Under the pieces are notes generated by a model. That model had not been told where the DNA came from, ran no database searches, and saw only the letters and a list, made by a program, of their open reading frames with translations. Source: Phycisphaerae bacterium (GTDB lineage: Bacteria; Planctomycetota; Phycisphaerae; Sedimentisphaerales; Anaerohalosphaeraceae). From it: 51,853 nucleotides of DNA. The first letter of the stretch is position 1. Each line of letters starts with the position of its first letter. The stretch spans positions 1-51,853 of the forward strand of contig JAGPMT010000019.1 of NCBI GenBank assembly GCA_018052735.1, written 5' to 3'. The position numbers were made by a program, and so were the translations under genes. This document shows positions 1-51,853 of the stretch, piece after piece.

Positions 1-228
1 CACCTGCCGGTTATCGTGGATCCGTCGCACGGCACTGGGCATGCGTATATGGTTCCTCCCATGTGTCTGGCGGCTATTGCCGCCGGCGCCGACGGGCTGA
101 TTGTGGAGTGCCATCCGGACCCCGAACATGCCGCATCGGACGGGGCGCAGTCCATCACCCCCCAGACGCTGAGCCAACTAATGCCGAAACTCAGGCGGGT
201 TGCCGAAGCCGTGGACCGGACGCTATAG
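1..228 (+). CDS. 3-deoxy-7-phosphoheptulonate synthase (DAHP synthase), C-terminal fragment
   Basis: This is the last 75 residues of a DAHP synthase, the first enzyme of the shikimate pathway, which condenses phosphoenolpyruvate with erythrose 4-phosphate in the cytoplasm. The frame is open from base 1 and ends with TAG at 226-228; the start lies outside the window. The stretch DPSHGTG followed by [13 protein letters not shown] and then [14 protein letters not shown] is the classic C-terminal signature of the AroG/AroA(G) class (the KDO8P-synthase-like, Bacillus-type enzymes), which includes a metal-binding histidine and the end of the TIM barrel. Whether an N-terminal regulatory or chorismate mutase domain exists cannot be seen. 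The next gene is on the opposite strand and converges 23 bases away. Confidence 0.9.
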
Positions 229-251
229 ACGCCGCCGGCAGCGGGCGGCAT

Positions 252-1469
252 TCACGACCGCCCGAGGATGTGCACACAGACAGGAGATTCAATCCGGTAG
301 CGGATATTCCGCCACACCAGCGTGCGGCCTATTGCCGACGAGAGGATGACTGCCAGCAGCAGGATAGACCAGAGCCAGAAAAACAGGATATCCGCCCAGC
401 GGGCGATGCGGAGCCGCTCCTTATCGGCCGGCAGGAGTTTGGCTATCAATCGCTGGCGGAGAATCGCCCTTAGAAGCTGACAGGCCAAGAACACCGCAGG
501 AAGCGCGATAACCAGACCGCTGTGGGGATAATCCATTCGAACAGCCCAGACAGCCGCCGCCAGACCTCCCCACAGCCCCCCTACCGTAAACAAGGCACTG
601 AACAAGCCGAACAGCCACATGCCGGGAGTATAAATGCGTGTGATGATAAACTGCCTGCGGGCAAATTCCCACAAGCTGGCCCATGTGGCGCTTTCATACG
701 AGGCAATCATACAGGCGGGGACAAAAACCATTTTGAGGCCTTTTTTGCGAATCGCCCGGGTCAGGGTCAGGTCGTCGCTGAGGGCTTTTTCCCAGACTTT
801 GTCGATTCCCAATTCTTTGAAGGTCTTGACCAAAATCGCCATGGAGCCGCCCCAAGCCAGATTGAAGCGGGTATTGCCGAGAAGCTGGCAGATTTTGGCG
901 TTGACCGCCGACAGGGCCACGGTTGCAAGGTTGTTTGTCTGGGGTACAAAGCAGCGGTAGCCGCCGGCGGCGCCGTTTTTGTCCTTTCGCAGCGGATAGA
1001 CAATATGGGCCAGCCAATGGGGACCGGCACAGGCATCGGAATCAGCAAAAACAAGGGCTTCGGTCTCCGGCGGTATTTGCCGGCAGGCATACAGCAGGTT
1101 GTGCAGTTTTTGGCTGCAGGAGTCGGTGTGTCCGGCGACAAGGATTTTGACGGACTGTGCCTGTGTGTTCTGCCTGTGGCGGGCCTTGAGCCGAAGCAGC
1201 CGCTCATAGGCCGGATCGCTGCGGTCCTGTACGACAAACCACAGATGATAGCCCTCATAATCCTGCCTGTAGAAGGACTCGATATTCTCATCAAAATGCT
1301 CATCCAGTCCTCTGCATGGCACAATCAGCACACAGCGCGGCCGGTACAATTCCCGGCGGCGCTGTATCTTTTCAAGGGCATAGCGGCAGTTATTTACGAC
1401 CTGAATCGTAAACAACCCCTGCATCACGATGGCAGCAAGTATTATATAATCAGCAGGATACAGAGTCAT
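252..1469 (-). CDS. Family 2/21-like membrane glycosyltransferase (ceramide glucosyltransferase/HpnI-like)
   Basis: About 405 residues. A predicted N-terminal membrane helix is followed by a GT-A domain with IVPCRGLDE near the start, the DSDACAGPHW motif (D1/DxD-like), SDDLTLTRAIRKKG (the D3-type aspartate) and RRQFIITRIY, which resembles the (Q/R)xxRW-type motif of GT21 ceramide glucosyltransferases. Three hydrophobic segments lie at the C-terminus. Known relatives transfer a sugar from a nucleotide donor to ceramide, hopanoid or another membrane lipid, so a glycolipid or exopolysaccharide role at the inner membrane is likely; the acceptor cannot be read from sequence. I chose ATG at 1469 because GGAGA lies just upstream; an in-frame GTG at 1487 would add six residues. 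It is transcribed divergently from the next gene. Confidence 0.75.
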   Translation of the reverse strand: MTLYPADYIILAAIVMQGLFTIQVVNNCRYALEKIQRRRELYRPRCVLIVPCRGLDEHFDENIESFYRQDYEGYHLWFVVQDRSDPAYERLLRLKARHRQNTQAQSVKILVAGHTDSCSQKLHNLLYACRQIPPETEALVFADSDACAGPHWLAHIVYPLRKDKNGAAGGYRCFVPQTNNLATVALSAVNAKICQLLGNTRFNLAWGGSMAILVKTFKELGIDKVWEKALSDDLTLTRAIRKKGLKMVFVPACMIASYESATWASLWEFARRQFIITRIYTPGMWLFGLFSALFTVGGLWGGLAAAVWAVRMDYPHSGLVIALPAVFLACQLLRAILRQRLIAKLLPADKERLRIARWADILFFWLWSILLLAVILSSAIGRTLVWRNIRYRIESPVCVHILGRS

Positions 1470-1594
1470 CTTCTCCGCTTTCGGCACAAGTTTTTAGTTG
1501 GCATTACCGGTCTATATGGTAAACTTTGCCTGCAAAAAAACAACAGTATTTTCAGCCGAACCAAAACAGAAGCGCATTCGGCCGCCAAATTGCA

Positions 1595-3082
1595 ATGAAG
1601 ATCTTTTCAGACAACAGACAGAAAATGGGGGATATGATACTACTGGCAGCGGCGGCAGCCGTGCTGGGCGCCTTTCTGATTGCCCGCACAACCGTTATTT
1701 CCGAAGACGGGGTAGTGTATATCGAACGGGCCCGCCAGCTGCCGGACAATTACCAGAATGTTGCCAGCCGGCATGAACCCATTGGTTTGCCGGTGCTTAT
1801 CTTTTTATGCCATGGATTTTTTCTGCAGCTGACTGGCGGCGACTCGCCGGCTTTGTGGTGTCTGGCCGGACAGGTGTGCGTGCTGGGATGCCGCATTTTA
1901 ACAATCGCCGTGTTATACCTCTGGGCCAGCCGGCTTTTTGGACGGCAGCACGCGGTGCAGGCGATGCTGGCACTGATTGTGCTTCCCTATCCTGCCCAAG
2001 CAGGTGCGGATGTCTTGCGAGAGTGGCCTTTTCTTCTGTTTCTAAGCATCAGTCTGCTGCTGTTTTGCCAAGGAAGTCAAACTCTCAACGGCGTGCTTCT
2101 TGGGGTCTCGGGGCTGTCCTGCGGGCTGGGTACTCTTATCCGGCCGGAATGCGCTCAGGTGCTGCTGTATGGGCTGTTCTTTTTTGCATATAAAACCCTG
2201 CGCGGTGTTATGGAAAAGAAACCCCTCCAACAAAACGGCTGCTATATATGGCTTGCAGCAGGTTTTTTGATGGTTTTTCTGCCGTATGCACTGCTGACAA
2301 AACAGGTTGTCCCCCATAAGCTTAACCAGCTGCTTAAAAGCCCTTCTGCGGCTTTCGGTGAGTCTATACTGTTTGCTGAATCTGCGTCCAATGCCGTCGA
2401 AACCGCCGGATTCAATCCGGCCGACTTGTCCAAAGGGCTTGCTGAGGCCGTCAATAAAATCATCATCAACTTTCTTTACTATTTCGCTGTACCGGCGGGG
2501 ATTGGGTTTTATCTGTTTTACAAATCGCCGCACAAAACCGATGCCCATTGGCTCTGGGCTTTGCTTATCGGCTTTTATCTGACGGTGCTGTGTGTGCTGT
2601 ATATGCGCTGGGGATATATCAGCCGGCGGCATCTTCTGCCGGCAACCGCGCTGCTGAGTCTGCATATTCCAGCAGGTCTGAACTGGATTGCCTGCCGGCT
2701 TGTTAACGGCGGTCAAGACCAGAACCATCGGCAAACATGGTTGCGGATTCTTCTGGCGGCCGGGATTCTCATCTGCATCCCCAAACTGCTCAAACCGCTG
2801 GGGCACGACAAAAAGGCGTATCTTGCTGCGGCTCAATGGCTTGCCGAAAATACAACGCCCGCCAGCCGGATTTATACATTCGACAGACGGATCCCGTTTT
2901 ATGCCGACCGGCCGTACCGGCTGTACCGGAACTCGGCCCGTTTTCGGGCGGACAGGAAAGCCGAGTATCTGATTGTTCCTTCCGGTGTGCCGGCTGAACT
3001 GGAGGATATTATCCTGCTTGAGAAAACCTTTTCTGTCTCCGGCAGCAACCAGCCGGTTGTTATCTTGAAGCGGCGCCGGTAA
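1595..3082 (+). CDS. Multi-pass membrane glycosyltransferase-like protein (ArnT/PMT type)
   Basis: About 495 residues dominated by roughly ten hydrophobic helices, with an early acidic loop (SEDGVVYIERARQLPD) where GT-C family enzymes carry their catalytic acid, and a short soluble C-terminal part containing RIYTFDRRIPFYADRPYRLY. This layout matches the ArnT/PMT/GT39-GT83 superfamily, which moves sugars from polyprenyl-phosphate carriers onto acceptors on the outer face of the membrane. The exact family is not certain. The start is ambiguous: ATG 1595 has no clear ribosome site, ATG 1634 has GGGGGA five bases upstream, and a TTG at 1526 would add a hydrophilic tail. The stop codon is two bases from the convergent stop of the next gene. 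Confidence 0.6.
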   Translation: MKIFSDNRQKMGDMILLAAAAAVLGAFLIARTTVISEDGVVYIERARQLPDNYQNVASRHEPIGLPVLIFLCHGFFLQLTGGDSPALWCLAGQVCVLGCRILTIAVLYLWASRLFGRQHAVQAMLALIVLPYPAQAGADVLREWPFLLFLSISLLLFCQGSQTLNGVLLGVSGLSCGLGTLIRPECAQVLLYGLFFFAYKTLRGVMEKKPLQQNGCYIWLAAGFLMVFLPYALLTKQVVPHKLNQLLKSPSAAFGESILFAESASNAVETAGFNPADLSKGLAEAVNKIIINFLYYFAVPAGIGFYLFYKSPHKTDAHWLWALLIGFYLTVLCVLYMRWGYISRRHLLPATALLSLHIPAGLNWIACRLVNGGQDQNHRQTWLRILLAAGILICIPKLLKPLGHDKKAYLAAAQWLAENTTPASRIYTFDRRIPFYADRPYRLYRNSARFRADRKAEYLIVPSGVPAELEDIILLEKTFSVSGSNQPVVILKRRR

Positions 3083-3084
3083 AT

Positions 3085-4338
3085 TTACACACCCTTCTGG
3101 GTCAGTACGACCGGTATAGTCTTTAAAAGAATGTAAAGGTTCAACATAAAGGAACGGCGCTGGATATAGAGATAATCATATTTGACTTTATGGCCGGGGC
3201 TGACATCGTAATAGCTGCGAATCTGGGCAAGGCCGGTCAGGCCGGGTTTGACAGCCAGCCGCAGCCCCCGCAAGGCCTTATGGGTATTGACCCGCCATAC
3301 ATTTTCCGGTCGGGGGCCTACCAGACTCATCTGGCCTTTGAGCACATTGAAAAGCTGGGGCAGTTCATCGAATCGGGTTCGGCGGAGAAACCGGCCGACC
3401 GGTGTGAAGCGCTGGTCGCCGCTGACGGCAGGTTTATAGCCGTACAATTTGTCGGAATCGTTACGCATCGTCCGGAACTTGTAGATTGTAAACAGCTGTC
3501 CATCCTTTCCGACACGCACCTGCCGGTAAATCACCGGCCCCGGACTGGTCAGCTTCACCCAGCAGGCCGCAGCCAGAAAAACCGGACTGAAAATCACCAG
3601 CAGCAACAGACTGCCGACAATATCCAGAAGCCGTATCATAAATTCCTCGCCGTCTGATTTGCGGCCCAGAAAAGTGGAAATCAGATGGACGATATTGTCC
3701 TGCTGAATCCTGCCGGCAATGAGTTCAGCATAAACCGCCGGTCCAAATGTGACGGTTACATTCAGCTTCAGCAGTAGAAAAATCAGCAGATTCAGATTTT
3801 TTTCATCCTGCAGCCGCTCGCAAATCATCACCTCATCCACATCCCGAATATGCATCAGTTCTTCAATGGCAGTGATGTGCTTCAAGCGGACCAGAACGCT
3901 CTTTTTGAGGAAGGGATCATAGAATTCAGAAGAACCGAGAATGACGACGCGCTTTTGAATCCTGTTTTTCAGCCGCAGCAGCAGGCCGTTGACAAAAAAC
4001 AGCACCGCCAGCGAAAGACCAAACTGCAACAGCAGGATGCTGGAGGGGAAACGCATCCATCGGTCGCGCAGCAGATACATCAAGACAAAATCCAATACCG
4101 TTCCGGCCAGCAGCCCATAGAACAGCTTTTGAAAGAGCTGCCAATAGGACCGGAATCGCCGCCGGAAAACGCCGGCTTGAACCAGAGCCGCAAGAATAAT
4201 TCCCACCAGAAACAGCCGGCTGTCTCTAAACGGCGCAAAGCTGGCCGGCGGGATGTTCTGTCCGTATCGTATCAGATACGCCAGCAGAAACATTCCATAC
4301 AACAGAACCGCATCTATGGCCAGCAGCAGAAAATTCAT
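3085..4338 (-). CDS. Polyprenyl-phosphate sugar-1-phosphate transferase (exopolysaccharide initiating enzyme)
   Basis: About 417 residues. Four hydrophobic helices are followed by a soluble CoA-binding-like region and then a fifth helix leading into the bacterial sugar transferase domain (WcaJ/WbaP family): SPGPVIYRQVRVGKDG, IYKFRTM, FDELPQLFNVLKGQMSLVGP and GLTGLAQI are all present. Family members transfer hexose-1-phosphate from a UDP-sugar to undecaprenyl phosphate, the first step of exopolysaccharide or O-antigen repeat synthesis. I placed the start at ATG 4338; an in-frame TTG at 4386 adds 16 residues but sits inside a perfect inverted repeat (4369-4387), which makes it a poor start. It is divergent from the pyruvyl transferase-like gene, forming a small polysaccharide block with the genes on either side. 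Confidence 0.88.
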   Translation of the reverse strand: MNFLLLAIDAVLLYGMFLLAYLIRYGQNIPPASFAPFRDSRLFLVGIILAALVQAGVFRRRFRSYWQLFQKLFYGLLAGTVLDFVLMYLLRDRWMRFPSSILLLQFGLSLAVLFFVNGLLLRLKNRIQKRVVILGSSEFYDPFLKKSVLVRLKHITAIEELMHIRDVDEVMICERLQDEKNLNLLIFLLLKLNVTVTFGPAVYAELIAGRIQQDNIVHLISTFLGRKSDGEEFMIRLLDIVGSLLLLVIFSPVFLAAACWVKLTSPGPVIYRQVRVGKDGQLFTIYKFRTMRNDSDKLYGYKPAVSGDQRFTPVGRFLRRTRFDELPQLFNVLKGQMSLVGPRPENVWRVNTHKALRGLRLAVKPGLTGLAQIRSYYDVSPGHKVKYDYLYIQRRSFMLNLYILLKTIPVVLTQKGV

Positions 4339-4368
4339 TCCGTTTGAGCATCCGTTTACAATGCAACA

Positions 4369-4387
4369 CTTGTCATTGTATGACAAG
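4369..4387. promoter_or_regulatory. Perfect inverted repeat in a divergent promoter region (candidate operator)
   Basis: Arms CTTGTCAT and ATGACAAG (8 bp) flank a 3-base centre. The repeat lies between the divergent sugar transferase (starting at 4338) and pyruvyl transferase-like (4537) genes, about 35 bases upstream of the -35 box proposed at 4422. Position and symmetry suit a dimeric regulator; no known consensus was recognised. Confidence 0.4.
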
Positions 4388-4421
4388 CAGACCTCAAATC
4401 AAGGAGATTTCAGAAATGCAT

Positions 4422-4449
4422 TTGACAAGCCGGCAGGCGCATTTACAAT
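4422..4449 (+). promoter_or_regulatory. Candidate sigma-70 promoter of the pyruvyl transferase-like gene
   Basis: TTGACA at 4422-4427, a 16-base spacer and TACAAT at 4444-4449. This is a close match to the housekeeping consensus and points at the gene starting at 4537, leaving a leader of about 80 bases. Confidence 0.45.
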
Positions 4450-4536
4450 AGTGTTTTTAAGAGTGTTTCAACCGTGCAACAATGGAAGCCGATGCAGACA
4501 GGTGAATCCGCCAGCGTCGGCCCAGCGGATAATTAA

Positions 4537-5676
4537 ATGACACAATATCCCGCATTTTATCTGATATCCACCGCCGGCTTTCCCAATCTGGGAGACGAAT
4601 GGATTACCCTCGGCTGGCTGGAGGCGATTTTCAGAAAATACCCGCAAGCCGCTGTTTTTCTGGATGTTCATTTTCCGTCGGGTTTCGATTCGCTGATACG
4701 CACCCGCCCCTATGTCGGCAGGGTCTGCTGTGTTGACTTCTTCTGGCAGCTGACATATCCCTATTCGGGTCAGCCGTGGGAGGACTGCCTGCGGAATTTT
4801 CAGGATGCGTATGCCTGCCGACGGCCAGCCGCCCTGCGGCATCTGTCGGCCATTCTGCCCCGCACAAGCCATCTCCATTTTTTAGGAGGCGGCCATGTTA
4901 CGGGAATCTGGCAGCATCATCTGCTGCTGATTGTGCTGGCCGGCCTGCTAAAAGACGACTGCCGCCTGCCGGTTTACTGGACAGGGGGAAGTCTCCAGCC
5001 GATTGAAGATGTCCACCTGCAGGGCCTTCTGCCGTTTTTGAGCCGGTTCGACTTTATCAGTTTCCGCGACAGCGAAAGTGCCCACCAGGTGAATTCCTGT
5101 CTGCCCGGCACAGTCTGCCCAAGCTGCGACGATATTGTTTTGGGGCTGTCAGAAGAGAGCGTACAGCCGCCGGCGGCATCTGAACGACCTGTTGTTCTGG
5201 TTAATCTTCAATCGGACTTCTGTCCAGACGATTCTTTCGGCGCAATCGGTCAGACTCTTATCGAAAAAATCTGTTCCTTCCGGCAGCACTCTGTGCTGTT
5301 TTGGGAGATGAATCCCCAATGCGATCGGAAGGGGTACCAGTTTCTGGCAAGCCGCATTCCGCAGATGCAATTGATCTCTTTTGAAGCCCTCTGGAAAAGT
5401 ACGGCTCTGGGCGGTATGCCGGAAGCCATTGTGCATCCGCAATCGTATGCACTGGGATCTCGTTTTCATTTTCATTATTATCTGGCCTGGCATGGGATTG
5501 CAGGAGAATTTATCTCCCAAACCTCGTATTATGACACCAAACATAAATCCATCTGTGAGGCCGGCTCCGGCTGGCGGCCTCTGCATCTGGCGGCTGAGAA
5601 AACCGTTCAGCCCCGGCTGGATAAACGACATCTTTCTCAACTGAAACGCCGTGAATTTGACAGAATCTACGGCTGA
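4537..5676 (+). CDS. Polysaccharide pyruvyl transferase family protein
   Basis: 379 residues, no signal peptide. The N-terminus (STAGFPNLGDEWITLGWLEA) carries the NxGDE pattern near the nucleotide-binding start of the polysaccharide pyruvyl transferase fold (Pfam PF04230); LHFLGGGHVTG and FISFRDSESAHQV match the later glycine-rich and 'RDxxS' segments of the family. Characterised members add ketal-linked pyruvate from phosphoenolpyruvate to exopolysaccharide or cell-wall sugars, but the family also contains divergent glycosyltransferase-like proteins, so the substrate is open. The start ATG has only a weak GGA upstream (4526-4528). With the divergent sugar transferase and the two other membrane glycosyltransferases it makes up a four-gene surface-polysaccharide block. 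Confidence 0.78.
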   Translation: MTQYPAFYLISTAGFPNLGDEWITLGWLEAIFRKYPQAAVFLDVHFPSGFDSLIRTRPYVGRVCCVDFFWQLTYPYSGQPWEDCLRNFQDAYACRRPAALRHLSAILPRTSHLHFLGGGHVTGIWQHHLLLIVLAGLLKDDCRLPVYWTGGSLQPIEDVHLQGLLPFLSRFDFISFRDSESAHQVNSCLPGTVCPSCDDIVLGLSEESVQPPAASERPVVLVNLQSDFCPDDSFGAIGQTLIEKICSFRQHSVLFWEMNPQCDRKGYQFLASRIPQMQLISFEALWKSTALGGMPEAIVHPQSYALGSRFHFHYYLAWHGIAGEFISQTSYYDTKHKSICEAGSGWRPLHLAAEKTVQPRLDKRHLSQLKRREFDRIYG

Positions 5677-5817
5677 AATCCGCAGGCGGGCGTTTCCGGG
5701 AAAGAATGCCTTCTTAGGGTTTTTGGCAGGCAAAAGAAGATCGGCTGTCTTTCAGAAGACCCATAAAGAGCAGTGAAAGCCGAAAAATCAACATTTTTGT
5801 ATGCTTTAATACCAAAT

Positions 5818-5835
5818 GATTACAAAATTGTAATC
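5818..5835. promoter_or_regulatory. Inverted repeat upstream of glnN (candidate activator site)
   Basis: GATTACAA and TTGTAATC (8-bp arms, 2-base centre). It lies about 85 bases upstream of the sigma-54-type promoter at 5920, the spacing expected for an enhancer-binding protein. It does not match the enterobacterial NtrC consensus, so the regulator is unknown. Confidence 0.4.
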
Positions 5836-5919
5836 CTTGAAAAATTATCGCACTTTACGAAAACGCCGTAACTTGTTCATCTGTAAACACATACAAATCA
5901 TCTGCTTTTTTCTAAAAAT

Positions 5920-5935
5920 TGGCATTCTATTTGCT
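5920..5935 (+). promoter_or_regulatory. Sigma-54 (RpoN)-type promoter of glnN
   Basis: TGGCATTCTATTTGCT matches the -24/-12 consensus TGGCACGNNNNTTGCW at every fixed base except two (C and G of the -22/-21 positions are both T). GG is at 5921-5922 and GC at 5933-5934, exactly 12 bases apart, so transcription would start near 5946 and leave a leader of about 170 bases before glnN. A TATAAT at 5944-5949 overlaps the predicted start site and could give a second, sigma-70 promoter with TTGGCA (19-base spacer). Confidence 0.6.
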
Positions 5936-5976
5936 CACATAGATATAATCGAGTTTTAGCCTGTACAGGTCTGAAA

Positions 5977-6065
5977 GGCGTATCAGGCCAAACATGAGTT
6001 TCCGGCAGTTGTTGTTGACTTTCTAATAGGTGTGTTTATAGGATGTAGCTTGGTCGCGATACGCC
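5977..6065 (+). other. Possible structured leader of glnN
   Basis: GGCGTATC at 5977-5984 is exactly complementary to GATACGCC at 6058-6065, so the glnN leader could close a long-range helix around 73 bases, ending about 40 bases before the proposed ribosome site. No known glutamine riboswitch (glnA or downstream-peptide type) signature was recognised. The rest of the 438-base gap (5677-6114) holds only the inverted repeat, the promoter and AT-rich sequence. Confidence 0.2.
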
Positions 6066-6114
6066 GGCAGGCATATTGATGAAGGTTCCGCCCAAATGCG
6101 CGAAAGGAAAGCAA

Positions 6115-8211
<2,097 letters not shown>

Positions 8212-8219
8212 ACTCCGCA

Positions 8220-8325
8220 GCAGCCGCAGCTGTCGTACTTAACATTAGGACAAACGAATTGGCAACGCCAAGTACGCCAAGTCCTTCGGGCAGCCGCAGC
8301 TGTCGTACTTAACATTAGGACAAAC
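8220..8325. repeat. Two 36-base direct repeats with a 34-base spacer
   Basis: Bases 8220-8255 and 8290-8325 are identical (both begin GCAGCCGCAGCTGTCG and end TTAGGACAAAC). The 34 bases between them contain CGCCAAGT twice and end CTTCGG. The first copy starts 9 bases after the glnN stop codon and the second ends just before its terminator. Each copy contains CAGCCGCAGCTG, which is nearly self-complementary. Only two copies exist and no cas gene is nearby, so this looks like a duplicated or inserted intergenic repeat element, not a working CRISPR array. Confidence 0.75.
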
Positions 8326-8329
8326 ATAC

Positions 8330-8362
8330 CCTGCCGGTTATACAATGCCGGCGGGTTTTTTT
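8330..8362 (+). terminator. Rho-independent terminator of glnN
   Basis: CCTGCCGG (8330-8337) pairs with CCGGCGGG (8348-8355) as an 8-bp stem with one G-U pair and a 10-base loop, followed by seven T (8356-8362). It lies about 120 bases beyond the glnN stop, after the direct-repeat insertion. Confidence 0.75.
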
Positions 8363-8445
8363 GTGAAATATTAAGATCAAGGGTTGGGGTGTCAGAATAT
8401 TTATAAGTAAAATGAATAGAAAAATAAATATATTTTATAAATAAT

Positions 8446-8474
8446 TTGTCAGTGATACCAAAATTGCTTAAAGT
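8446..8474 (+). promoter_or_regulatory. Candidate promoter of gltBD
   Basis: TTGTCA (8446-8451), a 17-base spacer and TAAAGT (8469-8474) in an AT-rich stretch about 40 bases before the gltB start. It is the best sigma-70-like pair in the 150 bases between the glnN terminator and gltB; no sigma-54 motif was found here. Confidence 0.35.
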
Positions 8475-8513
8475 TGCTTCGGTTAAAATAAAGACTGCAA
8501 ATTAGGATTAGAG

Positions 8514-11500
8514 ATGTCGCCATTACTGAAAGACCAAGGTTTATATGAAGTCCGCCGGGAACATGACGCCTGCGGGATCGGCGCTGTCGTTCATATCTCG
8601 GGGAAAAAAGACCATTCGATTGTAGAATACAGCAAACAAATTCTTTTGAATCTGCATCATCGCGGTGCTGCCAGCGCAGATGACGTCACCGGCGACGGGG
8701 CAGGGATTCTGACCCAGATTCCCGATGCATTTTTCCGTATGGAGACCCAACGGTTGGGCATCTGTCTTCCCGAGGCGGGCCGGTACGGCATCGGCATGGT
8801 ATTCAGCCCCAAAGACACGGGGCTTCGCAGCTGCTGCTATGGTCTGCTTGAACAGGCCGCAGCACATTACGGCTTGCGGGTTTTGGGCTGGCGCTGTGTG
8901 CCGGCAGATCCTTCGTGTCTGGGGCCAATCGCCCTGTCGGCAGAACCGTTTATCGAGCAGGTTTTTATTGACGGCTGCGGCCTGCAGGGGCAGGAACTCG
9001 AACGGAAGCTGTATTTGACCCGCAAGCGCACGGAACGGCTGGTTTATGAGGCACTCGGCCCGGCCGCTGAAGACTTTTATATTGTGTCGCTGTCGGGCAG
9101 AACCCTCTGCTATAAGGGGATGTTTATGGCCTGGCAGCTGTTTGCCTATTACCCGGACCTCAACGACCAGCGTTTTGCATCGGCACTGGCAATTGTGCAT
9201 CAGCGCTACAGCACGAATACCTTCCCCAACTGGAAACTGGCGCATCCGTTCCGCTGCATTGCCCACAACGGCGAAATCAATACGCTCAGCGGCAACCGCA
9301 ACTGCATGCGGATGCGTGAAAAACGGCTCAAATGCGAGCTGCTGGGCGAGGATTTAAGCGACTTGCTGCCGGTACTGACGCCCGGCGGCAGTGATTCTGC
9401 TTCGTTTGACAATATGCTTGAGCTGCTGACGATGGCCGGCCGGAGCATGCCGCATGCCTTGATGATGATGATTCCGGAGGCCTTCGGAGCCAAATACCAC
9501 ATCAGTACTGACAAACGGGCATTTTACGAATACCACGCCTCGATTATGGAGCCGTGGGACGGGCCGGCGGCTATGGTTTTCAGCGATGGACGTCTGCTGG
9601 GGGCAACATTGGACCGCAACGGATTGCGTCCCTGCCGGTATACGATTACCACCGATGGTCTGGTTCTTATGGCCAGCGAAACCGGCGTCGTGGAATTTCC
9701 GCCGGAGCAGATTCGCACGAAAGGCCGTCTTCAGCCGGGGAAGATGTTTCTTGTGGACACCGAAGAAGGCCGAATTATTACGGACAATGAAATCAAAAGC
9801 ACCATCTCCCGGCAGAAGCCGTATCGGCGGTGGCTTGACGAAAACCGCATCGAGCTGAAGGGCTTGTTCGATACGCCGACTCTCGAACTGGGCACTCCGG
9901 AAACGCTGGCGGCGCGGATGCGGATGTTTGGCTATACCCGCGAGGAGCTGCGCGTGCTTATCAAGCCGATGGCCGTCAATGCTCAGGAGCCGGTCGGCTC
10001 CATGGGAACCGATACTCCCCCGGCGGTGCTCAGCGACCGGCCGCGTCTGCTGTATGATTACTTCAAGCAGCTTTTTGCACAGGTAACCAATCCGCCGATT
10101 GATCCGCTGCGGGAAGGATTGGTCATGAGCTTAATGAGCTTTACCGGCAAGAAACTCAATATTCTCGAGGAGTCTGCCCGTCATTGCCGTCAGCTGAAGC
10201 TGCCGCATCCGATTCTGACCAATGAGGATATGGCTCGTCTTCGTCAGATCGTCCGCAGCGATTTCAAGGTTGAGACGATTGATGCGGTCTTTACACTGGA
10301 CAAAACGGATGCAACGCTTGGGCTCAAAGGAGCCATTGACCGGCTGATTGAGCAGGCCCAGATAGCCATTGTGCAGCGTGATGCATCGCTAATTATTATC
10401 AGCGACAAAAACGCCGGACCGGATAAAGCCCCGATACCGGCGCTGCTGGCTGTTTCCGCCGTTCATCATGCGCTGATAGAACGGGGGCTGCGCGGTGAAG
10501 CCGGCCTGATTGTGGAAACCGGTGAAGCCCGTGAAGTGCAGCATTTCTGTCTGCTGTGCGGCTACGGGGCCAACGGCATCAATCCCTATTTAGTCTTTGA
10601 AGCCCTGTATCATATGCACCAGCAGCGGGACCTGCCGGCCGAACTGGAACCGGTTCAAATCGCCGACAATTATATCGCCGCCGTCAAAAAGGGCATTCTC
10701 AAGACAATGAGCAAGATGGGCATCTCCACGCTGCGCAGCTATTTCAATTCGCAGCTGTTTGAAGCTGTCGGCATCAGCCAGACGGTGATTGATGCGTATT
10801 TCACCGGCACCAGCTCCCGCATCGGCGGCATCGGTCTGGAACAGATTGCAGCCGATATCTGCCGGCGGCATCAGAATGCCTATACGGAGCCGCAGCCGGG
10901 TTCTCTTGAACTCGAGTTCGGGGGCGATTATGCCTTCCGCCTGACGGGGGAGCGGCATTTGTGGAATCCGACAACTGTCAGCCGGCTTCAGCATGCGGCG
11001 GTTTACAACGACAAAAAAGCCTATGAAGAATTTGCCAAAGCCGTCAATGACCAGTCCCAAGCACTCTGCACGCTGCGGGGACTTTTTGCCTTTACCAATA
11101 CCCATCCGATACCGATTGAAGAAGTTGAACCGGCCGATGCCATCGTCAAGCGGTTCTGCACAGGCGCGATGAGCCACGGTTCCATCAGCAGGGAAGCGCA
11201 CGAATGTCTGGCTGTTGCGATGAACCGGCTGGGCGGGATGAGCAATACCGGCGAAGGGGGCGAAGATCCGGTGCGGTATCAGAAGGAACCCAACGGCGAC
11301 TCGAAAAACTGTGCGATCAAGCAGGTTGCCAGCGGCCGCTTCGGCGTTACCATCGAGTATCTGGCCAACGCCAGAGAAATCCAAATCAAAATGGCTCAGG
11401 GAGCCAAGCCGGGCGAAGGCGGCCAGCTGCCGGGCAAAAAGGTTTCATCGGAGATTGCCCGGCTGCGGCATTCCACGCCGGGGGTGACGCTGATTTCCCC

Positions 11501-13073
11501 CCCGCCGCATCATGATATTTATTCCATTGAGGATTTAGCACAGCTTATTTACGACCTTAAGTGTGCCAATCCGTCGGCCAAGGTTTCTGTCAAACTCGTT
11601 TCGGAGGTGGGCGTGGGGACCATTGCCGCCGGTGTGGCCAAAGGCAATGCGGATGAAGTTCTCATCAGCGGCTATGACGGGGGTACGGGAGCCAGTCCGT
11701 GGTCGTCAATCAAGCATGCCGGCTGTCCATGGGAGCTAGGGCTGGCCGAAACCCAGCAGGTTCTGGTGATGAACAAACTGCGCGACCGCATTCGCGTGCA
11801 GGTGGACGGGCAGATTCGTACGGGGCGCGATGTAGTAATCGGCGCCCTGCTGGGAGCTGAACGGTTTGGCTTCGGGACAGCGGCACTGGTGTGTCTGGGA
11901 TGCACTCTGCTGCGCAAATGCCACGAGGGTGCCTGCACTTTCGGCATTGCCACACAAGACCCCGAACTGCGCAAGCGCTTTAAGGGCAAACCCGAATACA
12001 TCATCAACTACCTGCGGTTCGTGGCCGAGGAAGTGCGTCAATGGATGGCGCTGCTGGGATTTCGTCAATTTCATGAAATGGTCGGCCGGACAGACAAACT
12101 GTGCATGCAGGCGGCCCTTGAGCACTACAAGGCCAAAGGGCTGGATTACTCCAAGATTTTCCAGCCGCCCACTGCCGACCGGCCGGATGCGTTATACAAT
12201 TCCAGAGGCCAAGCAAATCCGCTGAAAAATCATCGCGACTGGGAATTGATTGAGCAATGCCGCCCTGCCTTTGACAAGAGACAAAAGGTGCGTATTCAGA
12301 TGGCAGTCAGAAACACCGATCGGACCATCGGGGCCATTTTGAGCAACCGTCTTTTGCAGGCATTCGGTTCCGCCGGACTGCCGGAGGATACCATCGAAAT
12401 CGAATGTACCGGCTCGGCTGGTCAAAGTTTCGGGGCATTCCTGATAAAAGGCGTAACGCTGAAGCTGATTGGGGACAGCAACGATTATTTGGGAAAGGGT
12501 CTCAGCGGCGGCCGGATTATTGTCCAAACGCCGCCCGGCTCGCCCTTTCAGGCGCATGAAAATATTATTGCCGGCAATACCCTGCTTTACGGAGCGACAT
12601 CCGGGGAAGTATTCATCAACGGGATGGTCGGCGAGCGGTTCTGCGTCCGCAACAGCGGCGCCACTGCTGTCGTGGAAGGGGTGGGCGATCACGGATGTGA
12701 GTATATGACCGGCGGTCTGGTTGTGGTGCTGGGGCAGACCGGATGCAACTTTGCAGCCGGAATGAGCGGCGGCATTGCCTATGTTCTCGATGAACTTCAG
12801 CTTTTTGACACCTTATGCAATCTTGATATGGTGGATCTTGAAAGTGTGTGGAAATCCGAGGATGAAGACTTGCTGTACAAACTGATTGAAAAACACCAGC
12901 GCTTGACCCAAAGCGCCCGGGCTCGGCGCATTCTGGAGGCCTGGCCGGATATGGTGGGACGATTCGTCAAAGTCATTCCGATTGATTACCGCCTTGCGTT
13001 GGAACGCATCCGGGCCGGCGAAGAACGCGGGACGGATACCACTCCGGCAACCGAGGAGGTGTTCCATGGCTAA
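8514..13073 (+). CDS. gltB: Glutamate synthase large subunit (GOGAT alpha chain)
   Basis: 1519 residues, full length for a bacterial NADPH-GOGAT large chain. It hydrolyses glutamine and transfers the ammonia to 2-oxoglutarate to give glutamate. The order is: a propeptide ending at Cys20 (EHDACGIG), the Ntn-type glutaminase nucleophile exposed after processing; the glutaminase domain to about residue 420; a central domain; the FMN-binding synthase barrel (GSISREAHECLA, GEGGQLPGKKVS, SGYDGGTGASPWSS); the 3Fe-4S cysteines Cys1130, Cys1136 and Cys1141 in the spacing Cx5Cx4C; and the C-terminal GXGXG helix domain (GGLVVVLG and repeats). The start ATG follows AGGATTAGAG. The reading frame overlaps gltD by 8 bases, implying coupled translation. 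Confidence 0.97.
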   Translation: MSPLLKDQGLYEVRREHDACGIGAVVHISGKKDHSIVEYSKQILLNLHHRGAASADDVTGDGAGILTQIPDAFFRMETQRLGICLPEAGRYGIGMVFSPKDTGLRSCCYGLLEQAAAHYGLRVLGWRCVPADPSCLGPIALSAEPFIEQVFIDGCGLQGQELERKLYLTRKRTERLVYEALGPAAEDFYIVSLSGRTLCYKGMFMAWQLFAYYPDLNDQRFASALAIVHQRYSTNTFPNWKLAHPFRCIAHNGEINTLSGNRNCMRMREKRLKCELLGEDLSDLLPVLTPGGSDSASFDNMLELLTMAGRSMPHALMMMIPEAFGAKYHISTDKRAFYEYHASIMEPWDGPAAMVFSDGRLLGATLDRNGLRPCRYTITTDGLVLMASETGVVEFPPEQIRTKGRLQPGKMFLVDTEEGRIITDNEIKSTISRQKPYRRWLDENRIELKGLFDTPTLELGTPETLAARMRMFGYTREELRVLIKPMAVNAQEPVGSMGTDTPPAVLSDRPRLLYDYFKQLFAQVTNPPIDPLREGLVMSLMSFTGKKLNILEESARHCRQLKLPHPILTNEDMARLRQIVRSDFKVETIDAVFTLDKTDATLGLKGAIDRLIEQAQIAIVQRDASLIIISDKNAGPDKAPIPALLAVSAVHHALIERGLRGEAGLIVETGEAREVQHFCLLCGYGANGINPYLVFEALYHMHQQRDLPAELEPVQIADNYIAAVKKGILKTMSKMGISTLRSYFNSQLFEAVGISQTVIDAYFTGTSSRIGGIGLEQIAADICRRHQNAYTEPQPGSLELEFGGDYAFRLTGERHLWNPTTVSRLQHAAVYNDKKAYEEFAKAVNDQSQALCTLRGLFAFTNTHPIPIEEVEPADAIVKRFCTGAMSHGSISREAHECLAVAMNRLGGMSNTGEGGEDPVRYQKEPNGDSKNCAIKQVASGRFGVTIEYLANAREIQIKMAQGAKPGEGGQLPGKKVSSEIARLRHSTPGVTLISPPPHHDIYSIEDLAQLIYDLKCANPSAKVSVKLVSEVGVGTIAAGVAKGNADEVLISGYDGGTGASPWSSIKHAGCPWELGLAETQQVLVMNKLRDRIRVQVDGQIRTGRDVVIGALLGAERFGFGTAALVCLGCTLLRKCHEGACTFGIATQDPELRKRFKGKPEYIINYLRFVAEEVRQWMALLGFRQFHEMVGRTDKLCMQAALEHYKAKGLDYSKIFQPPTADRPDALYNSRGQANPLKNHRDWELIEQCRPAFDKRQKVRIQMAVRNTDRTIGAILSNRLLQAFGSAGLPEDTIEIECTGSAGQSFGAFLIKGVTLKLIGDSNDYLGKGLSGGRIIVQTPPGSPFQAHENIIAGNTLLYGATSGEVFINGMVGERFCVRNSGATAVVEGVGDHGCEYMTGGLVVVLGQTGCNFAAGMSGGIAYVLDELQLFDTLCNLDMVDLESVWKSEDEDLLYKLIEKHQRLTQSARARRILEAWPDMVGRFVKVIPIDYRLALERIRAGEERGTDTTPATEEVFHG

Positions 13074-14487
13074 AATCAAAGGTTTTCTGGAATACCCGCG
13101 TCAGTCGGTTCCGTATCGCCCTGTTGAGGAGCGCATTGGCGATTACAGAGAAATCGAAATTCCCTTAACGCCGGAAGCAATTGTGCAGCAGGCTGCACGC
13201 TGTGCCGACTGCGGAATCCCCTTCTGTCATGGGGCGGGCTGTCCGCTGGGCAATCTTATCCCTGAATTCAACGAGCTGATTTATTCGGAGAAATGGAAAG
13301 AGGCCTGTGAGGTTCTGCATGCGACCAACAATTTTCCCGAAATTACCGGTCGGGTATGTCCGGCGCCTTGTGAAACAGCCTGCACGCTGGCGGTCAATGA
13401 CAAGCCCGTTCTGATTCGCCATATTGAATGCCAGATTGTCGAACGGGGCTTCCGCGAGGGCTGGATTGTGCCGCTTGTTCCCAGAAGCCGCACGGGCAAA
13501 ACAGTCGCCGTTGTGGGTTCGGGGCCGGCTGGTCTTGCGGCGGCTCAGCAATTGGCACGAGCCGGACATAAAGTTACCGTCTTTGAACGGGAAAACAAAC
13601 CCGGCGGGCTTCTTCGCTACGGGATACCCGATTTCAAGCTGGAAAAATGGATACTTGACCGGCGTCTGAAGCAAATGAGCGAGGAAGGGGTGGAATTTGA
13701 GACGCAGGTGCATGTAGGGCAAGATATCTCGGCCTCTTATTTATGCAGACGTTTCGATGCAGTGTGTCTGACAGCCGGCGCCTGCCAGCCGCGGGATTTG
13801 AACATTCCCGGCAGGGGCTATGAAAACATTGTGTTTGCGATGGATTTTCTGCGGATGCAGAACAAAATCAACGCCGGCGAGACGGCCGTTTGCCCCAGCG
13901 GTCTCCATGCGGCCGGCAAGAATGTTGTGGTTATCGGCGGCGGCGACACAGGAAGCGACTGTGTAGGCACTGCGCGGCGGCAGGGTGCTAAATCCATCAC
14001 CCAAATTGAAATCCTGCCTCAGCCGCCCGAGACGCGCCCGCCGGATACGCCATGGCCGATGTGGCCGCGCACGATGCGGACCAGCTCCAGCCATGAAGAG
14101 GGCTGCCGGCGGATGTGGAGCATTCTGACCAAGCAATTCAGCGGCACAGAAATCAGAGTCAGCCGTGTTCACTGCGTCCGTGTCGAATGGAAGCAGATCA
14201 ACGGCCAGTGGAAATTTACCGAAGTGCCCGGATCCGAATTTACGCTGGATGCCGATTTGGTGCTGCTGGCACTCGGATTTGTGCACGTTGAACACGGTCC
14301 GCTGGTGACAGATTTGGGCTTGAAACTGGATGACCGCGGCAATATTGCTGTTACCAACTGTCAGACCAGCAATCCGAAGGTGTTTGCCGCCGGAGATGCC
14401 GTTAGCGGAGCATCCCTTGTTGTGCGGGCTATTCACTCCGGGCGTATTGCCGCAAACGCTGTTGACCAATACCTGCGTATGCGTTAG
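13066..14487 (+). CDS. gltD: Glutamate synthase small subunit (NADPH-dependent, beta chain)
   Basis: 473 residues. This flavoprotein takes electrons from NADPH through FAD and two 4Fe-4S clusters to the large subunit. The N-terminal cluster-binding cysteines are visible (RCADCGIPFCHGAGCPLGN and GRVCPAPCETAC), followed by an FAD dinucleotide fold (VAVVGSGPAGLAAAQQL), an NADPH fold (VVVIGGGDTGSDC) and the closing FAD segment (VFAAGDAVSGASLVVRA). I chose ATG 13066 because it overlaps the gltB stop by 8 bases and has a near-perfect GAGGAGGT six bases upstream; a longer in-frame extension back into gltB has no support. Length and motifs are normal for the family. Confidence 0.97.
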   Translation: MAKIKGFLEYPRQSVPYRPVEERIGDYREIEIPLTPEAIVQQAARCADCGIPFCHGAGCPLGNLIPEFNELIYSEKWKEACEVLHATNNFPEITGRVCPAPCETACTLAVNDKPVLIRHIECQIVERGFREGWIVPLVPRSRTGKTVAVVGSGPAGLAAAQQLARAGHKVTVFERENKPGGLLRYGIPDFKLEKWILDRRLKQMSEEGVEFETQVHVGQDISASYLCRRFDAVCLTAGACQPRDLNIPGRGYENIVFAMDFLRMQNKINAGETAVCPSGLHAAGKNVVVIGGGDTGSDCVGTARRQGAKSITQIEILPQPPETRPPDTPWPMWPRTMRTSSSHEEGCRRMWSILTKQFSGTEIRVSRVHCVRVEWKQINGQWKFTEVPGSEFTLDADLVLLALGFVHVEHGPLVTDLGLKLDDRGNIAVTNCQTSNPKVFAAGDAVSGASLVVRAIHSGRIAANAVDQYLRMR

Positions 14488-14558
14488 AATGCGGTTTGAA
14501 TATGTTTTGCGTGCCTTGTTTTATCGGCTTACAGCTGTTTATGGTAGAGGATTTGTAA

Positions 14559-16202
14559 ATGTCGTTCAGACTGGCGCTGGCACAGATCAATTCGACAGTC
14601 GGGGATATAGGGCATAATGCCCAAACCATCGCGGCCATGGCCAAGCGGGCCAGAGAACAGGCCGTGGATGTTGTGGTATTTCCCGAATTGTGCCTGTGCG
14701 GCTATCCGCCGGAAGATTTGCTGCACAAGCCGGGTTTTCTGCAGGATAATATTGCGGCATTGGAGGGTTTGCTGCCGGAAATACGGGGGCTGACTGCTCT
14801 GGTCGGTTTCGCACAGCCCGATCATCAGCAATGCTACAATGCAGCCGCCGTGATTCGTGATGGAGTTATCGCATCCATTTATCATAAGGGCCAGCTGCCC
14901 AATTACGGTGTTTTTGACGAAAAACGCTATTTTGTCCCCGGCCGGAATCCCCTTGTTATTGAGCAGGGGCCTACCCGCATCGCCGTTACCATCTGCGAGG
15001 ACATCTGGGATATTCGCTGGTTGGATTCATATCTGGGAGACTATCGGGGGCATCTGGACCTTATTGTCAATCTGTCGGCTTCGCCCTTTTATGCCGGTAA
15101 AATAAAGGACCGCCAGGCAGCTCTGGTCCGATGCAGCAGGCATTTCAACTGTGCGGCGGCATACTGCAATCTGGTCGGCGGACAGGACGAACTGGTCTTC
15201 GACGGCCGGAGCATGATTGTCACGGCACAGGGAACGATTGCCGCTCAGGCCAAAGCGTTTGACGAAGATCTGTATATTGCGGACATTGAGCATCATGCCG
15301 GCAGGCCGCTGACAATTCACCCCATCAGCAACTCTTTCTTTTCGGATCAAAACGATATTGTAGAGGAGGTCTGGCAGGCACTGGTGCTGGGCACCCGTGA
15401 TTATGTCCGTAAAAATGGCTTTTCACGGGTTGTAGTGGGATTGAGCGGGGGCATCGATTCATCGCTGGTGGCAGCTGTCGCCGTTGAAGCGCTGGGACGT
15501 CAAAATGTCATCGGCATCACAATGCCGTCCCGATTCAATTCCGCTGAAACGCGCAGCGATGCGCAGACACTGGCAAGCCGTTTGGGCATTGAGTTTCACA
15601 CAATACCGATTTCGGACATACTGGACATATTCAGCCGCACATTGGGCAAGGTTGACGGCTGGAGCGAACAGGGACTGGCCTACGAGAACCTCCAAGCCCG
15701 CATTCGGGGTACCATTCTGATGTCTTACTCCAACCAGTTCGGCTGGTTGGTTCTGACCACAGGCAACAAAAGCGAAACAGCGGTGGGCTATTCGACGCTT
15801 TACGGCGATACAGCCGGCGGCTTTGCGGTTATCAAAGATGTGCCAAAGACGCTGGTTTACAAGCTCAGTGCCTATTACAACGATCGTGCGGGCCAGCCGA
15901 TCATCCCGGAATCGGTTATCACCCGTGCTCCTTCTGCAGAATTGCGTCCGAACCAGAAAGACACAGATTCGCTGCCTGACTATGATCTGCTGGATGCGAT
16001 TCTGAAAAACTATATTGAGCTGGATCACTCTGCGGCTGATCTGATTCACAACGGCTTTCCCGAAGAGCAGGTTCGGCGTGTGCTGCGGCTGGTGGACAAA
16101 AGCGAATACAAGCGCCGCCAGTGTCCGCCGGGTATTAAAATCACACCCCGTGCCTTTGGCAAAGACCGCCGAATGCCTATCACGAATAAATATAATCCAT
16201 AA
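14559..16202 (+). CDS. nadE: Glutamine-dependent NAD+ synthetase
   Basis: 547 residues, the two-domain type. The N-terminal nitrilase-fold glutaminase has its triad at Glu43 (FPELCLCGYP), Lys110 (YHKGQLPNYG) and Cys146 (TICEDIWDI); the C-terminal synthetase has the ATP pyrophosphatase loop LSGGIDSSL at about 295-303 and TGNKSETAVGYSTLYGD. It uses glutamine-derived ammonia to turn nicotinate adenine dinucleotide into NAD+ in the last step of NAD synthesis. The start ATG has AGAGGA upstream. It lies 71 bases after gltD on the same strand with no terminator visible between them, so it may be co-transcribed; its glutamine demand fits the neighbourhood. Confidence 0.95.
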   Translation: MSFRLALAQINSTVGDIGHNAQTIAAMAKRAREQAVDVVVFPELCLCGYPPEDLLHKPGFLQDNIAALEGLLPEIRGLTALVGFAQPDHQQCYNAAAVIRDGVIASIYHKGQLPNYGVFDEKRYFVPGRNPLVIEQGPTRIAVTICEDIWDIRWLDSYLGDYRGHLDLIVNLSASPFYAGKIKDRQAALVRCSRHFNCAAAYCNLVGGQDELVFDGRSMIVTAQGTIAAQAKAFDEDLYIADIEHHAGRPLTIHPISNSFFSDQNDIVEEVWQALVLGTRDYVRKNGFSRVVVGLSGGIDSSLVAAVAVEALGRQNVIGITMPSRFNSAETRSDAQTLASRLGIEFHTIPISDILDIFSRTLGKVDGWSEQGLAYENLQARIRGTILMSYSNQFGWLVLTTGNKSETAVGYSTLYGDTAGGFAVIKDVPKTLVYKLSAYYNDRAGQPIIPESVITRAPSAELRPNQKDTDSLPDYDLLDAILKNYIELDHSAADLIHNGFPEEQVRRVLRLVDKSEYKRRQCPPGIKITPRAFGKDRRMPITNKYNP

Positions 16203-16222
16203 GACTCCTGCCGGCAGCAGTC
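16203..16222 (+). terminator. Hairpin directly after nadE (weak terminator candidate)
   Basis: GACT and AGTC flank the 10-base palindrome CTGCCGGCAG, forming a hairpin that starts at the base after the nadE stop codon. Only a short T-poor stretch follows (CCTAAATTTG), so termination would be weak. Confidence 0.3.
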
Positions 16223-16628
16223 CCTAAATTTGTCAATGGAGCAGTGTTAGTGTTTTGACCTTGCATTCCTTTGCATAGCCGAGTGTTTCCTAACATCAAT
16301 ATACGCCCTTCCCTGCGGGTCAGAACCCCCCTCTTATATGTGCTGATATGGTCTTTTGGGAGGGCTTAATTCTATTTTGGACTCCATATTTCCAATATAT
16401 TCTGTATCCGTAAATACCCAGCCGGACAGAGCAAAAACAATCCAGCCAAATCCTAAAATCTCAAGTGAATATTGGCTGTTTCAAGCAATTAAAAACGCCC
16501 CCTTTAAATGGTTCGATAACAGCAGAAAAAAAATTTTTTTCTGTTAGTTCCGTATTTACAAGCATTAACAGACAGCGTGCAATTTTTTTCGATTTTTACC
16601 CTTTGCACAGCGACCTGCCAACGGTATA
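16223..16628. other. Gene-free stretch before nrdJ
   Basis: About 400 bases without a credible gene. An open frame of 63 codons at 16356-16547 has no ribosome site and no recognisable family. No cobalamin riboswitch elements (B12 box GCCACTG) were seen although the following enzyme is B12-dependent. The last 130 bases are AT-rich and run into the nrdJ promoter. Confidence 0.4.
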
Positions 16629-16656
16629 TTGACGTAGTAAGTATTGACTATATATT
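16629..16656 (+). promoter_or_regulatory. Candidate nrdJ promoter
   Basis: TTGACG (16629-16634), a 16-base spacer and TATATT (16651-16656). The -10 element lies inside the first NrdR box, so repressor binding would block polymerase. Confidence 0.55.
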
Positions 16657-16691
16657 GTTATTTTTATTTATTATCATTCAACATATTGTAT
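16645..16691. promoter_or_regulatory. Tandem NrdR boxes
   Basis: Box 1 (16645-16660, TGACTATATATTGTTA) and box 2 (16676-16691, ATTCAACATATTGTAT) match the NrdR consensus acaCwAtATaTwGtgt; the core CWATATATWG is perfect in box 1 and has one mismatch in box 2. Their centres are 31 bases apart, about three helical turns, the spacing typical for this repressor. They lie just upstream of the class II ribonucleotide reductase start and overlap its promoter. Confidence 0.75.
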
Positions 16692-16709
16692 TATTCAGGA
16701 AGGTTTACA

Positions 16710-19700
16710 ATGGCCGGCGAACGGATTCCAGCAGCGGGTGAAGCAATGATTAATCCAGACTTCAAACCATGGCAAAAATCACAACATATAGGATATAAAG
16801 GACTTAGGGTTCCGTCGTATTTTTCAACCCCGGGGATTCACCCTTTCGACCAAATCGAATGGGAGAAAAGGCAGGCCAAAATCACCGATGAAACGGGCAA
16901 GGTTATATTTGAGCAGAATGATGTAGAAGTCCCTGCCAATTGGAGTCAATTGGCGACAAAAGTTGTCGTCAGCAAATACTTTTATGGTGATATTCATCAA
17001 GCCGGCCAGCGTGAAAACTCCGTTAAACAGCTTGTTCACAGGGTTTGTAAAGCCATTGCAGACAGGGGATTGAAAGACGGCTACTTCGCCAGCGAGCAGG
17101 ATGGAGAGACATTTTATCAAGAATTAACTTGGCTTTGCGTCAACCAATATGGGGCGTTTAATTCACCGGTTTGGTTCAATGTGGGGCTTTATGATGTTTA
17201 CGGGGTCAAGGGAAGCGAGCATAATTATCATTGGGACAATCGGTTAAAGAAAGCTGTGCCCTGCTCCAGCAGCTATGAATATCCGCAGGCCTCGGCGTGT
17301 TTTATTCTGTCGGTTGATGATACGATGGATGACATTATGCGTCTGGCCCGCAGTGAAGCGATGCTGTTTAAGCATGGTTCGGGTACAGGTACAGACCTTT
17401 CGACCCTTCGCAGCAGCCGGGAGAAGCTGTCCGGTGGGGGCAAACCTTCTGGACCGCTGAGTTTTATGCGGGTTTATGACCAGATTGCAGCCGTAGTGAA
17501 ATCCGGCGGCAAGACGCGGCGGGCAGCCAAAATGCAGTCGCTGATGATTACGCACCCTGACATTCGGGAGTTTATCACCTGCAAAACGGAAGAAGAAAAG
17601 AAGGCATGGGCATTAATCGACCAAGGATACAGCCCGGATGATGCTTACAGCAGCATTATGTTCCAGAACTCCAATCTTTCTGTCCGTGTGACAGATGAGT
17701 TTATGGAGGCGGTTGAAAAAGACGGCATCTGGCGGACAACGGCTGTTACTACCGGCAAAAAACTGGAGGAAATGTCAGCCCGTGAACTGATGAACCTGAT
17801 TGCCGAAGGAACACGCATCTGCGGCGATCCGGGCTTGCAGTATCATACCACTATCAACAAATGGCATACCTGTCCCAATTCCGGACCTATCCATGCCTCC
17901 AATCCGTGCAGTGAATATATGTTCATCAACAATTCGGCCTGCAATCTGGCATCGCTGAACCTGATGAAGTTCCGCAATGATGACGGCTCCTTCAATATAG
18001 ACCGTTTCAAGCAGGCCATCCGGATTTTTATTATTGCTCAAGATATTCTGGTCGACAACGGCAGCTACCCGGAAGCATCCATCACAGAGAACAGCCATCG
18101 CTTCCGCCCGCTGGGGCTGGGATATGCCAATCTGGGCAGTCTGATAATGAGTCTGGCATTGCCCTATGATTCGGATCAGGCGCGTGCCTGGGCGGCGGCT
18201 GTTACGGCCATTATGACCGGCACGGCTTATGCGGTCAGTGCTGAATTGGCGGCGATGAAGGGAGCATTCGAGGAGTTTGAGAAAAACAAGGAGCCGATGC
18301 TGAATGTCATCGCCATGCATCGCGAGCATGCCCGCAATATCCCCGAAATGCACTGCCCGGATTACCTGCTCAGCGCCGCCAAGGATGCATGGGATCAGGC
18401 GTTCAATGCCGGAACCCAGCACGGCTATCGCAATGCCCAAACGACTGTATTGGCGCCGACCGGCACTATCGGATTCATGATGGACTGCGACACAACCGGC
18501 ATTGAGCCGGATATTGCTTTGGTTAAATACAAACTGCTGGCCGGCGGCGGCATGCTGAAGCTGGTCAACCGCACAGTGCCTCTGGCTCTCGAGCGGCTGG
18601 GCTACAGCCCGGAAGATATCAAAGATATTTGCGATGCCATCGATCGGGATGACACCATTGAAACAGCCGAGAAGCTGCGTCCGGAACATCTGCCCGTTTT
18701 TGACTGTGCGTTCAAAGCCAAAAACGGCAAGCGGTATATTCATTATATGGCCCATCTGAAGATGATGGCTGCCGTTCAGCCGTTTTTGTCCGGCGCTATC
18801 AGCAAGACCATCAATATGCCCAAAGAAAGCACTGCCGATGAAATTGCGGCGGCCTATATGGAAGGATGGAAGCTGGGGCTCAAGGCGGTAGCCATTTACC
18901 GCGATGGTTCCAAGCGTCTTCAGCCGGTTAATACCGAAACCAAAACCGACAGCAAAAAGAAAAAGGCAACTGAAGAAACATCCGCGCCGCGTCCGTTCCG
19001 CCGGCGCCTGCCCGAAACCCGCAACAGCATCACGCATAAATTTTCCGTAGCAGGACATGAAGGTTATCTGACGGTCGGGCTGTATGAAGACGGCCAGCCC
19101 GGCGAACTGTTCATTACGATGGCCAAAGAAGGCAGTACCGTCGGCGGCCTGATGGATGTGGTGGGCACCTGCGTATCGATGGCCCTGCAATACGGCGTGC
19201 CGCTGATTACGCTGGTCGATAAATTCCGCCATGCACGGTTTGAGCCGGCCGGCATGACCAGCAATAAGAACATCCCGTTTGCCAAAAGCTTGATAGACTA
19301 TATCTTCTGCTGGATGGGCTGCCAGTTCATTCCGGGGTACGCCGAAAAGAATATCCCCAACCCTCCAACAGCACCGGCTGTTGAAAATAAAACCGTCACA
19401 ACAGCCAAAGAGCTGGTGCAGAAAACACAGGATCTAGCTAAAAAGATTGATCAAGCCAAAGCGCTTCAGAAGAAAACGGGAATCCCTGAAATACGCGCAG
19501 CCGGTCCGGCTCTGCAGGCAGCCAAACCGCCGCTGACCGATCCGAACCGCTTTGCCGAGCGCATTGTACAGACAATTACCGCTGTCGCAGGCGCACCCGA
19601 CGGCACCCAAGCCAGCATTATGAGTCAGTTCAATGACCAATTTGAACATTTTCAGGATGATGCGCCTGCTTGCGACATTTGCGGCAGTATCTGTGTTCGG

Positions 19701-19754
19701 AACGGCACCTGCTACCGCTGCTTCAATTGCGGCAACTCGATGGGATGCTCCTGA
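16710..19754 (+). CDS. nrdJ: Adenosylcobalamin-dependent ribonucleotide reductase (class II)
   Basis: 1014 residues, the long single-chain B12-dependent type. It makes deoxyribonucleotides from ribonucleotides without needing oxygen. Visible features: the redox cysteine region KAVPCSSSYEYPQASACFI; the active-site NxCxE (Asn398, Cys400, Glu402 in NPCSEYMFINNSACNLASL); the later APTGTIGFMMDCDTTGIEP loop; a TSCPD domain (GSTVGGLMDVVGTCVSMALQYG); and a C-terminal zinc-ribbon-like tail, CDICGSICVRNGTCYRCFNC, which carries the disulfide-shuttling cysteines. ATG 16710 is the right start: AGGAAGG lies seven bases upstream, while an in-frame upstream start at 16644 would lie on the NrdR boxes. Regulation by NrdR is likely. 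Confidence 0.96.
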   Translation: MAGERIPAAGEAMINPDFKPWQKSQHIGYKGLRVPSYFSTPGIHPFDQIEWEKRQAKITDETGKVIFEQNDVEVPANWSQLATKVVVSKYFYGDIHQAGQRENSVKQLVHRVCKAIADRGLKDGYFASEQDGETFYQELTWLCVNQYGAFNSPVWFNVGLYDVYGVKGSEHNYHWDNRLKKAVPCSSSYEYPQASACFILSVDDTMDDIMRLARSEAMLFKHGSGTGTDLSTLRSSREKLSGGGKPSGPLSFMRVYDQIAAVVKSGGKTRRAAKMQSLMITHPDIREFITCKTEEEKKAWALIDQGYSPDDAYSSIMFQNSNLSVRVTDEFMEAVEKDGIWRTTAVTTGKKLEEMSARELMNLIAEGTRICGDPGLQYHTTINKWHTCPNSGPIHASNPCSEYMFINNSACNLASLNLMKFRNDDGSFNIDRFKQAIRIFIIAQDILVDNGSYPEASITENSHRFRPLGLGYANLGSLIMSLALPYDSDQARAWAAAVTAIMTGTAYAVSAELAAMKGAFEEFEKNKEPMLNVIAMHREHARNIPEMHCPDYLLSAAKDAWDQAFNAGTQHGYRNAQTTVLAPTGTIGFMMDCDTTGIEPDIALVKYKLLAGGGMLKLVNRTVPLALERLGYSPEDIKDICDAIDRDDTIETAEKLRPEHLPVFDCAFKAKNGKRYIHYMAHLKMMAAVQPFLSGAISKTINMPKESTADEIAAAYMEGWKLGLKAVAIYRDGSKRLQPVNTETKTDSKKKKATEETSAPRPFRRRLPETRNSITHKFSVAGHEGYLTVGLYEDGQPGELFITMAKEGSTVGGLMDVVGTCVSMALQYGVPLITLVDKFRHARFEPAGMTSNKNIPFAKSLIDYIFCWMGCQFIPGYAEKNIPNPPTAPAVENKTVTTAKELVQKTQDLAKKIDQAKALQKKTGIPEIRAAGPALQAAKPPLTDPNRFAERIVQTITAVAGAPDGTQASIMSQFNDQFEHFQDDAPACDICGSICVRNGTCYRCFNCGNSMGCS

Positions 19755-19821
19755 TACAAAAGGGCTTTGAATCCTCGTCAGACCGACCTTGGTACGCTAA
19801 TACCGTATCAGGCTTGGGCAC

Positions 19822-19980
19822 AGTTTTATTAAACTTGGTCCAGATTAAAGCCAAGGTATCCTGCAGGATATCCTCTGCATCAGCCGGACATATAACAAGA
19901 CTGAAAATATAAACATATAACTTTCTCTGGTCGGCTCAAACCAGATTGTTAAACCGTTTTATCTTTTCTGTGTCTTTCAT
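19822..19980 (-). pseudogene. Decayed ECF sigma factor gene (stop codon and 3' loss)
   Basis: Reading from ATG at 19980 gives MKDTEKIKRFNNLV, then an in-frame TGA (19936-19938), then ADQRKLYVYIFSLV, PADAEDILQDTLALIW and TKFNKT. This lines up with sigma region 2 of ECF factors, including the intact one in this window at 42209-42739 (KLYAFILSVV, SDADELYQETSVVLWEKF). After codon 53 the similarity ends and the frame runs into the nrdJ 3' end with no region 4. A purine-rich GGAAGGAAC lies upstream of the ATG. So the gene has both a nonsense codon and a missing 3' half; it lies beside the GH76 gene at 20252. Confidence 0.7.
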
Positions 19981-20251
19981 ATTTTTAGAAAAGTTCCTTC
20001 CTCTCTTCTTCCAAAGTAAGAAGATCGTCACCCTGCTAATAAGCAAATTTCTGAAAAATCTAAACCAATTTTGGACCCGGTAAAAAACAGAAGACTTTGT
20101 TGAATTTTTTAGGGCAAGCCGGAAAACGAGATTTTGGATATAATACAGTTTTAATAGACATAATATTTAATGAAAAAACGAAATTTTTCGTCTAATTTTT
20201 TTAATTCATAAGAAATATATGTATAGACTATCGAACCATTGAGGGGGTATT
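19981..20251. other. AT-rich intergenic stretch before the GH76 gene
   Basis: About 270 bases between the sigma-factor remnant and the GH76 gene, with long A/T runs and a GAGGGGG ribosome site at 20241-20247. A TATAAT lies near 20140 but no well-spaced -35 partner was found. Nothing else recognised. Confidence 0.35.
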
Positions 20252-23119
20252 TTGCGATTTAGAAAAAACTTACTGCTGTATTTAGGCCTATTCTTCATTT
20301 TTGGTCAAGGCTGCATCCTGGCCGTCAGCGGAGGCGTCTTTGGACAATGGGGGGCTGATTTGCTGGTTCGAATTGAGTCGGAATTGCGTCTATCCGGCAG
20401 TCTCTATGCAGAATCTCTGACCGATCGCTTTCCGAGCTATGCTTGGGGGCAAGGCGTTATGTTCAGAGCCCTTGCAGCCGCCTCTAAAGTTGACTCATCC
20501 TATCTTCAAACTGTACAAAATATGGCCAGCGAGTTCCACAGCCGCTATAGATGCTATTACAACGGCCGGTGGGCCTACAATGCCAGCGCCAATAATTGCG
20601 GCGACCGCTATTACGATGACAATGCATGGATCGCATTGGGCTATATGGAATTGTATGAAATTACCGGCAGCAGTACTTATTTAAGTCGGGCACAGGAGCT
20701 GGTTGCGTTCTGTATGAGCGGCGAAAACAGCCCCACAGATACCCCCAACGGGGGGATTCGCTGGCACGAGTCAAATACCAGCGGTGCATCGGTCTGCTCG
20801 ACAGCCCCAACGTGTTTGGCAAACTTAATGATTTATCAGGCCACAGGCACTGAACAATATCTGACGGATGCCGTCCGCTTATACAATTGGCTGTCCACAT
20901 CGGACCTTCGGTATGCATCAGGGATTTATCATGAGGCCAATCAGGGACCACTTGGATATCAAACAGCGGTTGTTCTTCAAGCTGCCGTGTACCTCTACCG
21001 GATAACCTGCCAAGCCGGGTATCTTGCGGAAGCACAGCGTCTGGCGGCGGCAATGGAGCATGAGTTTATCAATAAGGACACACATGCTCTGAATCAGACG
21101 GGCAAATGGGGCGGCCATGATATGACCAATGCATATGCCGATTTGTACCAGACAGACCATAATCGGCACTGGCTGAACATTGCATCAGGGTATCTTGAAT
21201 TTCTTTACAAGCATTGTCGGGATGCGGCTTCCGGCCGGTATCCGGTAAGCTGGAATAACACAAGCGGCTCGCCTTCGGCTTACCTTATCGACAACGCCTC
21301 TGCGGCGATGGCCTTATGGAGAATGGCCGGCACTTTAGGCGGTTCGGCACCGGCTTATGTAACGGTAAAAAATCGTTCCTCATCCCGCTGTTTCCGGCTG
21401 TATAACTCATCGACAGCGGACAATACCAATCTGGTTATCTACGACCGACAGCCGACCGATGCTTCCGAATTGTTTACCCTCACGGATGCAGGCGAGGGCT
21501 ATTATATTCTGCGAAGCTGGTCTTCCAATAAAGTCCTTCAGCTCTATTCCGGACTGACTGCAGACAACACCCCTATTGTGATCTATCCGGCCAATGCCCT
21601 GCAGCATGTCCAGCAATGGTCGTTAATCCCTGCCGGCAGCGGGTATTATAATATCCAGAACCGATTGACCGGCAAATCGCTGCAGCCCTACAATCTGGGA
21701 ACGGTTAATAATACCAGTATCGTCGCTTATACAACCAATCCCACCCTTTCTGCGCAGCATTGGCAGTTTGAGAATCTTGCGATGCCAACGTCTATTACAC
21801 TGTATTTCTCCATCAACGGTGGTTCCTGGATTCAATCTCAAAGGGCTATTCTGAACGTCGGAGAAACTGCTTCTTTGAAGGCAGACGCCCCCGGAGCCGG
21901 CGTTTGGCGATGGGACGGCCCCAAGGGATACACGGCAAGCGGCAATGAGATCACGCTGGAACATATTCAGGCCGGACAGGCAGGGCTTTATTGCGCTGTA
22001 TATACTAATGACAGCGGCGCTGAAAGCTATGCAGCATTTGCACTGGGTATCCATGCGCCCGTTACGCTGTATCAGCACTGCAGCTACGGCGGATGGCAGG
22101 CCAAATTGGGGCTCGGCGCCTACACACTGGCTGACTTAACGGCCGCCGGCGTGCTGAACAACGATGCTTCTTCTGTTAAAGTAGCTGAAGGATACCGGGT
22201 CACCTTCTATGACAGCGACAATTTCCAAGGGCCTTCGCTGGTAAAAACGGCCGATGATTCCTGTTTTGTGGATGACGGCTGGAATGACCGCATAACATCC
22301 CTGATTATCGAAGGCCAGCCGGCTCCAACGGCCTATTGGGCGTTTGACGACCGAGCCGGCCTGACCGTGAGGGATTCTTCATCCAACGGCTTCCATGGGC
22401 AGATGACAAATATGGATCAGACTTCTTGGACGATGGGCAAACGCTGCGGTGGGCTGAATTTTGACGGCATTGATGATTATGTGGCTGTGCCCGGTTTTAC
22501 CGGCATCAAGAGCGGCCAAAGCCGAACCTGTGCGGCCTGGATAAAAACAACACAGGCCGGCGGTGACATCATCAGCTGGGGGACTACGTCACCCGGGTGC
22601 AAATGGATTGTGCGCCTCAATGAAACAGGCGGCCTTCGAACAGAAGTTGCCGGCGGCTATATTTACGGCCGAAAACGGATTGACGATGGTCAGTGGCATC
22701 ATATTGCTGTTGTTCTGGAAAATGACGGTACTGCCGATATTGCGGAAGCGGTTTTGTTTGTTGATGGTCAGCCGGATATGCCGGCTGCGGCTGTGTACTG
22801 TCCGGTAAACACGGCGGATTCGGTTCCAGCGGCTATCGGGCTTTATCCGACCGTGGGGATACGCCCCTTTAAGGGGCTTATCGATGAGGTGCGAATATAC
22901 AACCGTGCATTAAGCAACACAGATGTTCGACATCTTTACACCGCCAGTGTGCTGGCCGGCGATATTGTCCCGGACGGCAAAGTCAATCTGGCCGATGTGC
23001 AGAGATTTGCGGAACAATGGCTTCTGGCTGGCGATGCAGCATCTGATACAAACTGTGACGGCTTAACCGATCTGGCAGATTTTCCTTATCTGGCTGCGGA
23101 ATGGCTGACAGAGCAGTAA
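20252..23119 (+). CDS. Multidomain GH76 alpha-1,6-mannanase with lectin, crystallin, LamG and dockerin-like modules
   Basis: 955 residues, secreted (hydrophobic N-terminus to about residue 25). Modules in order: GH76 catalytic domain (about 30-365) with the family's Asp-Asp pair at 122-123 in RYYDDNAWIALG; a ricin-type beta-trefoil (about 370-510, with repeats such as NTNLVIYDRQP and NTPIVIYPAN); an Ig-like domain; a beta/gamma-crystallin domain (VTLYQHCSYGGWQAKLGLG, about 605-690); a LamG domain (about 695-895, YWAFDDRAGL to IDEVRIYNRALS); and a C-terminal dockerin-type repeat pair (PDGKVNLADVQRFAEQWL and DTNCDGLTDLADFPYLAAEWL). GH76 enzymes cut alpha-1,6-mannan backbones. It starts with TTG, supported by GAGGGGG upstream. 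It converges with the minus-strand array. Confidence 0.85.
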   Translation: MRFRKNLLLYLGLFFIFGQGCILAVSGGVFGQWGADLLVRIESELRLSGSLYAESLTDRFPSYAWGQGVMFRALAAASKVDSSYLQTVQNMASEFHSRYRCYYNGRWAYNASANNCGDRYYDDNAWIALGYMELYEITGSSTYLSRAQELVAFCMSGENSPTDTPNGGIRWHESNTSGASVCSTAPTCLANLMIYQATGTEQYLTDAVRLYNWLSTSDLRYASGIYHEANQGPLGYQTAVVLQAAVYLYRITCQAGYLAEAQRLAAAMEHEFINKDTHALNQTGKWGGHDMTNAYADLYQTDHNRHWLNIASGYLEFLYKHCRDAASGRYPVSWNNTSGSPSAYLIDNASAAMALWRMAGTLGGSAPAYVTVKNRSSSRCFRLYNSSTADNTNLVIYDRQPTDASELFTLTDAGEGYYILRSWSSNKVLQLYSGLTADNTPIVIYPANALQHVQQWSLIPAGSGYYNIQNRLTGKSLQPYNLGTVNNTSIVAYTTNPTLSAQHWQFENLAMPTSITLYFSINGGSWIQSQRAILNVGETASLKADAPGAGVWRWDGPKGYTASGNEITLEHIQAGQAGLYCAVYTNDSGAESYAAFALGIHAPVTLYQHCSYGGWQAKLGLGAYTLADLTAAGVLNNDASSVKVAEGYRVTFYDSDNFQGPSLVKTADDSCFVDDGWNDRITSLIIEGQPAPTAYWAFDDRAGLTVRDSSSNGFHGQMTNMDQTSWTMGKRCGGLNFDGIDDYVAVPGFTGIKSGQSRTCAAWIKTTQAGGDIISWGTTSPGCKWIVRLNETGGLRTEVAGGYIYGRKRIDDGQWHHIAVVLENDGTADIAEAVLFVDGQPDMPAAAVYCPVNTADSVPAAIGLYPTVGIRPFKGLIDEVRIYNRALSNTDVRHLYTASVLAGDIVPDGKVNLADVQRFAEQWLLAGDAASDTNCDGLTDLADFPYLAAEWLTEQ

Positions 23120-23242
23120 CTATTTAGCGGGCATCCACACTATGGACTGCAAGCTCGGCAGCCATTTACACACAACGTTTGAGGCAGGCGTCCGAAGCGG
23201 CTGCCGTGTCTGAAATCAAACATGTGCATTTCGAGCTGCAAT

Positions 23243-24919
23243 TTACTGCGGCGATGAAAGAGGGTGGAGATTCTGACGCACCTGTTCGATAAACTCTTCT
23301 GCATTCACCACTCTTACATCTTTGTCCAGAAGCTGAATTGTTTGATAAACATCGTCCAGCCCCTTGCTCCAGGCATGAACGGTCACAAAGGTGTATCCAT
23401 CGGGGCTGGCGGGATTTTTGGGCAATTGATTGATGCTGTCGGCCAACGCTTGGGGAGTGGATCGTACAGCCGGATAGAATGCCTCCTGACGAAAATCGAA
23501 TCTGGCGGTTACCATCGGCTTGTTATCAAACCAGAAAATTCTGCCGCCGTGCGGAGCATACTGGATGTATTCCAGATAGAAAAGTCCCCGAATCTGCTGA
23601 AGTCGAGTAAACCACTTTGCCGTTTCATAATAGCCGCCGTCAAGGTTCTTTTCCGGCAGCAGCCGATCAATCAGCAGAAGCGTCCGTAAATCGGCCCTAT
23701 CCATAAACGCTGCCAGCCGCCGGGTATGAATCTCCATAGCAGGAGCCGTGCTGGGATAAAAATATCCCAATCCGCAATAACCGACAAATACATCGCCTGC
23801 AGCAGCATCTTTATACCACATCTCCAAACCAGCCGGCGACAGCTCCACCAATGACGGCGCCATGCCCCAGCTCATCGGAAACTTGCCGCGGTGAGGATTG
23901 GCATAGAACTTCGGCTGCGAATAAAAGGAGTTTGTCCCGATTTCAGTCAGGATATTGTCCATATCGCTGAGAATAAATGTAACATAATGCACACCCTCTT
24001 CTCGGACAGGTTTTATACGGGCGGTTTTCTGGACAAACTTCTTATCTTTGAGAGCCGGTCCCATTGCAGCATGAACCGACAGATTCAGCATCCAGTCGCT
24101 GGGAATCTGGAACAGCCCTGCTTCGGAATGGAGCTTGATGGTAAGTCCCTCATCGCTGGTTGTCGGGTCCTGCCATCCATACACCGGTGAACAGGGAACC
24201 ATGCTGCGGTACACCTGCCGTGAATAAGACAGGTCGTTATGCCACCAGTCCAGTGCCTGAAGGGCAGGTCCCCAGTCCCGCAGATATGGTGCGCTGCGGT
24301 GCTGCCGCGGATTGTTCGTGTGCACCACAATCGCATGGCTATTCAGCTGGGGCTTGTAGTTCTCAAAGACCCAGCGGCAGTCCCTGCCCCTGACATCGAC
24401 TGCCAGCACATAGCCCTTTTCTTTGGCCGCCGCTTCCAGCTGCGTATCAACAGCCACCGCATCCAAAAGTCCGGCCATAGTCGTTGCTGCACTGAGGGAG
24501 GGTCGATCGGTCATATCATAAAGGACATAGCGTCCGCTGGTGCAGGATTTAAGGATCTCCAGCAGCGCGGCAAAATCTCTGGCATAGCGGCGGTCAAATT
24601 GGATGCTGTAGGTCTGTGCCAGATAATTGACGAATGTGTCATCTCCCGCATCGATCCACACACGAGGTCCCCGGGTTCGAGCCGATACCCCCTGCAGTGT
24701 CTGCATGGCAATGAATTGATTATCCTCCGAACGGGGGCCTTTGGTAAAAACATACAATGTATCGCCGGCAGACAAGGGCTTGACAGGACCATAGAGCGGA
24801 GGATGCAATTCATCGGCAGCGGACGTGGCGCTGATGTAAAAGAGCCCTGTCAGAACCAGTAAGCATCCGGCTAAAGTCAGCGGATTGAAAGATACACTTT
24901 TGGACTTTGCTGCATACAT
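23243..24919 (-). CDS. GxGYxYP-family protein (putative glycoside hydrolase)
   Basis: 558 residues with a signal peptide (hydrophobic stretch around residues 16-35, ending ATSAADE). The family-naming motif is present as GLGYFYP, in the stretch YCGLGYFYPSTAP, with a preceding N-terminal domain (SAGDTLYVFTKGPRSEDNQF) typical of these proteins. Members are found next to polysaccharide-degrading enzymes and are classed as putative glycoside hydrolases; no activity is established for this one. It is the last gene of the minus-strand array, starting 24 bases after the GH127 stop, so it is probably co-transcribed with it. The start is ATG 24919; AGGAG lies about 12 bases upstream, rather far. Confidence 0.75.
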   Translation of the reverse strand: MYAAKSKSVSFNPLTLAGCLLVLTGLFYISATSAADELHPPLYGPVKPLSAGDTLYVFTKGPRSEDNQFIAMQTLQGVSARTRGPRVWIDAGDDTFVNYLAQTYSIQFDRRYARDFAALLEILKSCTSGRYVLYDMTDRPSLSAATTMAGLLDAVAVDTQLEAAAKEKGYVLAVDVRGRDCRWVFENYKPQLNSHAIVVHTNNPRQHRSAPYLRDWGPALQALDWWHNDLSYSRQVYRSMVPCSPVYGWQDPTTSDEGLTIKLHSEAGLFQIPSDWMLNLSVHAAMGPALKDKKFVQKTARIKPVREEGVHYVTFILSDMDNILTEIGTNSFYSQPKFYANPHRGKFPMSWGMAPSLVELSPAGLEMWYKDAAAGDVFVGYCGLGYFYPSTAPAMEIHTRRLAAFMDRADLRTLLLIDRLLPEKNLDGGYYETAKWFTRLQQIRGLFYLEYIQYAPHGGRIFWFDNKPMVTARFDFRQEAFYPAVRSTPQALADSINQLPKNPASPDGYTFVTVHAWSKGLDDVYQTIQLLDKDVRVVNAEEFIEQVRQNLHPLSSPQ

Positions 24920-24943
24920 TCAGATAATATGCTCCTGTTGGGT

Positions 24944-27436
24944 TTATTTCACTTTCCATTCGAGGATGCCGCCGGAAAAGTCGGGACGCAGCTGCACTTC
25001 AAGTCTTAACGATGCCGTCTGCACAGACTTAAAAGAAGCTGCATTCCACCCGTCGGGCCTTGTTTCAAAAGCGGATGCATTTTCGACCGGTTTCCAGTCC
25101 TGCTGGTCTTTATACAGAACGCGCCAGGACTGGGGAATTCGGCATCGGCCGATTCCCGTATCATCAAACCAGTAAACGGACACTTCTGATACGGCACGGG
25201 GCTGGCCGAAATCATACTGGACCCATTCCTTGGTGCCGCAGTGATCCCACCATGTAAAGCGGGGGATGGAATGGTCATCAGAAGAAGCCGGAATAATCCC
25301 GTCACAGAGGGCTGACAACTCGTCAAATACATGGGATGCGCTGGTTTTGTAATCGGCCGGCTGCGGCGCCGGAGGCGTCGGCTTCCACCGGCAGGCTTGC
25401 GGCCCATCGCCGATTACGGGGAATGCTGAAATCCGGAGCCGTGCGGCTCCCATAGGCACCAGTGTTATTGTTTCAACCGGCTCATCGGAATATACAGGGC
25501 TGTCCTGCAGCGGGGCACACAAACCAAATTGGTCTATGCCCCAATGGGGAATCTTTTTAGCGGAAGCTTTCATCTCAAGCGGAACCGCATCCAGCGTAAA
25601 GGGGAAATCATCATCAGGCCACTTGTTTTTAATCAGCTGAAAGGCTCCAGCGGGATTGTTTTTGTCAAGCACAAGGCCGTAATTCCATGAGGAATCCGGA
25701 AGGATTTCAAAAGACGGCCATTGTGCCGGATCGGCTCCCGGCTGCCACTGGGAATCCGATACAGCGGTTTTGGTGCTGTCCAGCTTGACATACTTTTCCT
25801 TGATCTTCAGCGAAAATGTAAGCGGGCCATAATTGACACTGAGGCTGTTGTGATTGTGCGTCCACGTATGGAGGCGGATCGCCATCGGCAGAGTCAGAAC
25901 GACCGTATCGCCGCCGGTCCATACCCGCTCCAAGCGAATGTACTGCCGCGGCTGTGCCGCTATAGAACGGGGCATACCGTTGATTTGCACGGCCGGGTTT
26001 TCACACCAGCCCGGAACACGCAGATAGAGCGGAAACCGAACCGGCTTTTCAGACAACAGCGTCAGGCGTATCTGCTGGTCAAATGGATAATGTGTCTCCT
26101 GACGCAGGGTAATTTCTGTTCCGTCGCCAACTTTGGCCCTGACTTCGTTGGCGGCATACAGCGATGCACAAAGCCCGTTATCCGGCGTGGCCAGCCAAAG
26201 ATTTTTCACATAATACGGCCAGCCGTGGGAATGGTTATGCTGGCAGCAGCGCGAACTGAACGGATTCATCAACAGAAAAGGCCCGCCGTTGTCAATGCCC
26301 GGACGATGGTTGTGGCGGTCGCTGGCCGCCATATTGGGGGCAGTCAGATAGCGCAGCGACCGAAAATCGGGCATCAGGGCTGCCGGATAGCTGTTGAAGG
26401 CCACTTCTTCGCAGTGGTCTGCCCAGAAAGGATCGCCGGAAATCCGCACCAGCATTTCATCCGACAGCATTTGTTCAATCATACCGCAGGTTTCAATGCA
26501 CTGCCGCGGGTCATCATAACCGGCCCGGCAGTTTTCATCGCCGCCGAACATGCCGCCGGGAACCTGACCAAAGCGCCGCCGCACTTCATGGAAGTTTTTA
26601 TAGGCAAACTCCAAATCAGCAGGATTTCGGCTCTGCAGAAACCATACCGCCGGCTCATCAAACGCCTGCGCAATATTGACATTGTGCCAGTTGGGCAAAT
26701 CCCCTTCCATGCGCCAGTCGGCTGTATTGCGGTGAATCTTCTCTGCGGTTTCCAGCAGCCATTTTTCGCCGGTGCGGTTGTAGAGCCAGTAAATGCTGTA
26801 GAGGTTATCGCCGCCGCGCATCCGCTGCCAATAGCCGGTCAGCAGCCGTTCATCCGGAACGGAAGACTGATGCCTGAAGTACCGCCTCATCAAATCCAGT
26901 ACACGCTGGTCTGCTGAATAATCGTAGTAGGACTGCAGGCAGTAAAGCATCAGCATATTCGCCCAGTAGTCCCGTGTCCCGTCATTGAATCTTTGATCCG
27001 GACCGAAATCACCGTCATCCCGCTGACTGCGAAGGGCTCCTTCAATCCAGATTTTGGTTTCGGCAATCATCTGGGGATCGTCAAGAATATAGGCCAGTTC
27101 ACCGTAGCCCCTAAGCCAATAGGGCACTTCTTCCCAGCCCCATCTTCCTTTGCCATCTAGACTGAGCCAAGCATTGTCCTCTTTTTGAAGCCAGGCGCTA
27201 ATGTTGCCCAGATTGCCGGTTAAGCCGTCTCTCTGCCGCCGCAGACAGGTCAGCAGCCAGCCGGCCGGCTTAATTGAGCCCACAGGCAATTCAATCAATC
27301 GGCTCGGCTCCAGAGGCGGACGGTTGCTGACATAGAAACTATTGACAGAATGCACATCGGGGCGGTCCACCACGGTAATTTGCTCGGCCGCCAAAGCCGT
27401 GCCGACAATACCCAGCAACAGTGCCCATTGCTTCAT
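24944..27436 (-). CDS. GH127-type beta-L-arabinofuranosidase
   Basis: 830 residues, exported (signal peptide MKQWALLLGIVGTALAA). The (alpha/alpha) barrel carries the residues known from the Bifidobacterium enzyme HypBA1: an E-x-C zinc motif at Glu315/Cys317 (IETCGMIEQM) and the paired cysteines Cys397-Cys398 (SSRCCQHNH), one of them the thiol nucleophile; the spacing of 80 residues is close to the 77 in HypBA1. The C-terminal 120 residues (VSVYWFDDTG to LRPDFSGG) look like an F5/8-type (discoidin) sugar-binding domain. Related family GH146 has the same motifs, so the family number is not certain. Start ATG 27436 has AAGGGAA upstream; a longer in-frame extension to 27586 lacks support. It probably removes L-arabinofuranose from plant or cell-wall glycans. 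Confidence 0.82.
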   Translation of the reverse strand: MKQWALLLGIVGTALAAEQITVVDRPDVHSVNSFYVSNRPPLEPSRLIELPVGSIKPAGWLLTCLRRQRDGLTGNLGNISAWLQKEDNAWLSLDGKGRWGWEEVPYWLRGYGELAYILDDPQMIAETKIWIEGALRSQRDDGDFGPDQRFNDGTRDYWANMLMLYCLQSYYDYSADQRVLDLMRRYFRHQSSVPDERLLTGYWQRMRGGDNLYSIYWLYNRTGEKWLLETAEKIHRNTADWRMEGDLPNWHNVNIAQAFDEPAVWFLQSRNPADLEFAYKNFHEVRRRFGQVPGGMFGGDENCRAGYDDPRQCIETCGMIEQMLSDEMLVRISGDPFWADHCEEVAFNSYPAALMPDFRSLRYLTAPNMAASDRHNHRPGIDNGGPFLLMNPFSSRCCQHNHSHGWPYYVKNLWLATPDNGLCASLYAANEVRAKVGDGTEITLRQETHYPFDQQIRLTLLSEKPVRFPLYLRVPGWCENPAVQINGMPRSIAAQPRQYIRLERVWTGGDTVVLTLPMAIRLHTWTHNHNSLSVNYGPLTFSLKIKEKYVKLDSTKTAVSDSQWQPGADPAQWPSFEILPDSSWNYGLVLDKNNPAGAFQLIKNKWPDDDFPFTLDAVPLEMKASAKKIPHWGIDQFGLCAPLQDSPVYSDEPVETITLVPMGAARLRISAFPVIGDGPQACRWKPTPPAPQPADYKTSASHVFDELSALCDGIIPASSDDHSIPRFTWWDHCGTKEWVQYDFGQPRAVSEVSVYWFDDTGIGRCRIPQSWRVLYKDQQDWKPVENASAFETRPDGWNAASFKSVQTASLRLEVQLRPDFSGGILEWKVK

Positions 27437-27525
27437 CGTGTTTCCCTTTTGCAGATAGTATTTGTATATCGAACATGCCTGCGGCTGCTCAGCGGGCAAA
27501 CGCAGCGGTCGCCGCTTGTTTGGGG

Positions 27526-29730
27526 CTAATCCAGCAGAAGCGACAGTCCTACATCGATATACTGTCCTCCGCTGGTCTGACGGCAATGGACAGCCAGCGT
27601 ATTGACGCCGGTTTTCAGCAATTTGAGTGCATCGGGAGAAAGGGGGGCAAATGTATAATTTGTGATGTATCCGGACAATGTCTTGATCTGCTTTCCATTC
27701 AGATACACTTGTGCATCTTCATCGTGATGAATCACCAGCAGCAGATCCCCTTGTGCAGGAACTGTATCCAGTTCAAATGTTCGCCGCATCCAGATGTCAG
27801 AGGTATTCCAGACTGTTCCCACAACAGCGCCGGGTGTACCGGATGTTCCAAAGCCGCCGCGGCCCGTTTTCCAAGATGTATCATCAAATGCCGTCTCCAC
27901 CCAATTGTTTGAGGGGCTCTGAGTGGTATAGCGCCATGTCTGCCGCTGCTGCTGACTGGTTTCAACCAATGTCTTGACAGCAGGCGGCCGGCGGTACAAT
28001 TTAGCAGCTGCTTCGGCGCACCTGCCAAGATCCATTTTGACAACTTTGCGGTCGTATGTCATCAGGCCGTTTATCTCGATCTCCACATCCGAGGTCTGGG
28101 TGTAAACCGCTGCCGACAATCCCTGCGCAATCAGCGGACGCATAGCTGTCAGAAGTCCCACATATGCATCGGTCAACTCCTCTGTATTTTTATAGGATAC
28201 ATAGCCCCAGTTTCGGTCCGGCTGCCAGAGATGCCCTTCGATGGGAAGCCCCAAACCGCCAAACTCGCCCAAGACACAGACGCGTTTGTCTTCCGCCGGC
28301 CGCACCCCGGGGCCGGGGTAGTTGTGCATATCAGACACATCGCCGCTGCCTCTGTCATGCCAGCCGCTGGCCTCATTGATCGGACGCGTGGGATCGTAAT
28401 TCTGCATCCATTGGACAATTTCTTCTGTGTCATGCTGGCCCCAGCCTTCGTTGAACGGTATCCACATTACAATACAGGGGAAATTATGCAGGGCATCAAC
28501 CATCGCCTTCAATTCTGTGCGGAAGTTGGATTTGCTTTCCTCATCCCTGCCGGTATCGCCGGAGGGCATGTCCTGCCAGACCAGCAAACCCAGTTTGTCG
28601 CATAAGTAATACCAGCGGGCACACTCATACTTGACGTGTTTGCGGGCCATATTCATCCCGAACTTTTTGGTCATCACGATGTCATATTCCATGGCCGCCT
28701 GCGAAGCAGGTGTATAAAGGCCATCCGGCCACCAGCCCTGATCCAGAGGTCCATACTGAAAGAGGACCTTGTTATTTAAGAACAGACGATTGATTCCATT
28801 TTCATCCTTTTTGACTTCGATTTTGCGCATTCCGAAATAACTGCTGACGCGGTCGGCCGCACCCGAAGCATCCATCAGCGATATTTCCAAGTCATAGAGA
28901 TGAGGGGAATCGGGACTCCAAAGCTTGCAAGCTTCGAGCTTGACTTCGATGGGCTGACCGGTTTTGCCTTGGGCTTGAGCGGCTGTTCTGCCGTTGTCCT
29001 TAACTGTAATGGCTGCCTCTGCCGTATTCGAAGCTGAAACTGTAATCTGCACAACACTGCGGTCGACATCGGGGACAATTTTAAGCGACTGGATATACAA
29101 AGACGGAACCGTCTCCAGCCAGACCGTCTGCCAGATGCCTGTAACCGCGGTGTACATAATTCCGCCCGGCCTTAGAACCTGTTTGCCCTTTGGCTGGCTG
29201 CCGGTATCTGTCGGATCCCAAACCCTGACAACCAATTCGTTTTGCCCGTCCACAACGGCATCGGTAATATCAAATGTAAAAGGATCATATCCGCCGGTAT
29301 GACGGCCGACTTGCTTGCCATTGACCCAAACTGCCGCCTGCCAATCCACAGCGCCGAAGTGCAGAAGGAGACGTTTGCTGCTTTTATCCAGTGAGGACTG
29401 AAATGTTCTGCGGTACCACAGCGACTGACTGGGCTGAACTTTTTTCATTACGCCGCTAAGGGCTGATTCGATGCAAAAGGGAACCAAGATTTTGCCATCC
29501 CAACTATCGGGCTTGGGGGCATCTTGGGAAACAACGGCATAATCCCACAATCCATTAAGGTTTTGCCAATTCTGGCGGACCATGTGGGGCCGCGGATATT
29601 CCGGCCAGACATTGTTCGGTGTAACATCCTCGGCCCATTGTGTCATCAGGGGTGCTTGAGCCGGCTGCCATGCTGCAGCAAAAAGGGAACAGGACAACAA
29701 TAAAAACAAGACTTGCGTTTTTGCTTCCAT
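27526..29730 (-). CDS. Secreted GH2 glycosidase with C-terminal shared accessory domain
   Basis: 734 residues with a signal peptide. The GH2 order is visible: jelly-roll sugar-binding domain (LNGLWDYAV, WYRRTF, HFGAVDWQAAVWVNGKQVGRH), Ig-like domain, then the TIM barrel with the acid/base Glu428 in PFNEGWGQHDT and the nucleophile Glu489 in LGEFGGLG. Specificity (beta-galactosidase, glucuronidase or mannosidase) cannot be read. The last 135 residues form a domain (NTSDIWMRR, IHHDEDAQVYLNGK, HCRQTSGGQYIDVGL) also found in the next two genes upstream in the array. Start ATG 29730 has GGAGG five bases upstream, better than the ATG four codons earlier. The gap to the GH127 gene is 89 bases. Confidence 0.87.
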   Translation of the reverse strand: MEAKTQVLFLLLSCSLFAAAWQPAQAPLMTQWAEDVTPNNVWPEYPRPHMVRQNWQNLNGLWDYAVVSQDAPKPDSWDGKILVPFCIESALSGVMKKVQPSQSLWYRRTFQSSLDKSSKRLLLHFGAVDWQAAVWVNGKQVGRHTGGYDPFTFDITDAVVDGQNELVVRVWDPTDTGSQPKGKQVLRPGGIMYTAVTGIWQTVWLETVPSLYIQSLKIVPDVDRSVVQITVSASNTAEAAITVKDNGRTAAQAQGKTGQPIEVKLEACKLWSPDSPHLYDLEISLMDASGAADRVSSYFGMRKIEVKKDENGINRLFLNNKVLFQYGPLDQGWWPDGLYTPASQAAMEYDIVMTKKFGMNMARKHVKYECARWYYLCDKLGLLVWQDMPSGDTGRDEESKSNFRTELKAMVDALHNFPCIVMWIPFNEGWGQHDTEEIVQWMQNYDPTRPINEASGWHDRGSGDVSDMHNYPGPGVRPAEDKRVCVLGEFGGLGLPIEGHLWQPDRNWGYVSYKNTEELTDAYVGLLTAMRPLIAQGLSAAVYTQTSDVEIEINGLMTYDRKVVKMDLGRCAEAAAKLYRRPPAVKTLVETSQQQRQTWRYTTQSPSNNWVETAFDDTSWKTGRGGFGTSGTPGAVVGTVWNTSDIWMRRTFELDTVPAQGDLLLVIHHDEDAQVYLNGKQIKTLSGYITNYTFAPLSPDALKLLKTGVNTLAVHCRQTSGGQYIDVGLSLLLD

Positions 29731-29897
29731 AAACGCCTCCATTCTTTGTCGATTTTCCTATGATTTCCTGCTATTATAAAACTTTACTGCCAAATAACAG
29801 CGTAAGCAATCCTCATCTTGATATTGAACCAACTAACCCCTGCCGGTCTGTTTCCGAAGTCAGCGGTCTGACTAAAAAAAATGATTTCGCCATAGAC

Positions 29898-32537
29898 CTA
29901 TTCTTGGGGGATAACTTTTACAAAGCCGGCATCTATATATTGGCCGCCTCCGGTTTGTCGGCAATGGATTGCAATTGTATTAAGACCCGTTTTCAGCGCA
30001 CTGCGGGCTTGGTCTGTCAGCGGATACGGCTGATAACCAGTTGTATATCCTGTAAGAACAGCCGCCAAAGTGCCATTGATATAAATTTGGGCATCTTCAT
30101 CGTGGTGAATCATCAGACAAAGATTGTCCAGTGCGTCTTGTTCAAGTGTAAATTGCCGCCGGATCCAGATGTCTGATGTATTCCATCGTGTCCGTACTTC
30201 GGTGCCCGGGGTCTGGGGAGTGCCGAAACCGGCATCCCCCTCCTTCCAGCCGGCAGATGCAGCATCAAACTCGGGTTTATACCAGTTATCATCGGGCTGT
30301 GAAAAGGTATATCGCCAACGATAGCCGTTTTCCAGCGAAACAGGAACCACATCGATAATCTGCGGCGGTTTGGGCAAGGGAGCCCATGTGCCTCTGATTG
30401 AATCGGCTCTGCTGACCCATTTTTCCCAAATCTGACGGTTATCCATCAGGCGGATAAATACTCCTCCGACGACGGGGCGTGCCTGAAAACCCCGATGTTT
30501 GGCATTATGCGTCCAATACCAGTCGGTCAGAGGAATCCTGTCGGGTGTTTCATTGATAAACTTCACAACCGGAGCAATCAAAGCTTCAAAATCGTCCTGC
30601 CTGCCGGTTATGGATGCTGTCCAGACAATCCAGTCCAGCTTTGTATAATCGCTGCGGTTATCCAGCGGCAGTCCATAGGGCTTTTGAATTCTTTTATAGA
30701 ACTCCATTTCCTTCTGCGCTACTGCAGGCGGGAAAAGGTTTAATCCGAGAATACGGTCCCAGACCAGATTGTATTTCTGGCTCCATGTGCCGGACCTGTC
30801 GAAAGCCAGCCGGTAATGGTCGCCGTCGTCGGCCATTCGCATCCAGTCCTGTACATATTGTTCGGCGGTGCTTCGATATGCTGCGGCGGTTTGGGGGTCG
30901 CCCATTTTCTCGGCCAATTTGGCGTACGCCCCCAAGGCGACAACAGCCTTGACCGACAGATTTACATTATGGGCCAAATGTCCGGCAAAATCATCCGTGC
31001 ACAACTGATTCTCGGGGTCCAATCCCTTGCTTTTAAGGTATTCGGCCCAAGTAGTAAGAACATCCCAGTACTGTTTGGCAAAGGCAATGTCATCTTCCGC
31101 CTCCGCTACAGCCGCCACCAGAAGAATCATATTGCCGCATTCTTCCACAGGCATCTGATTTTCTTCTGACCTCTCGCCGCCGCCGTAAACCTGTCCCATT
31201 GCGTGAGGATAAGTGCCGATGTCGTGGGGGGCAAACGGGAATTTCCATCGCTGGGAACGCCCGTATTCAAGAATCGGCACAAATGATGCTTTGGCTAAGG
31301 TTGGATTGAGCAGCAAAACCTGCGGCGCAAACGGATAAAAAACATCAACCGTTCCTATGCAGCCGTTGCTGAAGCATTCCTTGCTGAACATCAGAGGCAT
31401 CTTGTTTTTATCGGCAACAATCTTGTTGGCGCCGAGGGCCTGCCGATAAGCCAAAGCCCCGATGATCTGATAATCCGGGCCGCCGGTTTGCTCCAAATCC
31501 TTCAGCAGCTCCTGATCGAATTGCTCACATCGCCGCGCTAAGGCAGAATAATTCTCCGCAGTCTCTTTGATGATCTGAGCAATCTGCTTGCCATCTCTTT
31601 TCCAGAAGGCCTCGAGCCGGCGGCCGAAATACAGGATCGACTGCATATCATCGTAAGACAAAATTACCCGGCAGGTCTTCGGGACCGCAGCGATTCTGCC
31701 GAGATCAAACTGCATTGCCATTACAGGGCTGTTATCGCGGACTTCCCGCGGCAGCTGACTGTCGATAGCCTGCGTGAGGCGTCCCTGCTGGGCAAATGAC
31801 TGCCGGCAGACATCCGGCGAAGCGATTGCACCGACCGGATGGTCACTTTTTGCGGCAGCCAGATAAAAATATCCCCAGTCGATACGGACATCGTCTCCTT
31901 TCCGTCCGAGTATATTCTGATCTTTGGAGCCGGCTTTGAGGACAACCATATCAGGGCTATTTTCTTCAAACCAGACCACAGCCTGTGATGGATCATTGAC
32001 TACAAGTTCCATCCCGGCATCAAAGTAGACAGCGACCTCATGGGCCTTCCCATCGGCTGAAGCACACTGCCAAGTCAGACAGGTTATCGGCCGGCTCAAC
32101 AGGTCGATGTCATCGGGCAGAGCGGGCTGGAGAAATGTCATTATCACAGACAGCCCTTCGCCTTCAAATGCATAAACAGTCCGTGTCGGCAGCACGGTTA
32201 CCGATGTTTGCCGCAGTGCGGGCAATCCTTCGGGTTTGTTTCCCATCAGCCGATAGGTTCTGCCGTCAATGCGAATCAGTGATGTCAGCGGATGCGGTTT
32301 TCCGGTCCAATGGCGTGTTGTATCCGCCGTCAGCGCATCCGCACAGGACCAGATGCTGAAATACGGATCACAGGCCACCAGAGGAACCGCAGGCGGTCGA
32401 ACCGCAGGCATCCAAGCCGATTGTGCCGGCAAAGGCAAAAGGCACAGCATCAGCAATCCAATGAGCTGCTGTCTGCCGGGCTTGATGATACGAAGGGCGA
32501 TTTCCATTGTTTCTACATGCTTTCCGTTCTTGACCAT
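29898..32537 (-). CDS. DUF4964/DUF5127/DUF4965 ('glutaminase A'-like) secreted protein
   Basis: About 879 residues with a signal peptide. The N-terminal part (PAVPLVACDPYFSIWS, ADALTADTTRHWTGKPHPL) and the long alpha-helical part (QIIGALAYRQALGANK, GCIGTVDVFYPFAPQVLL, APHDIGTYPHAMGQVYGGG, EECGNMILLVAAVA) match the DUF4964/5127/4965/1793 family named after fungal glutaminase A. Many bacterial members sit in glycan-degradation loci and their real substrates are unknown; the alpha-helical core resembles (alpha/alpha)6 barrel glycosidases. The last 140 residues are the accessory domain shared with the neighbouring GH2 proteins. Start choice: ATG 32537 has AAAGGA nine bases upstream; ATG 32546 has it with no spacer; ATG 32507 is also possible. 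Confidence 0.8.
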   Translation of the reverse strand: MVKNGKHVETMEIALRIIKPGRQQLIGLLMLCLLPLPAQSAWMPAVRPPAVPLVACDPYFSIWSCADALTADTTRHWTGKPHPLTSLIRIDGRTYRLMGNKPEGLPALRQTSVTVLPTRTVYAFEGEGLSVIMTFLQPALPDDIDLLSRPITCLTWQCASADGKAHEVAVYFDAGMELVVNDPSQAVVWFEENSPDMVVLKAGSKDQNILGRKGDDVRIDWGYFYLAAAKSDHPVGAIASPDVCRQSFAQQGRLTQAIDSQLPREVRDNSPVMAMQFDLGRIAAVPKTCRVILSYDDMQSILYFGRRLEAFWKRDGKQIAQIIKETAENYSALARRCEQFDQELLKDLEQTGGPDYQIIGALAYRQALGANKIVADKNKMPLMFSKECFSNGCIGTVDVFYPFAPQVLLLNPTLAKASFVPILEYGRSQRWKFPFAPHDIGTYPHAMGQVYGGGERSEENQMPVEECGNMILLVAAVAEAEDDIAFAKQYWDVLTTWAEYLKSKGLDPENQLCTDDFAGHLAHNVNLSVKAVVALGAYAKLAEKMGDPQTAAAYRSTAEQYVQDWMRMADDGDHYRLAFDRSGTWSQKYNLVWDRILGLNLFPPAVAQKEMEFYKRIQKPYGLPLDNRSDYTKLDWIVWTASITGRQDDFEALIAPVVKFINETPDRIPLTDWYWTHNAKHRGFQARPVVGGVFIRLMDNRQIWEKWVSRADSIRGTWAPLPKPPQIIDVVPVSLENGYRWRYTFSQPDDNWYKPEFDAASAGWKEGDAGFGTPQTPGTEVRTRWNTSDIWIRRQFTLEQDALDNLCLMIHHDEDAQIYINGTLAAVLTGYTTGYQPYPLTDQARSALKTGLNTIAIHCRQTGGGQYIDAGFVKVIPQE

Positions 32538-32589
32538 TGGCAACATTCCTTTGCTTGCAGTAATAATAGTGTAAGTACTGTTTTATCTG

Positions 32590-34977
32590 CTACGGCAGTA
32601 AATAATTGATGCACTCCAGCCGGCCGGGCAGTGAACAGGTCCACCAATCAGCGATAAAGAGAGCCAAATCTTCGATGTCAACAGCACAATCATAATTCAG
32701 ATCCGCCGGCGCATAGCCCCACTGTCCGCAGGCACCGGAGGAAGCATGAATCGTTTCCAGTGCCAATCCGACATCGATAAACTGGCCGCCGATTGTCTGA
32801 CGGCAATGGACTGCAATGACATTATCGGCGTTCGGCACCAGCGCGGCCTTGGCCTCCGCAGCGGCAGGCAAGGGGATATAGCTGGTTGTATAACCCGTTG
32901 TTGCAAGAGCCAGTGCGCCGTTGATATAGACCTCGGCATCTTCATCATGATGAATCCGCCAGACCAGACGGTCCAAATCTGCCGGCGTCAACGGACCGGG
33001 ATTAAACATCCGGCGAAGCCAGATATCGGAAGTATTCCAGACAGTTCCAATAACCGCTCCCGGCGTGCCGGCTGTGCCGAAACCGCCGGGACCTTCGGTC
33101 CACGATGCATCATGAAACGACGGGGCAGACCAATTGGACGGCGGGGTGCTGGTCGTGTAGCGCCAGAGCTGCGGGGTTTGTTGGGATGTCGGCAGCACAT
33201 CCTGATAGGTCCGGGCATACATTAAATTCGACAGCCGAATCTGGCCGGCATCGGCTTTAACAACCGCACGGTCATAAGTAATCAATCCGTTAATCTCAAT
33301 CTCGACGTCTGTAATCTGGGTATAGACTGCGGCACTGAGACCCTGATTTTGCTTAAAGGAAATCAACTGCTGGGAATAGGAATCGTACACTGACGCCAGC
33401 TCTTCGGCAGAGTTTACCATTGTATAACCCCACGAATTCGGATTCCACATATGGCCGGAAATCCGCATTCCGATGCCGCCGTATTCGCCGCATACTCTGG
33501 CCTGTGTCGAGCTGACAGGATAAGACGGCGGGGGATAATTGTGGATATCCAGAACATCCCCGGCCCCGTAATGGCTGCCGCCGCTGGCCTGATTGACAAG
33601 CCGGCTGGGATCCATCGCCTTGACCATTGCACACAGCGGCGCTGTGTCGTGCTGGCCCTGACTTTCATTGAAAATCACCCACATAATCACCGCCGGGCTG
33701 TTCCAGTGCTGGCGAACCATCTGCGTTAATTCGGTCTTAAATTGCGCTTTATCAATCGGCTGAGGATTGCTGGTATAGGAATTGACACTGGGCATATCCT
33801 GCCAGACCAGAAGGCCCAGCTTGTCAGCCCAGTAATACCAGCGTGCCGGTTCAACTTTGATGTGCTTGCGGGTCATATTGAATCCAAGCGCTTTGGTCTG
33901 CTCCAAGTCCCATCGGAGCGCTGCATCGGTGGGAGCGGTATAAATCCCATCCGGCCAAAAACCCTGATCCAGCGGACCCATCTGAAACACAAACGTATCG
34001 TTGAGCAGCATTTTCACAACGCCGTCCACAGTCCCCAAGGCAATCTTGCGCATGCCAAAATAACTGTCAACTTGGTCAATCACCGTCGAACCCTGCTTCA
34101 AAACAACCTTTAAATCATACAGAAAAGGAGTTTCCGGCGACCACAGTTTGGGATTATGCATCACCAGCTGCAGCTGGTCCCCCACAGCACCGCTGACAGT
34201 TCCGGCCGGAACGCCATTATCATATGCCGTTGCCTGAATTGTCAGATTGGCAGCGGGTTGGGAAACCCATCCTGTGATGTTGAGTAATCTATGGTCAACA
34301 TCCGGAATCAGCTTCAGTTCCGTAAGCGAAATCTGCGGCACCGGCTCCAGCCAGACCGTCTGCCAGATGCCGGTCGTAGGAGTATACATAATACCGCCGG
34401 GAGAAAGCGTCTGCTTGCCCCGCGGGTAGCCGCCGTTGTCCGTTGGGTCGTACACGCGTACAATCAACTCCTGCTGGCCAGCCGGCAGCAGAAAAGGCGT
34501 GATGTCAAAGGAAAAGGCATCGTAGCCGCCTTTGTGTATGCCTACACTGCTGCCGTTTATATAAACCTCGGTTTCCCAGTCCACCGCTCCAAAATGGAGC
34601 AGAATGCGCTGGCCGTTCCAGCGAGACGGGATTTCAAACAGCCGCCGGTACCACAGCCGGTCATAATGCTGCATGATGCCGGAAATTGCCGACTCGACCG
34701 GAAAAGGAACGAGTATATCTTGGGAAAGGACTTGACCGACCGGAACCGTATCGCCAGCAGTGCCCGGCTGGAACTGCCAGATGCCGTTCAGATTCATCCA
34801 CTCCGGACGCACCAGCTGCGGCCGTGGATATTCCGGCAGCGGCTCAGCGGGATTTACCTGATATGCCCATTGCGTCATAACCGGCGCCTGCTGAAGCGTC
34901 CAAGCAAAAAGCGGACCGGCAAAACCCAACGCCAAAACAATTAGTAAAACTCCCCTCCCTTGATTCATTTTATTCAT
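32590..34977 (-). CDS. Secreted GH2 glycosidase with shared accessory domain and dockerin-like tail
   Basis: 795 residues with a signal peptide. It is a close paralogue of the GH2 protein at 27526-29730: LNGIWQFQPG, WYRRLFEIP, HFGAVDWETEVYINGSSVG, acid/base Glu438 in IFNESQGQHDT and nucleophile Glu498 in CGEYGGIG. The shared C-terminal accessory domain follows (NTSDIWLRR, IHHDEDAEVYING, HCRQTIGGQFIDVGL). It then has an extra dockerin-like end (APADLNYDCAVDIEDLALF, IADWW) that its paralogue lacks. Start ATG 34977 has AAAGGA eight bases upstream; the in-frame extension to 35079 is unlikely. It lies 47 bases after the LamG gene stop. Confidence 0.87.
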   Translation of the reverse strand: MNKMNQGRGVLLIVLALGFAGPLFAWTLQQAPVMTQWAYQVNPAEPLPEYPRPQLVRPEWMNLNGIWQFQPGTAGDTVPVGQVLSQDILVPFPVESAISGIMQHYDRLWYRRLFEIPSRWNGQRILLHFGAVDWETEVYINGSSVGIHKGGYDAFSFDITPFLLPAGQQELIVRVYDPTDNGGYPRGKQTLSPGGIMYTPTTGIWQTVWLEPVPQISLTELKLIPDVDHRLLNITGWVSQPAANLTIQATAYDNGVPAGTVSGAVGDQLQLVMHNPKLWSPETPFLYDLKVVLKQGSTVIDQVDSYFGMRKIALGTVDGVVKMLLNDTFVFQMGPLDQGFWPDGIYTAPTDAALRWDLEQTKALGFNMTRKHIKVEPARWYYWADKLGLLVWQDMPSVNSYTSNPQPIDKAQFKTELTQMVRQHWNSPAVIMWVIFNESQGQHDTAPLCAMVKAMDPSRLVNQASGGSHYGAGDVLDIHNYPPPSYPVSSTQARVCGEYGGIGMRISGHMWNPNSWGYTMVNSAEELASVYDSYSQQLISFKQNQGLSAAVYTQITDVEIEINGLITYDRAVVKADAGQIRLSNLMYARTYQDVLPTSQQTPQLWRYTTSTPPSNWSAPSFHDASWTEGPGGFGTAGTPGAVIGTVWNTSDIWLRRMFNPGPLTPADLDRLVWRIHHDEDAEVYINGALALATTGYTTSYIPLPAAAEAKAALVPNADNVIAVHCRQTIGGQFIDVGLALETIHASSGACGQWGYAPADLNYDCAVDIEDLALFIADWWTCSLPGRLECINYLLP

Positions 34978-34999
34978 CGCTGGAATCCTTTGACTACAC

Positions 35000-35016
35000 A
35001 TAACAGCCGCTGTTAT
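35000..35016. repeat. Perfect inverted repeat between array genes
   Basis: ATAACAGC and GCTGTTAT flank a single C, in the 47-base gap between the LamG gene (stop at 35025) and the GH2 gene (start at 34977). No T run follows on the minus strand, so it is not a standard terminator; it might be a processing or regulator site. Confidence 0.3.
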
Positions 35017-35024
35017 TGATAATT

Positions 35025-36419
35025 TTATGGATAAAAGTTGGTACATCCTATCCGCTCGGGATCGGAGCAATCCATCCAATATCGGGCAAATGTAACAAAA
35101 TCATAGAGATTTACGATGCAATCCCGGTTGTAATCACCGGGGGCATAGCCCCAAGCGCCGCATTCGTTATCCGCCACTGTGATCCTAACCGGCTCTACCT
35201 CCAAGCCGTCGTACAACGGATCCTGTGAACTTGAAACAACAACCGACAGCAGCACCGGATGCTCGGCATTTTCTACATCGGCATCGTCCACCGCTGTGAT
35301 GCGAACGGCCTGCGGGATATTCCAGTCGGCCGGCGTAAATGTCAACATTGTTTTATCGAGGATAATCTGCCCGCGGCCGTACAACTCCGAAATTTCAAGC
35401 ACTACTGTGCCGGCGGGCGGATATTCCAGCGAAAAGAACAGATCCCCCTGCCCGGCATCCTGTTCGCTGAGAGTCAGATTTTGGGGCGATATAACAAGGC
35501 CTTGCGGAACATGCTCATAAAACAGAAATTCCGATGGCTGCAGAGCCCTGTTGCAGATTCGTACTTCATCAATAAATCCATAGGCACGGTCTGTATGCGC
35601 ACGGTTATAAAGGCCGCGTCCGACAGACCAATTGCCCGCATCCCAGTCGCTGCCGTCGCCGGCTCCGGCAGTCAAGACCGTGCTGGGGCTTCCGGAAAGG
35701 GTCATATCTGTACGCGCAATTAACTGATAGCCGGTATCCCGGCCATGTTCCAGCAGGTAAAGCGACAGAGTGGAACCGTCACTGACGGCTGCCATGCTGT
35801 ACCATGGAACGCCTTCACCGCTGGGATTGGTGCTGTAGTCAAAGCTCTGAAATATTCCTTCCGCCGAGACCGCCTGATGCCAGAAGCCCGATACATCACA
35901 GAATTTAATTGCCAAAGCGTTGTTGGGCAGGGCCTGAAAATAGAGGGCGGCTAAATTGGCATTAACGGAGGCAGTGCCGTAACTGTCGCGTCCGACAATC
36001 GTGCGATAGTCCCCGTTTTCCAGCTTAAACGACGCTTCAATCGTAAATGCCGACGGGGACATTGTGCTTATGCCGGAACCCGTTTGAGTCCACATACCGG
36101 GATAGGCGCCGGTGTTTTTGACACTCAGGGTATTCGACTGGCCTGTTGTCGGAATTGCTGGTTTAGGTACATCCGATGTCCAGGCATATCCTGCATATCC
36201 GCCCGTTGACCACACAGACAGGTGATTGCCGTTTCCGGAATAATCCAGAATATCCGGACTCCAGACTCCGACAGACGCGCCGTGCGGCACCCCATCACCG
36301 GGAGGTCCTTCTTCAAACCTCCAGTACGCCACAACAGCCCCCCAAGCGGCACACTCGGACGTCGGCCAAATAACACTGATAAGAAATAATAAAGACAGCA
36401 AAACACTTCTGTTTTTCAT
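35025..36419 (-). CDS. LamG-domain secreted protein with dockerin-like tail (paralogue 1)
   Basis: 464 residues with a signal peptide (LLSLLFLISVIWPTSECAAW). A LamG/concanavalin-like domain spans about 30-290 (VAYWRFEEGPPGDG to AYGFIDEVRICNRAL), then a beta-sandwich repeat (LTFTPADWNIPQAVRITAVDD, Calx-beta-like), then a dockerin-like end (APGDYNRDCIVNLYDFVTFA, RYWMDC). No catalytic motif is visible, so a glycan-binding or surface role is the best guess. It is one of three tandem paralogues. Start ATG 36419 has GAGGA four bases upstream; a GTG at 36440 is less likely. Confidence 0.78.
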   Translation of the reverse strand: MKNRSVLLSLLFLISVIWPTSECAAWGAVVAYWRFEEGPPGDGVPHGASVGVWSPDILDYSGNGNHLSVWSTGGYAGYAWTSDVPKPAIPTTGQSNTLSVKNTGAYPGMWTQTGSGISTMSPSAFTIEASFKLENGDYRTIVGRDSYGTASVNANLAALYFQALPNNALAIKFCDVSGFWHQAVSAEGIFQSFDYSTNPSGEGVPWYSMAAVSDGSTLSLYLLEHGRDTGYQLIARTDMTLSGSPSTVLTAGAGDGSDWDAGNWSVGRGLYNRAHTDRAYGFIDEVRICNRALQPSEFLFYEHVPQGLVISPQNLTLSEQDAGQGDLFFSLEYPPAGTVVLEISELYGRGQIILDKTMLTFTPADWNIPQAVRITAVDDADVENAEHPVLLSVVVSSSQDPLYDGLEVEPVRITVADNECGAWGYAPGDYNRDCIVNLYDFVTFARYWMDCSDPERIGCTNFYP

Positions 36420-36496
36420 TTCTTCCTCATAACCAGGCACGCGTTTGCGCTTTTCTGCTGAAAATCCACCCCATGCCTGCCGGATGCTAAAAGAAA

Positions 36497-36524
36497 GGGG
36501 CTGTTCTGTTCAGGGACAACCCCC
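36497..36524 (-). terminator. GC-rich hairpin between LamG genes (bidirectional terminator candidate)
   Basis: GGGG...TGTTC pairs imperfectly with GGACAACCCC. On the minus strand it is followed by TTTCTTTT, on the plus strand by TTTTT. It lies between LamG paralogues 2 and 1, downstream of the hairpin at 36569. Confidence 0.4.
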
Positions 36525-36568
36525 TTTTTGTATTACTCGCTCATATGTAATGTGATATTCCCAAGAAA

Positions 36569-36595
36569 GGAAGACCCGCCGTCAGCGGGTCTTCC
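36569..36595 (-). terminator. Strong hairpin after LamG paralogue 2
   Basis: Perfect 11-bp stem (GGAAGACCCGC with GCGGGTCTTCC) and a 5-base loop, about 18 bases beyond the stop codon of the gene ending at 36613; on the minus strand TTTCTT follows. With the second hairpin it may lower read-through into the downstream enzyme genes. Confidence 0.6.
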
Positions 36596-36612
36596 AGAAT
36601 TGGTACAACTGA

Positions 36613-39231
36613 CTACTGATTGCACCCATTGAGGCGATCGCAATCGAGCCACTGTGCAGCAAAGACCACAAAGTCCGAGAAATCAACAAAACAGTCGGCG
36701 TTGAAATCCATCGGATTGGGGGCATCCTGAATGCACGGATTGGGCACGGTTGTATAATCATCCGGTCCCTGCTCATAGTACGCTTTAATCCAGTGCTTGG
36801 TCAGCGGGATGTTGTAAATACGGAACTCGTTAATCTTGCCCGTAAACATAGCATCCGGCCACTGCGAACGGCCCAGCCAGTTATTCACATCATTGATGTT
36901 CGCCAGATCATGGGTCAAATTCGTATTCTGACCGACCTGAACACCATTAACATAAAGGGTCATCACACGATTGACGCCGTCGAAGACGCAGGCGATGCAG
37001 GCCTCGTTGCCGCCGGCAATTGCGGAGTTGTCTGCCGGATCAATAATGACGCCGTTGTCCGGCGGACGAACCAGTGATTCATACCGCCAGCCGGGGCCGG
37101 AGCCTCTCTTGGGACAGAGCATAATGTATTCCTGCGTATCTTCGGCCGCCGTATCCAGATACGGCACGCCGTTGAGCCACTGAACACCGTCGCCGCCGGT
37201 GGAGAATCCTTCGCCGCCGGTTGACGTACCGAAATCAAACAGCCGCGGCCAGTCGCCGGTATCGGCACTCTTGTAGGTAAACCATATCATAAAGGTCGCG
37301 GTCTTGCCCAGCGCTGAAATCATGCCGTTGGGCAGGTCCACATAAGCCCCCTGCTGCGGCAGAAGTTCCTGCAGGTTCGGATAGAGCGGATCGGTTGACG
37401 GACGGGTGGGTCTGCTGTTGAGTCCCGGATTGCTAAGGATTAATTGGCCGTCTGCAAACGAATGATTCGGCTCATTGACATCCGCAATTGTTCCATGCGC
37501 CCCACCGATAGAATCGGAAGCATCGCCGGCAAATCCGTAGCGATGGACCAGATAATTGGTCGCAGCATAGGTGTCGTCACGGACAAACAGTTCTGCCGCC
37601 GGCGAATTGGCTTCACAGCCGGTCGGTCCGCCCAGCGGATCCGCCAGACGTACACGGGCATAATACCGGCCGTTGTCAGCCGGATCTGCCGCAACAATCC
37701 GCAGCGTTGTCTGCGTAGCGGTCGGCAAATCAGGATTATAAGTAATTTCGGTTACGCCCGGAACATTCGAAATCTGGATATCAGCCGGGTCCAGCGGATC
37801 GGGTGAAGTCAGATCGTCCTGTGCGCCGTTGACTTTGTACCAAGCAATCGCCGAATTATTGATTGTACCGCGGTTAATTGTTACGGTAAAAACGGCATCC
37901 GTCGGGGCATAGCTGTGGTCAATCGGGTCCGGCAGAATTGCCACATTGCCGCTGATGGTCAATCCCGGACAAGCCCTCGGGCCGAAGAACCGAACAGGCC
38001 ATCCTTCATACACAATAGGAATGTTATATACCGGATTGTTCGGATCCGGCAGATAATTGGGCTCCAGTAGCGTCAGGTCAAGACGCCAGTAATAATCTTG
38101 GCCATAGGCATACGTGCCGGCATAACCTTCATAGGTTGTGTCTTGCTCATCAGTAACCGTCCCTTTATGCAGATAGGCCGCGGGCACAGACGTGGCCAGA
38201 TCAGCGGGATTGTCAGCAATATAGATGGTGTAGGAGCCGAATGTCTTTCCTTCCGGAATATTGTTCTGCCACGAATACGCTATGGCACCGGTTGACATCA
38301 GATATTCGTCCTGAGCAGGATATACCGGTTTAACAAAAGGTTCTGACAGCAGGAATTCTTCAGGTCTCAAAGCCCTGTCAGAAATCCGCACTTCGTCGAT
38401 ATACCCATAGAAACGGTCTGTGTGAACACCGTTGTACATGCCGCGTCCGACCGTAATATTGCCTGCTTGCCAGTCGCTGCCGCCGCCGGCTCCGCCATCC
38501 AGAGCCGTGTCAGTACTGCCCGGGTTAACGACGGTCATATCCGTTTCCGCAATCAATTCATACCCTTTCTCAGGCGTAGCATGACTGAAGCGGTACAATC
38601 GCAGATACCGGCCATCGCTGGTTGCCGCAATTGTGTACCACGGAGCAGTGTTGCCGTCCGGATCGCTTCCATAATTAAAGCCGATATAGGCATTGCCGAG
38701 TTCGGCTGAATGCCAGTATCCAGCTCTGTCAATAAACTTAATGGCAAGGCCCATCGGGGGATTGTCGGTCGTCTGTAGATACAAACCCGCCAACGCCGGA
38801 TTGAGTTCCGTACCCTGCGTCAGTGCTCCCTGCGAATCGCGGCCGACAAGCGTTTTCCAGCCGCCTGCTTCCGCCTTGAAGGTCACTTCGATAGTCCACT
38901 GAGCCGGCTCCCAGTTCTGCAGCGTCGTTGTCCACATAGTAGGAGTACCCGTGATGTTCTTGACGCTGAAATTGTTGGGGGCACCAGTCCAAGGGACAGT
39001 ATCATAAGGAACATTCGCGCGATACTGCCATTGGCTGCTGCTCCAGACTGCCAAATGATTGCCGTTACCGGATACATCGGGAATGTCTGGGCTGTAAACA
39101 CCGGCGGCTGCATTGTGGGTGACATTCGTGTACGCGGGGCCTTGCTCAAACCGCCAGTAGGCCACCGTCGCCGCCATTGCGGAGGAACCTATAACACTCA
39201 AGAGTGTTAGAAAAAACATCATTTTTTTCAT
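36613..39231 (-). CDS. Large LamG-domain secreted protein with dockerin-like tail (paralogue 2)
   Basis: 872 residues with a signal peptide (FFLTLLSVIGSSAMAATVA). The N-terminal LamG domain (about 20-290, YWRFEQGPAYTNVTHN to YGYIDEVRISDRAL) is paralogous to those of the genes on both sides. The middle holds FN3/Ig-like segments (YPAQDEYLMSTGAIAYSW; ATQTTLRIVAADPADNGRYY). A second LamG-like domain follows (HRYGFAGDASDSIGGAHG to TGKINEFRIYN), then a dockerin-like end (PMDFNADCFVDFSDFVVFA, AQWLDC). No enzyme motif was recognised. ATG 39231 is preceded by AGGAG seven bases upstream; an in-frame extension to 39285 is not supported. Likely a surface or secreted glycan-binding protein; function unknown. 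Confidence 0.78.
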   Translation of the reverse strand: MKKMMFFLTLLSVIGSSAMAATVAYWRFEQGPAYTNVTHNAAAGVYSPDIPDVSGNGNHLAVWSSSQWQYRANVPYDTVPWTGAPNNFSVKNITGTPTMWTTTLQNWEPAQWTIEVTFKAEAGGWKTLVGRDSQGALTQGTELNPALAGLYLQTTDNPPMGLAIKFIDRAGYWHSAELGNAYIGFNYGSDPDGNTAPWYTIAATSDGRYLRLYRFSHATPEKGYELIAETDMTVVNPGSTDTALDGGAGGGSDWQAGNITVGRGMYNGVHTDRFYGYIDEVRISDRALRPEEFLLSEPFVKPVYPAQDEYLMSTGAIAYSWQNNIPEGKTFGSYTIYIADNPADLATSVPAAYLHKGTVTDEQDTTYEGYAGTYAYGQDYYWRLDLTLLEPNYLPDPNNPVYNIPIVYEGWPVRFFGPRACPGLTISGNVAILPDPIDHSYAPTDAVFTVTINRGTINNSAIAWYKVNGAQDDLTSPDPLDPADIQISNVPGVTEITYNPDLPTATQTTLRIVAADPADNGRYYARVRLADPLGGPTGCEANSPAAELFVRDDTYAATNYLVHRYGFAGDASDSIGGAHGTIADVNEPNHSFADGQLILSNPGLNSRPTRPSTDPLYPNLQELLPQQGAYVDLPNGMISALGKTATFMIWFTYKSADTGDWPRLFDFGTSTGGEGFSTGGDGVQWLNGVPYLDTAAEDTQEYIMLCPKRGSGPGWRYESLVRPPDNGVIIDPADNSAIAGGNEACIACVFDGVNRVMTLYVNGVQVGQNTNLTHDLANINDVNNWLGRSQWPDAMFTGKINEFRIYNIPLTKHWIKAYYEQGPDDYTTVPNPCIQDAPNPMDFNADCFVDFSDFVVFAAQWLDCDRLNGCNQ

Positions 39232-39270
39232 AGTCTGTCTCCTGAAAAACCAATGTGTAGCAGGGAGCAT

Positions 39271-39296
39271 CGGAGTAGGACACATATCCTACTCCG
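39271..39296. repeat. Perfect 10-bp hairpin between LamG genes
   Basis: CGGAGTAGGA and TCCTACTCCG flank CACATA. It lies in the 85-base gap between LamG paralogues 3 and 2. On the minus strand no T run follows, while on the plus strand TTTTT comes nine bases later. An mRNA stabilising or processing hairpin is possible. Confidence 0.45.
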
Positions 39297-39316
39297 GTTC
39301 CCTTTTTACTCATCAA

Positions 39317-40261
39317 TTACTGCTTTCTGCGAATCGCAAGAAGCGACCCCATACCCAGCAGCAGCAGCGTTGCCGGTTCCGGCACAACCATCAGGAACTG
39401 GTCCACGCTCAACGCAGCATCGGAAATGCGGACTTCATCAATAAATCCGTAGGCACGGTCGCCGTGCCCGCCGGCATACAGGCCCCGTCCTACCGACCAC
39501 GTGCCGGCCACCCAATCCCCACCGCTGCCAAGGCCTTTTGTCAGCGCCGTGTTCGAGCTGCCCGACTGCGTCATATCCGTCTGGGCTATCAGCTGCCAAG
39601 CCTGACCTTCGGTCACATTGCGAAGATACAGCGACAGGGTTGAACCGTCACTGACGGCCGCCATGCTGTACCATGGCGTATTCAGACCATCCGGATTGGT
39701 CGACCAGTCAAAACCAATGTAAGAATTGGCCGGTGCAATCGCCTCGTGCCAGTAGCCCGAGACATCGCAGAACTTAATGGCCAGACCATTGTTCGGAACC
39801 GCCTGAAAATACAGGGCCGCCAAATCAGAATTAATCGTCGCCGTACCCCGGGAATCACGCCCGACGATGGTCTTGTAGCCGCCGTTTTCCAGCTTGAAGG
39901 TGGCCTCAATCGTAAAAGCCGCGGGCTCAATGAACTGAATGCCGGCGTCCGGCTCGGTGAACATCGCCGGATAGCCGCCGGTGTTCTTGACGCTGAAATT
40001 GTTGGCCTGTCCACTGATAACCGGTCCGGCTACATCCGTCTTGTAGGCATAGCCAGCCCAGCCCTCGGCCCAGACCGACAAGGCATACCCGTTGCCCGAG
40101 CTGTCTGCTACACCCGGATAGAATACGCCGTTTGCTACCGGATGCGGCACATTCGCATTGGCCGGACCTTCCTCAAACCGCCAGTAAGCCACTGTTGCTG
40201 CATGCGCTGTCATTGCACTCACCACCGCTGCCACTGCCAACATCACAACATACTTCTTCAT
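39317..40261 (-). CDS. LamG-domain protein with PEP-CTERM sorting tail (paralogue 3)
   Basis: 314 residues. Signal peptide (MKKYVVMLAVAAVVSAMTA), one LamG domain (VAYWRFEEGPANANVPHP to AYGFIDEVRISDAALS) and a C-terminal PEP-CTERM signal: VPEPATLLLLGMG, a short hydrophobic run and RRKQ. PEP-CTERM proteins are processed by exosortase and sent to the surface; no exosortase gene is in the window. The LamG domain is closer to paralogue 1 than to paralogue 2 by eye (SDGSTLSLYL, GYKTIVGRDSRGTA). GGAGGTAAGG precedes the ATG. A TGTGATATAAT box lies upstream at 40475-40485. Confidence 0.85.
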   Translation of the reverse strand: MKKYVVMLAVAAVVSAMTAHAATVAYWRFEEGPANANVPHPVANGVFYPGVADSSGNGYALSVWAEGWAGYAYKTDVAGPVISGQANNFSVKNTGGYPAMFTEPDAGIQFIEPAAFTIEATFKLENGGYKTIVGRDSRGTATINSDLAALYFQAVPNNGLAIKFCDVSGYWHEAIAPANSYIGFDWSTNPDGLNTPWYSMAAVSDGSTLSLYLRNVTEGQAWQLIAQTDMTQSGSSNTALTKGLGSGGDWVAGTWSVGRGLYAGGHGDRAYGFIDEVRISDAALSVDQFLMVVPEPATLLLLGMGSLLAIRRKQ

Positions 40262-40474
40262 CTTTCCTTACCTCCAAAAAAGTTAAAGTTTACACAAAAC
40301 ACACTTCTTTAAAATCCTTTTCCTCTTCTGCCATCCATAGGATACCGTTTTTCTGCAGCTTTCATATTTGGGTATTTTGTCTAATTCTGCCAACCTCCTT
40401 TCTTTCTGCATAATATCTGTCATCCCTCTTTTATGCAGTTCTCTTTTGTCTGAACGAAGTCTTTCATACATACC

Positions 40475-40485
40475 ATTATATCACA
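40475..40485 (-). promoter_or_regulatory. Candidate extended -10 promoter of the LamG/enzyme array
   Basis: TGTGATATAAT read on the minus strand is an extended -10 element (TGN-TATAAT) in the 254-base gap between the FecR gene and LamG paralogue 3; no good -35 is present. It would give a leader of about 200 bases. The gap otherwise holds no credible gene. Confidence 0.35.
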
Positions 40486-40515
40486 AGTGTTTTCCAATTT
40501 ACCCATTTTCTCGAT

Positions 40516-42216
40516 TTAATGAACTTGTCCAGTCGTAAGAACCAATTCCGGATTGGCAAACAGTGCCCAGTCCGAATCTGTGGCCCGTCTTGCCGGTTCC
40601 GGATAATCTATATCTCCGCCATCGGTTGTAATTAATGTCAAAAAGCGGTCCGTTTTCTTGATGTCAATCTCGATGGGATAAGATTTCCCTTTTTCGGTAA
40701 TATTTTTCTGACAATACCGCACATTACCGTCAACCAGCACCCAGACATCCACATTTCCCTTACGCGTTGCACTGGGAGACAGGCCCGCTTCAGCGATAAA
40801 ACGGGTAATTTCAGCACCATTAAAATCAGAACGAATTGCATCCAGATTATATGTAATCCCTAAATTTGCATGCATGAAGATGCTTGGGCAGGTATTGGAG
40901 CCGTATATGCCGCTGCCGGGTGCTGCTTCTTTCCACAGCATCGGGACAGCAGGGTCGGTTAGTTTGCTGTTTATAATCTCCATATAGAAAATATTATTGG
41001 TCACTGGGCACTCGGTAAAAATATGCCCTTTGGAACTTACTACTACAGGGGAAAATTGTCCGTTGGGGACAAAAACACCGTCGATATAACGGTTTTGGGG
41101 AACGGTTATATATTTCCCTTCACCCATACGATCCTCGGCAACAATATCGCCGATTTCACCGGTTAGAGGATGTATGCCGACACCCAGTCGGCCGGTTCCA
41201 AGCCCATTTCCCCCGCCTGTAATATCTGCCAAACTGATTGACGGCTGACCTCGCCAAATTAGATTGGTCTGGGAATTAATCTGACGAACAAAGATGAAAT
41301 TATTGCAGGGAATATCTGTAATATCAGACGAAATACCCGAGATTTTGCGTGCTGAACCCTCAAAAATTTCAAACTTAACCTTGTTTTTGTTTTCTCCGGC
41401 TATTAATTGGGTTTTGCCTTGGCTGACATGGAGTTCGGTTGTACCCTGAAAATCCACCTGAACACCGAATTGGGTACCTAAGTCGATAACCATCGCATTG
41501 GGCGTAGTTACAGAAAAGCCCAGTGCTTCCTGCGGGACAATAGAATAAAGCCGGCCGTACTGGAGTTTGATCCGGTCTTCGGAAATAATCTCGAATTCGG
41601 CTGGGCCTTCAATGGTTACAACAGCATTGTTGTCAAATACCAGTTTTGCCAGACCGCCCCGCAATAAGGATTTTGCCTGTCCGGTAACAAGCCGTGTTCC
41701 GGGCTTCATAGAAGCATCATCAGCCCATTTGGCATTGATGCTGTCAGCCAATGTAGCCACTTCAAAACCTCGGCTCGCTTTGGGGACAAAATAGGCATAC
41801 ACAACAAGAAATAGAATTGCAGCCAAGGAGGCAATCAGACTAAACATGGAAAGTTTGCTGCTTCCGGCTGTCACCTTGGGGACGGCGGCAGGTTTTTCCC
41901 ACTGCCTGACTGGCTTTTGCGGACAAGCAGGGAGATGTACTTCCGGTGCGTTCTTTTCATCATCGGCCAAAGCCAGCCATAAATCCATATCCATTGAATT
42001 GTCAAGCAAATCCATCTGCCCGAAGGATTCTGCGGAAGTCTCCTCATACAGCTTAACGGCCGTATAGTTTTTGATAAACTCCCAATAGATCGGAATGGCT
42101 TGCTCCTGCTGAAACCACGCTTTCAGCTCAGCAAGCCCGGCATCGTTGATGTCCCCTTCCACCAGACGCAGAAGCAGATGGTAAATCTTGACTGGATTTG
42201 TCTTGCCGTCATTCAT
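40516..42216 (-). CDS. FecR-type transmembrane anti-sigma factor with carbohydrate-binding-like C-terminus
   Basis: 566 residues in three parts. A cytoplasmic N-terminus (1-120; YHLLLRLVEGDINDAGLAEL typical of planctomycete anti-sigma proteins) is followed by one membrane helix (about 123-143). The FecR domain comes next (about 150-290; PGTRLVTG, AKLVFDNNAVVTIEGPAEFEI, MVIDLGTQFGVQVD, ELHVSQGKTQLI). The C-terminal part from about residue 430 resembles an NPCBM-type carbohydrate-binding domain (HANLGITYNLDAIRSDFNGA, VDVWVLVDGNVRY, LTLITTDGGDIDY, DWALFANPELVL). ATG 42216 overlaps the end of the sigma gene by 8 bases, implying translational coupling; a TTG at 42243 is the alternative. Expected role: it holds the partner sigma factor until an external signal, possibly a glycan, is bound. 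Confidence 0.82.
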   Translation of the reverse strand: MNDGKTNPVKIYHLLLRLVEGDINDAGLAELKAWFQQEQAIPIYWEFIKNYTAVKLYEETSAESFGQMDLLDNSMDMDLWLALADDEKNAPEVHLPACPQKPVRQWEKPAAVPKVTAGSSKLSMFSLIASLAAILFLVVYAYFVPKASRGFEVATLADSINAKWADDASMKPGTRLVTGQAKSLLRGGLAKLVFDNNAVVTIEGPAEFEIISEDRIKLQYGRLYSIVPQEALGFSVTTPNAMVIDLGTQFGVQVDFQGTTELHVSQGKTQLIAGENKNKVKFEIFEGSARKISGISSDITDIPCNNFIFVRQINSQTNLIWRGQPSISLADITGGGNGLGTGRLGVGIHPLTGEIGDIVAEDRMGEGKYITVPQNRYIDGVFVPNGQFSPVVVSSKGHIFTECPVTNNIFYMEIINSKLTDPAVPMLWKEAAPGSGIYGSNTCPSIFMHANLGITYNLDAIRSDFNGAEITRFIAEAGLSPSATRKGNVDVWVLVDGNVRYCQKNITEKGKSYPIEIDIKKTDRFLTLITTDGGDIDYPEPARRATDSDWALFANPELVLTTGQVH

Positions 42217-42739
42217 ACTGCTGGAGTACCATTGTTCGTTCAATACATGCTTTAAGCATATACATTATTCGGGAGATAGTTTTATACAGCGAGTCCGTTG
42301 AACGTCCTGTCAGCTGGGAGAGCATTTTGACTGTAATATTTTTATGAAATCGGAATGCTATCAGCTTTCGATCAGATACTTTCAGCCGCTCCAGACATAT
42401 TTTTAATGCGGCTATGCGGAACTGAATATCATCTGACGCTTTTTCCGTTACATCTGATATATTCTGGTATATATCCTCCGTAAATACCATTTTTGCCTTT
42501 TTGTTTTCCCGCAGGTATTGCATAACCTTATTCTTGGCAATTCCTATAGCCCAAGCGGCAAAGGAGCATTCCTCCCGATATTGGCTGAATTTTTCCCATA
42601 AAACAACACTGGTTTCCTGATACAATTCATCGGCATCACTCTTATTGTGGACAACGGACAAAATGAATGCATACAGTTTAGTTTGTATGCTGGCATACAT
42701 CCGCAGGAAACGTGCATGTTGAGAGGAATTTGTCATCAT
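42209..42739 (-). CDS. ECF-type RNA polymerase sigma factor
   Basis: 176 residues. Region 2 is clear (KLYAFILSVVHNKSDADELY, then QETSVVLWEKFSQY and FAAWAIGIAKNKVMQYLREN) and region 4 has a helix-turn-helix (LERLKVSDRKLIAFRFHKN, LSQLTGRSTDSLYKTISRIM). It belongs to the planctomycete/Verrucomicrobia-type ECF group that pairs with FecR proteins, and its gene overlaps that of the FecR anti-sigma factor. It heads the minus-strand array of LamG and glycosidase genes, so it likely controls some of them or the divergent mannan operon. The start is ATG 42739 or 42736; neither has a strong ribosome site. It is intact, unlike the related remnant at 19822-19980. Confidence 0.88.
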   Translation of the reverse strand: MMTNSSQHARFLRMYASIQTKLYAFILSVVHNKSDADELYQETSVVLWEKFSQYREECSFAAWAIGIAKNKVMQYLRENKKAKMVFTEDIYQNISDVTEKASDDIQFRIAALKICLERLKVSDRKLIAFRFHKNITVKMLSQLTGRSTDSLYKTISRIMYMLKACIERTMVLQQYE

Positions 42740-43362
42740 CTTTTTCTATGTTTACAATTTATCGTCTAATATTTACTTGAAATGCAGTGTAAAAATTGGA
42801 AGGAAAAAATAGGAAAAATAATAAAAGTTTTTTAGTCTCAACAAACCAATATCAGACTATACCAACACAATATTACTTGTATTATGTTTTATTAAAGCTG
42901 CATCGATGAGTATATTGATTTAACTATTTCCCGAATATTCATGTCTGATTTTAACAGAATTCGCTTTAGAGATATCATACATTTTGACTTTTTCTAAAAA
43001 AAACGCAAAAAATTACCTTCAAAAACCGCCTCATCCGTGAAAATATAAATAAGCAGTTTTCATAAATAACTGGTTAAAAAGGATCACGGAAGAAAGGCAG
43101 GCTATGCCGGCAGAAAGAGCCAGCAAACAAGTTTTTCTGTGCAGTAGCATTTTTGCCCATCATGCGTCCATTTTATCAGGTGAAAACAGCCGCCATACGA
43201 TTCAGTTGTGCACTCAATCGTTTACAAGAACAAGACATTTGAGATGTAAGAAATGCCAATTAGGCGGATATACTAGTATTCGCCAGATATAAGCATACTG
43301 ACCCCGCAAGGATCTTGGATGACTCGAATACATTTTGCAGGGACACGTACAAAAGGGAGTAA
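42740..43362. other. AT-rich divergent control region between the sigma gene and the mannan operon
   Basis: About 620 bases with no credible gene; an open frame of 62 codons at 43104-43292 has no ribosome site and no family. The part nearest the sigma gene is strongly AT-rich. A short GC-richer stretch at 43080-43130 can form small hairpins, but no riboswitch signature was matched. An inverted repeat lies at 43263-43284 and AAAGGGAG just before the GH76 start. Confidence 0.4.
43263..43284. promoter_or_regulatory. Inverted repeat upstream of the mannan operon (candidate operator)
   Basis: GGCGGATA and TATTCGCC (8-base arms, one mismatch) flank TACTAG, 79 bases before the GH76 start codon. Spacing suits an operator or a leader hairpin; the binding protein is unknown. 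Confidence 0.35.
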
Positions 43363-44481
43363 ATGATGGCATCACAGCTGCTTATTCGATTCCTTCTGGT
43401 TTGGCTTATTGCGGAATCGATTTTTATCAACAGCGCCCGGGCATCGAATGAAGTACGCGATTTTATGAAATGGGGTTCTGAAACGCTTGCCTGCATTGAG
43501 CGGGACCATCGGATTGCCGGTCAGGCAGGCTATTACGAAGACCAGAGCCGGACCAATCCGGCATATGCATGGGGAACGGCCATTCTGTTACTGGCCTATG
43601 CCAAGGCCGCCCAAGTCGAACAACTCCATGCACAATCTTTAACCGAACTGATTGACTATTTAAGCAGATACTGGGTGGAAGATAAGGGCATTGGCGGATA
43701 TGACTGCCTGCCGGCTCCCCGAAACAAGGTCGAGCGATATTACGACGACAATGCCTGGATCGCAATGGGACTGATGGATGCTTGGACTGCCACCGGTAAA
43801 CCGGAGTATCTAAAACAGGCCGAAAAAACACTGTCTTTTTGCTTAAGCGGAATAGATCCCAACGACGGCGGCATTTGGTGGAAGGAGACATGGGACAGCG
43901 AACGCCGCAAAACCAAAAACACCTGCTCGGCTGCACCAACGGCTTATGCGTGTCTGCGTTATTATGAGGCAACCCGCCAGCAGCAGTATCTTGAAACCGC
44001 CAAAGAGCTTTTAAAATGGCTGGATGCGCATTTAAAAGACAGTGATTCCCTGTATTTTGACAGCATCCGCCCCTCAACAGGACGAATTGGACGGCGGAAA
44101 TGGTCGTATAATTCAGCTATGCCGCTTCGCTGTTATGTCCTGCTGTATAAGCTGACCGGCGATTGTTTGGAACAGGCCGAACAAATAGCCAAGGCCTGCC
44201 AGAAAGAATGGTTTGATGAGACCAGCGGCGCTGTTCGATGCGAGTCGATGTTTGCCTTTACACTTATCGAGGGCTGGCTTGAGCTGTCTGAAGCAGCAGG
44301 CCAGAAACACTGGAAAAACCTTGCCGAACGCGGTATGCTGTATGTTCGGCAGAATGTGCGGGATCCCAACGGCCGATACTCCAAGCGATGGGATGCTACC
44401 AATACAGAAGCACTGACTCAATGGAAACTGCTGTATCCGGCAGCAGCAGCCCGAGCTTATTGGGCTTTGGCTGCGAAATAA
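43363..44481 (+). CDS. GH76 endo-alpha-1,6-mannanase
   Basis: 372 residues, essentially a signal peptide plus one GH76 domain. The Asp-Asp catalytic pair is at 128-129 in ERYYDDNAWIAMGLMD; FCLSGIDPNDGGIWWKE and SAAPTAYACLRYYEAT match the same blocks in the larger GH76 protein at 20252-23119. GH76 enzymes cleave the alpha-1,6-mannose backbone of yeast mannan and related glycans. AAAGGGAG lies before the ATG pair at 43363/43366. It is the first gene of a six-gene plus-strand operon and is divergent from the ECF sigma gene. Confidence 0.9.
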   Translation: MMASQLLIRFLLVWLIAESIFINSARASNEVRDFMKWGSETLACIERDHRIAGQAGYYEDQSRTNPAYAWGTAILLLAYAKAAQVEQLHAQSLTELIDYLSRYWVEDKGIGGYDCLPAPRNKVERYYDDNAWIAMGLMDAWTATGKPEYLKQAEKTLSFCLSGIDPNDGGIWWKETWDSERRKTKNTCSAAPTAYACLRYYEATRQQQYLETAKELLKWLDAHLKDSDSLYFDSIRPSTGRIGRRKWSYNSAMPLRCYVLLYKLTGDCLEQAEQIAKACQKEWFDETSGAVRCESMFAFTLIEGWLELSEAAGQKHWKNLAERGMLYVRQNVRDPNGRYSKRWDATNTEALTQWKLLYPAAAARAYWALAAK

Positions 44482-44516
44482 AATTACAATAACCTTCAAG
44501 AACAGGAGTCATACCG

Positions 44517-45383
44517 ATGAACTCCAAAAAAGCATTTACGCTGATCGAGCTGCTGGTAGTCATTGCCATCATTGCTCTGCTGCTTTCGGTCATTATTCCG
44601 GCACTCAAAAAAGTCAAAAAACAGGCCGCTGCTGTCGTATGCCTGTCGAATATGAGAAGCATGGCAACATCGTGGCATTCCTATGCAATGGACCATGACA
44701 GCAAACTGGTCAACGGCCATGTGCCCCGCCGGATTTTTGCGTCTCCTTGTTTTTGGGTCGAAGCCCCGCAGGACCGCAACGGGGTTTATACCGGCGAAAA
44801 AGCCCTCAGCAATACAGTTCTGCCGGTTCAAGAAGAACAAAACGGCATACGAAAAGGGCTTTTATTCCCCTACCTTGAAGCGGTGGATGCCTATCACTGC
44901 CCTGCTGACAAAAGTGCATTGCTGTTTTCCGACAGGTCTACCGCCGGCTATGGCTCTTGGTGGAACAGCTATTCTATTACCGGCATGATGAATGGGGAAG
45001 CATCAAAAGAGACATACCTGCTCTACAATCCTTCTGCTACAAGCGGATGGGACAACCACTCTGTATTCAAACTGTCGGAAATATCAAGTCCCTCAAGCCG
45101 CATCGTTTTTTTGGAAAATGCGGATTGGCGCGGCTGGCTGATGGGATCGTGGCTGATGAATTATACGACACCTTACTGGACCGATCCCTTTGCCATCTGG
45201 CACGGGACAACAAGCCCTTTCAGCCCGCTGGGATTTGCAGATGGACATGCCGAAAATCACCGGTGGGTTAACAAATCGACATGGGATATGGCTCAAAAAC
45301 ATCTTTTCAATGTCACCCCGCCGGCCAATGAACGGGAAGATATTGAATTTATGCGGCTTGCGTATCTGCCCCGGGGGAAATAA
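44517..45383 (+). CDS. Prepilin-type (type II pseudopilin-like) protein with H-X9-DG end
   Basis: 288 residues. The N-terminus is a prepilin signal: KKAFTLIELLVVIAIIALLL, with the conserved glutamate five residues into the mature protein. A globular domain follows, ending in an H-X9-DG-type motif (WHGTTSPFSPLGFADGHAENHRWV), typical of the expanded pseudopilin families of Planctomycetes and Lentisphaerae. These are processed by prepilin peptidase; their role with sugar-degrading enzymes is not known, but secretion or surface display is plausible. AGGAG lies eight bases before the ATG. It lies 35 bases after the GH76 stop and before GH92, so it belongs to the mannan operon. Confidence 0.87.
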   Translation: MNSKKAFTLIELLVVIAIIALLLSVIIPALKKVKKQAAAVVCLSNMRSMATSWHSYAMDHDSKLVNGHVPRRIFASPCFWVEAPQDRNGVYTGEKALSNTVLPVQEEQNGIRKGLLFPYLEAVDAYHCPADKSALLFSDRSTAGYGSWWNSYSITGMMNGEASKETYLLYNPSATSGWDNHSVFKLSEISSPSSRIVFLENADWRGWLMGSWLMNYTTPYWTDPFAIWHGTTSPFSPLGFADGHAENHRWVNKSTWDMAQKHLFNVTPPANEREDIEFMRLAYLPRGK

Positions 45384-45476
45384 TGCCTGGCGGCTGCAGA
45401 ATACAATACAATCCGAATCCGCAGACAAGCAAATGCAGTGTTGAATAATAACTATTGGACAATCAGGGAGGCCTTT

Positions 45477-47780
45477 ATGAAGTGCAGATGGAACGTTGCG
45501 ACCGCATGGATGCTCTTTATCTGCTGTCTGTCACCGCTGGGTTATGCCACACAGCCGTCTTCGTTTTCTTATGCAGATTATGTAAATCCGCTCGTGGGAA
45601 CGGATTCGACTTTTAACTTTTCAACGGGAAACACGTATCCTGCAGTGGCAGTTCCCCGCGGAATGAACTTCTGGACGCCGCAGACCAACAAAATGGGAGA
45701 CGGCTGGTGCTACCAGTACGGTGCCCGCAAAATCCGCGGCTTCAAACAGACCCATCAACCGAGTCCATGGATCAATGATTATGCGGCATTTTCTCTGATG
45801 CCGATTGTCGGTCAATTGACGGTCGATGAGGAGAAACGGGCATCGTGGTTTTCCCATAAGGCCGAAACAGCCAGACCTTATTATTACCGCGTGTATTTGG
45901 CGGATTACGATGTAACGGCGGAAATAACCCCGACAGAACGGGCTGCTCAGTTTCGATTCACCTTCCCGGAATCGGATTCTTCCTACATCCTGCTGGACGG
46001 TTTTGATAAAGGGTCGTATGTCAAGATACTGCCGGCCGAGCGGACCATCATCGGATATTGTCGAAATAACAACGGCGGGGTTCCGCAGAACTTTCATAAC
46101 TATTTTATTGTCGTCTTTGACAGAGATTTTGAGGAGGTCTATACATGGAATAACGGCAGGGTTCAAAGCGGGCAAACCGAAGAGCAGGGAAATCATGTCG
46201 GTGCGGCCGTGCGTTTCCGCACACACAAAGGCCAGCAGATCCAAATCAAAGCGGCTTCCTCTTTTATCAGTCCGCAGCAGGCCAAACTGAATCTGCAGCG
46301 GGAACTGGCCGATGATTCTTTTGACCAAACATGCCGTAAAGCAAAAGATATATGGAACAGCCATTTGGGGCGGTTCCGCGTCAGCGGAGGCACCGAAGCA
46401 CAATATCAGAATTTTTATACAGCCTTGTACCGGGCGCTGCTGTTTCCCCGGATGTTTTACGAATTGGATGCAGCGGGCAGAATTGTGCATTACAGTCCCT
46501 ACAACGGTCAGGTTCTGCCGGGGTATATGTTCACCGACAACGGGTTCTGGGATACCTTTCGTGCGGTTTTTCCATTCCTGACGCTGATGTATCCTGAACT
46601 CAATGCCCAGATTATGGAAGGTCTGGTTAATACCTATACAGAAAGCGGCTGGCTTCCGGAGTGGGCCAGTCCGGGACATCGGGACTGCATGATCGGCTCC
46701 AATTCAGCTGTCAATATCGCCGATGCGTATCTGAAGGGCATTCGGGGCTATGACATCGATACCCTGTACGAAGCAATTCTGAAGAATTCCGAAAATGCCG
46801 GTCCCCTCCGTTCCGTCGGACGGTTTGGTGTCGAATATTATAACACGCTGGGGTATGTCCCCTGCGATGTGAACGTCAATGAAAGCGTTGCCCGGACGCT
46901 GGAATACTGTTATGCGGATTTTACCATCTGGAAGCTGGCCAGAGCGCTGAATCGCCCGCAGGATGAGATTGACCGCTTTTTCCGCCGGGCACAGTACTAC
47001 AAAAATGTTTTTGATGCCTCGACCAATTTTATGCGCGGGCGAAGAAAAGACGGCTCCTGGTCCGAACCTTTTGTGCCGGAAAAATGGGGCGGAGATTTCA
47101 CCGAGGGATGTGCATGGCATTACACGTGGTCTGTTTTTCACGACCCGCAGGGGCTGATAGATTTAATGGGCGGGCGTGAAGCATTTGCAGCCAAACTGGA
47201 TGCTGTTTTTACAACTCCCCCCAAGTATGACTGTTCGTACTACGGTTTCCCCATTCATGAAATTATTGAGATGACGGTAATGGATATGGGCCAGTATGCT
47301 CACGGCAATCAGCCGATTCAGCATATGATTTACCTGTACAACTACGCCGGCCAGCCGTGGAAAGCGCAGAAATGGGTACGGGAAGTAATGAACAGACTCT
47401 ATACGCCTACTCCGGACGGCTTATGCGGGGATGAAGACAACGGCCAGACCTCAGCTTGGTATGTATTTTCGGCACTCGGCTTTTATCCGGTCTGTCCCGG
47501 TTCGGGCCAGTATGTGCTGGGAGCTCCGCTGTTCAAAAATGCGGTGCTTCACCTGCCGAATGGAAAAATCTTCGAAATTTCGGCTCCTAAGAATTCGGCA
47601 GAAAACCTCTATATCCAATCGGCTAAACTGAATGGACGAACGTATACAAAAACCTATCTGCAGCATCACGATATAATCAAGGGCGGCAAACTGCAGATTG
47701 CGATGGGAGACAAGCCCAATCCAAACTGGGGCAGCGGCCCGGATGATGTCCCGTACTCGATGTCCAGCGAAAAACATTGA
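45477..47780 (+). CDS. GH92 exo-alpha-mannosidase
   Basis: 767 residues with a signal peptide. Family blocks: YVNPLVGTDS, GNTYPAVAVPRGMNFWTPQT, GFWDTFRAVFPFL, PEWASPGHRDCMIGSNSAV and GQTSAWYVFSALGFYPVCPG. The catalytic acid is Glu543 (FTEGCAWHYTW) and the base pair of acids Asp652/Asp654 (GDEDNG); the spacing of 111 residues equals that between Glu533 and Asp644 in Bacteroides BT3990. GH92 enzymes are calcium-dependent inverting alpha-mannosidases that trim alpha-1,2, 1,3 or other mannose links. ATG 45477 has GGGAGG five bases upstream; the frame extends to 45438 without support. Confidence 0.94.
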   Translation: MKCRWNVATAWMLFICCLSPLGYATQPSSFSYADYVNPLVGTDSTFNFSTGNTYPAVAVPRGMNFWTPQTNKMGDGWCYQYGARKIRGFKQTHQPSPWINDYAAFSLMPIVGQLTVDEEKRASWFSHKAETARPYYYRVYLADYDVTAEITPTERAAQFRFTFPESDSSYILLDGFDKGSYVKILPAERTIIGYCRNNNGGVPQNFHNYFIVVFDRDFEEVYTWNNGRVQSGQTEEQGNHVGAAVRFRTHKGQQIQIKAASSFISPQQAKLNLQRELADDSFDQTCRKAKDIWNSHLGRFRVSGGTEAQYQNFYTALYRALLFPRMFYELDAAGRIVHYSPYNGQVLPGYMFTDNGFWDTFRAVFPFLTLMYPELNAQIMEGLVNTYTESGWLPEWASPGHRDCMIGSNSAVNIADAYLKGIRGYDIDTLYEAILKNSENAGPLRSVGRFGVEYYNTLGYVPCDVNVNESVARTLEYCYADFTIWKLARALNRPQDEIDRFFRRAQYYKNVFDASTNFMRGRRKDGSWSEPFVPEKWGGDFTEGCAWHYTWSVFHDPQGLIDLMGGREAFAAKLDAVFTTPPKYDCSYYGFPIHEIIEMTVMDMGQYAHGNQPIQHMIYLYNYAGQPWKAQKWVREVMNRLYTPTPDGLCGDEDNGQTSAWYVFSALGFYPVCPGSGQYVLGAPLFKNAVLHLPNGKIFEISAPKNSAENLYIQSAKLNGRTYTKTYLQHHDIIKGGKLQIAMGDKPNPNWGSGPDDVPYSMSSEKH

Positions 47781-47836
47781 ACGTTATCTTGGTCAGATAT
47801 GCTGTTAATTAGTCACCTCTATCGAAAGGAAATTTT

Positions 47837-49000
47837 ATGGGAATGAAAACACTGCCTATTCTGCTGGCCTTTTTTGTAATGGGAGTTGCCGATGCGATGG
47901 GGCCTATGTCAGATGCCGTTCGGCAAAACTATCAGCTGAGCAATGTGATGGCCACCCTGCTGTCCTTTTTTGTTTTTATTGCCTTTGCGGTATTCAGTGT
48001 GCCGGGGGGGCTGTTGGCAACTTACATCGGCAAGAAAAAACTGCTTCTTCTGGGGCTGGGATTGAATGCTGCGGCCATGCTGATTCCCTGTCTGATGCAG
48101 CCGGGATTTGCGCTGCTGCTGGTCTGCATTTTCGTGCTGGGCATCGGCACAACTTTTTTGCAGGTTGCCGGCAATCCCATTATGCGGGATGTCAGTCCGC
48201 AAGGCGCTTACGGCCGCAACCTCAGCTTTGCCCAAGGCTTTAAGGGAATCGGCAGTACCGTTTCATCCTATTTAGTTACAGCAATAGCAGGTTTTGCCCT
48301 TTTTGAAAGTATGGGCTGGCGGGGGGTATTTCCGATTTTCTTTATCCTTATGGCGGTTACATTTGTCTGGGTTGCCACGTTGAAAATCGAAGAGACCAAA
48401 GCCGATGTTCCGCCCAGCATTCTCACGAGTCTCCAGCTGCTGCAGAAGCCGGTATTTGCGATGGCCGTTTTGGGGATTTTTCTGTATGTCGGAGCGGAAG
48501 TCTGCATGGGGCGGTTTCTTCTGCCGCTGCTGGAAGCTATGGGATTGGAGAAATCCACCGCCTCAAAATTCGGACCGGCGTTCTTTTTTATGATGCTGAC
48601 GGTCGGCCGTTTAGCCGGCGGTGCCGTACTGACTTTGCTGACGCCAAGAACATTTTTCCGCTTGTCAGCAGCTCTGGGATTGCTGGGGGCCGGTCTGCTG
48701 ATGCTGGGCAATCCATCCTTTGCCATTCTCGGCGTACTGGCAGCTGGTTTGGGATTTGCAAATATCTGGCCGATGCTGTTTTCGATTACGGTTGAAGAAG
48801 AACCTCAGCGCAGCAGCGAATTGAGCGGGCTGATGTGCATGGCTATTTCCGGCGGGGCACTGGTTCCGCTGGCGATGAGCAAGCTGGTCGACAGCGGGCT
48901 GGCCGCAAAAGCATTCATCATACCGGTTATCTGCTTTTTCTATCTGCTGGCACTGTCGCTGAAAGGCCCCAGCAAGGTTAAACCAGCAGCAGCGCAGTGA
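47837..49000 (+). CDS. FucP/FHS-type major facilitator sugar permease
   Basis: 387 residues with about twelve hydrophobic helices. The GTTFLQVAGNPIMRDVSPQG loop and the overall pattern (FAVFSVPGGLLATYIGKKKLL near the start) match the fucose:H+ symporter (FHS) branch of the MFS, whose members import L-fucose, glucose, galactose or mannose. In this operon between GH92 and a ROK kinase, mannose is the likely cargo. AAAGGA precedes the ATG. No TonB-dependent or SusC-type importer is in the window, so this is the only visible sugar importer. Confidence 0.88.
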   Translation: MGMKTLPILLAFFVMGVADAMGPMSDAVRQNYQLSNVMATLLSFFVFIAFAVFSVPGGLLATYIGKKKLLLLGLGLNAAAMLIPCLMQPGFALLLVCIFVLGIGTTFLQVAGNPIMRDVSPQGAYGRNLSFAQGFKGIGSTVSSYLVTAIAGFALFESMGWRGVFPIFFILMAVTFVWVATLKIEETKADVPPSILTSLQLLQKPVFAMAVLGIFLYVGAEVCMGRFLLPLLEAMGLEKSTASKFGPAFFFMMLTVGRLAGGAVLTLLTPRTFFRLSAALGLLGAGLLMLGNPSFAILGVLAAGLGFANIWPMLFSITVEEEPQRSSELSGLMCMAISGGALVPLAMSKLVDSGLAAKAFIIPVICFFYLLALSLKGPSKVKPAAAQ

Positions 49001-49034
49001 TACTCTTTTAACCCTATTTTAAGGAAGCAAGAGA

Positions 49035-50141
49035 ATGCAAGATCATCGTATTGTTCTGACGCTGGATGCCGGCGGAACCAACTTTGTTTTTTCGGCTATT
49101 CAGGATATGAAGGAAGCAGCAGCACCGGTCCGTCTGCCGGCTTATGCCGATAATTTGGAAAAAAGCTTGGCTTCTATCCGGGAGGGTTTTTCGCAAGTGA
49201 TATCCCAATTGCCGCAGAAGCCGGCAGCTATCAGTTTTGCCTTCCCAGGGCCGGCAGACTACCCGAACGGCATTATCGACAATATGGGCAATCTTCCGGC
49301 CTATCGCGGCGGCGTTGCCTTAGGGCCCTATCTGGAAGAAACATTTCAGATGCCGGTTTTTATCAATAACGACGGCGATTTGTTCGCTTACGGGGAAGCG
49401 ATAGCCGGCCTGCTGCCCAAAGTCAACCGCATGCTGGAACAGGCGGGTTCCCCAAAACGGTTCAGCAAGCTTTTCGGCATTACGCTGGGGACCGGCTTCG
49501 GGGGCGGGATTGTCGCCGACGGAAGACTGTTTATTGGGGACAACTCCGCAGCCGGCGAAATCTGGATTACCCGCAACAAGCGTCATCCCAAATGCTTTGC
49601 AGAAGAAGGCGTCAGCATCCGCGCTGTCCGCGGTTCGTACGCCCGGGTTACCGGCATCGCTGTTTCCGATGCACCAACGCCAAAGGATATCTACGAAATC
49701 GGCATCGGCCGCCAGCCGGGCAATAAAGATGCAGCCCGTCAGGCATTTGAGGAAATGGGCGAAGTCATCGGCGATGCTCTGGCCAATGCTATCACGCTGA
49801 TTGATGGCCTCATCGTTATCGGCGGCGGGCTGGCAGCAGCGTATCCGCTTTTTATTGATGCTGTTCTCAAAGAAATGAACGGGACTATTGAAAGCTACAG
49901 CGGCCAAAAACTGCCCCGCATTGTCCAACGATGCTTTGACTTGGAAAACCCGGAAGCCTGCCGGCTATTTTTGGAAGGCCGCATCAAAGAAATCCATGTG
50001 CCCGGCAGCAAAAGAATTATCAAGTACGATTCACTCAAGCGAATCGGGATTGGACGGGCGGTTTTGGATACCAGCCATGCGGTTTCTATTGGGGCATATG
50101 CCTATGCTCTTAATCAATTGGACAATCCGAAGAAGAAATAA
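49035..50141 (+). CDS. ROK-family sugar kinase
   Basis: 368 residues. The ATP-binding phosphate loop LDAGGTNF and the catalytic aspartate in INNDGDLFAYGE are present, followed by GITLGTGFGGGIV and the C-terminal IVIGGGLAAA. The usual zinc motif of ROK proteins (CxCGxxGCxE) is missing; the equivalent stretch EIWITRNKRHPKCFAEEGVS has one cysteine only. There is no DNA-binding domain, so it is an enzyme and not a repressor. By position it is probably a mannokinase or glucokinase, feeding mannose from the permease into glycolysis as mannose 6-phosphate. AAGGAAG precedes the ATG. Confidence 0.85.
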   Translation: MQDHRIVLTLDAGGTNFVFSAIQDMKEAAAPVRLPAYADNLEKSLASIREGFSQVISQLPQKPAAISFAFPGPADYPNGIIDNMGNLPAYRGGVALGPYLEETFQMPVFINNDGDLFAYGEAIAGLLPKVNRMLEQAGSPKRFSKLFGITLGTGFGGGIVADGRLFIGDNSAAGEIWITRNKRHPKCFAEEGVSIRAVRGSYARVTGIAVSDAPTPKDIYEIGIGRQPGNKDAARQAFEEMGEVIGDALANAITLIDGLIVIGGGLAAAYPLFIDAVLKEMNGTIESYSGQKLPRIVQRCFDLENPEACRLFLEGRIKEIHVPGSKRIIKYDSLKRIGIGRAVLDTSHAVSIGAYAYALNQLDNPKKK

Positions 50142-50162
50142 CTTTATTGTATGAGGTGCAGA

Positions 50163-51593
50163 ATGTTTACACGCAGAGATTTCCTTAAAACCACCGCTGC
50201 TGCGGCAGCCGGATTTTCAATGCCGCGCTCGGGAGCAAATGCCCAATCGCTGCCGGCATTTGCTTCAAAGCGTCCGCCCCAAGAGAAACGGACCTTTGTC
50301 AGCCCTATCGTGGAACAAACGATTCGAGAGGTTACATCCTTTATGAAGGATCCGGAATTGGCGTGGATGTTTGAGAATTGTTTCCCCAACACACTCGATA
50401 CAACGACTGATTTTGAAATTATCGACGGCAAACCCGATACTTTTATCATTACCGGCGATATTGATGCAATGTGGCTGCGCGATTCAACCTGTCAGGTCTG
50501 GCCCTATATGCCGCTGATTCAAAAAGAGGAAAAGCTGCGCACACTGATTCAGGGACTTATTAACCGTCAGGTCAAGTGCGTTCTGCTGGACCCTTACGCC
50601 AACGCATTTTACAAAGATCTTTCGCGTATATCCGAATGGAATCAGGATAGGCCCAAACTGCAGCCCGGTGTTCATGAACGGAAGTGGGAAATCGATTCAC
50701 TGTGCTACGTGGTTCGGCTGGGGTATGAATATTACCGCCTGACAGGTGATGTTTCCTGCTTTGATAAAGACTGGGATCGCGCCATGCGTCTGATTGTGGC
50801 AACCTTTAAGACCGAACAGCGAAAAGACGGCCAAAGCCCCTACCGCTTCATTCGCACAACCTCGCGGATGACCGATGCGCCCGTTTATGACGGCACGGGG
50901 TATCCGGTGCGGCCGGTCGGAATGATTTGCTCTATGTTCCGTCCATCGGATGATGCAACCATCCTGCCGTTTCTGGTTCCCTCGAATCTCTTTGCGGTTC
51001 AGGCTTTGCGCCAGCTGGCTGAGATTTACACCAAAGCAGTCCAAGATGCGGCCTTCGCCCGTGCGTGCACCAGTCTGGCCGATGAGGTTCAGGAAGCCGT
51101 AATGAAATGGGCAACAGCTGACCATCTGGATTACGGACGGATTTATGCCTATGAGGCAGACGGATTCGGCAATCGGCTGTTTATGGATGATGCCAATGTG
51201 CCCAGCTTAATGTCGCTGAGCTATTTGGGAATTCATAAGCCGCAGGATGAAATCTATCAGCGGACCCGCACCTTTCTTATGAGCGAAAACAATCCGTGGT
51301 ATCTGCGGGGAAAGGCCGCAGAAGGATACGGCAGTCCGCATACGGGCAAAAACAGCATCTGGCCGATGGGAATTATCCTTCGAGCGCTAACCAGTGAAAG
51401 CATGGATGAGATTCACTTGTGCCTGCGGATGCTGAAAGCCACGCATGCAGGAACGGGATTTATGCATGAATCCTTCAATAAAGACAATCCGGCGGATTTC
51501 TCGCGAAGCTGGTTTGCTTGGGCAAATACCCTGTTTGGTGAGCTGATTTTAGAGGTTTATCAGAAATACCCCTCTCTGCTCAAAGAAAACTGA
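50163..51593 (+). CDS. GH125 exo-alpha-1,6-mannosidase
   Basis: 476 residues. A twin-arginine-type signal (TRRDFLKTTAAAAAGF) suggests export folded through Tat. The GH125 (alpha/alpha)6 domain shows IITGDIDAMWLRDSTCQVWPY, WEIDSLCYVVRLGYEYYRL, FMDDANVPSLMSLSYLG and GSPHTGKNSIWPMGI, all family-conserved. GH125 enzymes are metal-independent, inverting exo-alpha-1,6-mannosidases that finish GH76 products. ATG 50163 has GAGGTG four bases before; ATG 50151 is the alternative. It ends the operon; an IS element begins three bases after its stop codon. Confidence 0.95.
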   Translation: MFTRRDFLKTTAAAAAGFSMPRSGANAQSLPAFASKRPPQEKRTFVSPIVEQTIREVTSFMKDPELAWMFENCFPNTLDTTTDFEIIDGKPDTFIITGDIDAMWLRDSTCQVWPYMPLIQKEEKLRTLIQGLINRQVKCVLLDPYANAFYKDLSRISEWNQDRPKLQPGVHERKWEIDSLCYVVRLGYEYYRLTGDVSCFDKDWDRAMRLIVATFKTEQRKDGQSPYRFIRTTSRMTDAPVYDGTGYPVRPVGMICSMFRPSDDATILPFLVPSNLFAVQALRQLAEIYTKAVQDAAFARACTSLADEVQEAVMKWATADHLDYGRIYAYEADGFGNRLFMDDANVPSLMSLSYLGIHKPQDEIYQRTRTFLMSENNPWYLRGKAAEGYGSPHTGKNSIWPMGIILRALTSESMDEIHLCLRMLKATHAGTGFMHESFNKDNPADFSRSWFAWANTLFGELILEVYQKYPSLLKEN

Positions 51594-51596
51594 GCG

Positions 51597-51853
51597 TGTC
51601 CCCAAAAACTGGACAGGTATTTAAGGTGGAATTGTTTTCGGGTATACTGGAGCGAAAAGCTCAGAAAGGGACTGAAAACGATGACACAGAAACGACGACG
51701 CTTTACGGCGGAATTCAAGGCCCGTGCGGTGCGAGCGGCGTTGCGTGAGGACAAGACGCTGGCGCAGTTGGCCACGGAGTTCGATGTCCACCCCAACCAG
51801 ATTACGGAATGGAAACGGCAGGCGCTGGAAAAGGCGGCCGGTGAGGAACTGGC
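51597..51853 (+). mobile_element. IS3-family insertion sequence, left end (truncated by window edge)
   Basis: The end begins TGTCCCCAAAAACTGGACA, where TGTCC and GGACA are complementary, as in IS3-type terminal repeats. The transposase reading frame starts 84 bases later. The other end and target duplication lie outside the window. It sits only three bases after the GH125 stop codon, so it may mark the end of the mannan operon or have displaced later genes. Confidence 0.75.
51681..51853 (+). CDS. IS3-family transposase OrfA (partial)
   Basis: The first 57 residues of an OrfA-type protein: RRRFTAEFKARAVRAALRED, LAQLATEFDVHPNQITEWKR, a helix-turn-helix DNA-binding region of the IS3/IS911 type. 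The ATG at 51681 has AAAGGGA upstream. The frame runs off the window; the OrfB integrase, expected by frameshift downstream, is not visible. Confidence 0.85.
   Translation, partial: MTQKRRRFTAEFKARAVRAALREDKTLAQLATEFDVHPNQITEWKRQALEKAAGEEL

What the first reader, a model, noticed from the sequence alone, without database searches (positions are those of the whole stretch)
40516..42739. ECF sigma / FecR anti-sigma pair with a carbohydrate-binding-like sensor end at the head of a glycosidase array
The FecR protein carries an NPCBM-like C-terminus outside the membrane, and its gene overlaps the sigma gene by 8 bases. This resembles in principle the RsgI/SigI system of Clostridium thermocellum, in which an anti-sigma factor with a carbohydrate-binding domain senses polysaccharide. 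Here the sensor sits upstream of eight minus-strand glycan genes and divergent from the mannan operon. The sigma/FecR pair and domain order are seen in the sequence; the sensing role is inference.
Basis: partly seen in the sequence, partly recalled or inferred. Interest (0 to 1): 0.72.

Follow-up and report, generated by a model that had tools for sequence, protein, structure and literature searches.

The report
Sugar-sensing switch in a planctomycete
A bacterial gene switch (a sigma factor held by a membrane-anchored inhibitor) ends in a sugar-binding-type module and sits at the head of a set of polysaccharide-degrading genes, and comparison with relatives suggests that the sugar-binding end has stayed with those genes while the switch end was exchanged.

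Summary
Sigma (42209-42739) is a TIGR02989 ECF factor. FecR (40516-42216, 8-bp overlap) is a one-helix anti-sigma factor whose periplasmic end is a CBM51/NPCBM fold (Pfam above cut-off; AlphaFold; structural Z 12.5-14.9, unrelated folds at most 9.6). It covers residues 323-562, not only 430-566. The pair is one of 12 in this genome (Planctomycetota, Sedimentisphaerales); relatives carry up to 57.

In four genomes of other genera the genes of both window blocks that were seen run in one direction behind the sigma/FecR pair, so array and mannan operon are one locus, rearranged here. The first gene downstream is on the same strand in 74 of 75 cassettes and is usually a LamG, PEP-CTERM or pilin-like surface protein.

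Around the same target gene, the CBM51 sensors fall in one supported group of nine (one clade not rejected, p 0.12), whereas one clade is rejected for the sigmas (p 1e-5). Across 48 cassettes only the CBM51 part predicts the downstream gene.

Best reading: a periplasmic glycan sensor that works like RsgI but is built on FecR. Ligand, release mechanism and promoter are unproven; no shared promoter motif was found.

The parts
42209..42739 (-). ECF sigma factor, 176 aa, TIGR02989 (Rhodopirellula/Verrucomicrobium) family
   Evidence: 128.4 bits vs cut-off 124.55, profile 2-158/158; Sigma70_r2 1e-12
40516..42216 (-). FecR-type anti-sigma factor with CBM51 end, 566 aa from ATG (upstream TTG at 42243 also open)
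   Evidence: Pfam FecR + NPCBM above cut-offs; AlphaFold pLDDT 87.6 with 71 sequences
41950..42195 (-). cytoplasmic four-helix N-terminus (residues 8-89), presumed sigma-binding domain
   Evidence: helices 8-19, 25-35, 40-71, 76-89; partial correlation with sigma identity 0.61, p 0.001; weak profile match to RsiW, E 0.47
41788..41853 (-). transmembrane helix (residues 122-143)
   Evidence: hydropathy 2.4, present in 71 of 71 homologues; helix in model
41269..41763 (-). FecR periplasmic domain (residues 152-316)
   Evidence: Z 15.8 to 4m0n and 14.8 to PupR signalling domain 6ovk over residues 177-321
40531..41250 (-). extended CBM51/NPCBM sensor domain (residues 323-562, with insertion about 340-445)
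   Evidence: Z 12.5-14.9 to CBM51 structures 2vmh, 2vmg, 7jrl, 2vng; next folds at most 9.6; Foldseek prob 1.00
39317..40261 (-). LamG-type surface protein with PEP-CTERM tail, first gene after FecR
   Evidence: PEP-CTERM 26.3 bits; directly behind a FecR gene in 11 genomes incl. this one
36613..39285 (-). LamG surface protein with dockerin-like C-terminal tag
   Evidence: Pfam LamG 5.5e-20; tag
35025..36440 (-). LamG-like protein with dockerin-like C-terminal tag
   Evidence: weak LamG match 5e-5; 49-58% to co-directional genes in relatives
32590..35079 (-). GH2 glycosidase
   Evidence: Pfam GH2 domains; 62-74% to orthologues in the same locus elsewhere
29898..32546 (-). GtaA-type (DUF4964/5127/GtaA hairpin) protein
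   Evidence: 4e-139; 68-72% orthologues
27526..29742 (-). second GH2 glycosidase
   Evidence: 71% orthologue in G303
24944..27586 (-). GH127 (beta-L-arabinofuranosidase family)
   Evidence: 3e-50; 65-67% orthologues
23243..24919 (-). GxGYxYP putative glycosidase, end of the minus-strand run
   Evidence: in G010 it follows GH125
43363..44481 (+). GH76 alpha-mannanase family, first gene of the divergent block
   Evidence: 3.6e-33; between GH127 and GH92 in G225
44517..45383 (+). pilin-like protein with prepilin N-terminus
   Evidence: N_methyl 1.8e-7
45438..47780 (+). GH92 alpha-mannosidase family
   Evidence: 5.8e-180
47837..49000 (+). MFS transporter
49035..50141 (+). ROK family protein
50151..51593 (+). 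GH125 alpha-mannosidase family
   Evidence: 5.7e-164

Best explanation
The pair is a glycan-responsive transcription switch for the whole surrounding locus. In the resting cell the four-helix N-terminus of the FecR protein holds the ECF sigma factor at the inner membrane (inferred from fold and co-variation). Its periplasmic part is a FecR signalling domain followed, where a classical FecR would meet its TonB receptor, by a CBM51 module. When a fragment of the polysaccharide served by the locus enters the periplasm and binds this module (inferred), the FecR domain changes, probably with RseP-type cleavage in the membrane (inferred; a protease of that family is encoded), and sigma is freed to transcribe the sigma/FecR genes, the LamG/PEP-CTERM and pilin-like surface proteins and the glycosidases. 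Shown: genes, domains, predicted folds, one TM helix, locus conservation, sensor tracking the target gene. Not shown: ligand, release, promoter, regulon.
For: CBM51 fold on a FecR domain with a TM helix in 71/71. First downstream gene on the same strand in 74/75; LamG in 25/61 vs 5/99 upstream controls, N_methyl 19/61 vs 3/99. Locus conserved behind the pair in G010, G225, G424 and G303, with genes of the window's second block in the same run in G010, G225 and (GH76) G424. LamG-PEP orthologues have a FecR gene directly upstream in 11 of 12 judged genomes. Same target, different sigma: one clade rejected for sigma (p-AU 1.1e-5, or 4.7e-4 without two rows) but not for CBM51 (p 0.12; 8 of 9 rows of a 96/98 clade). 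Downstream gene predicted by CBM51 identity only (p 0.002; sigma, N-terminus, FecR core not). One TonB barrel, no STN match, against 12 pairs; RseP-type M50 present. Other FecR paralogues carry LamG in the same place.
Against: No common promoter-like motif between the sigma upstream region and the downstream gap, in orthologues or over 38 cassettes. The CBM51 coding end lies next to the target gene, so a single recombination tract carrying both would give the same tracking without selection on ligand. The partial correlation is small (0.13). Known CBM51 complexes show galactose and GlcNAc ligands, none obviously matching an alpha-mannan. The genes nearest the pair are surface proteins, which would also fit an envelope-sensing role. 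Several same-genus genomes have none or one pair.
Confidence: 0.7

Rival explanations
1. The pair senses the state of the cell's own surface (its exopolysaccharide, pilin or PEP-CTERM proteins) rather than food polysaccharide; the CBM51 module binds the cell's own glycans and glycosidases are co-regulated secondarily.
For: First downstream genes are LamG, PEP-CTERM or pilin-like in most cassettes, not glycosidases. CBM51 structures include host-type glycan ligands.
Against: The second and later genes include glycosidases. In the window's locus the GH genes are conserved in order across genera. Tens of divergent paralogues per genome fit many substrates better than one envelope signal.
Confidence: 0.17
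2. Classical FecR cell-surface signalling: a TonB-dependent receptor in the outer membrane touches FecR, and CBM51 is an accessory.
For: FecR domain resembles PupR and 4m0n.
Against: Only one TonB barrel in the genome and no STN match in it; none among the window genes scanned; no STN or DUF4974 match in 71 homologues.
Confidence: 0.04
3. The sensor end merely hitch-hikes: recombination moves 3' fecR plus downstream genes together and the pair has no functional tie to this locus.
For: The tracking part lies next to the target gene; no shared promoter motif.
Against: Sigma genes of several separate clades stand at the head of the same target gene; 74/75 co-orientation; strong asymmetry of neighbour types.
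Confidence: 0.09

Closest known systems
RsgI/SigI of Clostridium (Acetivibrio) thermocellum (PMC12203970, PMC4711584)
   Same: Membrane anti-sigma factor with exchangeable C-terminal carbohydrate-binding sensors, several paralogues per genome, each with its own sigma, controlling polysaccharide degradation; RseP-type step plausible.
   Different: Here the partner is an ECF TIGR02989 sigma, not SigI; the extracytoplasmic core is a FecR domain, not the autocleaving RsgI domain; the sensor is CBM51 or LamG; the organism is a diderm planctomycete, so the sensor most likely sits in the periplasm.
FecR/PupR anti-sigma factors of TonB cell-surface signalling
   Same: FecR domain fold (Z 14.8-15.8), TM helix, cytoplasmic helical N-terminus, gene adjacent to an ECF sigma.
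   Different: No STN or DUF4974 match and no TonB transducer found; a CBM51 module at the C-terminal end.
Bacteroides ECF/anti-sigma regulators of PULs (reviewed in PMC10766802)
   Same: ECF/anti-sigma pair heading a glycan-utilisation locus.
   Different: No TonB/SusC protein in the window blocks; surface LamG/PEP-CTERM and pilin-like proteins occupy that place instead.
ECF52/ECF53 of Actinobacteria with predicted carbohydrate-binding domains (PMC10766802)
   Same: Predicted carbohydrate-binding domain attached to an ECF/anti-sigma system.
   Different: There the anti-sigma part is a fused C-terminal extension; here two genes on a FecR scaffold.

Membership tests
ECF sigma factor, TIGR02989 family | full-length match above the curated cut-off | tested here: met
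   128.4 bits vs 124.55, profile 2-158/158
FecR-type anti-sigma factor | FecR domain above gathering score and matching fold | tested here: met
   26.4 vs 24 bits; 70 of 71 homologues match at E 0.01; Z 15.8 to 4m0n, 14.8 to PupR
FecR-type anti-sigma factor | cytoplasmic helical N-terminus, TM helix, ECF sigma gene adjacent | tested here: met
FecR-type anti-sigma factor | binding and inhibition of the cognate sigma | not testable with these tools
   only indirect: sigma/N-terminus co-variation 0.61
TonB cell-surface signalling (FecA-FecR-FecI) | TonB transducer with STN domain nearby or in the genome | tested here: not met
   one TonB barrel, Plug and barrel only, no STN match; none among window genes scanned; genome 96% complete
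RsgI anti-sigma family | RsgI N-terminal domain | tested here: not met
   only FecR and NPCBM found at E up to 1; no such match in 71 homologues
RsgI anti-sigma family | autocleaving periplasmic (SEAL/PD) domain | tested here: inconclusive
   this place holds a FecR fold; cleavage not testable
RsgI anti-sigma family | SigI-type sigma partner | tested here: not met
   partner is a TIGR02989 ECF factor
CBM51/NPCBM | sequence above gathering score and CBM51 fold | tested here: met
   40.5 vs 23.9 bits; Z 12.5-14.9 to CBM51, others at most 9.6
CBM51/NPCBM | carbohydrate binding | not testable with these tools
   no binding data; binding-site residues not compared
Polysaccharide utilisation locus (Bacteroidota type) | SusC/SusD pair | tested here: not met
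   no such gene among those scanned in the two blocks

The most novel reading that the evidence does not exclude
Sedimentisphaerales run a family of plug-in glycan switches: the sensor half of the anti-sigma factor (CBM51 or LamG) belongs to the substrate locus and recombines independently of the sigma half, and each switch heads a SusCD-free utilisation locus whose surface proteins are LamG/PEP-CTERM and pilin-like 'fishing rods', so that whole polysaccharide taken into the periplasm is sensed there directly.
Probability: 0.35. Interest if true: 0.8.

Novelty: new variant of a known kind. Interest (0 to 1): 0.62.

Why it matters
CAZyme clusters of Planctomycetota have been described as not yet functionally characterised (PMC11131199), and I found no paper on how they are regulated. 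A sensor domain that stays with its target genes offers a handle: each CBM51 or LamG sensor could predict, and report on, the substrate of the locus behind it. It would also show that carbohydrate-sensing anti-sigma factors arose on a FecR scaffold separately from RsgI, and it offers a regulatory test for the proposed uptake of whole polysaccharides into the planctomycete periplasm (PMC12078418).

Tried and rejected
Promoter search: alignment of upstream regions of orthologues and a same-locus test of shared bipartite words over 38 cassettes (p 0.15) and of 7-10-mers (p 0.6-0.8) gave nothing; in genus g2 a pilin-like gene lies just upstream of sigma, so the promoter may be further up. Cellulosome idea: three array proteins carry a dockerin-like tail, but no cohesin was found in the genome. 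Classical TonB signalling rejected. Literature: FecR with NPCBM gave no paper, FecR with Planctomycetes and anti-sigma none on this; two likely relevant papers (PMC7286433, PMC3497475) are not held, so prior mention there cannot be excluded. LamG-PEP homologues under about 50% identity mostly lie away from FecR genes, and the G487 orthologue has no FecR gene upstream, so the link is not universal.

Full report
OBSERVATION. Sigma 42209-42739 (-) is a full-length TIGR02989 ECF factor above cut-off. The FecR gene starts at ATG 42216 (a TTG at 42243 is also open) and ends at 40516; with the ATG the overlap is 8 bp. Pfam finds FecR and NPCBM above their gathering scores. The gene list around it is as described: three LamG-type genes, GH2, GtaA-type, GH2, GH127 and GxGYxYP on the minus strand, and GH76, pilin-like, GH92, MFS, ROK and GH125 divergently.

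ANATOMY. AlphaFold with 71 homologues gives pLDDT 87.6: four helices (8-89), TM helix (122-143), a FecR beta domain (152-316), then a second beta domain. VIA-align puts 177-321 on the anti-sigma factor 4m0n (Z 15.8) and PupR (Z 14.8), and 323-562 on CBM51 (Z about 15). Folded alone (pLDDT 90.3), the last 250 residues match eleven CBM51-bearing entries at Z 12.5-14.9, while everything else is at most 9.6. A profile of the domain also finds a CBM51-bearing protein of the PDB by sequence, E 3e-8.

FAMILY. The genome holds 12 sigma/FecR pairs. Nearly all NPCBM domains of the genome are in FecR proteins. Relatives carry 57 (G005, same genus), 32 (G010), 31 (G015) and 13 (G019) FecR matches, but several same-genus genomes have none or one. 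The 80 best matches in the GTDB collection are MAGs of Planctomycetota, mostly Phycisphaerae/Sedimentisphaerales (one is labelled Balneolaceae, probably a binning error). Over 392 genomes of the phylum, many full-length copies of this sensor per genome occur mainly in the window's order; elsewhere it is usually single, for example inside a PSCyt2/PSD1 protein. Some FecR paralogues carry LamG instead of CBM51 in the same place (C40, C68, and three in G015). So the scaffold is constant and the sensor exchangeable.

NEIGHBOURHOOD. In 74 of 75 loci the next gene downstream is on the same strand. Of 61 first downstream genes scanned, 25 match LamG, 19 the prepilin motif and 14 PEP-CTERM; of 99 genes on the far side of sigma 5 match LamG and 3 the prepilin motif (Fisher p 2e-8 and 8e-7). 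Further downstream glycosidases appear. In G010, G225, G424 (genus g2) and G303 (g13) the window's locus is present in one direction: sigma, FecR, LamG genes, GH2, GtaA, (GH2), GH127 and, where the contig was read further, genes of the window's second block. In G010 the run goes on through GH92, MFS, ROK and GH125 to GxGYxYP; in G225 through GH76 to GH92; in G424 to GH76; in G303 it was read to GH127. The window's two divergent blocks are therefore most simply one ancestral locus, and the mannan genes belong with the sensor. This is inferred from gene order, not expression.

MODULE EXCHANGE. The LamG-PEP gene (39317-40261) has a FecR gene directly upstream in 11 of 12 genomes where this can be judged (not in G487; G468 and G451 run out of contig). 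Yet the sigma genes there are not one clade: at least four label changes are forced, a single clade is rejected at p 1.1e-5, and at 4.7e-4 after removing two rows (the G474 sigma is a long branch and was left out of the test). The CBM51 domains of the same eight loci fall in a supported set of nine (96/98); one clade is not rejected (p 0.12). Across 65 pairs, sigma identity goes with the FecR N-terminus (partial r 0.61, p 0.001), only weakly with CBM51 (0.20) and not with the FecR core. Across 48 cassettes, similarity of the downstream gene is predicted by CBM51 identity (partial r 0.13, p 0.002), not by sigma, N-terminus or FecR core. The input half follows the target, the output half is interchangeable. 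Caveat: CBM51 is the part nearest the target gene, so recombination tracts alone could produce this. These tests were devised after seeing the first loci, so the p-values are not those of a preplanned test.

MECHANISM. TonB signalling is unlikely: one TonB barrel without an STN match in the genome and no STN or DUF4974 match in 71 homologues. An RseP-type M50 protease is present. RsgI of C. thermocellum supplies the model of a CBM-tipped anti-sigma factor cut by RseP (PMC12203970). In planctomycetes polysaccharides are thought to be pulled whole into the periplasm by pilin-like 'fishing rods' (PMC12078418), which would put polymer where this sensor sits and would explain pilin-like genes in the cassettes. 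That step is inference.

LIMITS. The homologue set was chosen with a query that contains the CBM51 part, so its frequency among FecR proteins is biased. The window's genome is in 70 contigs and most relatives are MAGs. There are no expression or binding data. No promoter motif was found. The literature library is partial and two relevant papers are not held.

Noticed in passing
window 32590-32650, 35025-35100, 36613-36680 (C-termini): Three array proteins end in a single EF-hand-like, two-cysteine tag (D-x-N-x-D-C-x-V-[DN]-x-x-D-...-W-...-C). A strict pattern hits 13 of 70 genes downstream of FecR cassettes but 1 of 99 upstream. Dockerin-like, but no cohesin in the genome.
   Followed up: partly
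window 19755-19998 (-): Decayed fragment of a TIGR02989 sigma gene (region 2 only, with an in-frame TGA) between the class II ribonucleotide reductase gene and a second GH76 gene.
   Followed up: partly
window 20252-23119 (+): Second GH76 protein, fused to ricin-type and LamG domains and a dockerin-like end, away from the mannan operon.
   Followed up: no
G000:C56:2-349: Contig edge with a 94% identical copy of the LamG-PEP C-terminus followed by more LamG genes: a recent duplicate of part of this locus.
   Followed up: no
window 44517-45383 and L044:16098-16952: Pilin-like genes (prepilin motif) belong to these loci: 19 of 61 first downstream genes have the motif; in genus g2 one lies just upstream of sigma.
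   Followed up: partly
L044:13548-15739: A second, distinct sigma/FecR pair lies close to the orthologous pair in G010, on the opposite strand.
   Followed up: no
L061: A planctomycete-type sigma/FecR cassette in a MAG labelled Balneolaceae, probably a binning error.
   Followed up: no
L134:2718-5711: The same extended CBM51 domain sits inside a PSCyt1/PSCyt2/PSD1 protein of another planctomycete.
   Followed up: partly
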